Part shown: positions 1 through 51,127 of the stretch, one piece after another | Position numbering within the stretch: position 1 is the first letter of the stretch | Layout: every line of letters begins with the position of its first letter | Program-made: the position numbers and the translations under genes | Assembly (NCBI GenBank): GCA_020847445.1 | Contig: JADLBY010000026.1 | Coordinates: 1 to 51,127 of the forward strand | Source of the DNA: Sphingomonadaceae bacterium | Lineage (GTDB): Bacteria; Pseudomonadota; Alphaproteobacteria; Sphingomonadales; Sphingomonadaceae | DNA length: 51,127 nucleotides | Reading direction: 5' to 3' | Notes under the pieces: generated by a model | What the model was told of the DNA's origin: nothing | Database searches by the model: none | Seen by the model: the letters and a program-made list of their open reading frames with translations, nothing else

Positions 1-780
1 TTCGGTGGCTTCGCGCTCGGCCTCGGCACGGCTCATTTCGGCGCGCGACAGGCATTCGCTGTCGACGCTGCGGAAGGCAACATTGTTGCGGCGAAGGAAC
101 GCCGCGGCCTCGCGCTGCGCCACCGCGAAGAAAAATTCGGCGTCGCTGCCGTCGGACAGGCTGCCGAAACTGTTGACGCCCAGCACGCGCCCGCATCCGT
201 CGACCAATGGCCCGCCGCTATTGCCGCCGCCGATGGCCGCCGTGTGGAGCAGCGTTTCGAAATCCTTGGCCGACCGCCCGGACGAAATATTGCCGCGCGT
301 CTTTACCGGCACCTGCGGGCGCAACACGTCTGCCATGTTCAGGCCCTGGGCGATATCGACGCCGCCGGGATAGCCGATGGCAAAAACGTCCGCGCCATCG
401 CCGACGGGGCCGCTGAAAAAGGTGGCGGGGGTCAGCCGTCGGCCGTCATTCAGCGCAATCAGCGCCAGATCGTTGCGCGGCGACCGGTCGATAACCTCGG
501 CGGCAATCGCCTCGCCGCCGTCCGACGGCACGATCACGACGCGAATGGCGCCTTCATATTCCTCTTCCGAAACGACATGGGCGTTGGTCAGCACCCGGTT
601 CGGCGCGACGACAATGCCGGAGCCGTGGCCGATGGGCGTATCCCCTGCTGCGGCCGGAAAGACCACCACGCGCACGACGCTGCGGCTGGCGGCGGCAATA
701 TCTTCGGGATCGGCGCGGGCGGCCGAAGGAACGACCAGCGAAAGGATCAGGATGAAAAGGCCGGACAAACCAAAACGCAC
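1..780 (-). CDS. Trypsin-like serine protease, C-terminus cut by window edge
   Basis: Secreted or periplasmic S1-type serine protease; 260 codons lie in the window and the reading frame is still open at base 1. A GTG start at 780 is preceded by GGAGA with five bases between. Residues 1-23 form a signal peptide ending in ARA. The catalytic triad is complete: His68 in LTNAH, Asp104 in PRNDLAL and Ser188 in GGNSGGP, an arrangement seen in DegP/HtrA-like and related trypsin-fold enzymes. The last visible residues are rich in Glu, Ala and Arg and look like the start of a coiled coil, so the full protein has an extra C-terminal part. Substrate unknown. It lies 122 bases downstream of the penicillin-binding protein gene on the same strand. 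Confidence 0.85.
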   Translation of the reverse strand, partial: MRFGLSGLFILILSLVVPSAARADPEDIAAASRSVVRVVVFPAAAGDTPIGHGSGIVVAPNRVLTNAHVVSEEEYEGAIRVVIVPSDGGEAIAAEVIDRSPRNDLALIALNDGRRLTPATFFSGPVGDGADVFAIGYPGGVDIAQGLNMADVLRPQVPVKTRGNISSGRSAKDFETLLHTAAIGGGNSGGPLVDGCGRVLGVNSFGSLSDGSDAEFFFAVAQREAAAFLRRNNVAFRSVDSECLSRAEMSRAEAEREATE

Positions 781-902
781 GCGAATCTCCTTACCGCCCC
801 GCCAGCCTTCGACCATAAAAGCCGGGCGCTATCAACAACGAGACGGCGAAAACGCCCGATTCCAGTCGCCCGGTCGGGGATGGTGGAGAGGACCACCGGC
901 GT

Positions 903-3011
903 TTACCGTCGGCCGGTCTGTTCCTCACGCGGCTGCACATTCACACCGTCGCGGCCGATCGTCACGTCGAGCGGCATGCCCTCAATCTGGCCGCTGACGG
1001 TGACGCCCTTGTCCGGATCGACGCGGACTTCGGTGCCATTGATATTGACGGGCAGGTCGGGGATGTCGGGCAGGTCGAGCGGTTCGATCGGGCCTTCGGG
1101 ATCGGGTTCGACCGCCGGTTTGGGTTTGGGCCGGGTGCCCGCCCCTTTGACCGCCTGGCTCATGAAATCGCGCCAGATGCGCGCGGGCAAGCCGCCGCCG
1201 GTCATGTTTCTGAGCGGGGTGTTATCGTCATTTCCGATCCAGATGCCGACCACCAGATCGCCGGCAAAGCCGATGAACAGCGCATCGCGATAATCCTGAC
1301 TGGTGCCGGTCTTGCCATAAGCGGGAATCGAAAGCCTTGCCGCGCGGCCGGTTCCCTGATTGACCGTCGCCCCCAGCAGATCGAGCAGGGCCTTGTGCTG
1401 GGCATTGCTGAAACTGCGTTGCGCGGACAGCAGCCAGCCGAACCAGCCTTCATCCTCCGCCACAAAGGCGCGCGGTTCGACCGGCCATTTGTTTCCGGCG
1501 ACGCCCGCATAGGCAGATGTAAGCTCCATCAGCGTCATGCCCGAACTTCCCAGCGCAAGGCTGGCGTCGCGCGTCAGCGGGCTTTCGACTCCCAGATCCT
1601 TTGCCGCGCGGGCCACCGCGCTATAGCCCAGCTGGTTGTAGAGACGGACGGCCACAACATTGCTCGACTGGGCAAAGGCCTGTTTGAGCGTGATTTCGCC
1701 GCGATAGCGGTCGCTGTAATTTTTCGGCCGATAATCGCCTTCGGTGATCGGGCTGTCGTCAACCTTGCTGTCGGGTGTCATCCCGCTGCGCAGCGCGGCG
1801 GTATAGACAAATAGCTTGAAGGTCGAACCCGGCTGCCTTTTGGCCTGCGTCGCACGGTTGAACGGCGATTCCTTGTAGCTTTTGCCGCCGACCATCGCGA
1901 CCACCTCGCCATTGGGTCGCATCGCCACCAGTGCGACCTGTGCCTTGCCCAGCGGCGCACGGGCGATGACGTTGCGCGCGATGTTCTGCAGCCGCGAATC
2001 GAGCGTGGTGCGGATCACCTGATCCGAATAGCCGGTTTCGGCATCAAGCCGCGCCTGCGGCATCGCCCAGTCGGCAAAATAGGTTCCGGTGGGCAGCGTC
2101 TCCTTATAGCGCACATCGATCCGCGCGATCGGCGTCGCATCCGCCTTGGCCTCGCTGATTGCGCCGGTGGCGACCATCGCATTGAGAACCAGCTTGGCCC
2201 GCTTGGCCGCGCGCTGCGGATTGCGCGTCGGGGCCAGGCGGTTGGGGGCCTGCACAAGACCCGCCAGCATCGCCGCCTGCGACAGCGTCAGATTTTCCGG
2301 CTTGCGATAGAAATAATGCATCGATGCCGCGCGCAGGCCGTAGATATTATCGCCGAAATAGGCGTTGGACAGATAACGCTCGAGGATCTCGTCCTTGGTC
2401 AGCCATGCCTCCAGCCAAAAGGCGATCAGGGCTTCGCGCGCCTTCCGCGTCAGGCTGCGTTCGGGCGTCAGGAAGGTGAATTTCGCCAGCTGCTGCGTAA
2501 TCGTGCTGCCACCCTGTTTCAGGCCGCTGCCAAAGCTGTTGCTCCAGAGCGCGCGTGCGATGCTGCGCGGATCGACGCCCCAGTGCGAATAGAATCGCCG
2601 GTCCTCGATCGACAGAAAGGCCTGCACGACATGCGGCGGCAGGTTTTTCACCTCGACGGGCTTGTCGACAATCGCGCCGTTGCGGGCAATCGGGGTGCCG
2701 TCCCAGGCCAGCAGCGTGATCCGCGGCGGGGCGATGGGTTGCAGCGATTTCGATAGCGGCGCGGTTATCGCCAGCCAGAAAATGATCAGGATGAACAGCG
2801 CCAGAAGGCCCGCACTTGCGCGGCTGAACCACCACCAGCGGGTCTTTCCAAGCAGCCAGCGCCGGTCCGGCGCGGCGGCGGGCGGCGGCGCGGCCTGCCC
2901 CTCCCACGGCTTCGGCTCGTTCGGGAACATCCCCGCATAGGCGCGGTCAAAGGCAGCCAGCCTGCTGTCGATATCTGTGGGGGGAGGGGTGTTGGATCGC
3001 CGAAAGAGCAT
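903..3011 (-). CDS. Bifunctional class A penicillin-binding protein (PBP1-type)
   Basis: Peptidoglycan synthase, 702 residues, joining glycan strand polymerisation and peptide cross-linking at the periplasmic face of the inner membrane. One membrane helix lies near residues 64-85. The glycosyltransferase-51 domain shows EDRRFYSHWG (Glu136) and GGSTITQQLAK (167-177). The transpeptidase domain has SxxK (Ser396 to Lys399 in GSTFK), SSN (449-451) and KTGTSQ (567-572), so both activities look intact. The last 70 residues form a Pro/Asp-rich tail after the catalytic core, of unknown role. The start has no clear Shine-Dalgarno sequence. It follows priA with a 52-base gap on the same strand and may share its transcript. 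Confidence 0.9.
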   Translation of the reverse strand: MLFRRSNTPPPTDIDSRLAAFDRAYAGMFPNEPKPWEGQAAPPPAAAPDRRWLLGKTRWWWFSRASAGLLALFILIIFWLAITAPLSKSLQPIAPPRITLLAWDGTPIARNGAIVDKPVEVKNLPPHVVQAFLSIEDRRFYSHWGVDPRSIARALWSNSFGSGLKQGGSTITQQLAKFTFLTPERSLTRKAREALIAFWLEAWLTKDEILERYLSNAYFGDNIYGLRAASMHYFYRKPENLTLSQAAMLAGLVQAPNRLAPTRNPQRAAKRAKLVLNAMVATGAISEAKADATPIARIDVRYKETLPTGTYFADWAMPQARLDAETGYSDQVIRTTLDSRLQNIARNVIARAPLGKAQVALVAMRPNGEVVAMVGGKSYKESPFNRATQAKRQPGSTFKLFVYTAALRSGMTPDSKVDDSPITEGDYRPKNYSDRYRGEITLKQAFAQSSNVVAVRLYNQLGYSAVARAAKDLGVESPLTRDASLALGSSGMTLMELTSAYAGVAGNKWPVEPRAFVAEDEGWFGWLLSAQRSFSNAQHKALLDLLGATVNQGTGRAARLSIPAYGKTGTSQDYRDALFIGFAGDLVVGIWIGNDDNTPLRNMTGGGLPARIWRDFMSQAVKGAGTRPKPKPAVEPDPEGPIEPLDLPDIPDLPVNINGTEVRVDPDKGVTVSGQIEGMPLDVTIGRDGVNVQPREEQTGRR

Positions 3012-3063
3012 TGATGCACTGTATTATAGGAATAGGACGGTCAAGGGTAGAGCAAATTTTTGC

Positions 3064-5250
3064 TTACAGGAAGCTGTATGGATCGACATCGACGCCGACC
3101 CGCACCCCGCGCGGGAATGCAACGGTGCCGAGCCATTCGCGCATGATATGCTGCAGCTCGACCGAGCGCTGCGCATGCACCAGCAGCCTTTGCCGGTGCC
3201 GCCCGCGCAGCATGGCCAGCGGGGCAGGGGCGGGGCCATAGACATGCATCCCTTCGACCTGCGGTGCCGACCCGCCCACGGCGCGCGCGGCCTCGATCGC
3301 CTCCTGCTCATCTTCCGAACTGATGATGATCGCGGCGAACCGGCCGAAAGGCGGGGCCCCGGCGCGGCGGCGCTGGTCGGTTTCGGCGTCGTAAAAGCCG
3401 TCCCGGTCACCATCGACCAGCGCGGCGATGACGGGGTGTGCCGGGTTGCGCGTCTGGATGAATACCTCGCCGGGCTTTTCGGCGCGGCCTGCGCGGCCTG
3501 CGGCCTGGGCGATCTGCTGAAAGGTCCGTTCGGCGGCCCGCAGATCGCCGCCCTCCAGCCCCAGATCGGCGTCGATCACGCCGACCAGGGTCAGTTCGGG
3601 AAAATGATAGCCCTTGGTCACCAGCTGGGTGCCGATGATGATGTCGACCGCACCATTTTCGACGAGCGCGACAAATTCGGCGGCTTTTTCGGGCGACCAC
3701 AAGGTGTCGGAGGTCGCGACGATGGTGCGCGCGCCCGGCAACATCCGCTGCACTTCGTCGCATATCCGCTCGACGCCGGGGCCGCAGGGGACAAGGCTGT
3801 CCTCGGCGCTGCATTCGGGGCAGGCATCGGGCGGCGGCATCACATGGCCGCAATGGTGGCAGGCGAGGCGGCGCACCAGCCGGTGTTCGACCATCCAGGC
3901 GGTGCAATTGGGGCATTCGAAGCGGTGCCCGCAATTGCGGCAGAGGGTGAGCGGGGCATAGCCGCGGCGGTTGAGAAAGAGCAGGCTCTGCTCGCCACGT
4001 TCGAGCCGCTCCTCCAATGCCTTCAACAGCGTGGGCGCGATCCAGTGGCCGCGCTCTGGCTGGTCCTGCGTCAGATCGATGGCGGCGATGCGCGGCATCC
4101 GGGCCGCCCCGAAGCGCGACGGGATTGCGAGCCCCTTATAGCGCCCGATGCTGACCATATGCCGACTTTCGAGCGCCGGGGTGGCGCTTGCCAGCACGAC
4201 GGGAAAGTCTTCGAACTTGCCGCGCATCACGGCGACGTCGCGGGCGTGATACCGCACGCCATCTTCCTGTTTGAAGCTGATCTCATGCGCCTCGTCGACG
4301 ACGATCAGCCCGGGGTCGGCAAAGGGCAGGAACAGCGCCGAGCGTGCACCCGCAACAACCTGCACCCGTCCCTCGGCCACGCCGCGCCAGACCCGCCGCC
4401 GCTGCGACTGTTTCATCCCCGAATGCCAGGTCGCGGGCTCCACCCCGAAACGGGCCTCAAAGCGCTGCAAAAAGGGTTGGGTCAAGGCAATTTCAGGAAG
4501 CAGAACAAGAACTTGTTTACCTATTTTCAGAGCCTTTGCCACCGCTTCGAAATAGGTTTCGGTCTTGCCCGATCCGGTGACGCCATCGAGCACGATCGGT
4601 TCGAACCCGCCTGCCTCCACCGCATCGCGCATCACTGCGGCGGCGGCCTCCTGCAGGTCGGACAATTGCGGATGGTCATGTTCCGGATCGGGGGTGGCAA
4701 AGGGCGCATCGATGCTGACCGTCACCGGTTCGAGCGCGCCTGCCTTGACCAGCCCGCGGATCACGCCCTCGCTGACCCCGGCCTGCTCCGCCAGTTCGCG
4801 CACCAATCCCTGCGCATCGACCAGCGCGTCCAATGCGGCGGCCCGTTGCGGCGTCAGCCGGGCAGGTTCGATTCCGGACGGGCGATATTCGGTCACCGTC
4901 CCCCCCGCAGACAGCGCCGCCGATGACGACAGCACCATCCGCAGAACCGCTGCATGGCTGGAAAGATAATAGTCGGCGACCCAGTCAACCAGCCGCCGCA
5001 ACCCCGGCCGTATCGCGGGCACGTCGACGACCTCGAGCACATTGCGCAAGCGATGCTCCTCGACCGGTTCATCACCGAACACGCCATCGTCCCACACCAC
5101 GCCGATCATTTTGCGCGGGCCGAGCGGCACGACCACGACCGAGCCGACTCCGGCATCCATCCAGTCGGGCAGGCGATAGTCGAGAGGCCCGATCACCTGC
5201 GTCAGCAGGACCACGCGCACGCGCTTGCCGGATGGGCGGGGACGATTCAT
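3064..5250 (-). CDS. priA: Primosomal protein N' (replication restart helicase PriA)
   Basis: ATP-dependent 3'-5' helicase that reloads the replisome at stalled forks; 728 residues, normal for PriA. The N-terminal 105 residues match the 3' DNA-binding domain. Walker A GVTGSGKT is at 223-230 and the DEAH box at 319-322. Eight cysteines in CxxC pairs at 437/440, 446/449, 464/467 and 477/480 make the two zinc-binding sites typical of PriA. The final domain runs to the C-terminus. The start chosen gives a complete N-terminal domain. It is divergent from the DUF4197 gene, with about 115 bases between. Confidence 0.97.
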   Translation of the reverse strand: MNRPRPSGKRVRVVLLTQVIGPLDYRLPDWMDAGVGSVVVVPLGPRKMIGVVWDDGVFGDEPVEEHRLRNVLEVVDVPAIRPGLRRLVDWVADYYLSSHAAVLRMVLSSSAALSAGGTVTEYRPSGIEPARLTPQRAAALDALVDAQGLVRELAEQAGVSEGVIRGLVKAGALEPVTVSIDAPFATPDPEHDHPQLSDLQEAAAAVMRDAVEAGGFEPIVLDGVTGSGKTETYFEAVAKALKIGKQVLVLLPEIALTQPFLQRFEARFGVEPATWHSGMKQSQRRRVWRGVAEGRVQVVAGARSALFLPFADPGLIVVDEAHEISFKQEDGVRYHARDVAVMRGKFEDFPVVLASATPALESRHMVSIGRYKGLAIPSRFGAARMPRIAAIDLTQDQPERGHWIAPTLLKALEERLERGEQSLLFLNRRGYAPLTLCRNCGHRFECPNCTAWMVEHRLVRRLACHHCGHVMPPPDACPECSAEDSLVPCGPGVERICDEVQRMLPGARTIVATSDTLWSPEKAAEFVALVENGAVDIIIGTQLVTKGYHFPELTLVGVIDADLGLEGGDLRAAERTFQQIAQAAGRAGRAEKPGEVFIQTRNPAHPVIAALVDGDRDGFYDAETDQRRRAGAPPFGRFAAIIISSEDEQEAIEAARAVGGSAPQVEGMHVYGPAPAPLAMLRGRHRQRLLVHAQRSVELQHIMREWLGTVAFPRGVRVGVDVDPYSFL

Positions 5251-5364
5251 GCGGTGGATATAGGGTGGCGATAGGCCGCCGTCACGCCCGCAACCCGTCG
5301 TTCATGGTGGAGACGGAATTTTTCTGATATTCGAAGGCTGTAAGGGTTCAGGAGGAGTCGCCCG

Positions 5365-6045
5365 ATGACAATTATGTTCGATCGCCGCCAGATGTGGCTC
5401 GCCGGTGCTGCTGGGGCGACGCTGGCGCTGCCGGGATGCCAGATGGGCCCGACATACAGCCTGGCCGAGGTGATCCGAAGGCTCTTGACGCTCGCCTCGC
5501 AAAATGCCTTTGCGCTCTTGCTCCAGCCGGGCGGTTTCTACGACCATTCGCTCGCCAGAATCGCCTTGCCCGATCGTTTTGGCGGCGGACGCGGGACGAC
5601 GATCCTGTCGGCGATCCTGCAAAGCCAGTCCTTTCGCGACCGGCTGCAGCGCCAGTTGAACCGAGCCGCCGAAAAGGGCGCCGAACGCGCCGCGCCGCTG
5701 ATTGCCGACACGATCCGCATGGTCAGCATCGAGGCTGCCGACCAGATTGTGCGCGGCGGGCCCCGCGCGGCAACACAGTTTCTGCGGGGAAAGATGGGAA
5801 TCGCCCTGTTCGATGCGATGCTGCCCGGAATTTCGGAAGGGCTAAGGCTGTTCGACGATCAGGTGATCAACCGGGCAGTGCAGTCGGTTACGGGCTTTGA
5901 TATGGCGGCACTGGGGCAGGATATCACGCGCAAGGCCGATGATGCGATCTGGGCCGCCATCGGGCTGGAGGAAGAAGGCATCCGCGCCAATCCGCAGAAG
6001 ACCAACGACCCGATGCTGATTGCGGTGTTCGGCCTGCTGCGCTGA
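5365..6045 (+). CDS. DUF4197 family lipoprotein
   Basis: Protein of 226 residues with an N-terminal hydrophobic segment ending in LPGC (Cys25), which reads as a lipobox, so a lipid-anchored periplasmic protein is likely; Pro at -2 is not ideal. The rest matches my recollection of DUF4197: a GGFYD segment near residue 57, a helical region with an AAEKGAERA stretch, and the ATQFLRGKM segment near 138. Function of the family is unknown. GGAGGAG lies seven bases before the ATG. It converges with the TonB receptor gene, with only 18 bases between the stops and no obvious terminator. Confidence 0.85.
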   Translation: MTIMFDRRQMWLAGAAGATLALPGCQMGPTYSLAEVIRRLLTLASQNAFALLLQPGGFYDHSLARIALPDRFGGGRGTTILSAILQSQSFRDRLQRQLNRAAEKGAERAAPLIADTIRMVSIEAADQIVRGGPRAATQFLRGKMGIALFDAMLPGISEGLRLFDDQVINRAVQSVTGFDMAALGQDITRKADDAIWAAIGLEEEGIRANPQKTNDPMLIAVFGLLR

Positions 6046-6063
6046 GCCGCGAGGGTCAGAAAC

Positions 6064-8739
6064 CTAGAACCTTTTCCGGAAGCTCAGTTCGAACACGCGC
6101 CCCTGCGGGTCGATAAAGCCGCGCTGATAGCTGAGCGGCGTGTTGCCGTTATTGTCGGTCACCCTGATATAGTCGTTGAGGACATTCTCGACCCGAAAAG
6201 CGATGCGGCTGCCCTTCAGCCAGGGGATTTTCTTCGTCAGATCGCCCCGTTGATCGAGGCTGATGAAAAGAAAGCCGTTCAGGCTGAACTGGTCGCTGAA
6301 GCGGAGGTCGCTGCTGCCGGGCAGGCCGCTGCCATCGGCGCGGGTGGCGCCGCGATATGTCCCTTCAAAGCGCATGCCGATTCCCTTCAGGAACACGCCG
6401 CCATTGAGCGACAATTCCTGCCGCGGCGAACCGCCGAGACTGCTGGTGGCCGAGCCATCGAGCAGGTCGAGCAAAGGCACGCCGGGGGCGATGAGGATTT
6501 CGTCCTGCAGGCGATAGGTGTGGTAGAGCGCGATCTGCCAGCGGCTCGGCGGGCCACCGCCCGGCATCATGCCCATCGGGCCGCGACCACCGCCTCGTCC
6601 ACCGGCGCCGGGGCCGCCGCCTGCTGAACCGCCCGGCCCACGCGGGGCCTGCTTGCCGATCGGGCCCGACATGTTGAAGCCCCAGCGGATACGTTCCGAA
6701 CGCTCCTCGGCAAAGTTGACCGGGCGCTGGTCGAGCCGGACAAGCTGGCCATTGCCATCGCGGATGACCCGTCCGGGGAAGGCGGCTTCGATTTCGGGAG
6801 TCAGCAACGGAAAGGATGAAGTGGTGTTCTCGCTCCTGTTCCGGAAATATTCGACTTGCAGGCTGAAGCCATCGATGAATTTCGGCGCCCAGTCCAGGCC
6901 GACCTTGATGTCCTTGCGATTTTCGGCCTGCAAAGCCGGGTTGCCTCCGCTGACCACATCGATGAACCGGCTTTCGCCGTTCACGAAATCATAATAGGCA
7001 ACATTGGGGGTGACGATGGTGGGATTGCCCAACTGGCCAAGGCCGGGGGCGTTTTCATCGCCGATGATCGATGCCGAAATCGTCAGCCCCTGTGCCGGTG
7101 ACCACCGCAACCCGGCGCCATATTCAACGAGCGTGCCGAAATCCGACAGGTCGGAAAAGCCCATATTGCCGTTGACGGACAGATTGCCGATCGCCCCCAG
7201 CGCGCCCAGCCCGCGTTCGACCAGCGGAATTTCGACATTGAAGGCGCTGTTGATGCTGTCGCGGTTGAGCCCGACAGTCGTTGTCACGCCGCGACGATAG
7301 GTGGTGCTGTCGATCGTCTGGCGGTCGTAACCGTTGCGGATCGTCATCTGCACTTCACCCGACGGCAGTTCGAACAGCGTGCCCGAAAAGGTGCTCCGCA
7401 GCGATAGCGTTCCGGTGGTGCTGTCGGCCGTGTCAGGGGCAATGAACAGCAGGTCGCTACCCAGATCGGCAGCAAAGGGATCGATGCTGCCTGCGGCTAT
7501 TCCGGCACGAAGGGCCGTATAATCGCCGTTGGTCTGCGTCACGGTTTCGGTGTCGACCAGCGTGTAATCGCCGGTCAGCGAAAGACGCCAGCCCGCCAGC
7601 AGCGTATTGAACGACAGACCAGCCTGCGCCGTCTGCGTCTTGACGTCGCGCGTCAACGGGCGCGGGTCGGCGAAATAGCGGTTGAGCACGACGTCGGTCG
7701 CAAAGAGCGAGAACGGGCTGGAGGCCGGCAGGCTCAGGCTGGCATAGGGCAGACCGAGCAGGCTGTGGCGATCCTCCGCCTCGAACCGGCCATTGATCGA
7801 AAGGTTTGTCTGCGGCCCCAGCAACGTGCTCCAGGTGGCGTTGGTCGAAAAGCGCTGCGAACTGGGCTGCAAGGTTCGGTAGGCACCGATGTCGCTTTCG
7901 GCCGCAGCATTGGCATTGGCGGCAAATCCGGCGAGCGTCGGGCTGGAAGGGACGGCGGCTACCGTGACAATCTGGCCCGCGAGCGCGCTCAGCGCCGGAT
8001 CAATCTCTCCGCCCACACCGGTGCCGGTGATATTGCCGTTCAACGCATAGGGCGCAGAAGCCGCACTGGGTGCAATTGCGCGCTCGTCCTCGGTGATCCG
8101 GCTGCTGCTTTCGAATTCGGTGTCGATGTTGAGCCGGTTGCTCTTGCCGATCCGGGTGAAGGTGGCTTCGAATTCCTTGGTCGTGAAGCCGCCCTTTTCG
8201 GGCATGTTGAAATCATGCTCGACGTTGAACGAGGCAAAGTCGGGCTTCAGGATGAAGTTGACCACCCGCTGGTCGGGGCGAAAGCCATATTTCAGCGCGA
8301 CTTCTTCCGGGAATATCTGCACCTGCCTGATTGCTTCGGGCGGCAGGTCGCGCAATTCGCGAAAACTGGATACGCGCTGGCCGTTGAGCAGGATCACCGG
8401 TGGTCCGCCACCGCCGCGCCCTCTGCCCGAACCCGCCTGGGGGGCGACGGCCGCCAGAAGGTCGCTGATCGACGAAGCGCCGATGGCGGAGATTTCGTCT
8501 TCGGACAGTTCGTCAATCGGCGGGGCGTCGGTATCGACGGAGCCGGGCAGCCGGGTCGCAGTCACAATGATCTCGGGCGTCCCGCTTTCTTCGTCGACCG
8601 CTTCGGATTCGACCGGAACCGGCTGGGTTTCCGCCGATTCATCGATGACCTCCCCGGCTGCCGCAAAGGACGGTGTCGCCATGCAGGCCGATATGGCCAT
8701 CAGGCTGGTGGAAAAAACGGAAAATCGGGGGGAGGGCAT
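6064..8739 (-). CDS. TonB-dependent outer membrane receptor
   Basis: Outer membrane beta-barrel transporter, 891 residues, with a signal peptide ending near residue 27 (ASFAAAGE). An acidic linker is followed by IIVTATRLPG, the usual TonB-box-like region, and a plug domain with ILLNGQRVSS and a stretch that reads ALKYG near residue 150. The barrel ends in a C-terminal phenylalanine (RKRF), the usual outer-membrane assembly signal. This subfamily is common in sphingomonads; substrate unknown. Two glycine-rich inserts are odd: a short GRGRGGGG in the plug and a long Gly/Pro/Met-rich loop encoded at about 6,549-6,645. A poor ribosome site (GGAA) precedes the start. Transcribed alone, divergent from infA. 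Confidence 0.92.
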   Translation of the reverse strand: MPSPRFSVFSTSLMAISACMATPSFAAAGEVIDESAETQPVPVESEAVDEESGTPEIIVTATRLPGSVDTDAPPIDELSEDEISAIGASSISDLLAAVAPQAGSGRGRGGGGPPVILLNGQRVSSFRELRDLPPEAIRQVQIFPEEVALKYGFRPDQRVVNFILKPDFASFNVEHDFNMPEKGGFTTKEFEATFTRIGKSNRLNIDTEFESSSRITEDERAIAPSAASAPYALNGNITGTGVGGEIDPALSALAGQIVTVAAVPSSPTLAGFAANANAAAESDIGAYRTLQPSSQRFSTNATWSTLLGPQTNLSINGRFEAEDRHSLLGLPYASLSLPASSPFSLFATDVVLNRYFADPRPLTRDVKTQTAQAGLSFNTLLAGWRLSLTGDYTLVDTETVTQTNGDYTALRAGIAAGSIDPFAADLGSDLLFIAPDTADSTTGTLSLRSTFSGTLFELPSGEVQMTIRNGYDRQTIDSTTYRRGVTTTVGLNRDSINSAFNVEIPLVERGLGALGAIGNLSVNGNMGFSDLSDFGTLVEYGAGLRWSPAQGLTISASIIGDENAPGLGQLGNPTIVTPNVAYYDFVNGESRFIDVVSGGNPALQAENRKDIKVGLDWAPKFIDGFSLQVEYFRNRSENTTSSFPLLTPEIEAAFPGRVIRDGNGQLVRLDQRPVNFAEERSERIRWGFNMSGPIGKQAPRGPGGSAGGGPGAGGRGGGRGPMGMMPGGGPPSRWQIALYHTYRLQDEILIAPGVPLLDLLDGSATSSLGGSPRQELSLNGGVFLKGIGMRFEGTYRGATRADGSGLPGSSDLRFSDQFSLNGFLFISLDQRGDLTKKIPWLKGSRIAFRVENVLNDYIRVTDNNGNTPLSYQRGFIDPQGRVFELSFRKRF

Positions 8740-8950
8740 TGTCGGGTTCCGGATTATTTATTTGTTTCATCGTCCTTATGACGACCGCATGTCGCAGTAA
8801 CAGCCCCAACATGTCATAATTTGTCGCAGTTATTGGGTAAAATGCTGCCATTCTTCGACGAACGGCCTTTGACCACATACTCTTCCCTTTTGGACTCAAA
8901 ACGCTTAAGGGCGCTCGCAAGCTGAACTCTTTGGAATTTACAGGGGCCGA

Positions 8951-9169
8951 ATGGCAAAAGAAGAACTGATCGAAATGCGCGGAACGGTGCGCGAACTGCT
9001 GCCCAACGCGATGTTCCGCGTCGAACTGGAAAATGGCCATGAAATCCTTGGCCACACCGCAGGCAAGATGCGCAAGAACCGCATCCGCGTGCTTGTGGGT
9101 GACGAGGTGCTTTGCGAAATGACCCCTTATGATCTGACCAAGGGCCGGATCACCTACCGCTTCAAATAA
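8951..9169 (+). CDS. infA: Translation initiation factor IF-1
   Basis: Single S1/OB-fold protein of 72 residues that binds the ribosomal A site with IF-2 and IF-3 at initiation. The sequence is close to bacterial IF-1 throughout, with the conserved [20 protein letters not shown] and YDLTKGRI segments. Length is exactly the family norm. It starts the + strand cluster with maf, an RNase E/G gene and yacG; maf begins 11 bases after its stop. The 211-base gap to the TonB receptor gene must hold its promoter. A TTGACC near 8,872 is a possible -35 box, but no convincing -10 was seen. Confidence 0.98.
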
Positions 9170-9180
9170 GGCAACGGCCC

Positions 9181-9750
9181 TTGCGGCTCGTGCTCGCCTC
9201 TTCCTCCCCCCGCCGCCGCGATCTCCTGTCGCGCATCGGCGTGGTGCCGGATCGCATTGCATCCCCCGATATCGATGAAACCCCGCGCAAGGGTGAGCTG
9301 GCACGCGTTTATGCGCTGCGCATGGCGGTTGAAAAGGCCCATGCCGTCGCCCGCGATGCGGCCGAAATCGTGGTCGCCGGGGACACCACCGTGGCGGTCG
9401 GGCGGCGCATCCTGCCGCAGGCCGCCGATGCCGCGATGCAGCGCGGCTTCCTCGAACTGCTCAGCGGGCGCCGCCACCATGTCTGGAGCGCAGTGTGCGT
9501 GATCGATTTCGAAGGCCGGGCGCGCAGCCGGATCAGCGACAGCATCGTCCGCTTCAAGCGGCTCGGCCCGGCAGAAATCGACGCCTATATTGCCAGCGGC
9601 GAAGGGCTGGGCAAGGCCGGGGGCTATGCCATTCAGGGCAGGGCCGAGGCGCTGATCGACTGGATGGCAGGCAGCCATTCGGGCGTTGTCGGCCTGCCGC
9701 TTTACGAAACACGGGCGCTGCTTCGCGCGTCGGACTATCCGGTCGAATGA
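9181..9750 (+). CDS. maf: Maf family nucleoside triphosphate pyrophosphatase
   Basis: House-cleaning enzyme that hydrolyses non-canonical or modified nucleoside triphosphates to monophosphates; 189 residues. The TTG start is set by the N-terminal family signature LASSSPRRRDLL, which must be near the N-terminus, and by AAGG nine bases upstream. Other family segments visible are SPDIDE, the AGDTTV loop, the SGRRHHVWSAV segment and the GYAIQGRA segment near residue 145. Whether it is the dTTP/UTP (YhdE) or m7GTP (YceF) type cannot be decided safely by eye. Its TGA overlaps the ATG of the RNase gene (ATGA), so the two are translationally coupled. Confidence 0.93.
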   Translation: MRLVLASSSPRRRDLLSRIGVVPDRIASPDIDETPRKGELARVYALRMAVEKAHAVARDAAEIVVAGDTTVAVGRRILPQAADAAMQRGFLELLSGRRHHVWSAVCVIDFEGRARSRISDSIVRFKRLGPAEIDAYIASGEGLGKAGGYAIQGRAEALIDWMAGSHSGVVGLPLYETRALLRASDYPVE

Positions 9751-10847
9751 CCCGCGAACTGCTCTGGGAGGTCAATCCCGGCGAGCATCGATTGGCGCTT
9801 ATCGAAAATGGCGAGCTGGTCGAATTTCGCCTGCTGCGGACCGTCGGCCGCTTCGCCTCGACCGGTGCAGGCGATATCCGGGGCGCGCGCATCACCGGCA
9901 GGCTGGGGGCGGGCAAGGCGCTGGTCGAGCTGGACGATGGCAGCGAAGCCCTGCTCGATTGTGCACCCATGCTCGCCGAAGGGACGCGACTGGCGGTTGA
10001 AATCTGCCGACCGCCGATTCCGGAACCGGGGCGGTGGAAGCGGGCCATCTGCAAGGCGCGCGACGATATCCGGGTTGCCGATACCGCTGCCCGCGACCTG
10101 CCTGCGATCGGCACCATCTTCGCCCGCTATGCAATGGCGGCAGACTGCATCATCGTTCCCGATCAAAATGCATGGACCGAACTGACCGGGCGGATGGGCG
10201 GGGCCGATGTGCCGATCCGGATCGATGCGGCGGCATTTTCCGGAACGGATTTCGACCAGCTCGAATCAATCGCCATCACCGGCGAGGTCGCGATCGCAAA
10301 CGGGCAGCTTTCGATCGAACGCACGCGCGCGATGGCGGTTATCGATATCGATGGCAGCGGCGATCCTCTGGCGCTCAATCTGGCGGCGGCGCTTGAAATA
10401 CCGCGCCTGCTGCGCCTGTTCGACATAGGCGGACAGATCGGCATAGATTTTCTCGCCATGCCCGACCGCAAGGCCCGCCAGCGGCTCGATACCGTGCTGG
10501 CAGAGGCAGGCGAGATGCTGGGGCCGCATGAACGGACGGCGGCGAACGGCTTTGGATTTGTCCAGATGGTGCGGCCCCGCTTTGGCCCGTCGATCGCGGA
10601 ACTGCTGTGCGGAATAACCCCGGGGCGTCTTTCGCTGGAAAGCCGGGCGATCGCCCTGTTGCGGGTGGCGAGCCGGTCGACGGGCTTTGGCCCGCGCAGG
10701 ATCGTCGCTGCCCCCGCGATAACAGATCTGATGCGGCAATGGCCCGCCGAACTCGCGGCGCTGCAAAAACGGCTGGGTGCGGAAATTGAGCTGGTTCCCG
10801 ACTCGTCTGCCAGCGGCTATGGGCATGTCCATGTCAGCCAAAGCTAA
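9747..10847 (+). CDS. Short ribonuclease E/G family protein
   Basis: RNase E/G-type endoribonuclease of 366 residues; the ATG at 9,747 overlaps the maf stop. The DNase-I-like catalytic region is recognisable: the segment LRLFDIGGQIGIDFLAM near residues 220-236 matches the RNase E/G active-site stretch, and its two aspartates correspond to the metal-binding pair. The protein is shorter than RNase G (about 490 residues): the S1 part is reduced, and the CPxC zinc-link motif that joins subunits in RNase E is absent, a single Cys lying near the expected place. It may therefore work as a different oligomer, or on fewer substrates. The neighbour yacG follows with overlap. Confidence 0.85.
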   Translation: MTRELLWEVNPGEHRLALIENGELVEFRLLRTVGRFASTGAGDIRGARITGRLGAGKALVELDDGSEALLDCAPMLAEGTRLAVEICRPPIPEPGRWKRAICKARDDIRVADTAARDLPAIGTIFARYAMAADCIIVPDQNAWTELTGRMGGADVPIRIDAAAFSGTDFDQLESIAITGEVAIANGQLSIERTRAMAVIDIDGSGDPLALNLAAALEIPRLLRLFDIGGQIGIDFLAMPDRKARQRLDTVLAEAGEMLGPHERTAANGFGFVQMVRPRFGPSIAELLCGITPGRLSLESRAIALLRVASRSTGFGPRRIVAAPAITDLMRQWPAELAALQKRLGAEIELVPDSSASGYGHVHVSQS

Positions 10848-11004
10848 GCCTGCGAAATGCCCGATCTGTGGCAAGCCCGAGAATAGCGAACACAAGCCCT
10901 TTTGCAGCAAGGGCTGCAAGGATCGCGACCTGCTGCAATGGCTGGGCGAGGGCTATCGGTTCAAGGGCGCGCCCGCCGACCCGGATTTCCCCGAAGAGGT
11001 TTGA
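10825..11004 (+). CDS. yacG: DNA gyrase inhibitor YacG-type zinc protein
   Basis: Small zinc protein of 59 residues. The family motif is clear: CPICGK, then a CSKGCKDRDL segment about 18 residues later, giving four zinc-binding cysteines; the C-terminus is acidic. E. coli YacG binds GyrB and blocks gyrase; the same role here is inferred from family. Alternative in-frame ATGs at 10,819 and 10,831 change the protein by only two residues either way. The start lies inside the last codons of the RNase gene, so translation is coupled. Last gene of the infA cluster. Confidence 0.88.
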   Translation: MSMSAKAKPAKCPICGKPENSEHKPFCSKGCKDRDLLQWLGEGYRFKGAPADPDFPEEV

Positions 11005-11085
11005 ATTTGGGGCTGGACAAGGCCCCTTTGCCCTGCCTATAGGCGGCGCTCCAAATCGCGGTGGACCCTGGATTCACCGCCAGAT

Positions 11086-11161
11086 GCCTCGGTAGCTCAG
11101 TTGGTAGAGCAGCGGATTGAAAATCCGCGTGTCGGTGGTTCGAATCCGCCCCGAGGCACCA
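11086..11161 (+). tRNA. tRNA-Phe (GAA)
   Basis: A 76-base cloverleaf: acceptor GCCTCGG pairs with CCGAGGC, D-stem GCTC/GAGC, anticodon stem GCGGA/TCCGC with loop TTGAAAA (anticodon GAA), T-stem GGTGG/CCGCC with TTCGAAT, and encoded ACCA. All stems pair perfectly. It follows yacG by 81 bases on the same strand. Confidence 0.98.
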
Positions 11162-11214
11162 CTTTCCCCCAAAAAATTGCGTTGTACCGGCGGGCCAGCC
11201 CGGTCGTCAGCGAC

Positions 11215-11244
11215 AAAAAAGGCGGCCGGGAAAAACCGACCGCC
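11215..11244 (-). terminator. Rho-independent terminator of the thiolase gene
   Basis: Read on the minus strand: stem GGCGGTCGG / CCGGCCGCC with one U-G pair, a six-base loop and then six T. It lies just after the thiolase stop. On the + strand it also faces the tRNA-Phe transcript but lacks a T-run in that direction. Confidence 0.8.
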
Positions 11245-11251
11245 TCTAGAA

Positions 11252-12502
11252 TCAGATGCGTTCGATAATCACTGCCGGGGCCATGCCGCCTGCGGCGCAC
11301 ATGGTGATCAGGCCATAGCGACCGCCCGAACGCTCGAGTTCGTCAAGCGCGGTGCCGATCAGGATCGATCCGGTGGCGCCGATGGGGTGGCCCAGCGCGC
11401 AGGCGCCGCCGTTGATATTCACCCGGTCGCGATCGAGTTCGAGGTCGCGGATGAATTTTTCGGCGACCACGGCAAAGGCCTCGTTGATTTCCCAGACGTC
11501 GATATCGTCCTTTTTGAGGCCTGCCTTTTCGAGCACCTTCTTCGCCGCCGGCACCGGCGCGTTCAGCATCAGCGTGGGGCAATCGCCGATATTGGCATAG
11601 GCGACGATGCGGCCGCGCGGTTTCAGCCCATGCTTGTCGGCATAGTCCTTGGAGGTGATGAGCAGTGCGGCCGCACCATCGACCACGCCCGAACTGTTTC
11701 CGGCATGGTGGAAATGCTCGATCTTCACGTCGGGATAGCGCCGGTTGATCTGCTTGCGAAAGGTGGTGCCGCCGCCAAGGTCGAAATCCGCGAGGCCGGC
11801 AAAGCTGGGTTTGAGCGCGGCCAGACCCTCTGCCGTGGTTTCGGGGCGCGGAAATTCTTCATGATCGAGGGCGACGGTGCCGTCTTCATTATAGACGGTG
11901 ACGACCGAACGGTCGAACCGGCCTTCGCGGATTGCCCGCGCGGCCTTTTCCTGGCTCGACAGTGCCAGCGCGTCCAGTTCCTCACGGGTGATGCCTTCCA
12001 TGCTGGCGATGGCATCGCCGCAAATGCCCTGATGGCTTTGCGGGTGGATCGCGTCGAGTGCGGCGTTGCCCGAACCCATGCCCAGCGGCTTGACCCCGGC
12101 ATTGGCAAGTTCGGCGCCATAGGCCGACGTAAAGCTCATCATTTCGGTGCCGCCCGCGATCACGCAATCTTCCATGCCCGACATCACCGTCGCAGCGGCC
12201 AGATTGACCGAGGTGATGCCGCCGCCGCAAAAGCGGTCCAGCGTGGTGCCCGACGCCGAGATGTCATAGCCTGCGGCGAGCGCGGCCATGCGGCCCATAT
12301 CGCCGCCCTGCTTGCCATTCTGGCTGGAGGTCGACCAGATGATGTCGTCGACGGTCGCGGTGTCGAGATTGTTGCGATCCTTGATTGCCTTGAGCACGGT
12401 CGCGGCCAGATGCTGCGGGTGCAGATGCGAGAGCGCGCCCTTGCCGGGCTTGCCGATCCCGCGCGGGGTGCGGACGGCGTCGATGATATAGGCTTCTGCC
12501 AT
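11252..12502 (-). CDS. Acetyl-CoA acyltransferase / thiolase
   Basis: Thiolase of 416 residues that cleaves 3-ketoacyl-CoA with CoA, or runs the reverse condensation. The nucleophilic Cys sits in LDRFCGGGITS near residue 91. The histidine motif GGACALGHPIGATG and the second cysteine motif MCAAGGMAP are both present, so the active site is complete. AAAGGA lies before the ATG. It is next to, and downstream of, a short-chain dehydrogenase of the 3-hydroxyacyl-CoA dehydrogenase type, which suggests the last two steps of fatty acid beta-oxidation or a related acyl-CoA route. Biosynthetic versus degradative use is not decided by sequence. Confidence 0.92.
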   Translation of the reverse strand: MAEAYIIDAVRTPRGIGKPGKGALSHLHPQHLAATVLKAIKDRNNLDTATVDDIIWSTSSQNGKQGGDMGRMAALAAGYDISASGTTLDRFCGGGITSVNLAAATVMSGMEDCVIAGGTEMMSFTSAYGAELANAGVKPLGMGSGNAALDAIHPQSHQGICGDAIASMEGITREELDALALSSQEKAARAIREGRFDRSVVTVYNEDGTVALDHEEFPRPETTAEGLAALKPSFAGLADFDLGGGTTFRKQINRRYPDVKIEHFHHAGNSSGVVDGAAALLITSKDYADKHGLKPRGRIVAYANIGDCPTLMLNAPVPAAKKVLEKAGLKKDDIDVWEINEAFAVVAEKFIRDLELDRDRVNINGGACALGHPIGATGSILIGTALDELERSGGRYGLITMCAAGGMAPAVIIERI

Positions 12503-12531
12503 GGGACTATCCTTTCATTTCTGATCTGTGG

Positions 12532-12552
12532 GGGGTGGCATGCGGCCACCCC
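12532..12552 (-). other. Intergenic hairpin between SDR and thiolase genes
   Basis: GGGGTGGC and GCCACCCC form an eight-pair stem with a five-base loop just after the dehydrogenase stop. There is no T-run, so it is more likely an mRNA stabiliser or partial attenuator inside the two-gene operon than a full terminator. Confidence 0.5.
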
Positions 12553-12557
12553 GAGAT

Positions 12558-13340
12558 TTAGCGAGGGGCCATACGTATAGCGCCGTCGAGACGCAGGCAC
12601 TGGCCGTTGAAATAGGTGTTGCGGTTAAGCTCGAGCACCAGACTGCCAAACTCCTCCGGCTTGCCGAGGCGCTTGGGGAAGGGCACCGATGCCGCCAGAC
12701 TGTCGAGCACATTTTGCGGTGCGCCGAGCATCAGCGGCGTGGCGAAGATGCCGGGCATGATCGCATTGCAACGGATGCCCAGATCCATCAGGTCGCGCGC
12801 CAGCGGCAGGACGAGGCCGTTCACGCCCGCCTTCGCCGAACCGTAGATCACCTGTCCGATCTGCGCGTCCTGTGCGGCGACCGAAGCGGTCAGTGTGATG
12901 CAGCCGCGCTCGCCATCCTCCATCGGCTCCAGTTCGCTCATCCCCAGTGCCGACAGCGAGGCGAGACGATAGGAAGCGACAAGGATGCCCTGCACGCCAA
13001 ATTCATAATCGGCCGTCGACGTGCGCCGATATTTGCCGCTTTCCTTGTCGAACGACAGCGTCTTGCCGCGCTTTGACGTCATCGCGCAATGGACGAGGAT
13101 GCGTTCCTGCCCATGCGCGGCGCGGGCCTTTGCAAAGCCCGCGACGACGCTGTCCTCGCTGGTGATGTCGACCTTGCAGAACAGGCCGCCGATCTTGGCC
13201 GCGACCTCCTCTCCCAAGGCTTCGTTGATATCGAAAATGGCGACCTTTGCACCTGCGGCGGAAAGCGCCTCCGCACTGGCGCGGCCCAGCCCCGATGCAC
13301 CGCCGGAAACGACCGCGGAAATGCTGCTATCGATCTTCAC
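12558..13340 (-). CDS. SDR family 3-hydroxyacyl-CoA dehydrogenase-like protein
   Basis: Short-chain dehydrogenase, 260 residues from the GTG at 13,340. That start has GGAGAG four bases upstream; the ATG at 13,358 would add six residues and lacks such a site. The nucleotide-binding motif SGGASGLGRA is at the N-terminus, FDIN suggests NAD rather than NADP, and the catalytic Ser (TLTAS) and YGSAK (Tyr-x3-Lys) are present. It resembles HSD17B10-type 3-hydroxyacyl-CoA dehydrogenases, which fits the adjoining thiolase. Substrate chain length is unknown. Confidence 0.87.
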   Translation of the reverse strand: MKIDSSISAVVSGGASGLGRASAEALSAAGAKVAIFDINEALGEEVAAKIGGLFCKVDITSEDSVVAGFAKARAAHGQERILVHCAMTSKRGKTLSFDKESGKYRRTSTADYEFGVQGILVASYRLASLSALGMSELEPMEDGERGCITLTASVAAQDAQIGQVIYGSAKAGVNGLVLPLARDLMDLGIRCNAIMPGIFATPLMLGAPQNVLDSLAASVPFPKRLGKPEEFGSLVLELNRNTYFNGQCLRLDGAIRMAPR

Positions 13341-13564
13341 AATTCTCTCCCAATCCATTTACCGGTTCGGATTTTCGCCGGTGAACTGCGAATCCGCAGC
13401 ATAAGCGACATTTTTAATCGCGCAATTAAATTGAGTCGAATCCTGTTTCCGGCGCACAATTTTGTCACCTTTTGCGGACAATCCTGGCCATTTGGCTTCA
13501 ATAGCCCGCAACGCGGCGCTATGCTGGGTCTGTCCGGCATGGCCGGGCGGATATGAGGCGAGGC
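13341..13564. other. Intergenic region, divergent promoters
   Basis: 224 bases between the dehydrogenase and flavin reductase genes. AT-richer stretch around 13,410-13,440 probably holds promoters; no consensus pair or operator was recognised. Confidence 0.3.
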
Positions 13565-14059
13565 ATGCACATAACGAGTTCCGAAATATCTGACGACGTC
13601 CCCGAACTTTTTCGCGCGGCGATGCGCAGGCTGGCCGCCTCGGTTTCGATTGTCGTCGCCCGGGGCGATTCGGGGCCGGTCGGGATGGCGGCGACGTCGA
13701 TTACCTCGCTGACCATGGATCCGCCTGCGCTGCTCGTGTGCGTCAATCGCGCGACCGCGCTGCATGCGCTGCTGGTGCCCGGCGCGCCGCTTTCGGTGAA
13801 TTTGCTGTCCAGCCACCAGCACGAGGTTTCGGCGGCCTTTGGCGGCGGCCTGCCCTGGCAGGAGCGGTTCGGCGTCGGATCGTGGCAGCCCGGAGCCAAC
13901 GGCCTGCCGCTGCTCGCGGAAGCCCAGGCCCATCTGGGCTGCGCCATCGACGTCATGCTGGCCTATGGAACCCACAGCATCGTCATCGCACGCGTGCTCG
14001 ACGTGACCGTCAGCGAAGACGTCGCGCCGCTGATCTATCAGGATGGAAGCTATCTCTGA
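13565..14059 (+). CDS. Flavin reductase domain protein
   Basis: FMN-binding split-barrel protein of about 164 residues. Family features are the FRAAMRRLAASVSIV start, the GMAATSITSLTMDPP segment near residue 45 and the LSVNLLS segment near 80. Such proteins reduce free FMN or FAD with NAD(P)H and serve two-component monooxygenases, but no partner oxygenase is near. The ATG at 13,565 has GAGG a few bases upstream; an ATG at 13,553 is an alternative. It stands alone between the divergent dehydrogenase gene and tRNA-Lys. Confidence 0.85.
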   Translation: MHITSSEISDDVPELFRAAMRRLAASVSIVVARGDSGPVGMAATSITSLTMDPPALLVCVNRATALHALLVPGAPLSVNLLSSHQHEVSAAFGGGLPWQERFGVGSWQPGANGLPLLAEAQAHLGCAIDVMLAYGTHSIVIARVLDVTVSEDVAPLIYQDGSYL

Positions 14060-14145
14060 TCGTGAAAATGCCTAGCCGAGGCTGCTATTTCATCGGCGCG
14101 CGGAAATCATCCAAATCATGGTGCCGGACAGCAGGAAGAGAGAAA

Positions 14146-14221
<76 letters not shown>

Positions 14222-14309
14222 CCATTTCAGGTGCGGGGCAAATTCCGTCGCACCGGTTTGGAGGCGCGCCTTTGGCGGGATTCGCCGCTCTTGTCAAGCC
14301 TTGCTGCGA

Positions 14310-15416
14310 CTAGCTGAAAGTGCGGCGCTCCGGATGGCGTTCGATCGACATGATGATGCCGACGCAAATCATCATCGTCAGCATCGATGACCCGCCATGG
14401 CTGACAAAGGGCAGCGGCAGTCCGGCAACCGGGGCCAGCCCGACAACCATCAGCAGGTTGACCATGATGTAGAAGAATATCGTGCAGGTCAGCCCGCCTG
14501 CGACAAGCTGGCCATATCGGTTGGTGCTCTCCATCGCGACCTTCAGCCCCCAGCGCATCAGCAGCACATAGAGGCCGATGATGATGAGCCCGCCGAACAG
14601 CCCCCATTCCTCGGCCATGGTGGCAAATATGAAATCGGTATGGCCTTCGGGCAGATAGTCGAGATGGCTTTGCGTGCCATTGCCAAAGCCCTTGCCGAAA
14701 ATCCCGCCCGAACCGATGGCGATCTTGGATTGGGTGATGTGATAGCCCGCGCCCAGCGGATCCTTTTCGGGATTGAGGAAGATGAGGACGCGGTCCTGCT
14801 GATAGGGGCGCAGGCCGAAGAAGAAGACCAAGGGCGCGAGCACGGCGACCGCGACTCCGCCACCGATGAAATAGACAAGCGGCCAGCCCGCGAGAAAGCC
14901 GACGACGGCAGCACAGAAGATATAGGCGAGCGCGGCGTCGAAATCGGGCTGGATGATGACGAGGATGCTGGGCACGACGAGCATGATCGCGACCGGCCAG
15001 ATGGCATCCCATCCGGAAATTTTCGACGGCGGCAGGCGATCGAAAAACCATGCGGTGACCAGCACGACCGTCGGCTTCATCAGTTCCGATGGCTGGAAGG
15101 TGATGATTCCCAGATTGATCCAGCGCTGGCTTCCGCCGCCGGCAAAGCCGATCAGTTCGACCGCGACAAGCATCAGCAGCAGCACGAGGTAGAGCGGGAA
15201 GGTGATTTTCTTCCAGAAATCGAGCGGCAGGCGCGACATCACCACCGCCATCGTCATCAGCACGCAAAAGCGCAGCATATGGTTGCCGGCCCATGGCGCG
15301 AAACTGCCGCCCGCCGCCGAATAGAGCACGGCGGTTCCGAATGTTGCGAGGCCGAACAGGACGAAGATGACACGCCAGGGCAGGGCCGCAATAGGCGCCG
15401 GAACGATTGAGTTCAC
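14310..15416 (-). CDS. rodA: Rod shape-determining glycosyltransferase RodA
   Basis: SEDS-family peptidoglycan glycosyltransferase of 368 residues with about ten membrane helices. It polymerises lipid II during cell elongation together with PBP2. Visible family segments: FQPSELMKP, the loop with YHITQSKIAIGSGG and GKG, LPEGHTDFIF, and the C-terminal PLPFVSHGGSS. The GTG start at 15,416 overlaps the mrdA stop (GTGA), which decides the start; longer versions of the frame only read through mrdA out of frame. Last gene of the five-gene cell-shape operon. Confidence 0.95.
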   Translation of the reverse strand: MNSIVPAPIAALPWRVIFVLFGLATFGTAVLYSAAGGSFAPWAGNHMLRFCVLMTMAVVMSRLPLDFWKKITFPLYLVLLLMLVAVELIGFAGGGSQRWINLGIITFQPSELMKPTVVLVTAWFFDRLPPSKISGWDAIWPVAIMLVVPSILVIIQPDFDAALAYIFCAAVVGFLAGWPLVYFIGGGVAVAVLAPLVFFFGLRPYQQDRVLIFLNPEKDPLGAGYHITQSKIAIGSGGIFGKGFGNGTQSHLDYLPEGHTDFIFATMAEEWGLFGGLIIIGLYVLLMRWGLKVAMESTNRYGQLVAGGLTCTIFFYIMVNLLMVVGLAPVAGLPLPFVSHGGSSMLTMMICVGIIMSIERHPERRTFS

Positions 15417-17320
15417 ATCTCGCTCCGTTCGGCGGCCGGAACACCCTGGGCCGCCTGGAAGGCCGCATATTGCCGCGCCATGCGTTCGGCGATGCCGCCG
15501 CCCCAGCCTGCTTCGAGCGCTTCGAGCGATGCCATGGCCTTGTCGCGGTCGTACAGGAAGGTCAGCACGTCCTTGGCCACCGGCGCCGCCGCACGTGCGC
15601 CGCCCATGCCATGCTCGATCAGCACCGCCGCGGCATAGCGCGGCTGCGCCACCGGCGCGAAACAGACGAACAGGCCGTGGTCGCGATATTTGCGTGTACC
15701 GCCCTGGCCGCGCTGTCCGCCCTTGATGGCGCGCACCTGCGCCGTGCCGGTTTTGCCCGCCATGGTGACGCCCGGAATGTCGAGGCGGCTGCGCACGGCC
15801 GTCCCGGCGCCGTTGACAACCATATCCATGCCGTCGCGCACGACCTGCAAATGTTCGTCCGGGAAGGGAAGATGGTGCGCGGTGCCGCGCTGTTTCAGCA
15901 GGATTTCGGGTTCGAGCATCCGCCCCGACGCGATACGCGAGGCCATGACCGCCAACTGGAAGGGGCTGACGCTGACATAGCCCTGTCCGATGACCGCATT
16001 CAGCGTATCCGACCGGCTCCACAGCTGGTCATATTTCTTCATCTTCCACGCGCTGTCGGGGATGGTGCCATAACGTTGCGACTGGAAGGGCAAGGGGAAT
16101 TCCTGGCCCAGCCCCAGCTGCTTTGCAACGGGCGCAATCGCGTCATAGCCGATGCGGTTGCCCATCGAATAGAAATAGGTGTTGCAGCTCTTCATGATCG
16201 CCGAGCGCATGTTCATCGGCCCGTGGCGGCCCAGACATTTGAAAACACGGTTGCCGAGCCGGAAGCCGCCGCCGCAGCTGACGGTTTCGTCCGGATCGAT
16301 CCCATGCTTCAGAAAGGCGAGCCCGGCCATCGGCTTCACGGTCGAGCCGGGCGGGTAGAGCCCCTGCAACGACTTGTTCAGCATCGGGATGCGGTCGTCC
16401 GAATTGAGCATCTTCCATTCGAGGCGACCAATGCCTTCGGAGAAACTGTTCGGATCGAAACAGGGCATCGAAACCAGTGCGAGGATGTCGCCGGTAAGAC
16501 AGTCGATCACGACCACCGATCCCGATTCGACGCCAAGGCGGCGCGCGGCATAATTGTGCAGATCGATATCGATGGTGAGCTGCACAGGCTTGCCCGGTAT
16601 GTCCGAACGGCTGGAAAGTTCGCGCACGATCTTGCCGCGCGCGGTGACCTCGGTCCGCTTGGCACCCGGTTGCCCGCGCAGGCGCATTTCCATCGTTTTT
16701 TCAAGACCTTGTTTGCCGACCTTGAAACCGGGTGTGATCAACAGCGGATTTTTGTCGAGCCGGTACTCCTCGGCCGAAACCGTGCCGACATAGCCGAGCA
16801 GATGGCCGACCGCAGCACCGCTTGGATAGTAACGCGAAAAGCCCTGCCGCGGGCTGACGCCGGGCAAATCGGGCAGACGCACGCTGACACGGGCGAAGCT
16901 TTCATAGTCGAGCCCTGCGGCCACCTGCACCGGTTGAAAGCCTTGCGCTTCCTTCAACTCCTTGCGGATGCGCTCGACATCTTCCTGCTTCAGATTGAGC
17001 AACTGCGTCAGCGTGCCCAATGTCTGTTCCTTCTTCTGCAGCCGGTCGGGAATGATGTCGACGCGAAAGTCGGCCTGGTTGGTCGCGATCGGCTTTCCGA
17101 TCCGGTCGATGAACCATCCGCGGCGTGGTGGAATCAGCGTCAGGTTGATGCGGTTGCTTTCGGAAAGCAGCTTGTACTTCTCGTTCTCGGCAACCGCGAT
17201 ATAGCTCATCCGCGTGGCAACCACAGCGCCGACCACCGCCTGCACACCACCGATGAACATCGCGCGCCGCGAAAAGGTGAATTCCAGTTGTCCCGAAGTC
17301 GGCCCGCGCTTTTCGTTCAT
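15413..17320 (-). CDS. mrdA: Penicillin-binding protein 2 (elongation transpeptidase)
   Basis: Class B penicillin-binding protein of 635 residues, partner of RodA in side-wall synthesis. One N-terminal membrane helix lies near residues 25-45, followed by the PBP dimerisation region (PPRRGWFIDR near residue 66). The transpeptidase has SxxK in PPGSTVKP, SCN in KSCNTY and KTGTAQ. The ATG at 17,320 overlaps the mreD stop (ATGA), so it is preferred over the longer frame starting at 17,353. The C-terminal end overlaps the start of rodA. Confidence 0.95.
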   Translation of the reverse strand: MNEKRGPTSGQLEFTFSRRAMFIGGVQAVVGAVVATRMSYIAVAENEKYKLLSESNRINLTLIPPRRGWFIDRIGKPIATNQADFRVDIIPDRLQKKEQTLGTLTQLLNLKQEDVERIRKELKEAQGFQPVQVAAGLDYESFARVSVRLPDLPGVSPRQGFSRYYPSGAAVGHLLGYVGTVSAEEYRLDKNPLLITPGFKVGKQGLEKTMEMRLRGQPGAKRTEVTARGKIVRELSSRSDIPGKPVQLTIDIDLHNYAARRLGVESGSVVVIDCLTGDILALVSMPCFDPNSFSEGIGRLEWKMLNSDDRIPMLNKSLQGLYPPGSTVKPMAGLAFLKHGIDPDETVSCGGGFRLGNRVFKCLGRHGPMNMRSAIMKSCNTYFYSMGNRIGYDAIAPVAKQLGLGQEFPLPFQSQRYGTIPDSAWKMKKYDQLWSRSDTLNAVIGQGYVSVSPFQLAVMASRIASGRMLEPEILLKQRGTAHHLPFPDEHLQVVRDGMDMVVNGAGTAVRSRLDIPGVTMAGKTGTAQVRAIKGGQRGQGGTRKYRDHGLFVCFAPVAQPRYAAAVLIEHGMGGARAAAPVAKDVLTFLYDRDKAMASLEALEAGWGGGIAERMARQYAAFQAAQGVPAAERSEM

Positions 17321-17874
17321 GTAGCAAGCCGCCAGCTGTCCAGATGCGCGCACAGCCTGACCGCAAGCGGATAGAACAGGATCGAGACGATAATCTGCGG
17401 CACGATGATGGTTATCTCCGGTGCCCGAAAGGCCAGTCCGATAATGCCGAGCCCTGCAAGCAGGGCGAACATAATCAGCACTGCGGCGATTAGCCAGTCC
17501 CGCATATAATCACGCCAGACGCCGCGCAGGTCGACCAGTTCGACCGCGATCATGCACAAGGACCAGATGAAAGCGGAGCTGCCAAAGGGCTGGCCGTTGT
17601 AGAGATCGTCGAACAGGCCGAGCGGCAGGCCGATCCAGGCGGGCCACATCCCCGGACGCATCAGCCGCCAGGCGAGCAGGATCAGCAAGCCAAAGGGCGG
17701 CAGCAGCGGGGTTCCGGCCACCAGCGGCAGCGTAGACGTCGCCATCGATCCGGCCATCACCGACAGGATCGGGACCAGCAGCATTCTGGCCGGGGACTGT
17801 TCCCGGTCGATCCGGCTTTCATATTCACGGCCGGGGCCCAGCAGCTTGCGCCCTGTCGCGAGCAGCTGGTTCAT
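17317..17874 (-). CDS. mreD: Rod shape-determining protein MreD
   Basis: Small integral membrane protein of 185 residues with about five hydrophobic helices; part of the elongasome with MreC and RodA. Recognition rests on the helical pattern, the GLPLGLFDDLYNGQPFG segment (typical of MreD after helix three) and position between mreC and mrdA. Start and stop overlap the neighbours by four bases each (ATGA), so the mre/mrd genes are translated as a coupled block. Confidence 0.92.
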   Translation of the reverse strand: MNQLLATGRKLLGPGREYESRIDREQSPARMLLVPILSVMAGSMATSTLPLVAGTPLLPPFGLLILLAWRLMRPGMWPAWIGLPLGLFDDLYNGQPFGSSAFIWSLCMIAVELVDLRGVWRDYMRDWLIAAVLIMFALLAGLGIIGLAFRAPEITIIVPQIIVSILFYPLAVRLCAHLDSWRLAT

Positions 17875-18776
17875 TCTTCGTTCTCGCCTTTGGGAAGGGC
17901 TTCAAGCGCGGTGTCCAATACTTGCTTTGCAGCCTCCTGATACGGCTTGAGCACCATCACATGCTCGCTCGATGCCGGGCTGGCAATCGGACGGGCCAAG
18001 GCCCCGTCACTGGTCTTGCGAACGATCGAAGCGAAAGGGATGTTGGGCGGATAGAGTCCGCCGCTGCCCGATGTCACGACAATCTGGCCGCGCTTGAAAT
18101 TGTTCACGCCAAGGTCGACCGGGCGAATCATGATAGTGCCATCGCCCAGGCCATTGGCCAGCGCGGGCAGGCCATCGGGCACGCGGATCACCGGGATGAC
18201 ATTTTCCGCGTCGGACAACAGCAGCACTTTTGCCGTGTTGGGGCTGGTTTCGATAACCCGCCCGACAAGGCCATGCGCGGCGCGTACCGGATAGCCGATG
18301 GCGACGCCGTCGGAACTGCCGACCGACAAAATGGCGATGCGGCGGCTGCTCGATGCCGTGCTGCTTACCAGATTGCCGATCGCGACCAACTGATCGCCCG
18401 CCTCTTTCTGCAGGTTCAGCAGCATTTTGAGCTGGGCATTTTCGGCGCGCAGGGCATCCGCCTCGATCAGCTTGGTACGGTTGGCCGCGACCTGCCGTTT
18501 CAGCGCGGCATTTTGCGACGCGGCATCCAGATAGGCCGAGGTGTTTTCCCCCACACCGGCTATGCTTCGCCGGATGGCGTGAAAGCCGCGCGCCACCGGA
18601 GCGGTCAATTCCGCAGCCCCGGCCCGCAATGCGGCAAATCCGGTGGGATCGGCAATGGAGATGAGCAGCAGCACGCCCGCCACCACTGCACCGGCAATTG
18701 CCAGCACATAGGTGACAAACAGGCTGTATTGCGCTCTTCGGGAGAAACCCGGGCGCCGATGCCGTGGCGGCGCCAT
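17871..18776 (-). CDS. mreC: Rod shape-determining protein MreC
   Basis: Inner-membrane protein of 301 residues with one N-terminal helix near residues 18-42, a coiled coil near 75-110 and the beta-rich MreC domain. Visible family stretches are GYPVRAAHGLVGRVIE, LLLSDAENVIPV and QIVVTSGSGGLYPPNIP. It links cytoplasmic MreB to the periplasmic synthases. It begins 15 bases after the mreB stop and its own stop overlaps the mreD start. Confidence 0.96.
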   Translation of the reverse strand: MAPPRHRRPGFSRRAQYSLFVTYVLAIAGAVVAGVLLLISIADPTGFAALRAGAAELTAPVARGFHAIRRSIAGVGENTSAYLDAASQNAALKRQVAANRTKLIEADALRAENAQLKMLLNLQKEAGDQLVAIGNLVSSTASSSRRIAILSVGSSDGVAIGYPVRAAHGLVGRVIETSPNTAKVLLLSDAENVIPVIRVPDGLPALANGLGDGTIMIRPVDLGVNNFKRGQIVVTSGSGGLYPPNIPFASIVRKTSDGALARPIASPASSEHVMVLKPYQEAAKQVLDTALEALPKGENEE

Positions 18777-18791
18777 CCCCTTGCCTCGTTA

Positions 18792-20007
<1,216 letters not shown>

Positions 20008-21879
20008 ATGTCAATAAGAAGGCTTCCCGAAACACTGGTCAACCGGATTGCTGCCGGTGAAGTGGTGGAAAGACCGGCCAGTGCGTTGAAGGAACTGGTT
20101 GAAAACGCCATCGATGCGGGCGCGCAGACTATTTACATCCGGCTGGGTGCGGGCGGGCTCGATCTGGTCGAGGTGACCGATGACGGCTGCGGGATGGACG
20201 CGGGCGAGATCGCGCTCGCGCTTGAACGGCACGCGACCTCCAAACTGCCCGACGACAATATCGATCAGGTGCTGACCATGGGTTTTCGCGGAGAGGCCCT
20301 GCCGTCGATCGCCAGCGTGTCGAAATTCAGCATCGAAAGCCGGGTACGGGGCGGCGAGGGCTGGAGCCATATCGTCGATCATGGCCAACTTGTGTCCGAA
20401 GGGCCTGCAGCGATTCCGCCGGGCACGCGGGTGCGGGTCGAAAATCTGTTCGCCAATATCCCGGCGCGGCGCAAATTCCTGCGATCCCCGCGCGCCGAAT
20501 ATGCGGCCGCACTGGACGCGGTACGGCGACTGGCGATGGCGCGGCCCGATATCGGCTTCACGCTCGAACATGACGGCCGGCGGACGCTGACGGTGCAGCC
20601 GGGGATGGACCGGCCCGAACGCGTCGCCGCGCTGACCGCGCCCGAACTCGCGGAAAACAGCGTCGGTCTTGATTTCCAGCGCGAGGGGATCAGGCTTGGC
20701 GGCATTGCCAGCCTGCCGACCTACAATCGCCGCGTTGCCGATCATCAATATCTGTTCGTCAACGGCCGTCCGGTGAAGGACCGGCTGCTCGTCGGCGCGG
20801 TGCGCGGCGCCTATGCCGAAATGCTCGCGCGGGATCGGCACGCGGTTGTCGCTCTGTTCCTCGACGTGCCGCCGAGCGAGGTCGACGTCAATGTCCATCC
20901 GGCAAAGACCGAGGTGCGCTTTCGCGATCCGGCGCTGGTGCGCGGGATGATCGTATCCGGGCTGCGCCACGCGATCGATCAGGCCGGTTTCCGCAGTGTG
21001 CAACGCCCTGCAGAGGCTGCGCTCGCCAATTGGCAGCAGGAACCGGTGGGGACATCTCAAGGCGCTTTCTTCATCCCCTCCACCCTGGGGGAGGGGCAGC
21101 GAGACTTGGCGGTATGGCCGCCTAGTCGCAGCGGGGCGGGCTCCGACGGGGATGTCACAAGCTCGCTGCGCTCGTCCCACCCCGACCCCTCCCGCATGCG
21201 GGAGGGGCTTGGCGCATTTGCCGAAGATTTAAGCTCCTTCGCCGCCCCGCTGATGGGCCGCGCCGAAACCGCGACCGAAGCGGTTCCCGAGGCCGTCCAC
21301 CACCCGCTCGGTGTCGCGCGGGGCCAAGTGGCGGCGACCTATATTGTGGCCGAGGCCGAGGACGGCCTTGTCATCGTTGACCAGCACGCGGCGCACGAAA
21401 GGCTGGTGCTCGAACGGATGCGCGCTGCGACCGCACAGGGCAGGGTGGCGACGCAGGGTCTGCTCGTGCCCGAAGTCGTCGAACTCGAAGAAACTGCCTG
21501 CGACCGGCTCGAGGCGCGGCTGGCCGAATTTGCCGATCTTGGCCTCGAAATCGAACGCTTTGGCCCTGCGGCGATGCTGGTCCGCTCGGTTCCGGCCCTG
21601 CTCGGCACAAAAGACGTCCAGGCACTTGTCCGCGACCTGGCCGACGACCTTGCCGCCTATGACGAGGCCATCAGCCTGAGGGAACGGCTCGATCATGTCG
21701 CCGCGACCATGGCCTGCCACGGTTCGGTGCGCGCAGGCCGTGTGCTGAGCGTCGCCGAAATGAACGCGCTGCTCCGCGAAATGGAAGTGACCCCGCATTC
21801 GGGGCAGTGCAATCATGGCAGGCCGACTTGGGTGAAGCTGGCGCTTGGGGATGTGGAAAAGCTGTTCGGGAGGAAGTGA
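20008..21879 (+). CDS. mutL: DNA mismatch repair protein MutL
   Basis: Mismatch-repair ATPase of 623 residues that links mismatch recognition by MutS to strand incision. The GHKL ATPase motifs are ENAIDAG (near 32), DDGCGM (58-63) and GFRGEAL (92-98). The C-terminal domain carries DQHA-x2-E-x4-E at 458-469, the metal-binding motif of MutL proteins with their own nicking activity, as in bacteria without MutH. Between the domains, residues about 352-401 are encoded by a palindromic repeat kept in frame. This lengthens a linker that is naturally variable. It is divergent from mreB; the start ATG has a weak ribosome site. Confidence 0.97.
   Translation: MSIRRLPETLVNRIAAGEVVERPASALKELVENAIDAGAQTIYIRLGAGGLDLVEVTDDGCGMDAGEIALALERHATSKLPDDNIDQVLTMGFRGEALPSIASVSKFSIESRVRGGEGWSHIVDHGQLVSEGPAAIPPGTRVRVENLFANIPARRKFLRSPRAEYAAALDAVRRLAMARPDIGFTLEHDGRRTLTVQPGMDRPERVAALTAPELAENSVGLDFQREGIRLGGIASLPTYNRRVADHQYLFVNGRPVKDRLLVGAVRGAYAEMLARDRHAVVALFLDVPPSEVDVNVHPAKTEVRFRDPALVRGMIVSGLRHAIDQAGFRSVQRPAEAALANWQQEPVGTSQGAFFIPSTLGEGQRDLAVWPPSRSGAGSDGDVTSSLRSSHPDPSRMREGLGAFAEDLSSFAAPLMGRAETATEAVPEAVHHPLGVARGQVAATYIVAEAEDGLVIVDQHAAHERLVLERMRAATAQGRVATQGLLVPEVVELEETACDRLEARLAEFADLGLEIERFGPAAMLVRSVPALLGTKDVQALVRDLADDLAAYDEAISLRERLDHVAATMACHGSVRAGRVLSVAEMNALLREMEVTPHSGQCNHGRPTWVKLALGDVEKLFGRK
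21061..21210. repeat. Palindromic repeat element inside mutL
   Basis: About 150 bases bounded by two G/C-rich inverted repeats. The left one (21,075-21,096) has arms CCCCTCC and GGAGGGG. The right one (21,186-21,207) is a perfect 22-base palindrome with half CCCCTCCCGCA. The stretch encodes low-complexity Ser/Arg/Pro/Gly residues unlike the rest of MutL. A second copy of the right end, preceded by a similar C-rich flank, is found at 44,038 in the prophage, which supports a dispersed repeat. Exact element ends are an estimate. Confidence 0.75.
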
Positions 21880-22341
21880 CTATCCGCCCGCAATTTCCGG
21901 ATTCCGCACCCGGATCATTCCTGTCGACACCATCGTCATCACCGCGACGTCATGCTGGTTCAGCACCGTGGTTCGTGCCTTGAACATCCCCATTTCGGGG
22001 CGTGATTGCGAGCGGCGCTTGGACAGCACCTCGCTTTCGATGCGCAGCCTGTCTCCGGGATGCACCGGTTTCAACCATTGCAGTTCGTCGATGCCGGGGG
22101 AGCCGAGCCCCGCTTGACGGTTGGCCGTCATGTTATCGACCATCATTCGCATCGCCATGGCCCCCGTGTGCCAGCCACTGGCCGACAGCCGCCCGAAATG
22201 GGTTTGCGCCGCGGCCTCGTCGTCGAGATGAAAGGGCTGCGGGTCGAACTTGCGCGCAAATTCGATCACCTCCTCGCGGGTAACCTCATAATTGCCAAAG
22301 CTGGATTTGGAGCCAACGACGATGTCTTCATAATGGCGCAT
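21880..22341 (-). CDS. MaoC-like dehydratase (hotdog fold)
   Basis: Protein of 153 residues from the ATG at 22,341. The hydratase-2 signature is readable: FARKFDPQPFHLDDEAA near residue 28, where the Asp and His form the usual pair, then GWHTGAMAMRMMV. MaoC proteins hydrate enoyl-CoA; the substrate here is unknown. The start overlaps the end of the acetyltransferase gene by 14 bases, which fixes it as a downstream operon member. Its stop lies one base beyond the mutL stop (convergent). Confidence 0.85.
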   Translation of the reverse strand: MRHYEDIVVGSKSSFGNYEVTREEVIEFARKFDPQPFHLDDEAAAQTHFGRLSASGWHTGAMAMRMMVDNMTANRQAGLGSPGIDELQWLKPVHPGDRLRIESEVLSKRRSQSRPEMGMFKARTTVLNQHDVAVMTMVSTGMIRVRNPEIAGG

Positions 22342-22942
22342 GGGAGATGGCGTCCTGTTCGATAATCGGAATTTGGGGGGCCGCGTCGCGCGGCAAATGG
22401 CCGGACAATCGCGGGTCGGGAAAGGTTTCGAGCTGGCGTTGATAGGGCACAAAGCCGCTTTTGATGTAGAAGCCCAGCGCGCCCGGCGCATCGAGCGAGC
22501 AGGTGTGCACCCAGACCCGCACCACCTCCTTGCGCGCCCAGGCCGCCTGCAACGCCATCGCCATCAGCCAGCGGCCATGGCCCTTGCCGTTGAGCGCAGG
22601 GATCAGGCCGAAAAAGGCGAGTTCGCATTGACCGGTATCACGGAAATCCAGTTCCAATATGCCGACCTCGATCCCGCGCCGGTCGGTGACGGCCCAGATC
22701 ATCACATCGGGATGGTGGATGATGGCGGCGAGTTCGGCATCCGGCATCACCAGCCGCGAAAACCACAGCCAGGGTTCGCCGACGCGGCGGTAAAGCAGCC
22801 GGTATTTTTCAAGGGCAGGGGCTTCCCACCGTTCCAGCCGCAATTCGCCGCCCGGCATCGGACGGAGCGGCGGGCGTGCGGTCATTTCGAGCGAGGTGAC
22901 GATTGCGGCGATATCGCCGTTCGCGATCGGGGTGTAGGTCAA
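22328..22942 (-). CDS. GNAT family N-acetyltransferase
   Basis: Acetyltransferase of 204 residues. The acetyl-CoA site is read in LIPALNGKGHGRWLM (Q/RxxGxG/A-like) near residues 133-147, followed by VHTCSLDAPGALGFYIKSGF, the usual GNAT beta-6/alpha-4 region. Substrate unknown. It begins four bases after hemF ends and overlaps the MaoC gene, so trmL-hemF-GNAT-maoC reads as one operon of unrelated functions. Confidence 0.85.
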   Translation of the reverse strand: MTYTPIANGDIAAIVTSLEMTARPPLRPMPGGELRLERWEAPALEKYRLLYRRVGEPWLWFSRLVMPDAELAAIIHHPDVMIWAVTDRRGIEVGILELDFRDTGQCELAFFGLIPALNGKGHGRWLMAMALQAAWARKEVVRVWVHTCSLDAPGALGFYIKSGFVPYQRQLETFPDPRLSGHLPRDAAPQIPIIEQDAISHAPL

Positions 22943-22946
22943 GTCG

Positions 22947-23804
22947 CTATTCCCAGACCACCTCGGGCGGCAGGCTCATCAGGATCGCATCGACATTGCC
23001 GCCGGTCTTGAGACCAAAGGTGGTGCCGCGATCATAGACCAGGTTGAATTCGGCATAGCGCCCGCGCCAGATGCGCTGCGCCTGCTTTTCGGCCTCGGTA
23101 AATGCCTGCCCCATCCGTTTGCGCACGATTTTGGGGAAGATATCGAGAAACGCCTCCCCCACCTCACGGGTGAAGGCGAAGTTTCTATCGAACATCGTGT
23201 CATTTTCGCATTCGAGATGGTCGTAGAAGATTCCGCCCACGCCACGATGCACCTGCCGGTGCGGAATCCAGAAATAATCGTCTGCCCATTGCCGGTAGCG
23301 TTCATATACGTCCGGTCCATAAGGCGCGCAGGCGGCGCGCAGGCGGGCGTGGAATTCCTCGCTATCCTCGTCATAGACAATGGGCGGGTTGAGGTCGGCT
23401 CCGCCGCCGAACCAGCGCTTGGTTGTCGCCAGAAAACGGGTGTTCATGTGCACGGCGGGGACATGCGGGTTCGCCATATGCGCGACCAGACTGATGCCGG
23501 TGGCAAAGAAGCTCGGATCGTCGGCCGCGCCGTGGATGGTTTGCGCAAAATCGGGGTTAAAGGCACCCCCCACGGTCGATACATTGACGCCGACTTTTTC
23601 GAATATCCTGCCCTTCATTACGCCGCGCACCCCGCCGCCGCCGGGTGAGCCGTCATGATCGGTGCGGTCCCAGGCCAGATATTCGAACGATGCGTCCGAA
23701 CCGGCCTCGCGCTCGATCGCCTCGAACTCGGCGCAGATTCGGTTGCGCAGCGTTTCAAACCATTCGCGGGCGGCGGATTGCTGGACGTCGAGGGTCAACG
23801 TCAT
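22947..23804 (-). CDS. hemF: Oxygen-dependent coproporphyrinogen-III oxidase
   Basis: Haem biosynthesis enzyme of 285 residues that converts coproporphyrinogen III to protoporphyrinogen IX using oxygen. Strong family stretches include GGGVRGVMKG, GVNVSTVGG, NPHVPAVHMNTRF, WFGGGADLNPP and RYAEFNLVYDRGT. Length is close to the E. coli enzyme. The start ATG overlaps the trmL stop (ATGA). It fits with the aerobic bc1 chain encoded nearby, although the genes are on opposite strands. Confidence 0.97.
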   Translation of the reverse strand: MTLTLDVQQSAAREWFETLRNRICAEFEAIEREAGSDASFEYLAWDRTDHDGSPGGGGVRGVMKGRIFEKVGVNVSTVGGAFNPDFAQTIHGAADDPSFFATGISLVAHMANPHVPAVHMNTRFLATTKRWFGGGADLNPPIVYDEDSEEFHARLRAACAPYGPDVYERYRQWADDYFWIPHRQVHRGVGGIFYDHLECENDTMFDRNFAFTREVGEAFLDIFPKIVRKRMGQAFTEAEKQAQRIWRGRYAEFNLVYDRGTTFGLKTGGNVDAILMSLPPEVVWE

Positions 23805-24283
23805 GGCGACTTCTCCATTGGCAATTGCCCCGTTTGGCGCAGGGCTTCGGAAAGTGCGATGCCAGCCGAAACGGCAACATTCAAGGAGCGAAATCCCGGC
23901 TGCATCGGAATCCGGATGCGCTGATCGCAGGCGGCGTGCACATGGTCGGGCACGCCCGCGCTTTCGGAACCGAAGAGCAGGATGTCGTCGGCGCGGAATT
24001 CGGCTTCGTAGAGCGGGGACGCGCCCTTGCTGCTCATCAGCACGATGCGCCGGCCCTCATCCCGGGCCTGGCCCGCAAATCCGGACCAGTCGCCAAAACG
24101 CTCGACGTCCGCCGCTGCCGCATAGTCCATTCCGGCCCGTTTCAATGCCTTGTCGGAAAAGGGAAAGCCGCAGGGCTCGATGATCGCGCAGGTCACGCCC
24201 ATGCAGGCACCGAGGCGCAAAATTGTGCCGACATTTCCGGCAATGTCGGGCTGGTAGAGGGCAATTTTCAGTTCAGGCTCCAT
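23801..24283 (-). CDS. trmL: tRNA (cytidine/uridine-34 2'-O) methyltransferase TrmL
   Basis: SPOUT-fold methyltransferase of 160 residues that modifies the wobble base of tRNA-Leu. The family segments IALYQPDIAGNVGTILR at the N-terminus, LLFGSESAGVPD and IPMQPGFRSLNVAVSAGIAL form the knotted SAM-binding site. The ATG at 24,283 is preferred over 24,301 because the fold begins at once and AAGGTG lies just upstream. First gene of the minus-strand operon; its 190-base upstream region is shared with petA. Confidence 0.93.
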   Translation of the reverse strand: MEPELKIALYQPDIAGNVGTILRLGACMGVTCAIIEPCGFPFSDKALKRAGMDYAAAADVERFGDWSGFAGQARDEGRRIVLMSSKGASPLYEAEFRADDILLFGSESAGVPDHVHAACDQRIRIPMQPGFRSLNVAVSAGIALSEALRQTGQLPMEKSP

Positions 24284-24473
24284 TTTTTGCACCTTATGCA
24301 CAGGCGAATGTCACTTATTCGCCAATTTCCCGGTTGGCAAATCGGGCGCAACGCGTCTATGAGGCCGCGGAATCACAGTTGGCGCGCACGCTGGACTGTG
24401 CAAGAATGACAAGAATATAGGGGTTAACCGCGCGGCTATTCGCCGCATTCTGGGCGGAATTTGAGGGCGAAAC

Positions 24474-25043
24474 ATGGCTACGGTCGAACAGGCGGAAAGC
24501 ATGACAGAAACAGTTGCCGAAGATGGCGTTCGCCGTCGGGATTTCATTCATATTGCTGCAGTCAGCTGGGCAGGCGTTGGTGCCGCCGCGGTTGCGCTGC
24601 CGCTGCTCAACCAGATGGGGGCCAGTGCCGATGTCCGCGCGCTTGCCTCGATCGAGGTCGATGTTTCCGCGATTGAACCCGGGCAGGCGATCAAGACCAG
24701 CTGGCGCAAACAGCCGGTCTTCATCCGGAACCTGACCCCGACCGAAGTCGCCGAAGCCAACAAGGTCGTCATCAGCACGCTGCGCGATCCGCAGACGCTG
24801 GCCGAACGCACCAAGCCCGGCAAGGAAAACTGGCTGATTACCATGGGCGTCTGCACCCATCTCGGCTGCGTGCCGCTGGGCGCCGCTCCGGGTGAGGTGA
24901 AGGGCGAATTTGGCGGCTATTTCTGCCCGTGCCACGGCTCGCACTATGATACCGCCGGTCGCATCCGCAAGGGTCCGGCGCCGCTGAACCTGCAGGTTCC
25001 CGAATTCGCATTCATTTCCGACAAAGTCGTGAAGATCGGTTGA
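24474..25043 (+). CDS. petA: Ubiquinol-cytochrome c reductase Rieske subunit
   Basis: Iron-sulphur subunit of complex III, 189 residues, taking electrons from ubiquinol to cytochrome c1. The N-terminal twin-arginine-like RRRDFI precedes a membrane helix (about 24-48), as in Tat-exported Rieske proteins. The cluster ligands are in CTHLGC and CPCHGS. The insert and disulphide loop look complete. First gene of petABC; the next start follows 13 bases after its stop. Confidence 0.97.
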
Positions 25044-25056
25044 GGAGCGCACCGAC

Positions 25057-26352
25057 ATGAGTTTCCCCTGGGCCAACGAATATAAGCCTCAGCATCCGGT
25101 GATGCAGTGGGTCGATGAACGCCTGCCGCTCCCCCGCTTTGTCTACAACGCCATCGGCGGCGGCTATCCGGTTCCGCGCAACCTGAATTACTGGTGGAAT
25201 TTCGGCGTGCTTTCGGGCGTCGCGCTGATGATCCAGATCATCACCGGTATCATTCTGGCGATGCATTATTATGCCAGCGTCGACGGAGCGTTCAACAGCG
25301 TCGAACATATCATGCGCGACGTGAATGGCGGGTGGTTCCTGCGCTATGCGCATATGAACGGCGCCAGCTTCTTCTTCATCGTCGTCTATATCCACATCTT
25401 CCGCGGGCTGTTTTACGGTTCGTACAAGGCGCCGCGCGAAATGGTGTGGCTGCTGGGCGTGGTCATCTTCCTGCTGATGATGGCAACGGGCTTCATGGGC
25501 TATGTGCTTCCCTGGGGGCAGATGAGCTATTGGGGTGCGCAGGTCATCACCGGCTTCTTCTCGGCCATTCCCGTGGTGGGTGAACCGCTGCGCCAATGGC
25601 TGCTCGGAGGCTTTGCACCCGATCAGGCGGCGCTCAACCGCTTCTTCTCGCTGCACTATCTGCTGCCCTTCGTCATCCTGGGTGCGATCATCCTGCACGT
25701 CTGGGCGCTGCACATTCCGGGTTCGTCGAACCCGACCGGCGTAGCCGTGAAGTCGGAAAGCGACACCGTTCCCTTCCATCCCTATTACACCGCAAAGGAT
25801 GGTTTCGGGCTTGGCCTGTTCCTGATCGCCTTTGTGCTGGTAACCTTCTTCTCGCCGAACCTGCTGGGGCACCCGGATAACTATATCCCGGCCAACCCGC
25901 TGTCGACGCCAGCGCATATCGTGCCCGAATGGTATTACTGGCCGTTCTATGCAATCCTGCGCGCCTTCACCGTGGATTTTGCGATCCCCTTCACCGGCAT
26001 TGTCATCATCCCGGCAAAGCTGATGGGCGTGCTGGCGATGTTCGGCTCGATCCTGCTGCTGTTCTTCCTGCCCTGGCTGGATACATCGCCGGTGCGCTCG
26101 GGCCATTATCGCCCGCTGTTCCGCAAGTTCTTCTGGTTCGGCCTGGTGCCCTGCGTCGCGATCCTCGGCTATTGCGGCGTGATGCCGGCAGAGGAACCCT
26201 ATGTGATGCTCAGCCAGCTTGCTGCGGCCTATTATTTCGCGCACTTCCTGATCATCCTGCCGATCGTGTCGCGGATTGAGAAAACTGCGCCGCTGCCGAA
26301 CTCGATCACCGAGGCGGTGACCGGCAAACCGCTCGAAACTGCTGCTGCCTAA
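25057..26352 (+). CDS. petB: Cytochrome b of complex III
   Basis: Membrane subunit of 431 residues with eight helices holding two b haems and the quinol sites. The N-terminal [24 protein letters not shown] (Qo site), the [10 protein letters not shown] motif (Qo, PEWY) and the paired haem histidines in helices B and D are visible. Length matches alphaproteobacterial cytochrome b. Between petA and petC in one operon. Confidence 0.98.
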
Positions 26353-26370
26353 CAGGGAAAGAATAGCATC

Positions 26371-27204
26371 ATGGTCCGTCTTATCGCTGGTCTGGTCGGC
26401 TTGTTCTTCAGCGGAATGCTGCTGATCTCGTTCGTCACAGGGGCTTACACTGCCGTTACCGAGCCTGCTACGCCCACGGTGGAATCGCGGTTCCACAAGC
26501 ATCCGAAAAAGGTGTCCTTCAAGCATGACGGCCCGTTCGGCCATTATGACAAGGCGCAGCTGCAGCGCGGTCTGAAGGTCTATGCCGAAGTCTGCTCGGC
26601 GTGCCACAGCCTGAACCAGATTGCATTCCGCAACTTCGAGGATCTTGGCTATAGCGAGGACGAAGTGAAGGCGATTGCAAAGGGCTGGAAGACCGAGGTT
26701 CCCTCGATCAATCCGGAAACCGGCGAACCGGCAACACGTCCGGGCCTGCCCTCTGACAAGATCCCTGCACCTTTCGCGAATGAAACCGCTGCCCGCGCCG
26801 CGAACAACAACGCATTACCGCCCGATCTTTCGCTGATGACCAAGGCGCGCCACAACGGCACCGCCTATGTCTATTCGCTGCTGACGGGTTATCAGCCGGT
26901 TCCGGCCAGCCTGCCCAAGGAAAACCGCCCGGGCACGGGTCTGCATTATAACCCCTATTTTGCCAACCTGAACCTTGCGATGGCCCCGCCGCTGACCGGC
27001 GACGACCAGGTGACGTTCGACGACGGCACCAAGGCAACCAAGGAACAGATGGCAAAGGACGTTGCGGCCTTCCTGACCTGGACCGCGGAGCCGAAGATGG
27101 AGGCACGCAAGACCGCCGGCTGGGCTTCGCTGGTGTTCCTGATCATCTTCACCGCGCTGACTTATCTGTCGTACCGCACCATCTGGGCCGACAAGAAGCA
27201 TTGA
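26371..27204 (+). CDS. petC: Cytochrome c1 of complex III
   Basis: Haem c subunit of 277 residues. An N-terminal hydrophobic export segment is followed by the haem motif CSACH near residue 75 and a C-terminal membrane anchor around 248-268. It passes electrons from the Rieske protein to soluble or membrane cytochrome c. Last gene of petABC; a strong terminator follows 14 bases after the stop. Confidence 0.96.
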   Translation: MVRLIAGLVGLFFSGMLLISFVTGAYTAVTEPATPTVESRFHKHPKKVSFKHDGPFGHYDKAQLQRGLKVYAEVCSACHSLNQIAFRNFEDLGYSEDEVKAIAKGWKTEVPSINPETGEPATRPGLPSDKIPAPFANETAARAANNNALPPDLSLMTKARHNGTAYVYSLLTGYQPVPASLPKENRPGTGLHYNPYFANLNLAMAPPLTGDDQVTFDDGTKATKEQMAKDVAAFLTWTAEPKMEARKTAGWASLVFLIIFTALTYLSYRTIWADKKH

Positions 27205-27217
27205 GCCTGATTTGACG

Positions 27218-27253
27218 AAAAGCCCCGCAGCGCCAGATCGCTGCGGGGCTTTT
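27218..27253. terminator. Rho-independent terminator after petABC
   Basis: A perfect 15-pair stem (AAAAGCCCCGCAGCG with its complement) and a six-base loop, flanked by A-run and T-run, so it can work in both directions. It ends the pet operon and shields tRNA-Gly and the prophage end from it. Confidence 0.93.
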
Positions 27254-27304
27254 CATTGTTGACCGGCGCGCGGCGCAATGGCATTAGCGCCGCCACCACA
27301 GCGG

Positions 27305-27378
27305 GCGGGTATAGCATAGTGGTAATGCTCTAGCCTTCCAAGCTAGCTAGAGGGGTTCGATTCCCCTTACCCGCTCCA
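27305..27378 (+). tRNA. tRNA-Gly (TCC), prophage insertion site
   Basis: A 74-base cloverleaf: acceptor GCGGGTA / TACCCGC, D-stem GCAT/ATGC, anticodon stem CTAGC/GCTAG with loop CTTCCAA (anticodon TCC), T-stem GGGG/CCCC around TTCGATT, encoded CCA. The gene stays whole after integration; its 3' half doubles as the end of the recombinase gene on the other strand. Confidence 0.96.
27347..27378. other. Probable prophage attachment site (attL) in tRNA-Gly
   Basis: The last codons and TAG stop of the serine recombinase are the antisense of the tRNA-Gly 3' half. A phage-borne copy of the tRNA 3' end that rebuilds the tRNA on insertion would explain this. The crossover itself is not visible, and the matching attR lies beyond the window. 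Confidence 0.6.
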
Positions 27379-28966
27379 TCGCTGTAGTCCCTTTTGGGGC
27401 TGGCCGGTTTCCGGTGGCAAAGGCGAGGATATCCGCCAGTTTTCCGAAAATTTCGATGGCGAGGCCATTTTCTGCTTTTGGCTCGGGTGTGAGCGTTATG
27501 CGGTCGATCATCGATCGCAGGGCTGGCGCCGCCGTCTCGCGGCTTGCTTCGCGGTTGAATGCCTGCTGCAGGTCGGTCCAGCGGCGGCGGTAATCTTCGG
27601 CGAAATTGGGATGCAGGGCGATGACGCTTGGTTCTTCGATGTCCGCGCGGTCGACCAGCAGCTGCTCACGGCGCTGCTTCAGCGCAGTCAGGCTGTCGCG
27701 GATTTCTGCAAAGCCGGATGCGCCATTGGCAATGGCTTCGACCAGGTTGGCGATTTTCCCATCGATGCGGCCCAGCTCGGCATCGATGCGGGATCTATGC
27801 TTGGCACCATCGCGAACGATCTTTGCCTGCAGCTTGTGACGTTCGGCGACATAGAGCGCGACATGCTCCGGAAGCATCAGATGGTCTGACAAGCCAGCGA
27901 GAACCCGTTCCTCCATGCGGTCACCGCGAATGCGCAAGCGATTGTCACAGCCACCGCCATCCTTATGCCTGCCACAGCCCCAATACGTCTTGCTGACTAC
28001 GATCCACCCGCCACCGCAGGTTCCGCACCGCACAAGGCCGGAGAGCAGCCGCTTGGGCCGCATCAGATGCTCTGGCCGCTTTCCCTCCATCGCTTTGCGT
28101 CGAGCCTGCACCCTCGCCCACAGAGCGCCGTCGACGATGCGAAGGTGCGGTGCATCGTGGCGTTGCCATTCGCTTTCGGGATTTGGCTTGATCAAGGTCT
28201 TGCGGGTTTCGGGATCGCGCACCTTTGATGTGCGGTTGAAGACGATCTGGCCGATATATTGCTCATTATTGAGCATGCCATTCTTGCGCTGCCGGTCGCC
28301 ATGGATTGTCGTCATGCGCCATGCCCCGCCGGTCGGGCCGGGGATGCCATCATTGTTGAGGCCTTCGGCGATCTGCCGCGTCGATCGGCCGTCAGCAAAT
28401 TCGGTGAAGATACGGCGCACGATATCGGCCTGCACTTCGTCAACTACGCGCAAGCCGCGTACCGGCCTGCCGCGATCATCGATGCGGTTGGCAAGGGCAT
28501 AGCCATAGGCCTTGCCCGCCGGTGCGCGTCCGTCATTGACGGTACCGCGCTGGCCGCGCTTTACCTTTGCCCCCAGTTCCTTCCGGAAACGGGCATCGAA
28601 CAAGCCCTTGATTGCGCCCTTGATGTCGTCGACCTCTCCATCATTCAGGGTGAAGAGGCGCGCGCCGGTGAACTCGATACGCTCCCGAATGGCGAAGGCA
28701 TCGCCTTCATGGCGGGCAAGACGGTCTGTGGATTCGGCGAAGACCCAATCTATATCGCGGCGGGCCAATCGATCGAGCATCCCGGCAAGTCCGGGGCGCT
28801 GGTCACCATCGATACCGGCAGCGCCGCTGATCGCATAATCGGTGAAAATGCCGACTATCTGCCAGCCCTCGCGCTCCGCATGTGCGGTCAGCAGCGATAT
28901 CTGATCATCGATCGAGCGCGCGTTTTGAAGGTGGCTGCTGAACCTGGCATAGAGGACGGTACGCAT
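27347..28966 (-). CDS. Large serine recombinase (phage integrase)
   Basis: Site-specific recombinase of 539 residues. The N-terminal resolvase domain has YARFSS with the nucleophile Ser10, and DRLAR at 81-85. A recombinase domain and a zinc ribbon (Cys 314, 317, 331, 340) follow, then a coiled coil around 365-435, all typical of phage integrases of the phiC31/Bxb1 class. It presumably inserts and, with a directionality factor, excises this prophage. The last ten residues, MERVRGIEPL, are encoded by tRNA-Gly antisense. A good promoter lies about 60 bases upstream. No recombination directionality factor was recognised. Confidence 0.93.
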   Translation of the reverse strand: MRTVLYARFSSHLQNARSIDDQISLLTAHAEREGWQIVGIFTDYAISGAAGIDGDQRPGLAGMLDRLARRDIDWVFAESTDRLARHEGDAFAIRERIEFTGARLFTLNDGEVDDIKGAIKGLFDARFRKELGAKVKRGQRGTVNDGRAPAGKAYGYALANRIDDRGRPVRGLRVVDEVQADIVRRIFTEFADGRSTRQIAEGLNNDGIPGPTGGAWRMTTIHGDRQRKNGMLNNEQYIGQIVFNRTSKVRDPETRKTLIKPNPESEWQRHDAPHLRIVDGALWARVQARRKAMEGKRPEHLMRPKRLLSGLVRCGTCGGGWIVVSKTYWGCGRHKDGGGCDNRLRIRGDRMEERVLAGLSDHLMLPEHVALYVAERHKLQAKIVRDGAKHRSRIDAELGRIDGKIANLVEAIANGASGFAEIRDSLTALKQRREQLLVDRADIEEPSVIALHPNFAEDYRRRWTDLQQAFNREASRETAAPALRSMIDRITLTPEPKAENGLAIEIFGKLADILAFATGNRPAPKGTTAMERVRGIEPL

Positions 28967-29025
28967 TCGGGGCCTGCATATCTTTCGCGCGCGCCGAATC
29001 GAGAGCGTCCGACAACGCGAGCTGC

Positions 29026-29053
29026 TTTATAAGCGCAGCCATATTGGGGTCAA
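29026..29053 (-). promoter_or_regulatory. Promoter of the serine recombinase
   Basis: On the minus strand TTGACC, 16 bases, TATAAA: near-consensus sigma-70 boxes. The start point would be near 29,019, giving a leader of about 50 bases before the recombinase ATG. It suggests the integrase is expressed separately from the early operon. Confidence 0.6.
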
Positions 29054-29082
29054 TTTTGCGAGCAGGCGGCATGGATGAAAGA

Positions 29083-29493
29083 TCAGAAAGGGAAACCGAC
29101 CGGCAAAAAGATGTGATCCCACATCTGATCGTCGGATTCTAATTGCCGATTTTCGATGCACCATTCGATAATGAAATCCCATAACTTGGGTTCACTGCGC
29201 AGCGATCGTCGCAATGGCGGAGTGCCGACGCGTTTTTCGAAGAGGTCACCAAATATCGAACCGGCTGATCTGTCACCGTTGCGATGATAGTAAAGGCGAA
29301 AGCCGACGCCTCTGCCGATATCATCTTCCTGAATTGCATCAAAGCAAGTTGGACGGCTCTTGAGGCCGCAACAGGTAAAGCAGTTTTTCCACATTGGGTC
29401 GGGTGACAGACCGGAACCGTGGCATTCTGTGCAGTCGACCCTTTGTGGTAATTCCTCAGTGTTCCATGGATTTTTTGGTGGTTGCGCGCTCAC
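29083..29493 (-). CDS. Hypothetical phage protein with DnaJ-like cysteine pairs
   Basis: Unrecognised protein of 136 residues. The N-terminal part has CTECHGSG and CFTCCG, two CxxC pairs resembling half of a DnaJ-type zinc finger; the remainder is acidic and rich in aromatic residues (WDFIIEWC, MWDHIF). Last gene of the early operon before the recombinase promoter. Its start overlaps the stop of the next gene upstream by four bases. Confidence 0.7.
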   Translation of the reverse strand: MSAQPPKNPWNTEELPQRVDCTECHGSGLSPDPMWKNCFTCCGLKSRPTCFDAIQEDDIGRGVGFRLYYHRNGDRSAGSIFGDLFEKRVGTPPLRRSLRSEPKLWDFIIEWCIENRQLESDDQMWDHIFLPVGFPF

Positions 29494-29897
29494 TTTTCAC
29501 CCCAAGTCATACGGTCAGATTTGCGCCGGGGCGCGGCGGGCTTTCCAAGATTCACATTCGCGTGGATGTAGGCCAGCTGTTCTTTGTTTGAGGCGATGAC
29601 GCTGGTCCAAAATTCCAGATACCAACTGTGATCAAAATACGTGGTGCCTCGCCCAACAAACAGACGAGACATATCAGCGTTAGGACCGGGCCGCAGGACG
29701 CGCGCCTTTATATTTTTCCCCATTTCCCGGGCACGTTCTTCGAGATAGCGGGCTTTTCTAATATCATTCGTGAAGACTGTATCGCCATCCTTCATAGCTG
29801 AAAGCATTGCATGGGTGCGCCCGGTCTGCCGAGAATGCATTTCAAAACGCTCGATGTGCGCCTCTATACTTGCGCCAAATCCATAATCTGTCGTCAT
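29490..29897 (-). CDS. Hypothetical phage protein
   Basis: Unrecognised protein of 135 residues from the ATG at 29,897, chosen because it overlaps the stop of the 53-residue zinc protein (ATGA); the frame can be read back to 29,969 but would then overlap that gene. Segments such as GRTHAMLSAMKDGDTVF and DIRKARYLEERAREMG suggest a helical, possibly nucleotide- or nucleic-acid-related fold, but no family is assigned. Confidence 0.7.
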   Translation of the reverse strand: MTTDYGFGASIEAHIERFEMHSRQTGRTHAMLSAMKDGDTVFTNDIRKARYLEERAREMGKNIKARVLRPGPNADMSRLFVGRGTTYFDHSWYLEFWTSVIASNKEQLAYIHANVNLGKPAAPRRKSDRMTWGEK

Positions 29898-30055
29898 TGG
29901 ACACCTGCCTTGGCAAGTGCTTCCTCCACCTGCTTTCGGCACTTCCGGCACGTATCGTAGCCCAGCCACTGGCCGCGCGCTTTGCCGCCTAGGCGGGGTC
30001 CGAGCACCGTTTCATTGCATCCCGGAATGGTGCAGGGTTTAGAAAATAGTTTCAT
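29894..30055 (-). CDS. Very small zinc-finger protein (53 residues)
   Basis: Short gene found by its position. ATG at 30,055 overlaps the methylase stop (ATGA) and its TGA overlaps the next start in the same way. The protein has CTIPGC near the N-terminus and CRKC near residue 37, so four cysteines that can hold one zinc, within a basic sequence. Many phage early proteins of this size bind nucleic acid or host enzymes; the role here is unknown. Confidence 0.7.
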   Translation of the reverse strand: MKLFSKPCTIPGCNETVLGPRLGGKARGQWLGYDTCRKCRKQVEEALAKAGVQ

Positions 30056-30834
30056 TGCTCATACTCCTCATAGGCCGCGGTGATGCGGCGGATGGCGGTT
30101 TCGATATGTTTGGGGTTGTGCTCGATGCCGGTGAAGGTCTTGCCTGCCTTGATCGCGGCAACTCCTGTGCTGCCGGTGCCCATGAAAGGGTCGCAGACGG
30201 TCTGGCCAGCGACGTTGCGCATGATCTTGTCCATGACTTCGTCGGGTTTGACGGTGGGATGATCCCATTCTTTTGATTGGCGAGGCCTAGCCGTCACATG
30301 GCGATGCATGTCGTGATGATCACCCACTGGATGCCAACCACCGTTCCAAGCATGGATATAGGGCTCGAGATCGGGCAGATAATGCTTGTTGCGCATCGGA
30401 GAGGGATTGGGCTTGATCCAGACGCACAATGCAGCCCGGTTGAATTTCTCTCGAAGCCGCGAAAGCATGTCAGCCGCAAGGATGGTGTCAGTGCTGAAGA
30501 TATCTCCGTCGACAAGGTCGGTAGTCAGGTTCGCAATCTGATCATTGTGGCAAAAGACGATGACCGAGCCTGAATAGGCCGGGTCGATTATTCTATGGTC
30601 AAAACCACGGTCGAGACCTTCAGCATGAATCTTATCGAGGTTCTGTCTGGTTTCTCTGAACTTGCCACCGCCGCTGGTCTTAATGACGTAGGGCGGGTCC
30701 ATGACGTCAGCGTCCATCCAGCCCAGCGTCGGGCGGATGTGGTAGGCATCGCCAAAGTAGAGGCGGTGATGGCCGATCTGGATGATACCGGGCACATGCT
30801 CCGGATCGGGCAAGTTCGCGATAAGGCCGCTCAT
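30052..30834 (-). CDS. Phage DNA methyltransferase (N6-adenine or N4-cytosine)
   Basis: SAM-dependent DNA methylase of 260 residues. The catalytic motif DPPY is at 46-49 and the SAM motif DPFMGTGSTG at 215-224, so the catalytic motif comes first, as in beta-class enzymes. The stretch between them is the likely target-recognition region. No restriction endonuclease is adjacent, so it is probably a lone methylase protecting phage DNA or acting in regulation. Both ends overlap neighbours by four bases. Confidence 0.88.
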   Translation of the reverse strand: MSGLIANLPDPEHVPGIIQIGHHRLYFGDAYHIRPTLGWMDADVMDPPYVIKTSGGGKFRETRQNLDKIHAEGLDRGFDHRIIDPAYSGSVIVFCHNDQIANLTTDLVDGDIFSTDTILAADMLSRLREKFNRAALCVWIKPNPSPMRNKHYLPDLEPYIHAWNGGWHPVGDHHDMHRHVTARPRQSKEWDHPTVKPDEVMDKIMRNVAGQTVCDPFMGTGSTGVAAIKAGKTFTGIEHNPKHIETAIRRITAAYEEYEQ

Positions 30835-31049
30835 CGATAGGCCTTTCCGTCATTGCCATGGCCAAGGTGCCAGTGGTGGCAGATGCTGCAGCGGTAGGTT
30901 TGAAGGCGGGTGACATCGCGCTTCTTTTCCTTGTGGCTGTTCATCCATGATTTCGCGCGACCAATGCGGTCGGCCTTGGCTTTGATCGCCGCACCTTTGG
31001 TGGGGTAGCATTCCTTGCCGTGGCAGCTGATGGCGACATGGTGCTTCAT
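30831..31049 (-). CDS. Small zinc-finger-like phage protein
   Basis: Unrecognised 72-residue basic protein from the ATG at 31,049, which sits in the overlap with the upstream stop. The C-terminal YRCSICHHWHLGH segment has two Cys and several His that could bind zinc; an upstream CHGKEC provides further ligands. Translationally coupled to the methylase. Confidence 0.65.
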   Translation of the reverse strand: MKHHVAISCHGKECYPTKGAAIKAKADRIGRAKSWMNSHKEKKRDVTRLQTYRCSICHHWHLGHGNDGKAYR

Positions 31050-31240
31050 TCGCCTTGCCCTTCGGTCAGCGTGGCAGCCTTTCGGGCGCGGCCCAGCCAT
31101 TCCATTGCGCCGTTGGGATCGCGATCATCGGCGCAGCGCATGGCGTTGCGGGCGAAATCCATCACATCCTTCGCATGGGTGCGCAGCTTTCCGCAGGATG
31201 GCAGCATGGGGCCGATGTCTTCATGGGCTTCGCTGGTCAT
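31046..31240 (-). CDS. Hypothetical small phage protein
   Basis: 64-residue protein from the ATG at 31,240, overlapping the stop of the ASCH gene (ATGA). Mostly helical and charged, with no recognised motif. Position within the coupled early operon is the main support. Confidence 0.6.
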   Translation of the reverse strand: MTSEAHEDIGPMLPSCGKLRTHAKDVMDFARNAMRCADDRDPNGAMEWLGRARKAATLTEGQGE

Positions 31241-31737
31241 AGTCCGGCCCCCTCTGGGGTGGGCCAGTTCCACAGGCCTTGCTTGCCTTTCATCGGGATG
31301 GGTGCTTCCCATGTTTCGATATCGAGCATCGGCCAGCCCCAATTGGCATGTTCGTCACGGTCGCTATCGTTGGCGCGGGGTACACCGAATTCTTCGGCTA
31401 TTTCGGTACCAAGGCGAGGTTCACCGACGATCGCTGTGCCGATGCCACAAGCGAGTGGAAGTCCGTAATTGAAAGCCCGATTTAGTATCGGGATAGCCTT
31501 ATCGGGGATGAGGCAGGTTTCTGCCGCGCGAAGTGCGATGGTTTCGCATTTGTCACGCAGAGCGAGCAAGCCGAAGAGGTTGCTAACCTGATCCATATCC
31601 ATCTTGCGAGCTGATGCATGAACGACGATACGCTGCCCGATGATACTGGCGGGCGGACGCCAACTGCGAAATTCATAGGGTTTTGCACCTGCAATGATGA
31701 GGCTGGCCCATGGTTGCCAGATGGTCAGGGCTTTCAT
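31237..31737 (-). CDS. ASCH domain protein
   Basis: 166-residue protein whose first 60 residues fit the ASCH domain, a PUA-like fold linked to RNA or modified nucleoside binding: MKALTIWQPWASLIIAGAK is followed by YEFRSWRPP, matching the G-K-x-x-E-x-R signature. The rest includes a WGWPMLDI segment. The start overlaps the stop of the truncated cytosine methylase by four bases. ASCH proteins are frequent in phage early regions; the role is not known. Confidence 0.8.
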   Translation of the reverse strand: MKALTIWQPWASLIIAGAKPYEFRSWRPPASIIGQRIVVHASARKMDMDQVSNLFGLLALRDKCETIALRAAETCLIPDKAIPILNRAFNYGLPLACGIGTAIVGEPRLGTEIAEEFGVPRANDSDRDEHANWGWPMLDIETWEAPIPMKGKQGLWNWPTPEGAGL

Positions 31738-31949
31738 GATCCGTACCCCATTCCAGAGAGGGCCTCGATCGGGTCGACCTCCCACACGTCCTGACAATAG
31801 TGGCGGCTATCCGGATGGTTGGCCATGTGCATGGCGATGGCCTCCGGATCGTGGTTGATGGCGATGTCGACCGAACGGCCTATGGCTGCTTCGATGCCGG
31901 TGGAGGCTCCACCGCCCCCTGCGAAGTTATCGATGATCAGGCCCGTCAT
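31734..31949 (-). pseudogene. N-terminal remnant of a cytosine-5 DNA methyltransferase
   Basis: 71 residues that hold only motif I of a Dcm-type methylase: LIIDNFAGGGGASTGIEAA, then the INHDPEAIAMH segment that corresponds to motif II. Family members have about 300 or more residues and a PCQ or PDC catalytic motif, absent here: the frame stops after GMGYGS directly at the ASCH start. Most of the gene seems to have been deleted. The fragment keeps an intact start overlapping the previous stop, so it may still be translated as part of the coupled chain. Confidence 0.8.
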
Positions 31950-32275
31950 TGTCCGGCCTCCGGCGATGCAACCGCGATTTCGACGTCCATGCCGATGCAG
32001 TTGCGGACGGCTTCGGCGATGGCGCTGGTGTCGATGCTGATCGCCTGGTCGGGCTGATCGATCCGGATGTGCGCGGAGAGCGACGGGATTTCGAACAGCG
32101 CCAGCGGAAGTTCGACCTTCAGATTGATCGCCCGTTCGTTGCGCGCCAGTTTGGGATAGGCGGCGGTTACCCGCACTGATGGTCGGGTCGAGTATTCACC
32201 GCGCCCGATGATCAGCCAGAAGTCGAGCAGCAGTGATTTGCTGGCCCGGCTTTCATATCCGTAACGGACGGTCAT
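31946..32275 (-). CDS. Hypothetical phage protein
   Basis: Unrecognised protein of 109 residues with alternating charged and hydrophobic segments (VRVTAAYPKLARNERAI, LNLKVELPLALF-like region), likely a beta-rich fold. It overlaps both neighbours by four bases. No family assigned. Confidence 0.65.
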   Translation of the reverse strand: MTVRYGYESRASKSLLLDFWLIIGRGEYSTRPSVRVTAAYPKLARNERAINLKVELPLALFEIPSLSAHIRIDQPDQAISIDTSAIAEAVRNCIGMDVEIAVASPEAGQ

Positions 32276-32682
32276 GCTGCACCTGCCTTGGCAGCAGAAT
32301 ATTGCGCCTCACCCCATGCACATGCCTGGGCAATCAGCGCTTCGACATTTTCTCCGTAAAATAGCTTTGTCCGCCAATGACCCCAAGAAAATGAAACAGA
32401 GGTATCATTGATCTTTGTGAAAACAGGACAATCAGCCAGCAGCAGATAACCATGCATTCCTTTGTTGAACGCATCGCACCACAGCTCTTCCCAGTCGATC
32501 GAGTCATGATCGAAATCGTCATCATAGTTAGGAATCAGCGAGGCAATCTCTGGCGGTAGTTCAGTATACTCGATTGCATCAGTGAAAACGTCGCTGGGCC
32601 CATCACTGCAACCAAAAATCGGCCAAATGCCAGCGATGCGGATATTGGTATCAAAAATTTTTTTGGCGAGTTCCTTGCTCAT
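32272..32682 (-). CDS. Hypothetical acidic phage protein
   Basis: 136-residue protein from the ATG at 32,682, which overlaps the HD protein stop. The middle is strongly acidic (YDDDFDHDSIDWEELW near residue 52), with the aromatic segment SFSWGHWRTKLFYG later. Such acidity is seen in DNA-mimic inhibitors, but nothing specific supports this beyond composition. Confidence 0.65.
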   Translation of the reverse strand: MSKELAKKIFDTNIRIAGIWPIFGCSDGPSDVFTDAIEYTELPPEIASLIPNYDDDFDHDSIDWEELWCDAFNKGMHGYLLLADCPVFTKINDTSVSFSWGHWRTKLFYGENVEALIAQACAWGEAQYSAAKAGAA

Positions 32683-33455
32683 GCCGCGATCCTTTCTTCG
32701 GTGATGAGTTCGATGGGGGCCAGCTTGGCGAAGCGCTCGAGGAAGGGGCGTTCCCAATTGGCGTTGGGGCGATGCAGGTTGCGGATGTGGACCGAGGCGC
32801 AGTGCGCGGCGTTCAATTCGCGCGGCTCCAACCGGCGGAAGGCGTGTTTTGTTGGTATGCCCCGGATGACGTGATCTTCGGCAGCCAGCATGATGATATC
32901 GACCCGCTTGACCGAAGCCTTGTCGGCCATCGGTACTCGAAAGCGCTTGAAACAGCGTTGTTCGTGCATCGTCTCAATGCGGGCATAGGCTTCGCCCAGA
33001 AGGCGCTTCAGCGGGGATGTGATGTCCTTGATCACTGCCTCTGTCGCGTCGTGCATCAGAAAGTCGTAGGCGATTTCCCTTGGCGCAATCATGCTGCCGA
33101 CCACACTATGGGCTGCGACTGGCCACCATCCGGCAATCTGGCCATTGAAACGGCATTCACGGGCAAGGCCAGATGCGATGTCGCGGATGTGGACGCGCGA
33201 ATAATCCGGATCGGCCAGATCGATCAGAACGCCAGAGCGTAACAGCGAGCCATATTCCAGTTCTTCGCCCGTACCCGACACCGGCGTTGGCGCGCCACCT
33301 GTGACCGAAGTGTGTCCGGAAAAATCGGCAGCAGCGATGCAGTCTCCGCAAATCAACTTGCCTGCAATCCAGCGCCATTTGGGCGGGGGAAGGGTCGCAT
33401 TTCCTCCATTAAATTCCGCTTTGCAGCGGCTGCAAATTTGGGTGATGATTTCCAT
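32679..33455 (-). CDS. HD-domain phosphohydrolase with N-terminal zinc ribbon
   Basis: 258-residue protein from the ATG at 33,455, which has GAGGAAG upstream; the frame extends further but overlaps the 58-residue gene. Cysteines 8, 11, 36 and 39 form a zinc ribbon. The HD metal site is His116 in VAAHSV, His135-Asp136 in FLMHDATEA and Asp186 in KRVDII, and the segment KDITSPLKRL resembles 5'-deoxynucleotidase YfbR. A role in reshaping the deoxynucleotide pool during replication is inferred. Coupled to the next gene by ATGA. Confidence 0.82.
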   Translation of the reverse strand: MEIITQICSRCKAEFNGGNATLPPPKWRWIAGKLICGDCIAAADFSGHTSVTGGAPTPVSGTGEELEYGSLLRSGVLIDLADPDYSRVHIRDIASGLARECRFNGQIAGWWPVAAHSVVGSMIAPREIAYDFLMHDATEAVIKDITSPLKRLLGEAYARIETMHEQRCFKRFRVPMADKASVKRVDIIMLAAEDHVIRGIPTKHAFRRLEPRELNAAHCASVHIRNLHRPNANWERPFLERFAKLAPIELITEERIAA

Positions 33456-33478
33456 ATCGGGGCTTCCTCTCTTTAGCT

Positions 33479-33655
33479 TCAAGAAAACTGGATCAGGTTG
33501 ATGGCGATGCCGCCTACGGCGACGATGATCATCGCGATCGAGGTCGGCACATCGGGCAGCCATGTCGGCAGACCGGGCTGGCGTTGGTGCGCGCAGGTGC
33601 GGCAGCTGCATGTGCTGGGGTGGATTTTGGACGGCAGTCGTCGACGCTGTGTCAT
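33479..33655 (-). CDS. Very small membrane protein (58 residues)
   Basis: ATG at 33,655 overlaps the upstream stop (ATGA). The N-terminal half is basic with CSCRTC; residues about 39-56 form one membrane helix ending in INLIQFS. Coupling and the clean helix argue for a real gene. Role unknown: a tiny membrane peptide in an early operon could act in exclusion or host takeover. Confidence 0.6.
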   Translation of the reverse strand: MTQRRRLPSKIHPSTCSCRTCAHQRQPGLPTWLPDVPTSIAMIIVAVGGIAINLIQFS

Positions 33656-34188
33656 GACGCATCACTCCTCTTTTGTTGAAGTCTGGCCTGATGGCGGCAC
33701 TTGCCGGTCAGGATGGCGTTGCGGTGCATTTCACCCATCGCGCCAATCGGCCCGTGTTCGGGGTCGTAGTTCCAGCGCAGGGCGATCACATCATGCGCCT
33801 GGTCGGAAAGTTTCTTGCTGACAGGCCCTCGCGTTTCCCGAAACATCGCGCCCAGAACGTCGACGCTGTTATCGAGTTCGGCACAGATCGCGGCGCGGTC
33901 TGCCTCGGTGATCGGGATGGGGCCTGCGTCCTTCCCATCCTTTGTTGCGATGATCCATTCCAGATCGGCGACGATCAGGCCGAATAGATCGAGCGTTCGC
34001 TTGGCTTCATCCCCGCTGATCTCCCTGCGTTGAACCATCATCGGGAAATTGCGTTCGCGGGTGGCGAGCATGGCCTTTGCCTGCTCGAGCATGTCGTCGT
34101 GATTATATCGGGCCGATGGCGGCTCCGGGCAGATGATGCCCGACCAGATGCGAAAGCCCTGTGGAGCTTCGGCGTGGGGAGTGGTCAT
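33652..34188 (-). CDS. Hypothetical phage protein
   Basis: Unrecognised protein of 178 residues, largely helical, with a segment DDMLEQAKAMLATRERNF and later DNSVDVLGAMFRE. It overlaps the primase-helicase stop and the small membrane gene start by four bases each, so it is in the coupled early operon directly after the replication gene. Confidence 0.7.
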   Translation of the reverse strand: MTTPHAEAPQGFRIWSGIICPEPPSARYNHDDMLEQAKAMLATRERNFPMMVQRREISGDEAKRTLDLFGLIVADLEWIIATKDGKDAGPIPITEADRAAICAELDNSVDVLGAMFRETRGPVSKKLSDQAHDVIALRWNYDPEHGPIGAMGEMHRNAILTGKCRHQARLQQKRSDAS

Positions 34189-36932
34189 ACCATCCTCCCC
34201 GCTTTGACCGGCGCTTCGAAGACGTAGCAGCTGACCACTGCGCCGCCGGGGGTGTTGGTATCGCGGCTCGATGCGATGAATTTGCGGCTCTTGCTGTGCT
34301 TCAGCAGCTTGCGCAGTTCGCGCAGTTCGGCAGGCATCTGCAGCCGTGCATTGTTGATCCGCTGCTCATAGGCGGTCAGGCTGATTGCGATGATACCTTC
34401 ACCGGCCTTGCGGGAAAGGTTGATGCTATTGCCAGCCTCCCATTGCCCCGCATCTTCTCGCGCCAGCATATGTTCATATTTTTCCCAGAATTCGGCAACG
34501 ACCGGATGATCGCCGCCGCTGGTCTGTTGCCGCGCCAAGGCCATGCGATCGATGTGCGCAATGGTTTCCGCAAGCCATTCGGGGCGCAGCTTTTTGGGGA
34601 AGAGATGGTCGAGGGCATCGACAGTGGCCGCAAGTTGGCTGTGGTTGATGATGCAGCGGCGATTGTGGAGGCCCTTTATCCGCTCCGCCATGCCCGCCTT
34701 GTGATGCTCAAATCGTTCGAAATAATAGGGCAGGAATTTGTCTTCAGCTTTCGCCAGATGGATGATGGTGCCGCTGACGTCTTCCAGCTGGATATTGGCA
34801 ATCCGCTCCGCCGCCGCCGTTGTTGTGGGTGACCATCGTGCTTTGTCGATGGTGATGGGCATGATGCGTTCGAGTACCGCCGGCATCGCATCGATCGGCA
34901 GGTTCTGCATGAGGTAGATGGTGCCAAGGAAAGGCGGTTCATGAACCTGATTGTCGCTGGTCTTTACGGCCAGACCGCGCGGGTTGCGGCCATTGTAGAG
35001 CACCAGCAATTCATTCCAGTCGAACTGACGGCCGTGGAATCGGTTGCCGTCGCCTTCACCGCGGTTGCCTTCGATAAGGCCGGTCGGCATGCCCGACCCT
35101 TCCATGAACTTGCGGCTGATATAGCTGGCGGTGCCCTTGTTCGGGTCAAAGCCTTCATATTCGGTGCGCCCGAACAGTTTCCACAGGAACTCGATCAAGG
35201 TGGTTTTGCCGCTGCCGGGTTCGCCGGTGATTTCAAGAAAGCCGATGCTCGCCTGCCGTTTGCGGATCTGCACCGCGAAAAGAGACATGGTGAAAAAGGC
35301 GAGGCTGACCAGTCCTTCCGGCCCCCATGCCGTCCACAGGTCTTCAATCCAGTCAAAGCGCAGCTGCTCCGGATCATATTGAATATCGAGCATGCGCTGC
35401 TTCGACTGAATCTTCACCGCGCGGTTGCCGATGTCGAAATAGTCTTCGCTGTTGATCTTCAGGACGCGGCCCTGATGGACGGCGATATCGCCCAATACCC
35501 AAGCGCCGTGGCGCGGCGAATAGCCAGTGAACTTGATCGGCTCGACCGTCTTCAACTCTCGGGTCTGCGCCGTCATGATGCGGTCCAGCTGTTCGCCGGT
35601 GCCTGCCCACATGGCAGCAAAATCCATCATGCGTTTCTTGAACTCGCCGCTCGACGAACAGGCGTTCGAGGAAAAACGCGCCTTGGCGGTGGGGCGCGTT
35701 GTCGGGAAATCGACCTGCAGATAATATGCACCGCGATCTTCGACCGGATCGAACTCGTGATACAGGATGCGAAAGGCGCAGTTGGCTACAACATCGAGGT
35801 CGAATTTAGGGCTGCGGTCGCGGGGATTGTCTTCGTCGTCGGCTTCAAAGCTGACCTTGCACCACCAGGTGACATTGTTGTGCCGAAACCAGAACTGGCT
35901 CCGCCCCATCTGCCGCCGTTCATAGAGCAGCTTGGCTTTTTTGATCGGGGTCGGCGCGATGGTGACGGCACCGTTCCAAAGATAATCCTCGATCGCGGCT
36001 TCGCTCAAAGGGGCCTTGTCGCTATCACCCTTCCAGTCCCGATGACGCAGCCACAAATCGTTCCAGTCGAGCTTTCTGCCTTCGCCATCGGGGCGCACCT
36101 GCGCGGCCAGTGCTTCCCAGCCTTCGGCCTTGGCCTGCTCGACAAATTTCTTGGTATAGCGGACACCGGCTGCACCCACATCATAGGCGAATACCAGCGT
36201 CGGGCGATGCTTGGGGTTGTCACTGGCGGCGATGGCCTTGCGAAGCGCCTGAAGGAAATGTTCCGGCCAATTGTTGACCGACATGCCGCCTACCGCCGCG
36301 CGCTTTGTCTTTCGGTCCTTGAAGGCAAGGTTCAGCGCCCAGGCATCGAATATCCCTTCGGCAATCCATATCTGATCGACCGTCGCCAGATATTCGTCGC
36401 TATGATCCGGCATCCGCCAGACAAGCCCGTCGCGTGACGCGTGGTTCGGCAGTTTCTCCAAGATTTTGGGGTCGCGCCAGCGGAAGCGGGCCTTGCGGTC
36501 GAACCGACCGGGCCGATCAATAATGCGTTCCCACCAACTGTCGTTCGGCAAGGCAAAGCGAACGGTAGAGCTGGTCTGACCGGTTTTCTGATCCTTGTAG
36601 AGTTCCTGGGTGTAGGCCCCGCGCATACCCATCAGATCGAGCCCGCGTTCGTGGCTGAGATAGGCGTCAGCGGTCGCTGTCGGATTTTCGGGCGTTGCGG
36701 GGTTGGATTTTGACCAGTCCTCGAACAATTCGGGCAGCAGCGATTTTACGCTCTCGCTCCATCCGCAGCGGTCCTCCCTGCTGCATTTCACAACCTTGGG
36801 GGACGTAGCGCTGCAATAGACTTCGTTGCGGTTGCAATCGGGGCATTTGCCCTGCTGCAGCCATGCGCCCTTGACGCTTTTGAAGTTGAAACGCGCCTTC
36901 AGTTCGGAAACTATTTTCTCTTCAAATGTCAC
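34185..36932 (-). CDS. Phage primase-helicase
   Basis: Replication protein of 915 residues. The N-terminal zinc-binding domain has CPDC (30-33) and Cys50/Cys56, as in DnaG- or gp4-type primases. A toprim-like region follows, with AEGIFDAW around Glu192 and YDVGAAG around Asp251. The helicase part has Walker A GEPGSGKTT near 569-579, then a long C-terminal region. The GTG start at 36,932 overlaps the previous stop (GTGA), which is why it is preferred over the longer frame. It replaces the rolling-circle gpA system of P2. Confidence 0.88.
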   Translation of the reverse strand: MTFEEKIVSELKARFNFKSVKGAWLQQGKCPDCNRNEVYCSATSPKVVKCSREDRCGWSESVKSLLPELFEDWSKSNPATPENPTATADAYLSHERGLDLMGMRGAYTQELYKDQKTGQTSSTVRFALPNDSWWERIIDRPGRFDRKARFRWRDPKILEKLPNHASRDGLVWRMPDHSDEYLATVDQIWIAEGIFDAWALNLAFKDRKTKRAAVGGMSVNNWPEHFLQALRKAIAASDNPKHRPTLVFAYDVGAAGVRYTKKFVEQAKAEGWEALAAQVRPDGEGRKLDWNDLWLRHRDWKGDSDKAPLSEAAIEDYLWNGAVTIAPTPIKKAKLLYERRQMGRSQFWFRHNNVTWWCKVSFEADDEDNPRDRSPKFDLDVVANCAFRILYHEFDPVEDRGAYYLQVDFPTTRPTAKARFSSNACSSSGEFKKRMMDFAAMWAGTGEQLDRIMTAQTRELKTVEPIKFTGYSPRHGAWVLGDIAVHQGRVLKINSEDYFDIGNRAVKIQSKQRMLDIQYDPEQLRFDWIEDLWTAWGPEGLVSLAFFTMSLFAVQIRKRQASIGFLEITGEPGSGKTTLIEFLWKLFGRTEYEGFDPNKGTASYISRKFMEGSGMPTGLIEGNRGEGDGNRFHGRQFDWNELLVLYNGRNPRGLAVKTSDNQVHEPPFLGTIYLMQNLPIDAMPAVLERIMPITIDKARWSPTTTAAAERIANIQLEDVSGTIIHLAKAEDKFLPYYFERFEHHKAGMAERIKGLHNRRCIINHSQLAATVDALDHLFPKKLRPEWLAETIAHIDRMALARQQTSGGDHPVVAEFWEKYEHMLAREDAGQWEAGNSINLSRKAGEGIIAISLTAYEQRINNARLQMPAELRELRKLLKHSKSRKFIASSRDTNTPGGAVVSCYVFEAPVKAGRMV

Positions 36933-37345
36933 GCTGCTTCGCCCTCCGCATGGGCGATCGCGCTGTCGATTGTCGCTGATGCTATGCCGACCGCTCTGCA
37001 GCGATCGATGAAGGTCTTGCGATCCATACCGGGTGCGATGCACCCGCGCCCCAACCAGTAAGTCAAAACCCGCCGAACAAATGTACGGTCATCGCCGCTG
37101 GGTTGTACCGTGACTGTCGAAACGGTCACTTCCTTCGGTTTTACTGGCGGAGTCCCTATGTTGCGAAGCCGGTTGTTCAGCATCAGTATGTGCGTGACGT
37201 GCGGGATGCTCATTCCTTCGGCATCGGCAATTTCCTTCGCCTTCACGCCATCGTCATAGGCGGCGCATATCCGTTGATCGCGGCTCATCCGGTTCTTTCC
37301 ACGAACCTTGGCCTGTGGCGCCGGGGCTATTGCGGTGGCTGACAT
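36929..37345 (-). CDS. HTH-type phage protein upstream of the primase
   Basis: 138-residue protein from the ATG at 37,345, with GGAG seven bases before. A helix-turn-helix-like segment, KAKEIADAEGMSIPHVTHIL, lies around residues 34-53. Position directly before the primase-helicase, with overlapping stop and start, suggests a replication accessory or origin-binding role, but this is inference. Earlier in-frame starts exist but lack ribosome sites. Confidence 0.7.
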   Translation of the reverse strand: MSATAIAPAPQAKVRGKNRMSRDQRICAAYDDGVKAKEIADAEGMSIPHVTHILMLNNRLRNIGTPPVKPKEVTVSTVTVQPSGDDRTFVRRVLTYWLGRGCIAPGMDRKTFIDRCRAVGIASATIDSAIAHAEGEAA

Positions 37346-37445
37346 GACTCTCCTGTTCGCCGGAATCGGCGTTTGATCTGGGTTGACCTTTCGGTCGTCT
37401 TCGGCTCGGGGCGTTGGATTGTTCGGGGGTCGGGGCTGGCGGGTG

Positions 37446-37823
37446 CTAGCTGGTGTCTTGACCCGAATTGGCTTCGAACATGCTGACCTGCCGGTCATCG
37501 GGCTTTGCGTCCGATGATGGCGGGTAAATCTGCGGGATACGGTCGCGCGGGCACAGCGGCAGGTCCATCTCCGGCGTGTAGTGCAGCCCGGGATTGAGCA
37601 GATAGACCAGGCTCACCTGCATGATGCACGATGCGTTGCATCCGGGATTGCTGCACTGGCAGGTCAGCTGCTTGACCTGCGATGTTTGACGCTGGCTGTC
37701 GCGGATCGTCATCGGCGCTTCGCAACAGGGGCAGATCAGGAAGGCGCGGCTCTTGCTGCGCGAGCCACCGGGGCGAATCTGGCTGCGCAGCGGCGCTTCG
37801 ATCAGGGCGTAATCCTGCGTCAT
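37446..37823 (-). CDS. ogr: Ogr/Delta-like zinc-finger activator
   Basis: 125-residue protein with the P2 Ogr signature: CPCCEAPM, then CQCSNPGCNASC about 22 residues later, giving Cys ligands in the characteristic CxxC-x22-CxxxxC arrangement, followed by hydrophobic VSLVYLLNPG. Ogr proteins contact RNA polymerase alpha and switch on late genes of P2-like phages. Here the gene lies in the early operon after cro, not next to gene D as in P2, so late activation is placed under the lytic promoter. Confidence 0.88.
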   Translation of the reverse strand: MTQDYALIEAPLRSQIRPGGSRSKSRAFLICPCCEAPMTIRDSQRQTSQVKQLTCQCSNPGCNASCIMQVSLVYLLNPGLHYTPEMDLPLCPRDRIPQIYPPSSDAKPDDRQVSMFEANSGQDTS

Positions 37824-37824
37824 A

Positions 37825-38205
37825 TCAGCGCCCCTGTTCCATTATGGCACGAAACAGCTTCCACCGCCGGTAACCCCGGCCAGCAGGGGTGCGGTTAACC
37901 ATTTTTCGGGCGGGTGAAAAAAAAGAGGAGGCGATAAGCAGCATCGATGCGCGCATCCGTGCCCATATCGATTCGACCCGCTGGTTACGCTGCCTGCGCA
38001 GAAAGGCAGGCGGCGAAAAAGGCACGGGTGCGCGATAGGGCGCACACCCGTGCAAGTGGGTCGTTTCGCTTTGCAGACTGCGCGTTGCTTGGGGAGCATG
38101 CGCTTCCCCCGCCGAACGTGGATTTCGTTCGCGCGGCAGGGTTTGGTGGGCCTGCAAGCCACCAAATCGGTTCACCATGCGGTAATAGGATGCAGCGCGG
38201 GCCAT
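37825..38205 (-). CDS. Possible coding frame between cro and ogr
   Basis: 126 codons. The start overlaps the cro stop (TGATG) and the stop is one base before the ogr start, which is what a real gene in this operon would show. The product is basic and unrecognised. Against this, the stretch holds an intrinsic terminator and further hairpins, and open frames exist in other phases, so it may be a non-coding regulatory region read through. Both readings are left open. Confidence 0.45.
   Translation of the reverse strand: MARAASYYRMVNRFGGLQAHQTLPRERNPRSAGEAHAPQATRSLQSETTHLHGCAPYRAPVPFSPPAFLRRQRNQRVESIWARMRASMLLIASSFFSPARKMVNRTPAGRGYRRWKLFRAIMEQGR
38016..38053 (-). terminator. Intrinsic terminator downstream of cro
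   Basis: Read on the minus strand: stem with arms GCACGGGTG and CACCCGTGC, extended by three more pairs around a bulge, loop of about six bases, then five T. It lies about 150 bases after the cro stop, inside the possible frame above, similar in place to tR1 after lambda cro. Confidence 0.7.
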
Positions 38206-38507
38206 CAGCCGGCACTCCGGCGCGGTTCGCGGTCGACGCCATGAAAACGCAAATCGCTGCACTGATCGACTATGGTTTCGCGGCCATCGATCGGGCGCGG
38301 ATAGATGTCGGGGCGCAGGTCGTGGCGCGAAACGCCGTAGAGGGCTTCAACTGTCAACACATACACTGCGGGCAACTGCTTGGACTGGTTGAGCCAGCCC
38401 CAAACTGTTGGTTGCGAGACGCCAAGATCGCGAGCGAATTGCGACTGCGATTTCGCACAATCGACCGCCGCTTTAAGTGCTTCGAACCGGGTCAACTTCG
38501 TTTCCAT
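38205..38507 (-). CDS. Cro-like (YdaS-type) repressor
   Basis: 100-residue DNA-binding protein. The helix-turn-helix is visible in QSQFARDLGVSQPTVWGWLN near residues 21-40, followed by the LPAVYVLTVEALYGVSRHDLRPDIYP region common to YdaS/Cro proteins. It is divergent from the larger repressor and starts the early operon from the promoter at 38,517-38,544. It likely counteracts the repressor in the lytic choice. Confidence 0.88.
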   Translation of the reverse strand: METKLTRFEALKAAVDCAKSQSQFARDLGVSQPTVWGWLNQSKQLPAVYVLTVEALYGVSRHDLRPDIYPRPIDGRETIVDQCSDLRFHGVDREPRRSAG

Positions 38508-38516
38508 AAATCGGCA

Positions 38517-38544
38517 TCTATAGGAATGCCTATAGAGCGGTCAA
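38517..38544 (-). promoter_or_regulatory. Early (pR-like) promoter of cro
   Basis: Minus strand: TTGACC, 16 bases, TATAGA. The -10 box lies only nine bases from the cro ATG, so the mRNA would begin at, or a few bases before, the start codon. The operator palindrome overlaps the -10 and spacer. Confidence 0.72.
38518..38535. promoter_or_regulatory. Operator palindrome overlapping the cro promoter
   Basis: Perfect inverted repeat CTATAGG-aatg-CCTATAG. It covers the -10 and spacer of the early promoter, so bound repressor would block it. Half-sites recur at 38,543 (AATAGG) and at the second operator. Confidence 0.7.
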
Positions 38545-38576
38545 TAGGAAAAATATGATATGCCGATATTGGCGCT

Positions 38577-38584
38577 CCTATAGG
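38577..38584. promoter_or_regulatory. Second operator, touching the repressor start
   Basis: Palindrome CCTATAGG, the same core as the first operator without the spacer. It adjoins a GTG start of the repressor gene, so binding could limit the repressor's own expression. Confidence 0.5.
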
Positions 38585-39252
38585 TGTTCGAGGTGATCAT
38601 ACCTGAACGACTCGACGAACGATTGGAGGCTGCAGGTCTCACGCAAAGCGAACTAGCGCGGCGCGTTGGTGTAACTCAGCCAACTATTGCAGGGCTGAAA
38701 TCTGGTCGCTCGCAAGGTTCCAAGTATATAGACCGCATTGCGCGAGAACTGGGAACGACAGCAGCCTATCTTACCGGTGAGACCGACGATCCGGCTAAAG
38801 GCGCTGTTCCGGTGCCATCAGCTGATGTGCTGTCCGATCGGCTTGATCTGGTGGGGCTGCGTGAAATCGATTTGACGCTGGGGATGGGGGCTACCTATCT
38901 TGACGTACCGGTGACCACTGCGATCCGCTATTTCTCGCGCGACTGGCTGCGCGCCTATACCAAGGCTGATCCGGATCATCTGTTTTTCGCCCAGGGAATT
39001 GGCGATTCTCAGTCGCCAACGATCCTAGACAGCGATCTCTTGCTGATCGATGTTTCGCAAAACCATCTTAACCTACACGATAAATTCTGGGCTGTTGCCT
39101 ATGGCCAGATGGGCGCAGTGCGGCGGCTGCGCGGCAAACCTGATGGCTCGATCGAGATGTTGTGCGATAACCCGCTGGTGCGCGATGATGTTGCCTATGA
39201 TGGCGAGCTGCATGTCATCGGGCGCGTGGTCGCGATCGTCAGAAAGTTGTGA
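38584..39252 (+). CDS. Prophage repressor (XRE HTH plus S24-like domain)
   Basis: 222-residue CI-type repressor. HTH near residues 20-42 (TQSELARRVGVTQPTIAGLK). The C-terminal half has the LexA/S24 fold: GDSQSPTILDSDLLLID holds the Ser nucleophile near residue 141, and the segment that usually reads V-K-R-L is AVRRL here, so the general-base Lys is Arg. GTG at 38,584 or 38,593; the second has a slightly better upstream context. Possible -10 TATGAT near 38,553. It keeps the lysogenic state by binding the operators between itself and cro. Confidence 0.88.
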   Translation: MFEVIIPERLDERLEAAGLTQSELARRVGVTQPTIAGLKSGRSQGSKYIDRIARELGTTAAYLTGETDDPAKGAVPVPSADVLSDRLDLVGLREIDLTLGMGATYLDVPVTTAIRYFSRDWLRAYTKADPDHLFFAQGIGDSQSPTILDSDLLLIDVSQNHLNLHDKFWAVAYGQMGAVRRLRGKPDGSIEMLCDNPLVRDDVAYDGELHVIGRVVAIVRKL

Positions 39253-39262
39253 GGAGAGTTTG

Positions 39263-39685
39263 GTGTCAGACGATGTAAAAGCAAAATCGAAAAACCAAGC
39301 AATAGGCTGCGCAGTTCTCTTAGGCTTGGTTTTGTTCATTTCTTTGGTCATTGCCTTAGGAAACGGGGATAATTCAGGCAGCGATATTAAGTTTCGTCAA
39401 ATGCCCGGCGTGGCTAACTATGCGATGATCGTGCCGGTGGGCGCTAACGCCGACGATCTTGTTACGGCAGCAAAAGACCAGTGCGGTGAACAAGAGATTT
39501 GTCGTGTATTGGGATGGCAAAATGAAGCCGATATGGCGCGCGCTTTTCCAATGACGGACAATGAGGTCGGCAGCCTTGTCTTCAATTATGGTATTAACCG
39601 CACAACCGGTTACGAGCAGGCGCTGTGGAACTGCAAAATATTCGTTACCAAAAAAGGTGACGAGTGCCTTTCATTTGATCCTTAA
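39263..39685 (+). CDS. Membrane-anchored protein co-expressed with the repressor
   Basis: 140-residue protein from a GTG with GAGGAG seven bases before. Residues 13-32 form one membrane helix; the remainder, with four Cys and GGDNSG-like polar segments, would lie outside the cytoplasm. No known family. It begins ten bases after the repressor stop, so it is made in the lysogen: a lysogenic conversion or superinfection-exclusion protein is a reasonable but unproven guess. Its stop overlaps the stop of gene D by four bases (convergent). Confidence 0.72.
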   Translation: MSDDVKAKSKNQAIGCAVLLGLVLFISLVIALGNGDNSGSDIKFRQMPGVANYAMIVPVGANADDLVTAAKDQCGEQEICRVLGWQNEADMARAFPMTDNEVGSLVFNYGINRTTGYEQALWNCKIFVTKKGDECLSFDP

Positions 39686-40680
39686 CCCGCGCTCTCCATC
39701 TTCAGGCTTTGGGTCAGGCCGCCACTTCCCATCTTGGTACTGACTTCCTCGATCAACCAGGTGGCGCCATCGATCGTGCTGCTCCACCCGCTTAAGGTCG
39801 CTTTGGCGTTGGGTACGATGCTGCAATCGGCGATGGCCAGATCATAGCTGAAGGTGCGCGGGGCGCGTTTGGTGCGCTTGGCCTCGGCCTCTGCCGCCTC
39901 TTTCGCTTCGGCCTCACTGCCATAGACCTTTTTCAGGCGTTTCCGCTTTTCCCCGCCGGTCTTCACGGTGCGGCGGCGCGCGCCATCCTGATCATGCCAC
40001 TGCGCCTCTGCCCCGTCATGGTCGCCGCGCTGGGCGTAATTGTGGCTCCATTTCCAGCCATCCTGCTTGGTCAGCTTCACCGCCGGTATCGGTTGCCCGC
40101 CGGGTGTCACCGCTGCACCAATCGGCATGAAAATCAGGGCCTTGTCCTTCACCGTTGCCACAGCGTCGTAACGCTGGCCTAGATCGCGGACAAAGGCGAC
40201 ATCGCTTTTCTGGGTCTGCTCGATCGCTCTGATCGCCTTGCCTGCCAGCCCCCCATCGATATGCGCGCGCCATCCATTGTCACTGGCGATCTGGTTCAGG
40301 ATCGCGCCCAGCGTGGTGTCTTTCCAGCTGCGCGCCTTGCGCTTGCGGGCATCGCCGGTCAGGTCGGCCGATCGGGCGCGGATGGTGATGATATCGGGCG
40401 GGCCTTCCTCGCTGACCTCATCGACCTTGAACCGGCCCTTGTCGATCAGACCAACCTTCACCCCGTCCCCCTGCAGCCACCCCAGCGCCAGCGACAGATA
40501 AACCCCCGGCTGCGGTGCCTGCAATTTGCCGTCATGATTGTGCAGCGTGATGTCCAGCTGATCGGCTTCCTGTCCGCGCTTTTCGGTCAGCGTCAGATCC
40601 AGAAAGCGCGGGTTGACCTTATCCGCCAGATCGGTGCCGTCTTCCAGCGACAGGCGAATTGCGGCTTTGTTGGCGGTCAT
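39682..40680 (-). CDS. D: Tail protein D (late control protein family)
   Basis: 332-residue homologue of P2 gpD, a baseplate hub protein related to T4 gp27. Recognition rests on PRFLDLTLTEKRGQEADQLD near residue 24, WKDTTLGAILNQIA near 117 and the VAFVRDLGQRYDA segment near 160, plus position at the end of the tail operon. The C-terminal part has a Lys/Ala/Glu-rich stretch. It overlaps U by one base. Confidence 0.9.
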   Translation of the reverse strand: MTANKAAIRLSLEDGTDLADKVNPRFLDLTLTEKRGQEADQLDITLHNHDGKLQAPQPGVYLSLALGWLQGDGVKVGLIDKGRFKVDEVSEEGPPDIITIRARSADLTGDARKRKARSWKDTTLGAILNQIASDNGWRAHIDGGLAGKAIRAIEQTQKSDVAFVRDLGQRYDAVATVKDKALIFMPIGAAVTPGGQPIPAVKLTKQDGWKWSHNYAQRGDHDGAEAQWHDQDGARRRTVKTGGEKRKRLKKVYGSEAEAKEAAEAEAKRTKRAPRTFSYDLAIADCSIVPNAKATLSGWSSTIDGATWLIEEVSTKMGSGGLTQSLKMESAG

Positions 40681-41087
40681 CAGTCCACCCTTGTCAGGTC
40701 AATGCCGAAATCGATCACGCGGGGGATGCCGCCTGCCATGACCACGCGGTGGCGCTGGTCAATCGCCTTGATTTCGAAATTGCCCCAAACTTCGCCATTG
40801 CCATCAACCAGCGGCCAATTGTCGCCGGTCTCGGCCATCTCGATCAGACGCTTGATCGAACCATAGCTGCCCTGCAGTTCGGGCACCAAAGTGCCTTCGA
40901 TGCTGATGCTGTCGTCACCGGGGCCAAGATATTGCGAGGCTGGCCGCGCATTGTGCCGCTCGCTCTTGCCATGCCGCCAGTCCATCTTTCGCTGCAATTC
41001 GGCATAGGCAAGGCTGTCCATCCCGAAAACGAACATGCCCAGCGCCAACAGGGTGCGGGGGCTGGGTGGTCTAGTCGCCATCGTCAT
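40680..41087 (-). CDS. U: Tail protein U
   Basis: 135-residue P2 gpU homologue, tail tip or terminator protein. The family-like stretch MFVFGMDSLAYAELQRKMDWRH lies near residue 18, and FEIKAIDQRHRV follows later. Its start overlaps the end of the tape-measure gene by 17 bases. An in-frame ATG at 41,081 would shorten the protein by two residues. Confidence 0.88.
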   Translation of the reverse strand: MTMATRPPSPRTLLALGMFVFGMDSLAYAELQRKMDWRHGKSERHNARPASQYLGPGDDSISIEGTLVPELQGSYGSIKRLIEMAETGDNWPLVDGNGEVWGNFEIKAIDQRHRVVMAGGIPRVIDFGIDLTRVD

Positions 41088-42846
41088 AGGCTCCCCGTGC
41101 CTGAATTTGCTGCAGCTGCTTCAGCTCGCGCATGATCTGTTCGGCAAGACCGCGCGGGTTGCCGGTATCGCCCGAAATCACAATCTCTACGCGCTGAATA
41201 TGGACACCGCCGGAACCTGGAGTGGCCGATGCGCCCTGCGCGCCGCCTGCGGCTGCCACAGGGGCCATGGATAGCGCCCCGGCAGTGGCAACCCCCGTCG
41301 CCAACCTTCCTGCTGCACTGACGGCCTTCCTGCCTCCCTTGTCGATGCCCAGCGCCATGCCTTCGGAGACATAGCCACCTAACGCCATGAAGACGCGCGA
41401 TGGCGATTTGATGCCAAGGAAGGCCTTCACCCCGTTGATGCCGCCCATCACGATGTTCTTCAGCGTTGACCAGACCATGCCGCCAGCGGCCTTCAGCCCG
41501 TTGACCAGCCCCATGATCATGTTGCGACCGATCATGGCGAGGCGGGCGGGCAGGGTCTGTAGGAATGTCATCAGGCCGGTTACGCCGGATTTCAGATATT
41601 GCCACTGCGCTTGGACATAGGCGACACCGCCCATGAATGCGGCTTTGATCGTGCCCCAGTTCGCATAGATCAGATAGGCGGCGACACCGATTGCCGCACC
41701 GATGGCAAGGATAGGGAGCGAGATACCGGCCAGCAATGGCGCAAGCATGCCAACGCCTGCGGCGATGCCGGATATGCCAAGGAGCAATGGCCCCAGAACA
41801 GCGGCCCCGATGCCCACATAGACGGCAAAATTCTGCATGGCGGGGGAGGCGTTGTTGAACGCATCGGCCACCTTGCCCATCATCGTCCAGACCTTCATCT
41901 GCAGCGGCAACAGTTTGCCACCCACATTCTCCTGAAGTTCGTCATAGGCCTGCTTTGCGGCTGCCCCAGGATTGGCCTTGCGCGCGGCCTCTGCAGATCC
42001 GGCAACCTGCTTTTCCAGTTCGGCCATGATCAGGCGCTGGGCACCTGCCTTATCTCCGGCCTCGACCATCGATTTGATCATTTCCTTTTGTGCGCCGGAA
42101 AATGACACGCCCACCCGTGACAGGGCGGTCACACCCTTGATCGGGTCTTGCAGTGCCTTGCCGACCATAACGGCGCTGCCGCCCAAATCCTTCTTGAACT
42201 TGACCGACAGATCGACGGCCGCCGCCTGTGCCCGTGCAAACATCGGTCCCTGGACGTTGCCGAATGTCAGCATCGTCGAAGTGACGTCGCGCAAAATCTG
42301 ATCATCATCGTATAGCGATTTCTTCATCTGCCCCTGCGCCATCAGCGCCAGTTGGGCGGAAGTGAATTCGCCTTGCCGCCCCATGCTCGCAAGGCTGGCG
42401 TTGACCTGCCCGATGGCATCCTGCGATTCCTGAAATGCCTGTATCGATTGCTGGCCAAAGTTCATCAGCGGCGCTGTAACCCCAACCGTAAGGGCGCCGC
42501 CCGCCAAAGCAGCACCACCGGCTACCTTATTTGCCCGTCGCTCGATCGACTGGATGCGCGCCATGCGCTGGCCGCGTTCCTGCAGCTGGTTGTTGGTGGC
42601 GGCGACGGCGCGGGTCAGTTCGCGTTCCTTTTGCACCAGTTCGGTCAGGTTGCCGCTGCCACCAGCTATGCCGGCGGATAGTTCCTTGCGGACCTTGCCC
42701 AGCTCGCGCTCGAGCGAACGTGCCTCATCCTTCATCGCCTTCAGCTCACGCGCGCTCGCCTTTGACGACATCATGATATTCTTCATCGAACCCGACAGCT
42801 TGTCGATTCCCATGAAGTTGACGACGAGGTTCAGCTTGTCGCTCAT
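41071..42846 (-). CDS. T: Tail tape-measure protein T
   Basis: 591-residue tape-measure protein that sets tail length and is ejected into the host. The N-terminus is a coiled coil (residues 20-110); hydrophobic segments lie near 112-132 and in a long run about 335-395. The C-terminal part has VNGLKAAGGMVWSTLKNIV, common in tape measures. Size fits a medium-length contractile tail. The ATG overlaps the E' stop. Confidence 0.93.
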   Translation of the reverse strand: MSDKLNLVVNFMGIDKLSGSMKNIMMSSKASARELKAMKDEARSLERELGKVRKELSAGIAGGSGNLTELVQKERELTRAVAATNNQLQERGQRMARIQSIERRANKVAGGAALAGGALTVGVTAPLMNFGQQSIQAFQESQDAIGQVNASLASMGRQGEFTSAQLALMAQGQMKKSLYDDDQILRDVTSTMLTFGNVQGPMFARAQAAAVDLSVKFKKDLGGSAVMVGKALQDPIKGVTALSRVGVSFSGAQKEMIKSMVEAGDKAGAQRLIMAELEKQVAGSAEAARKANPGAAAKQAYDELQENVGGKLLPLQMKVWTMMGKVADAFNNASPAMQNFAVYVGIGAAVLGPLLLGISGIAAGVGMLAPLLAGISLPILAIGAAIGVAAYLIYANWGTIKAAFMGGVAYVQAQWQYLKSGVTGLMTFLQTLPARLAMIGRNMIMGLVNGLKAAGGMVWSTLKNIVMGGINGVKAFLGIKSPSRVFMALGGYVSEGMALGIDKGGRKAVSAAGRLATGVATAGALSMAPVAAAGGAQGASATPGSGGVHIQRVEIVISGDTGNPRGLAEQIMRELKQLQQIQARGAYDDGD

Positions 42847-42977
42847 CCGCTTTTCTTCGCCCCGTGGACGCGATTATGCCATGCGACCGCACGTTCGCGC
42901 CAATCCGCCAGTTCGGGCAGGTCCATCGCCTCCATATCGGCTAGGCTCCAGTGAAAGATGGCGGCGATATCGGTCAT
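42843..42977 (-). CDS. E': E' extension frame (GpE+E')
   Basis: 44-codon frame that can start at an ATG overlapping the E stop (TGATG). The same phase is open back to the slippery run in gene E, so it is reached mainly by a -1 frameshift as in P2. The segment IAAIFHWSLADMEAMDL fits P2 E'. The fused product would have 165 residues and act as a tail-assembly chaperone next to the tape measure. Confidence 0.85.
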   Translation of the reverse strand: MTDIAAIFHWSLADMEAMDLPELADWRERAVAWHNRVHGAKKSG

Positions 42978-43339
42978 CAGCTGCTCGACAGTTGGCTCCC
43001 CGTCGCCTCCCGGATCATCGCGTCCATCGCGGCCCTCTCCCCCGCTGTCATAAAAAAACCTTTGATCGTGCCCCCGATCTCCATCAGGTCATTTGGGGAA
43101 AGCATGTCTGCCTCTTCGCTGGTGAGTGAAGGCGTACTGATCCGCGTCACGATGGTCAGGATGGTGCCGACATCAAGGGTATAGATATTCTGCAGGTTCA
43201 GGCCGCGCAGCTCACCCGATCCGGGCTTGCGCAGGGTCAGCGTGTCGATGCTGGTTTCGCCGCGGACAATCGGCTCCATCAGCTTCACTGTCTTGAATTT
43301 GCTGTTGTCGAGTGCGGGTGCGGTTTCGGGGGTTTCCAT
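42977..43339 (-). CDS. E: Tail assembly protein E
   Basis: 120-residue homologue of P2 gpE: the IDTLTLRKPGSGELRGL segment near 31 and a C-terminal helical region are family features. It ends 0-frame at 42,977. The codons for residues 94-97 (GGT TTT TTT ATG) contain the slippery site that yields E+E'. Position between FII and T matches P2. Confidence 0.88.
   Translation of the reverse strand: METPETAPALDNSKFKTVKLMEPIVRGETSIDTLTLRKPGSGELRGLNLQNIYTLDVGTILTIVTRISTPSLTSEEADMLSPNDLMEIGGTIKGFFMTAGERAAMDAMIREATGSQLSSS
43051..43058 (-). other. Programmed -1 frameshift site in gene E
   Basis: Heptamer T-TTT-TTT followed by A, read in the E frame after Gly94. A slip of -1 continues in the E' frame, open for 69 codons with no stop until 42,843. 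The equivalent P2 site is T-TTT-TTG. Confidence 0.85.
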
Positions 43340-43381
43340 GGTCGGGGCCTTTCGTCATGCTCAAGGCATGCCTTTTCTATC

Positions 43382-43444
43382 CGGGGCGGGGTTGGTGGCA
43401 GGCCCTAGGGGAGCCTGCCACCGGATCGCCGACTGCCCGCCCCG
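43382..43444 (-). other. Nested hairpin between FII and E
   Basis: An inner perfect ten-pair stem (GGTGGCAGGC at 43,394-43,403 with 43,413-43,422) lies inside an outer perfect nine-pair stem (CGGGGCGGG at 43,382-43,390 with 43,436-43,444). There is no T-run after it. It sits in a 147-base gap where neighbouring genes otherwise nearly touch. Confidence 0.75.
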
Positions 43445-43486
43445 ATGGAAAGCAGGCGGCGATTTTCGAATATCAGGGGCAGAAGG

Positions 43487-43993
43487 TCACGCGAGGGCCG
43501 CCATGATGTCGGCATAGCGATCGATGCCGTCGACGATGAAGGTGCCGTTCAGCATGTCGATCTCGATTTCGGTGCGGCCATCGACGACGCGGCGATAATA
43601 GGTGCACGGATATTTGTACTTGTGCTCGGTATCGCCTCCCGCGCTTGCCGTGCCGCTGTCGAATTCAACCAGCCTGCCGCCAAGGAAAACCTCGACCGAC
43701 TGTGGTTTGCTGCCATCGTCTTTCTGATAGGCACCGACCAGGCGCAGGCGCTCACCATCGATCTTGGTCGATCCAAAACGGCGCAGCATGGTCTTCACAT
43801 GCCCGCCCATGGTCAGGTTCGCTTCCAGCTTTTCAAGGCCCATGTCGATATCGACCGCGCCGATCATGCCGCCGCCGCGCCATTCTTCGGTCTTGATGAC
43901 CAGCTTGGGCTCTTCATATTCGGCGATGACGCCCAGAAAGCTGTTGCCCTGGCCGACTGCGTTGATGTTCTTCAGTTTGCTGGGCAGGCCCAT
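43487..43993 (-). CDS. FII: Major tail tube protein FII
   Basis: 168-residue tail tube protein, homologue of P2 FII, forming the inner tube of the contractile tail. The N-terminal MGLPSKLKNINAVGQG and the YEEPKLVIKTEEWRGGGM segments are typical. It follows the sheath gene after a 75-base gap holding a palindrome, and precedes the nested hairpin. Confidence 0.92.
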   Translation of the reverse strand: MGLPSKLKNINAVGQGNSFLGVIAEYEEPKLVIKTEEWRGGGMIGAVDIDMGLEKLEANLTMGGHVKTMLRRFGSTKIDGERLRLVGAYQKDDGSKPQSVEVFLGGRLVEFDSGTASAGGDTEHKYKYPCTYYRRVVDGRTEIEIDMLNGTFIVDGIDRYADIMAALA

Positions 43994-44037
43994 TGCGCGG
44001 TCCTTTCGATGCTATGAAGATGGTTGCCCACCCCCGG

Positions 44038-44059
44038 CCCCTCCCGCTTGCGGGAGGGG
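44038..44059. repeat. Palindromic repeat copy between FI and FII
   Basis: A 22-base inverted repeat with arms CCCCTCCCGC and GCGGGAGGGG. It differs from the right-end palindrome of the mutL element only at the centre (TT for AT), and the C-rich flank before it is also similar. It lies between the sheath and tube genes. Confidence 0.75.
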
Positions 44060-44068
44060 AGATGATTG

Positions 44069-45217
44069 TCAGTTCAGCTGGTCGGCAAATCCGGCATAAT
44101 AGAAATCGGTGATGATCAGGCCGACCTGCGGATTTTCCATCGGTGCGGCGGGGGTGAAGGTGAAGCGGAACTTCGGCTTGCCTTCCGACAGCGCGGTCGA
44201 GCTGTTGTCTTCAGGCCGATATTCAAAGTTCGCGCCAATGATCCGGCCTTCGGATACCAGCTGGCGAACCTCTGAATTCATCGTTTCCAGCAAATCCTTG
44301 ACCATTCCGATGGTCAGGGGCTGGTCGACAAAGGGCAGGATGGCGGTGGCGCAGATATCCTGCAGCGCTTGGGCCGTGCGCACCGCGCTTTCGAACGCAA
44401 ATTCAGGCAGATCAGAACAGGTGCGGTTGCCCCAGAAACGGAATCCGGTGGTGCGAACCAATGTGGTGATGTCCGCATCGTTCAGCAGGCCTGCCGCCGT
44501 GCTGGGGTCCAACAGGTCAAAGCTGACATCCTTGTCGATGCCGGTGACGCCATCGACCTGAACATTGCTGATCGTCTTGTGCCAGCCAATCTGTTCGTCG
44601 ATGCGCGCGCGCAGGCCAAGGGCGCGGGCCACGGCATCGCCGGTAAAGCCACCGGTGAAGTTAGGCCAGATCAGCATCAGTTCGCGGGCGGAATAGGTGG
44701 CGCGATACAGGATCGCTGCTGCCTGATCGGCACCGATGGCACGGGCATAGGCCATGCCGCGAAGCTTTTTGGCTGCGATCACAAGCGCGGCAGTGACGGT
44801 GGCGGTATCAAGCCCCGGTGCACCGATGATGCGCGGGCGCACACCGACAACCGCCTCTGCATTCACCAGCGCCTGCAGCCCGGTATAGTCATTGCCGACA
44901 ATGCCACCGATCACGGCAGTATCGGTTGCCGCCTGATCCGCGCCTTCATTGACACGAACAACCACTAGGATCGGGCTGGTCTGGTCTGCGATCGCCTGTA
45001 GCGTATCGTTCAAAGTTCCGCCGGTCAGCACAAGGCCAAGGGCTGCGTCGATATCGGTCACCAGTACCGGCGTATTGACCGGAAACATGGCATCCAGTGC
45101 GGCGGTGGGGGCACCGGCGGCGGCAGCTGCGGTTACGACGACGCCGATGGTCGAAAGGCTGGCGTCCTGTACGGGGCGCGGGCCGGTGGCGGATTCGGTA
45201 ATGGTCAGGCCGTGCAT
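44069..45217 (-). CDS. FI: Contractile tail sheath protein FI
   Basis: 382-residue tail sheath protein. Family stretches: SLSTIGVVVTAA near residue 20, VNTPVLVTDI, the ILVVVRVNEG segment, and FRFWGNRTCS near 290, a well-conserved sheath motif. The ATG at 45,217 has AGGAG ten bases upstream and lies one base after the W stop; longer readings overlap W. Highly expressed in lytic growth, being present in many copies per particle. Confidence 0.93.
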   Translation of the reverse strand: MHGLTITESATGPRPVQDASLSTIGVVVTAAAAAGAPTAALDAMFPVNTPVLVTDIDAALGLVLTGGTLNDTLQAIADQTSPILVVVRVNEGADQAATDTAVIGGIVGNDYTGLQALVNAEAVVGVRPRIIGAPGLDTATVTAALVIAAKKLRGMAYARAIGADQAAAILYRATYSARELMLIWPNFTGGFTGDAVARALGLRARIDEQIGWHKTISNVQVDGVTGIDKDVSFDLLDPSTAAGLLNDADITTLVRTTGFRFWGNRTCSDLPEFAFESAVRTAQALQDICATAILPFVDQPLTIGMVKDLLETMNSEVRQLVSEGRIIGANFEYRPEDNSSTALSEGKPKFRFTFTPAAPMENPQVGLIITDFYYAGFADQLN

Positions 45218-45218
45218 A

Positions 45219-45593
45219 TCAGGCTCCTGTGGTAGTAGCGCCACCGGCGCGGATGGGGATGGAAAGGGAAACGCGGTTGTTGGGCGAGGGCAGGTCGGTC
45301 CGCTCGCCTTCGATCTGGATCTGCAAACGGCCCTCTGCATCGCCATTTGACAGGGCAATGCGGGTGATACGGATGCGGCGTTCCCACGCCTTCAGCGCAA
45401 GGGCGGTGGCAGCAAAGACCAGCGCGCGGGTGATGGCGTTCAGGGGCTGGTCGATCAGATCAAACAGCATCGATCCATAATCGCGGCGCATCACGCGGGT
45501 GCCGATGGGTGTGGTCAGGATATCGCCTATCGACTGCGCAAGATGCGCATTGCCGGTCAGGGCTGTGCCCGAATTTCGGTTGATACCGATCAT
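45219..45593 (-). CDS. W: Baseplate protein W (gp25-like)
   Basis: 124-residue baseplate wedge protein of the GPW/gp25 family. The signature is near residues 26-40: LTTPIGTRVMRRDYGS, then LFDLIDQP. It is the first gene of the W-FI-FII-E-T-U-D run, with a 70-base gap before it that holds the dyad at 45,641-45,659. In P2, W sits next to V and before J. Confidence 0.92.
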   Translation of the reverse strand: MIGINRNSGTALTGNAHLAQSIGDILTTPIGTRVMRRDYGSMLFDLIDQPLNAITRALVFAATALALKAWERRIRITRIALSNGDAEGRLQIQIEGERTDLPSPNNRVSLSIPIRAGGATTTGA

Positions 45594-45640
45594 GGCGGCA
45601 GTCCATGCGCGCGCTGGCTTTTAATTCCAGTCGGCCTGCC

Positions 45641-45659
45641 AGTAATGGCAGCCGTTACT
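45641..45659 (-). promoter_or_regulatory. Dyad upstream of W, candidate late activator site
   Basis: Near-palindrome AGTAATGGCAGCCGTTACT, its edge 48 bases before the W ATG. A copy with two differences lies 47 bases before the J ATG. No consensus -35 is near; AATTAA about 20 bases further may be a -10. Fits an Ogr-type activator site, though it is not the P2 consensus. Confidence 0.6.
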
Positions 45660-45663
45660 CTGT

Positions 45664-46236
45664 TTATTGTGGCGTGCCAGATACCCCGCCACCGGCCTGC
45701 ACGCCGGTATGCTTATGGCTCTTCAGGCTCTTGCCGCCACCGATCACATCCTCGGTCGCGGTTGCGGTTCCGCTGATATCGACATTGCCATTGATCGTCA
45801 CATCGGCCTCGATCGTCAATCCGCCCGGCGCGGTGATCTTTGCGGTGGCGTTTCCGGAAAGGTTGATTTCAAAAGCGTGCGCCTGGGCATCATAATCGAG
45901 TCGGCTGCCATCCCCGAACTCGATCCGGTCGATCGCGCTGTTGCCGACCGGGGGGAATGCATCGCAAACAATGCCGGGCATGAATATCGCATTGGCCAAC
46001 TCACCGTCCCGCTTGATCAAGATACCCTGTTCGCCGACGCTGGGGGCAGACCAGATACGGGTCTGGCCCGCGCGAAACGCGCACCAGCGGATAGGCGGGG
46101 TTTCGGCATCATCCTCATCCGGATCACCGATCCGCACCACACAGCGCGCTTCTGCCAGATCGACCGACACGACGACGCCGAAATCGATCATCGCGCCGGG
46201 GTCAAGCGGGATGTCTTCCATGTTCATTCTGGCCAT
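45664..46236 (-). CDS. V: Baseplate spike protein V
   Basis: 190-residue spike protein of the P2 gpV family: an OB-like domain at the N-terminus (FGVVVSVDLAEARCVVRIGD), then the GEQGILI segment and a C-terminal beta-helix region with TIEADVTINGNVDISGTAT. The C-terminus has HKHTGV, a histidine pair typical of the iron-binding spike tip. The ATG at 46,236 has AGGTG just before. Placed after the fibre genes instead of before J. Confidence 0.9.
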   Translation of the reverse strand: MARMNMEDIPLDPGAMIDFGVVVSVDLAEARCVVRIGDPDEDDAETPPIRWCAFRAGQTRIWSAPSVGEQGILIKRDGELANAIFMPGIVCDAFPPVGNSAIDRIEFGDGSRLDYDAQAHAFEINLSGNATAKITAPGGLTIEADVTINGNVDISGTATATEDVIGGGKSLKSHKHTGVQAGGGVSGTPQ

Positions 46237-46246
46237 CACCTGTTGA

Positions 46247-47950
46247 CTAGGGTTCGATTTTCCACTCGATCTGCAAATGGCGCAGCAGGATATCGACGGT
46301 GCCATTCGATCCCTTGAGACGCACGAAGAAGTGCTTCATCCCCGCCATCGCGCCATCGACCGGGATCCAACCGCTTTTGAAAAATGCATAATTGCCGCCA
46401 TTGTTCGTGACCGTCAGATCATTGCCTGCAGCGCTGACAGGCGCGCCAGCGCCAGTCTCAACCTCATCCAGCTGCATCGTAACCGTCTGCCCGTTTTCCG
46501 TCGCATAGCCGCGTGCAACGAGCCTGAAATGCGTCGCTGGGAACCTGTCAAAGTCAAGCGATGTGACCAGACTTTGCACCGGAATATAATTAACGCTGTT
46601 CACGTCGATCGTCGCGTCGCCGGGGCGAATGGTAGTAATTAGATACGGCATCATCGCTGCTTTTGGCACGGTCACATCACCGAATTTGAACTCGATCACA
46701 TTAACGTCGCCGAAAACAACCTGATTGTTCTTTGTGGTATAGGTGTTCGGGCCAATAGCCGTACTGTTGACTGCATCCACCTTTTGGTTGCCATGCTGGC
46801 CGCTGGCGAAGCCCAGAAACAGGTTGCGGCTGCCTGTTGTGATCGAACCACCCGCACCATAGCCAAGCCCCGTATTTTCCGCGCCGGTTGCGCCGGATAG
46901 TGCAAAGGCACCAACTGCTACCGCGTCGCTGCCCGAATAGACATCACCTGCCAGATAACCAACATTGACATTCCGGTGGCCAGCAGTCGCCGAAAATCCG
47001 GCTTTATAGCCGATATTGACGTTATAATCGCCGTTCGTCTTGGTGCGGCCAGCAGCATAGCCTACCTCGGTATTGCCGTCGCCGCTGATATTATTGTGCG
47101 ATGTTGTATATCCGATTGCGACATTTTCGTTACCATCGGTCAGATCGTGTAGCGTACTGTCGCCAACACCCGTATTGCCGGTGCCGGTAGTCGAGCTGCG
47201 AAGCGACCAATGGCCGACCGCGACAAGGCCCAAACCAGCAGTCGCCACCTTCAACGCTTCATTGCCTACAGCAACACTGTCAATCACCGAATCGGCCTCG
47301 CGCAATGCGTAAGCGCCGATGGCTACCACGTTACCTGGCGTCGCTGCATTGCGCAGCGCATGATGGCCTATCCCTATATTCTGGTCGCCGGAAACCAGAC
47401 CAAGCATGGCCTCTTCACCCATCGCCACAATGGCATTGGATGTGTGAGTGATATTGCCAGCGTTACCAAAGAAATAGGCATATTGTGCTGCTTTGCCCTT
47501 CGCCAGCGACGTTCCGAACATCCTGAAATCAGCAATATCCGCATCGCCAATGACCACGGTATTGCTGGCCGGAACCACGACATTCTTGCCGATACCGATT
47601 GCGTTGGAGACGTCGACAGGCTGCGCGCCAGCGCCCGCTCCATAGCCGAGGAAGATGTTGTAGCTGCCAGTTGCGATGGCGGCACCTGCATAGCCGCCAA
47701 TGCCGATATTCCTGATGCCTGCGGACAGGTTTCCGAAAAGCGCATAGTCGCCAATGGCAACGGCTTCACCGCCTCCATAAGCGCCAAGCGTCGCATATCC
47801 GATCGCAACGCCGACCGAATCGATGGCGCGTATCCGGTACCGCGCCACAAACTGATGTCCGCTTGCGCGCTTTGTGCCGACACCCTGAACGACCGCAAGG
47901 TGATCGACATCTTGGCCATCATTGAACGGCGGAAGGTCATTGATTTTCAC
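46247..47950 (-). CDS. Tail fibre with YadA-like head repeats
   Basis: 567-residue fibre protein starting at GTG 47,950, just after the assembly-protein stop. From about residue 45 to 420 it is made of degenerate 14-16-residue repeats with the core [N/A]xAIGxxA (for example NIGIGHHAL, NVAIGYTTS, NVNIGYKAG), the pattern of the beta-roll head of trimeric autotransporter adhesins. The C-terminal 150 residues are a different, probably receptor-binding, domain. A trimeric fibre is inferred from the repeat type. Confidence 0.85.
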   Translation of the reverse strand: MKINDLPPFNDGQDVDHLAVVQGVGTKRASGHQFVARYRIRAIDSVGVAIGYATLGAYGGGEAVAIGDYALFGNLSAGIRNIGIGGYAGAAIATGSYNIFLGYGAGAGAQPVDVSNAIGIGKNVVVPASNTVVIGDADIADFRMFGTSLAKGKAAQYAYFFGNAGNITHTSNAIVAMGEEAMLGLVSGDQNIGIGHHALRNAATPGNVVAIGAYALREADSVIDSVAVGNEALKVATAGLGLVAVGHWSLRSSTTGTGNTGVGDSTLHDLTDGNENVAIGYTTSHNNISGDGNTEVGYAAGRTKTNGDYNVNIGYKAGFSATAGHRNVNVGYLAGDVYSGSDAVAVGAFALSGATGAENTGLGYGAGGSITTGSRNLFLGFASGQHGNQKVDAVNSTAIGPNTYTTKNNQVVFGDVNVIEFKFGDVTVPKAAMMPYLITTIRPGDATIDVNSVNYIPVQSLVTSLDFDRFPATHFRLVARGYATENGQTVTMQLDEVETGAGAPVSAAGNDLTVTNNGGNYAFFKSGWIPVDGAMAGMKHFFVRLKGSNGTVDILLRHLQIEWKIEP

Positions 47951-47954
47951 GTCT

Positions 47955-48395
47955 TCAAGCTTTCTTTTCCGGCCAAAGCGGGTGGGTGGCGACAGGGAAG
48001 GCTTCGGGATCGTCACTGGCCAGCATGTCCTGTTCAATCAGGTTGCTGGCTACGCGAATGGCATCGATCGATGCAAAGTCCGCGCAGGTTTCGATGCTGT
48101 CGTCGCCCGCGCGCAAGGCATTCAGCTGCCTATGCAGCGGCATGATCGCATCTATCCGGCGTGCCGCCTCTGCCTTGATAGCGAACATGGCATCACGGCG
48201 CTTTTCGGAAAGGCCATAGCTGCGCCAGCGCGGCTTGCCATCCGGCCCGGTTTCGATTTCGCGCTGGGGCTGGTCAGGAGGAAACAGGGCCTCATGCTCT
48301 GCCGCAGTCACCAGAACAGCATCTTTTGGCTTTCCCTTGCCTTTACGGTTGGTCGGATAAAAACCGCAGGTAGATGGCGAGTACCAATAGCTCAT
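47955..48395 (-). CDS. Tail fibre assembly protein (G-like)
   Basis: 146-residue protein with an N-terminal YWYSPSTCGFYP segment and a helical middle (RRIDAIMPLHRQLNALRAG), features shared by small phage fibre-assembly proteins. It sits between the H-type fibre and the repeat-rich fibre and is three bases from H. Chaperone function is inferred from position and general pattern. Confidence 0.7.
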   Translation of the reverse strand: MSYWYSPSTCGFYPTNRKGKGKPKDAVLVTAAEHEALFPPDQPQREIETGPDGKPRWRSYGLSEKRRDAMFAIKAEAARRIDAIMPLHRQLNALRAGDDSIETCADFASIDAIRVASNLIEQDMLASDDPEAFPVATHPLWPEKKA

Positions 48396-48398
48396 GGG

Positions 48399-49430
48399 TC
48401 AGCTCCCGATTGCGATATAGTTGCCGGTCATCGCCCCATGGCCGTTGAACGCGGTAAAGCCGCTGGCGCTTTGTGAACCGGCAATGGCGTGGACATAATT
48501 GTCCTGGTCGGCTGCATCGCTGGCGCTGCCCTGCGCCAAAGCGACAAAGCACTGGCCGCCGGAAAAGGCGACGGGGAAGGTGACGGCCATCGTGGTATTG
48601 GCACCAATGCTGAAGCTGCCCCACTTGACCTCGAATCCGAAAAGCCGGAACCGGCCATTTGCGCCAAACAGCCGCACCAGACCCAGCAAGGCGGGCACCA
48701 GCGCCTTGGTTGTATTCGCGGTTTCCAGATCGGCTTCCAGCGCTGCTGTAACCGTGATGACGCGGTTGGCAGAAAGGTCTCCGCCGCCGGTGGCCATGCC
48801 GCCGCCGGTAATAGTGCGCCCGGTCAAGGTCGCAAGTCCAGCGAGCAGGGCGTCAAGCGAAGCCGTGATCGGTGCCAGAAAAGCAGTCAGCCGTGCGCGC
48901 AATGTCTTTGCGGTCACCGTTTCGCGATAATCATCCGGGCCGTCTACGGCAGCATCAACCTCGGCTTGGGTGGCGAAACGCGATATACCCTGAACCGTTT
49001 CGGACGCGGGCGGGTAGAGGAAAAGCGCGCTGCCAAAGTCGATGAAGGCAGCGGCATTGTCGGTGAAGGCAACATCGATCGAGATCAGGCCGAATGCCAG
49101 TTCCGCCTTGGTCAAAACAGGGTCTGTCGGATGGCTGTACACTGCAAACAGTGTGCCATCGTCAAGGAACAGGCCAAAACCGGTAAGATCATAGGTGTCG
49201 GCGCTGGTATCATAGGCGGTGACATGGATCACATTGGGGGCGACTTCCTGCCCGCTGACGCCGACCAGCGCCTTGAACTGACCCGGCAGGGCTGTCAGCG
49301 TCGGGGCCATGACGAACGGGGTGTCGGTCAGCCCCAGCGTCGCAATCTGAATCGGATCGGTTGCCGCCGTTTCTGCCGCGACCAGCGCGTCCAGACCGGC
49401 ATCGGTGATCATCATCTGCAATACAGGCAT
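48399..49430 (-). CDS. H: Tail fibre protein (H-like)
   Basis: 343-residue fibre protein. The N-terminal 150 residues, starting MPVLQMMITDAGLDAL, match the collar region of P2 H-type fibres (QMAITDAG family), with YPPASETVQGISRFAT near 134. The C-terminal 90 residues resemble the gp53-like fibre tip with FTAFNGHG and GNYIAIGS. Shorter than P2 H. Next to I and the assembly protein. Confidence 0.85.
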   Translation of the reverse strand: MPVLQMMITDAGLDALVAAETAATDPIQIATLGLTDTPFVMAPTLTALPGQFKALVGVSGQEVAPNVIHVTAYDTSADTYDLTGFGLFLDDGTLFAVYSHPTDPVLTKAELAFGLISIDVAFTDNAAAFIDFGSALFLYPPASETVQGISRFATQAEVDAAVDGPDDYRETVTAKTLRARLTAFLAPITASLDALLAGLATLTGRTITGGGMATGGGDLSANRVITVTAALEADLETANTTKALVPALLGLVRLFGANGRFRLFGFEVKWGSFSIGANTTMAVTFPVAFSGGQCFVALAQGSASDAADQDNYVHAIAGSQSASGFTAFNGHGAMTGNYIAIGS

Positions 49431-49433
49431 AAC

Positions 49434-50084
49434 CTAAACCTCCAGAAACTGACCGACTCCGGTCTCGAATGGTTCGCCATCCTCGGTTAAAAGGTAGGTG
49501 CCCCAGCGCGGGTCAGGATCATGCGTCGCCAGCGTGTCGAACCGGCCATAGGTTGCCGTCATTGCCCCGCCATCGAGCCAGAGGAACGCCTGCGCCTCGA
49601 GTGACTGGACGAAATCGAAATGGCGGCTGACCGGCTTTACCGATGCAACATCGCGGATGATCGAGGCGGCGGTTTCGGCCGTCAAAAAACTGGCCGGAAT
49701 GTCCGGGGCAGGGGCGCGAACCTCGAATGTGCCGGGGGTGCCGCGCGGGTTGGTTTCCCACCATTCGACCACGGTCAGCAGCGGGTGAAAACGCGCCAGC
49801 ACTTCCTCTACTATGCCGCGCGTCCCCTTGCGCTTGTGAAAGGAGATGGCATTGGCGGTCTCGGTGCGCTTTTGCGCCAGCGTCCAATTTTCATCCCATC
49901 GCGAAATGGCAAGACCCCATGCGAGAAAGGGCAGCACTTCAGGCGGGCAAGACAGCGGGTTCCACAGGCTGCCCACCATTCCGATATCCGCACCCACGCG
50001 CATGGCATCTTCCAGCGCGCGCTCGGCATCGGTGGCGTTGGGCGGCAACAGCGACTTCGCCAGAACATCGGGGGGCAGGCTCAT
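49434..50084 (-). CDS. I: Tail protein I
   Basis: 216-residue baseplate protein of the P2 gpI family. The segment LPPNATDAERALEDAM followed by LWNPLSCPPEVLPFLAWGLAIS is characteristic, as is RKGTRGIVEEVL. Its ATG overlaps the J stop (TGATG) and the H start follows four bases after its stop. Confidence 0.92.
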   Translation of the reverse strand: MSLPPDVLAKSLLPPNATDAERALEDAMRVGADIGMVGSLWNPLSCPPEVLPFLAWGLAISRWDENWTLAQKRTETANAISFHKRKGTRGIVEEVLARFHPLLTVVEWWETNPRGTPGTFEVRAPAPDIPASFLTAETAASIIRDVASVKPVSRHFDFVQSLEAQAFLWLDGGAMTATYGRFDTLATHDPDPRWGTYLLTEDGEPFETGVGQFLEV

Positions 50085-50983
50085 CAGTCTGCAATCCCTG
50101 CATCGTTGATCGTGATGGTCAGCGGATATCCAGCCTGCATCGCCGTCAAAACCACATCGGCGGCAGGGCTGGGAAGCTCAACCCGCTGGATGCCGCCAAC
50201 GTGCAGGGCGGCGATCAGGGCAGAGCGGGGGACATCACGACCAAGACGGCGCGCCGATTCCAGATAGGCGTTCAGGCTGGCCTCCGCTGTATCGAGCAGA
50301 AGCTGGGGGTCTGGCCCTGCATAACGGTAAAGATTGGCGACAATGTCATAATTGATGATCTCGGCGGATTGGACGGTGACCAGATCGGTCATCGGGCGGA
50401 CATCATCATCCAGTGCTGCGGTAACAGCTGCCAGCGTGGCGGGCGGGGCAGTGCCGTCGCCGGTCCGCGAAAGCACCGATACGACGACTTCGGTGGGCGC
50501 AGGCGATACCGCACTTGCATCCAGCACATCGGGGTTGGCGTTGCGGGCAAAGCCGACATAGGCACGTTCGGGGCCTGCGACAGAATAGGTGTGCGGGGCC
50601 AGCAAGGTCCGTTCGCGCAGATCGGCATCACTTTCCATGACTGCCGGTGCGCCGGTCAACGGATTGGCCGGGGTGATTTCCTGCCGTGTCAGGCCATAAA
50701 GTGCCGCCAGATTGTCCAGATTGCTCCCGCGCGCATAAGCGAGCAGGTTTTGTGTTGCCCCTTCAACAAAGGCCTGCACCAGCGCCATTTCGTCATAGGA
50801 GTCTGCCTCGATCAATTTGAAGGCGGGATCGCTTTCAACCAGTGCCGTGAATTCCGGCACCAGCTCGATCAGCCGCGCCAGCTTTGCATCGAAACGCGTC
50901 TCGAAATCAGGCTGGTCGATGATCTGCGGCGGCGGCAGCCGCGACAGGTCGATGGCGGGGGAGGTTGCGATCGATGAAACCAT
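50084..50983 (-). CDS. J: Baseplate assembly protein J
   Basis: 299-residue P2 gpJ homologue, baseplate wedge. Family segments: LSRLPPPQIIDQPDFE at the N-terminus, SNLDNLAALYGLTR near 92, and the ERAYVGFARNANPDVLDA stretch near 145. The ATG at 50,983 is preferred to 51,022 because the dyad lies a fixed distance upstream and a leader is needed. First gene of the J-I-H-fibre-V run. Confidence 0.92.
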   Translation of the reverse strand: MVSSIATSPAIDLSRLPPPQIIDQPDFETRFDAKLARLIELVPEFTALVESDPAFKLIEADSYDEMALVQAFVEGATQNLLAYARGSNLDNLAALYGLTRQEITPANPLTGAPAVMESDADLRERTLLAPHTYSVAGPERAYVGFARNANPDVLDASAVSPAPTEVVVSVLSRTGDGTAPPATLAAVTAALDDDVRPMTDLVTVQSAEIINYDIVANLYRYAGPDPQLLLDTAEASLNAYLESARRLGRDVPRSALIAALHVGGIQRVELPSPAADVVLTAMQAGYPLTITINDAGIAD

Positions 50984-51029
50984 GCCCCGCCTTTGCGCGC
51001 CAAGGGCGCGCCGGGGTAGCATCGGCGGC

Positions 51030-51048
51030 AGTAATGGCCGCTGTTACT
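51030..51048 (-). promoter_or_regulatory. Dyad upstream of J, candidate late activator site
   Basis: AGTAATGGCCGCTGTTACT, matching the W dyad at 17 of 19 positions and placed 47 bases before the J start. The flanks differ, so the similarity is in the dyad itself. Candidate binding site for the Ogr-like protein. Confidence 0.6.
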
Positions 51049-51062
51049 GGCGGCGATTGTTG

Positions 51063-51127
51063 TTATCGGCCAATATGGTCGATGGCGGCATCCATGATGC
51101 GGCGCTGGTCTTCTGCACCAAAGCCAA
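51063..51127 (-). CDS. C-terminal end of a gene entering from the right
   Basis: The last 20 codons plus TAA of a minus-strand frame: FGAEDQRRIMDAAIDHIGR at the end looks like a real helical C-terminus. The remainder lies outside the window, so the product cannot be named; a capsid, lysis or tail-completion protein is expected here in P2-like order. Confidence 0.5.
   Translation of the reverse strand, partial: GFGAEDQRRIMDAAIDHIGR

Follow-up and report, generated by a model that had tools for sequence, protein, structure and literature searches.

Putative Ogr-type late-activator sites of non-P2 spelling in a P2-like prophage of a Sphingomonadaceae bacterium

Two nearly identical dyads stand before the first genes of the two tail operons of a prophage in a Sphingomonadaceae bacterium (GenBank assembly GCA_020847445.1), and the same phage carries an Ogr-like gene. 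This raises the question of whether the dyads are sites of a late-promoter activator and, if so, whether that activator recognizes something other than the P2 Ogr site. The window, meaning the whole stretch of DNA that was analysed, covers positions 1 to 51,127 (51,127 nucleotides) of contig JADLBY010000026.1, and the features that bear on the question are the following:

37446–37823, minus strand: ogr-like gene, 125 aa, putative late activator (PF04606, E = 6.2e-10, 39.3 bits; phrog_603, E = 1.7e-18)
39682–40680, minus strand: gene D, end of the W operon (PF05954, phrog_52)
45219–45593, minus strand: gene W, baseplate wedge, opening the second tail operon (PF04965, phrog_43; predicted leaderless start at 45593)
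45641–45659, minus strand: dyad AGTAACGGCTGCCATTACT, putative Ogr-like operator before W (exact match; dyad centre to W ATG, 57 nt)
45664–46305, minus strand: gene V, baseplate spike, final gene before the W dyad (PF04717, PF18946)
50084–50983, minus strand: gene J, baseplate, opening the first tail operon (PF04865, phrog_4226; predicted leaderless start at 50983)
51030–51048, minus strand: dyad AGTAACAGCGGCCATTACT, putative Ogr-like operator before J (exact match; dyad centre to J ATG at 50983, 56 nt)

With P2-type tail genes (J, I, V, W, and D) and a capsid gene, the element is a P2-like (Peduoviridae-type) prophage. It is spread over three contigs: C26 (the window), with the tail and early genes; C46, with capsid gene N (L112), recognized by PF05125; and C171, with O and P (L034, L035), which have matches in relatives. 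Here the J operon ends with V, and therefore the second tail operon begins with W, which agrees with the sequence-only reading of W and J as the first genes of two tail operons; in most relatives, the site stands before V instead of W. Between H and V, a 596-aa protein (46247–48037, minus strand) contains numerous short repeats rich in glycine and is possibly a fibre protein. Further away, at 27347–28966 (minus strand), there is a gene that we take to be a serine recombinase, adjoining genes that presumably form a cytochrome bc1 operon, and it likely marks the prophage edge.

The Ogr-like gene is the sole PF04606 gene of the genome, and its presence in the same phage, asserted from the sequence alone, holds up. 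Both the profile score (39.3 bits against a cut-off of 26.3) and the zinc motif CX2CX22CX4C, counted in the translation, place the protein in the Ogr/Delta family, the motif being the one that the available text of PMC3931495 gives for Ogr/Delta late activators. Residues 11 to 13 of the finger are R-D-S. The gene neighbours repressor and Cro-like genes and not the 3′ side of D as in P2: it lies behind a YdaS/Cro-like gene (38205–38507) in the region 36929–38507 of the minus strand, beside an S24 repressor gene (38584–39252). It looks like part of an early operon, unlike P2 ogr, which follows D. A search of solved-structure sequences with this protein alone gave no relative (best E = 0.5), and a degenerate peptide scan of the genome contigs and viral contigs confirmed none; a single-sequence structure model (mean pLDDT 51.5) was set aside.

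The window contains two exact AGTAA-N9-TTACT dyads, at 45641–45659 (AGTAATGGCAGCCGTTACT) and 51030–51048 (AGTAATGGCCGCTGTTACT), with 17 of 19 bases equal as originally described, and these remain the only matches when up to one mismatch is allowed (0.05 expected from 100 shuffles). The W dyad is found directly behind the V stop codon. The late genes of the prophage lie on the minus strand, and the W start at 45593 is 48 nt below the dyad edge, as claimed; that it is a leaderless start is predicted from the spacing. The 47 nt given for J hold with the ATG at 50983 and fail with the longer open reading frame, which begins at 51022. We prefer 50983, chosen by homology and spacing, because the J alignments of the closest relatives begin at residue 15–16 of the long frame.

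A whole-genome search returned three exact copies of AGTAA-N9-TTACT and seven of the same pattern read backwards. The third copy (G000:C171:1057-1075) is located in the divergent gap between the capsid genes O (minus strand) and P (plus strand), which in P2 is the place of the activator site common to pO and pP; the proposed check for a dyad before capsid genes therefore succeeds within the same genome. All three copies fit a tightened pattern, AGTAAYRRYNRYYRTTACT, a 19-bp dyad of the form AGT-N13-ACT, which was matched in only one of 296 family genomes (the present one) and there at its three sites alone, while the reversed control gave single matches in 10 of the 296, the present genome included. 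The dyad pattern is not rare by count; its matches are all at late-operon starts. On contig C46, which holds the major capsid gene, there was no copy with fewer than two arm mismatches. The outer triplets are AGT/ACT in every copy rather than TGT/ACA of the P2 type, and they are 13 rather than 12 bases apart, which bears out the claim that the site differs from the P2 Ogr consensus TGT-N12-ACA (as given in PMC3931495); N13 is also the most frequent triplet spacing in the family prophages. The dyad centres lie 57 nt from the first codon of W, 56 nt from J, 59 nt from P, and 71 or 104 nt from O, so that the W, J, and P copies stand at late-operon starts at the distance of P2 V (57 nt).

To place the prophage among its relatives, PF04606 matches were collected from 31 of 298 genomes of the family, and a larger draw gave 40 of 397. 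Beyond the family, a class draw gave 10 of 385 (just three above the cut-off) and a phylum draw 30 of 349, both of these draws including the present genome. DNA was examined around 31 of the 35 first-draw matches (four sub-cut-off ones left out), around all 10 new matches of the larger draw, and around 21 outside the family. A first pass covered 17 family prophages in which both O and P are present. The dyad seeded from the O/P gap recurred before J and V/W in 12 of them and before J alone in 4, two of the latter with an extra copy between W and FI; no recurring dyad was seen in G115a. In a second pass, with no assumed sequence, 22 of the 30 family prophages with enough sequence outscored all 30 shuffles. 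A directed look at the eight lower-scoring ones found dyads in G193b, G193a, G984, G1023, G115a, and G008a and none in G124 and G125, where an Ogr gene and tail genes are present. One prophage, G262, has a fourth dyad copy at 32671 of its region, besides those at O/P, J, and V. The sequence-only reading had proposed a search for its dyad before late operons of close relatives. Taken literally, that dyad is absent from the sampled family (the tightened pattern occurs in 0 of 295 other genomes), but at these places the relatives carry dyads of their own.

The spelling of the dyad is common within a prophage and different between prophages. TTGT-N13-ACAA is the most frequent type in the family prophages, and other spellings are CCTCGTT (G115b, G193b), CCTCCTT (G234), a looser CTC type (G984), CGTCGG (G043), TTTGGA (G1035), and TTGGGA (G008a). 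Outside the family, second-pass scores of 10 regions were left out, as the P2 gene order makes the J and W3 windows overlap. A scan of 16 such regions for TGT-N11..14-ACA gave sites that were kept in G885, G947, G695, G938, and G721, only single or scattered matches, which were left out, in G439, G537, G874, and G717, and none in G831, G746, G823, G936, G760, G923, and G967. The sites of G1023, G115a, G885, G947, G695, G938, and G721 were found by searching TGT and that of G984 by searching the CGT class. By eye, the O/P gaps of G936 (L200), G760 (L204), G923 (L205), and G967 (L211) contain an ATTCGGA-type dyad, as does that of phage K139 (L223, position 15489) by pattern match. The fingers of these five are (R/Q/K/G)-K-(T/S), making them a candidate for a further Ogr dialect. 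Dyads in viral contigs (23 stretches, one each) were attributed to chance, as tblastn showed that none encodes relatives of 13 prophage proteins. As a satellite test, the second Ogr element of G008 was searched for the dyads of the first, and none was found.

If the dyads are Ogr sites, their spelling should be related to the protein. Distances between sites, between Ogr fingers, and between three structural proteins (D, U, and FII, the backbone) were compared in 29 prophages. Site distance followed finger distance when the backbone was removed (partial Mantel r = 0.381, p = 0.0002) and did not follow the backbone when the finger was removed (r = 0.039, p = 0.33). For the inner dyad positions alone, this was reversed (finger, r = 0.109, p = 0.065; backbone, r = 0.259, p = 0.0002). 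When D, U, FII, W, and J were set against Ogr together in 28 prophages, Ogr alone kept a partial correlation, and among 21 prophages with sites found without an assumed sequence, the correlation was r = 0.558 (p = 0.0002). This set of 21 leaves out the eight directed-search prophages and the near-duplicates G281 and G193a, plus G225 and G193b, the last two not being among the 29. These comparisons suggest that dyad spelling tends to follow the Ogr finger beyond general relatedness. Together with the third copy in the O/P gap, the tracking of the finger and not of the structural proteins lends support to the late-activator reading first put forward from the sequence.

Within the finger, with columns counted from the first cysteine, the triad 11–13 was noticed by eye before the columns were scanned. 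Columns 11 and 13 ranked first for the outer triplet in the full set and in every subset, column 12 being weaker; without the HGx clade, column 11 had p = 0.084. Over all ten site positions in the set of 21, columns 13, 14, and 16 led and column 11 was fourth (p = 0.07). Among 33 finger-site pairs, which include two near-duplicates, all 25 of the TGT class (seven of them with sites found by searching TGT) have R-[T/S/K/H/Y/N]-S at columns 11–13, and seven of the eight non-TGT pairs do not, the exception being G008a with R-T-S. The tree of D, U, and FII shows four changes between TGT and non-TGT; therefore, the effective sample is small. A strict residue-to-base code was rejected: G008a has R-T-S with TTGGGA, K139-type fingers also break it, and the Microcystis phage Mae-JY29 and the present prophage, both R-D-S, have different sites.

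The distance from the dyad to the gene is more uniform than its spelling. Of 79 J, V, W, and P genes (a count that includes directed-search sites and near-duplicate prophages), 73 have an in-frame ATG 56–60 nt from the dyad centre, and every other 5-nt bin listed holds at most five of the 79. Six genes depart from this, namely G1032 J, G1035 V, G001 P, G043 J, G043 W, and G1023 J, and in three of them (G1032 J, G1035 V, and G043 J) a GTG stands at the expected distance. O has this spacing in only 1 of 25 cases and is mostly 84–112 nt from the dyad centre. No enrichment of Shine-Dalgarno sequences was found upstream of J, V, and W (1 of 52 reached five or more of the six matches, against a shuffle mean of 2.0). 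A weak TATAAT-like rise is present 14–12 nt upstream of the ATG, with no clear −10 box. The annotation of P2 (NC_001895) places the V-operon start at 10308, on the first base of V, and by our count the P2 dyad TTGTCTGGTAGTTCTACAA is centred 57 nt upstream of the V ATG, while the annotated starts of P, O, and F fall 23–40 nt before their genes. Because the 57-nt spacing of P2 puts the annotated V-operon start on the ATG, we predict that W, J, and P are leaderless here, like P2 V, and that in relatives this would mostly apply to V, J, and P. Among the phage records compared, a leaderless-type start is annotated for P2 V alone.

The system resembles that of P2 in protein family, in sites at late-operon starts, in the dyad of the O/P gap, and in the 57 nt to the V ATG, and differs in the location of ogr (after D in P2, in the early region here) and in the sites, which in P2 are of the TGT...ACA type with another spacing, in contrast to AGT-N13-ACT. 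Other named phages, a set not used in forming these rules, agree with them for the most part. The closest Ogr protein among phage records is that of Mae-JY29 (PP438421; 38.9% over 93 residues), which likewise has R-D-S and has dyads at O/P, J, and V with spacings of 56 nt (J), 57 nt (V), and 59 nt (an ATG of P); its dyad, however, is CCGT-N13-ACGG and stands before V, whereas that of the present prophage has AGTAA arms and stands before W. In its record, P is annotated from a GTG at 41 nt, and one further dyad match is present at 1315. In a Zymomonas element, whose finger reads L-S-S, the three exact copies of CCCAT-N11-ATGGG are found at O/P, V, and J, with 57 nt to J and to V and 56 nt to P. 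KS5 (R-T-S) has TTGT-N13-ACAA exactly three times, with V and P at 56 nt by our count and FI at 78 nt, and Dobby (R-S-S) has TTGT-N13-ACA three times, with V at 57 nt by our count and the annotated P start at 36 nt. The single dyad of K139 (Q-K-T), of the TTCGGA type, is in the O/P gap and lies 67.5 nt from P. In the record of Smp131 (R-T-S), the published site coordinates show no TGT-N12-ACA, and the spacing to the annotated starts is other than 57 nt. The spacing and the link between R-x-S and TGT hold in most, not all, named phages.

The available text of PMC3931495 describes four Smp131 promoters, with a layout (P, O, J, and V) like the one found here, and that of PMC5694545 gives the motif TGTTGT-(X)13-ACAACA for phiRSY1; this motif has the 13-base spacing of the present dyads, but the sites of phiRSY1/phiRSA1 and of Smp131 are of the TGT...ACA type. 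Motifs at four late promoters are described for these phages. In the text of these two sources that was available, no link between the site and finger residues was found, and the available part of PMC3091744 names Ogr genes of Burkholderia phages without sites. Among the literature matches listed, which are titles and abstracts with few subscription papers, none concerns non-TGT Ogr sites or leaderless P2-like late operons. As far as this search reaches, Ogr operators that are diverse and tied to the finger are undescribed. The suggestion of an undescribed specificity agrees with the search, though the present site is one among several non-TGT types and no lone oddity.

Other explanations of the dyads have to be weighed against these data. 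That they mark operon ends as terminators of transcription or RNA hairpins is scarcely credible. The W dyad does follow the V stop directly, and a terminator scan flags the dyads on the plus strand among its five matches; however, 5.2 matches are expected from shuffles, the flagged strand is opposite to the operons, and the spacing is fixed to the start codon downstream. The terminator reading was rejected on two grounds, the third copy lying in a divergent gap where nothing ends and the terminator-like matches being at shuffle level. Control of the late operons by another regulator, such as the phage repressor, the Cro-like protein, or a host factor, seems to us quite improbable. In its favour, repressor and Cro-like genes are present in the prophage, the prophages were chosen for having Ogr, and the covariation analysis covered Ogr and structural proteins. 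In contrast, all three exact copies are at late operons and none near the repressor region, the spelling follows the finger and not the five structural proteins, and the placement agrees with the annotated activator sites of P2.

A further reading accepts the dyads as Ogr sites and regards the link between residues 11–13 and spelling as mostly a clade effect, with other parts of the protein setting specificity. We consider this rather unlikely, though clearly less so than the two readings above. The four changes on the backbone tree speak for it, as do the R-T-S finger with TTGGGA in G008a, R-D-S paired with CCGT in Mae-JY29 and with AGT here, the (R/Q/K/G)-K-(T/S) fingers with TTCGGA-type dyads (by eye, and K139), and the lead of columns 13, 14, and 16 over column 11 in the ten-position scan of 21 prophages. 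Against it, columns 13 and 11 rank above all others for the outer triplet in every subset tried, though column 11 has a p value above 0.05 when the HGx clade is removed, and the 33 pairs divide by R-[T/S/K/H/Y/N]-S.

We regard it as very probable that the dyads serve the prophage's own Ogr-like protein as late-activator sites and that its specificity is unlike that of P2 Ogr. With high confidence, we propose that this protein switches on the late operons of the P2-like prophage and that the messages of W, J, and P have no leader or almost none. In this model, (i) the Ogr-like protein would be made on induction from the leftward early region; (ii) it would bind the 19-bp AGT-N13-ACT dyad centred 56–59 nt upstream of where the W, J, and P coding sequences begin, with O served, like P, by the O/P-gap copy; (iii) transcription from the activated promoters would begin on the ATG or only a few bases from it, giving leaderless or nearly leaderless W, J, and P messages and an O message with a leader; and (iv) the difference from P2 Ogr (TGT...ACA) would reside at least partly in finger residues 11–13 (R-D-S) and their neighbours. 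Whereas the sites, their places, the spacing rule, and the covariation with the finger come directly from computation, we infer binding, activation, start points, and the reading of bases by residues. The model is supported because the three exact copies are all at late-operon starts in a genome with one PF04606 gene, because relatives repeat dyads at the same places with a spelling that follows the finger given the backbone, because the ATG spacing is kept in 73 of 79 genes and P2 V has the same 57 nt with its start on the ATG, and because Mae-JY29, with R-D-S, has three dyads at the same spacings. It is weakened because G124 and G125 are without a dyad, Smp131 and K139 do not fit, a clear −10 box is lacking, and the inner dyad positions follow the backbone more than the finger.

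A wider reading, which we hold tentatively and at somewhat less than even chances, is that Ogr operators form dialects set mainly by residues 11–13, placed about 57 nt from leaderless messages and diversified against cross-activation by co-resident prophages. Two P2-like prophages with dyads of the TGT and CGT types are found in each of G115 (L063/L064, L087/L088) and G193 (L040, L085/L086), and G1035 has two Ogr genes that differ at residues 11–13, while in G008 and G109, the other two family genomes with two Ogr genes, the pair is alike. The 33 natural finger-site pairs, together with those of the named phages, make the recognition rules of the Ogr/Delta family directly testable. In addition, leaderless late operons are to be expected in many P2-like phages from the near-fixed distance between dyad and ATG, which also offers a motif-free means of locating late promoters and gene starts in such prophages.
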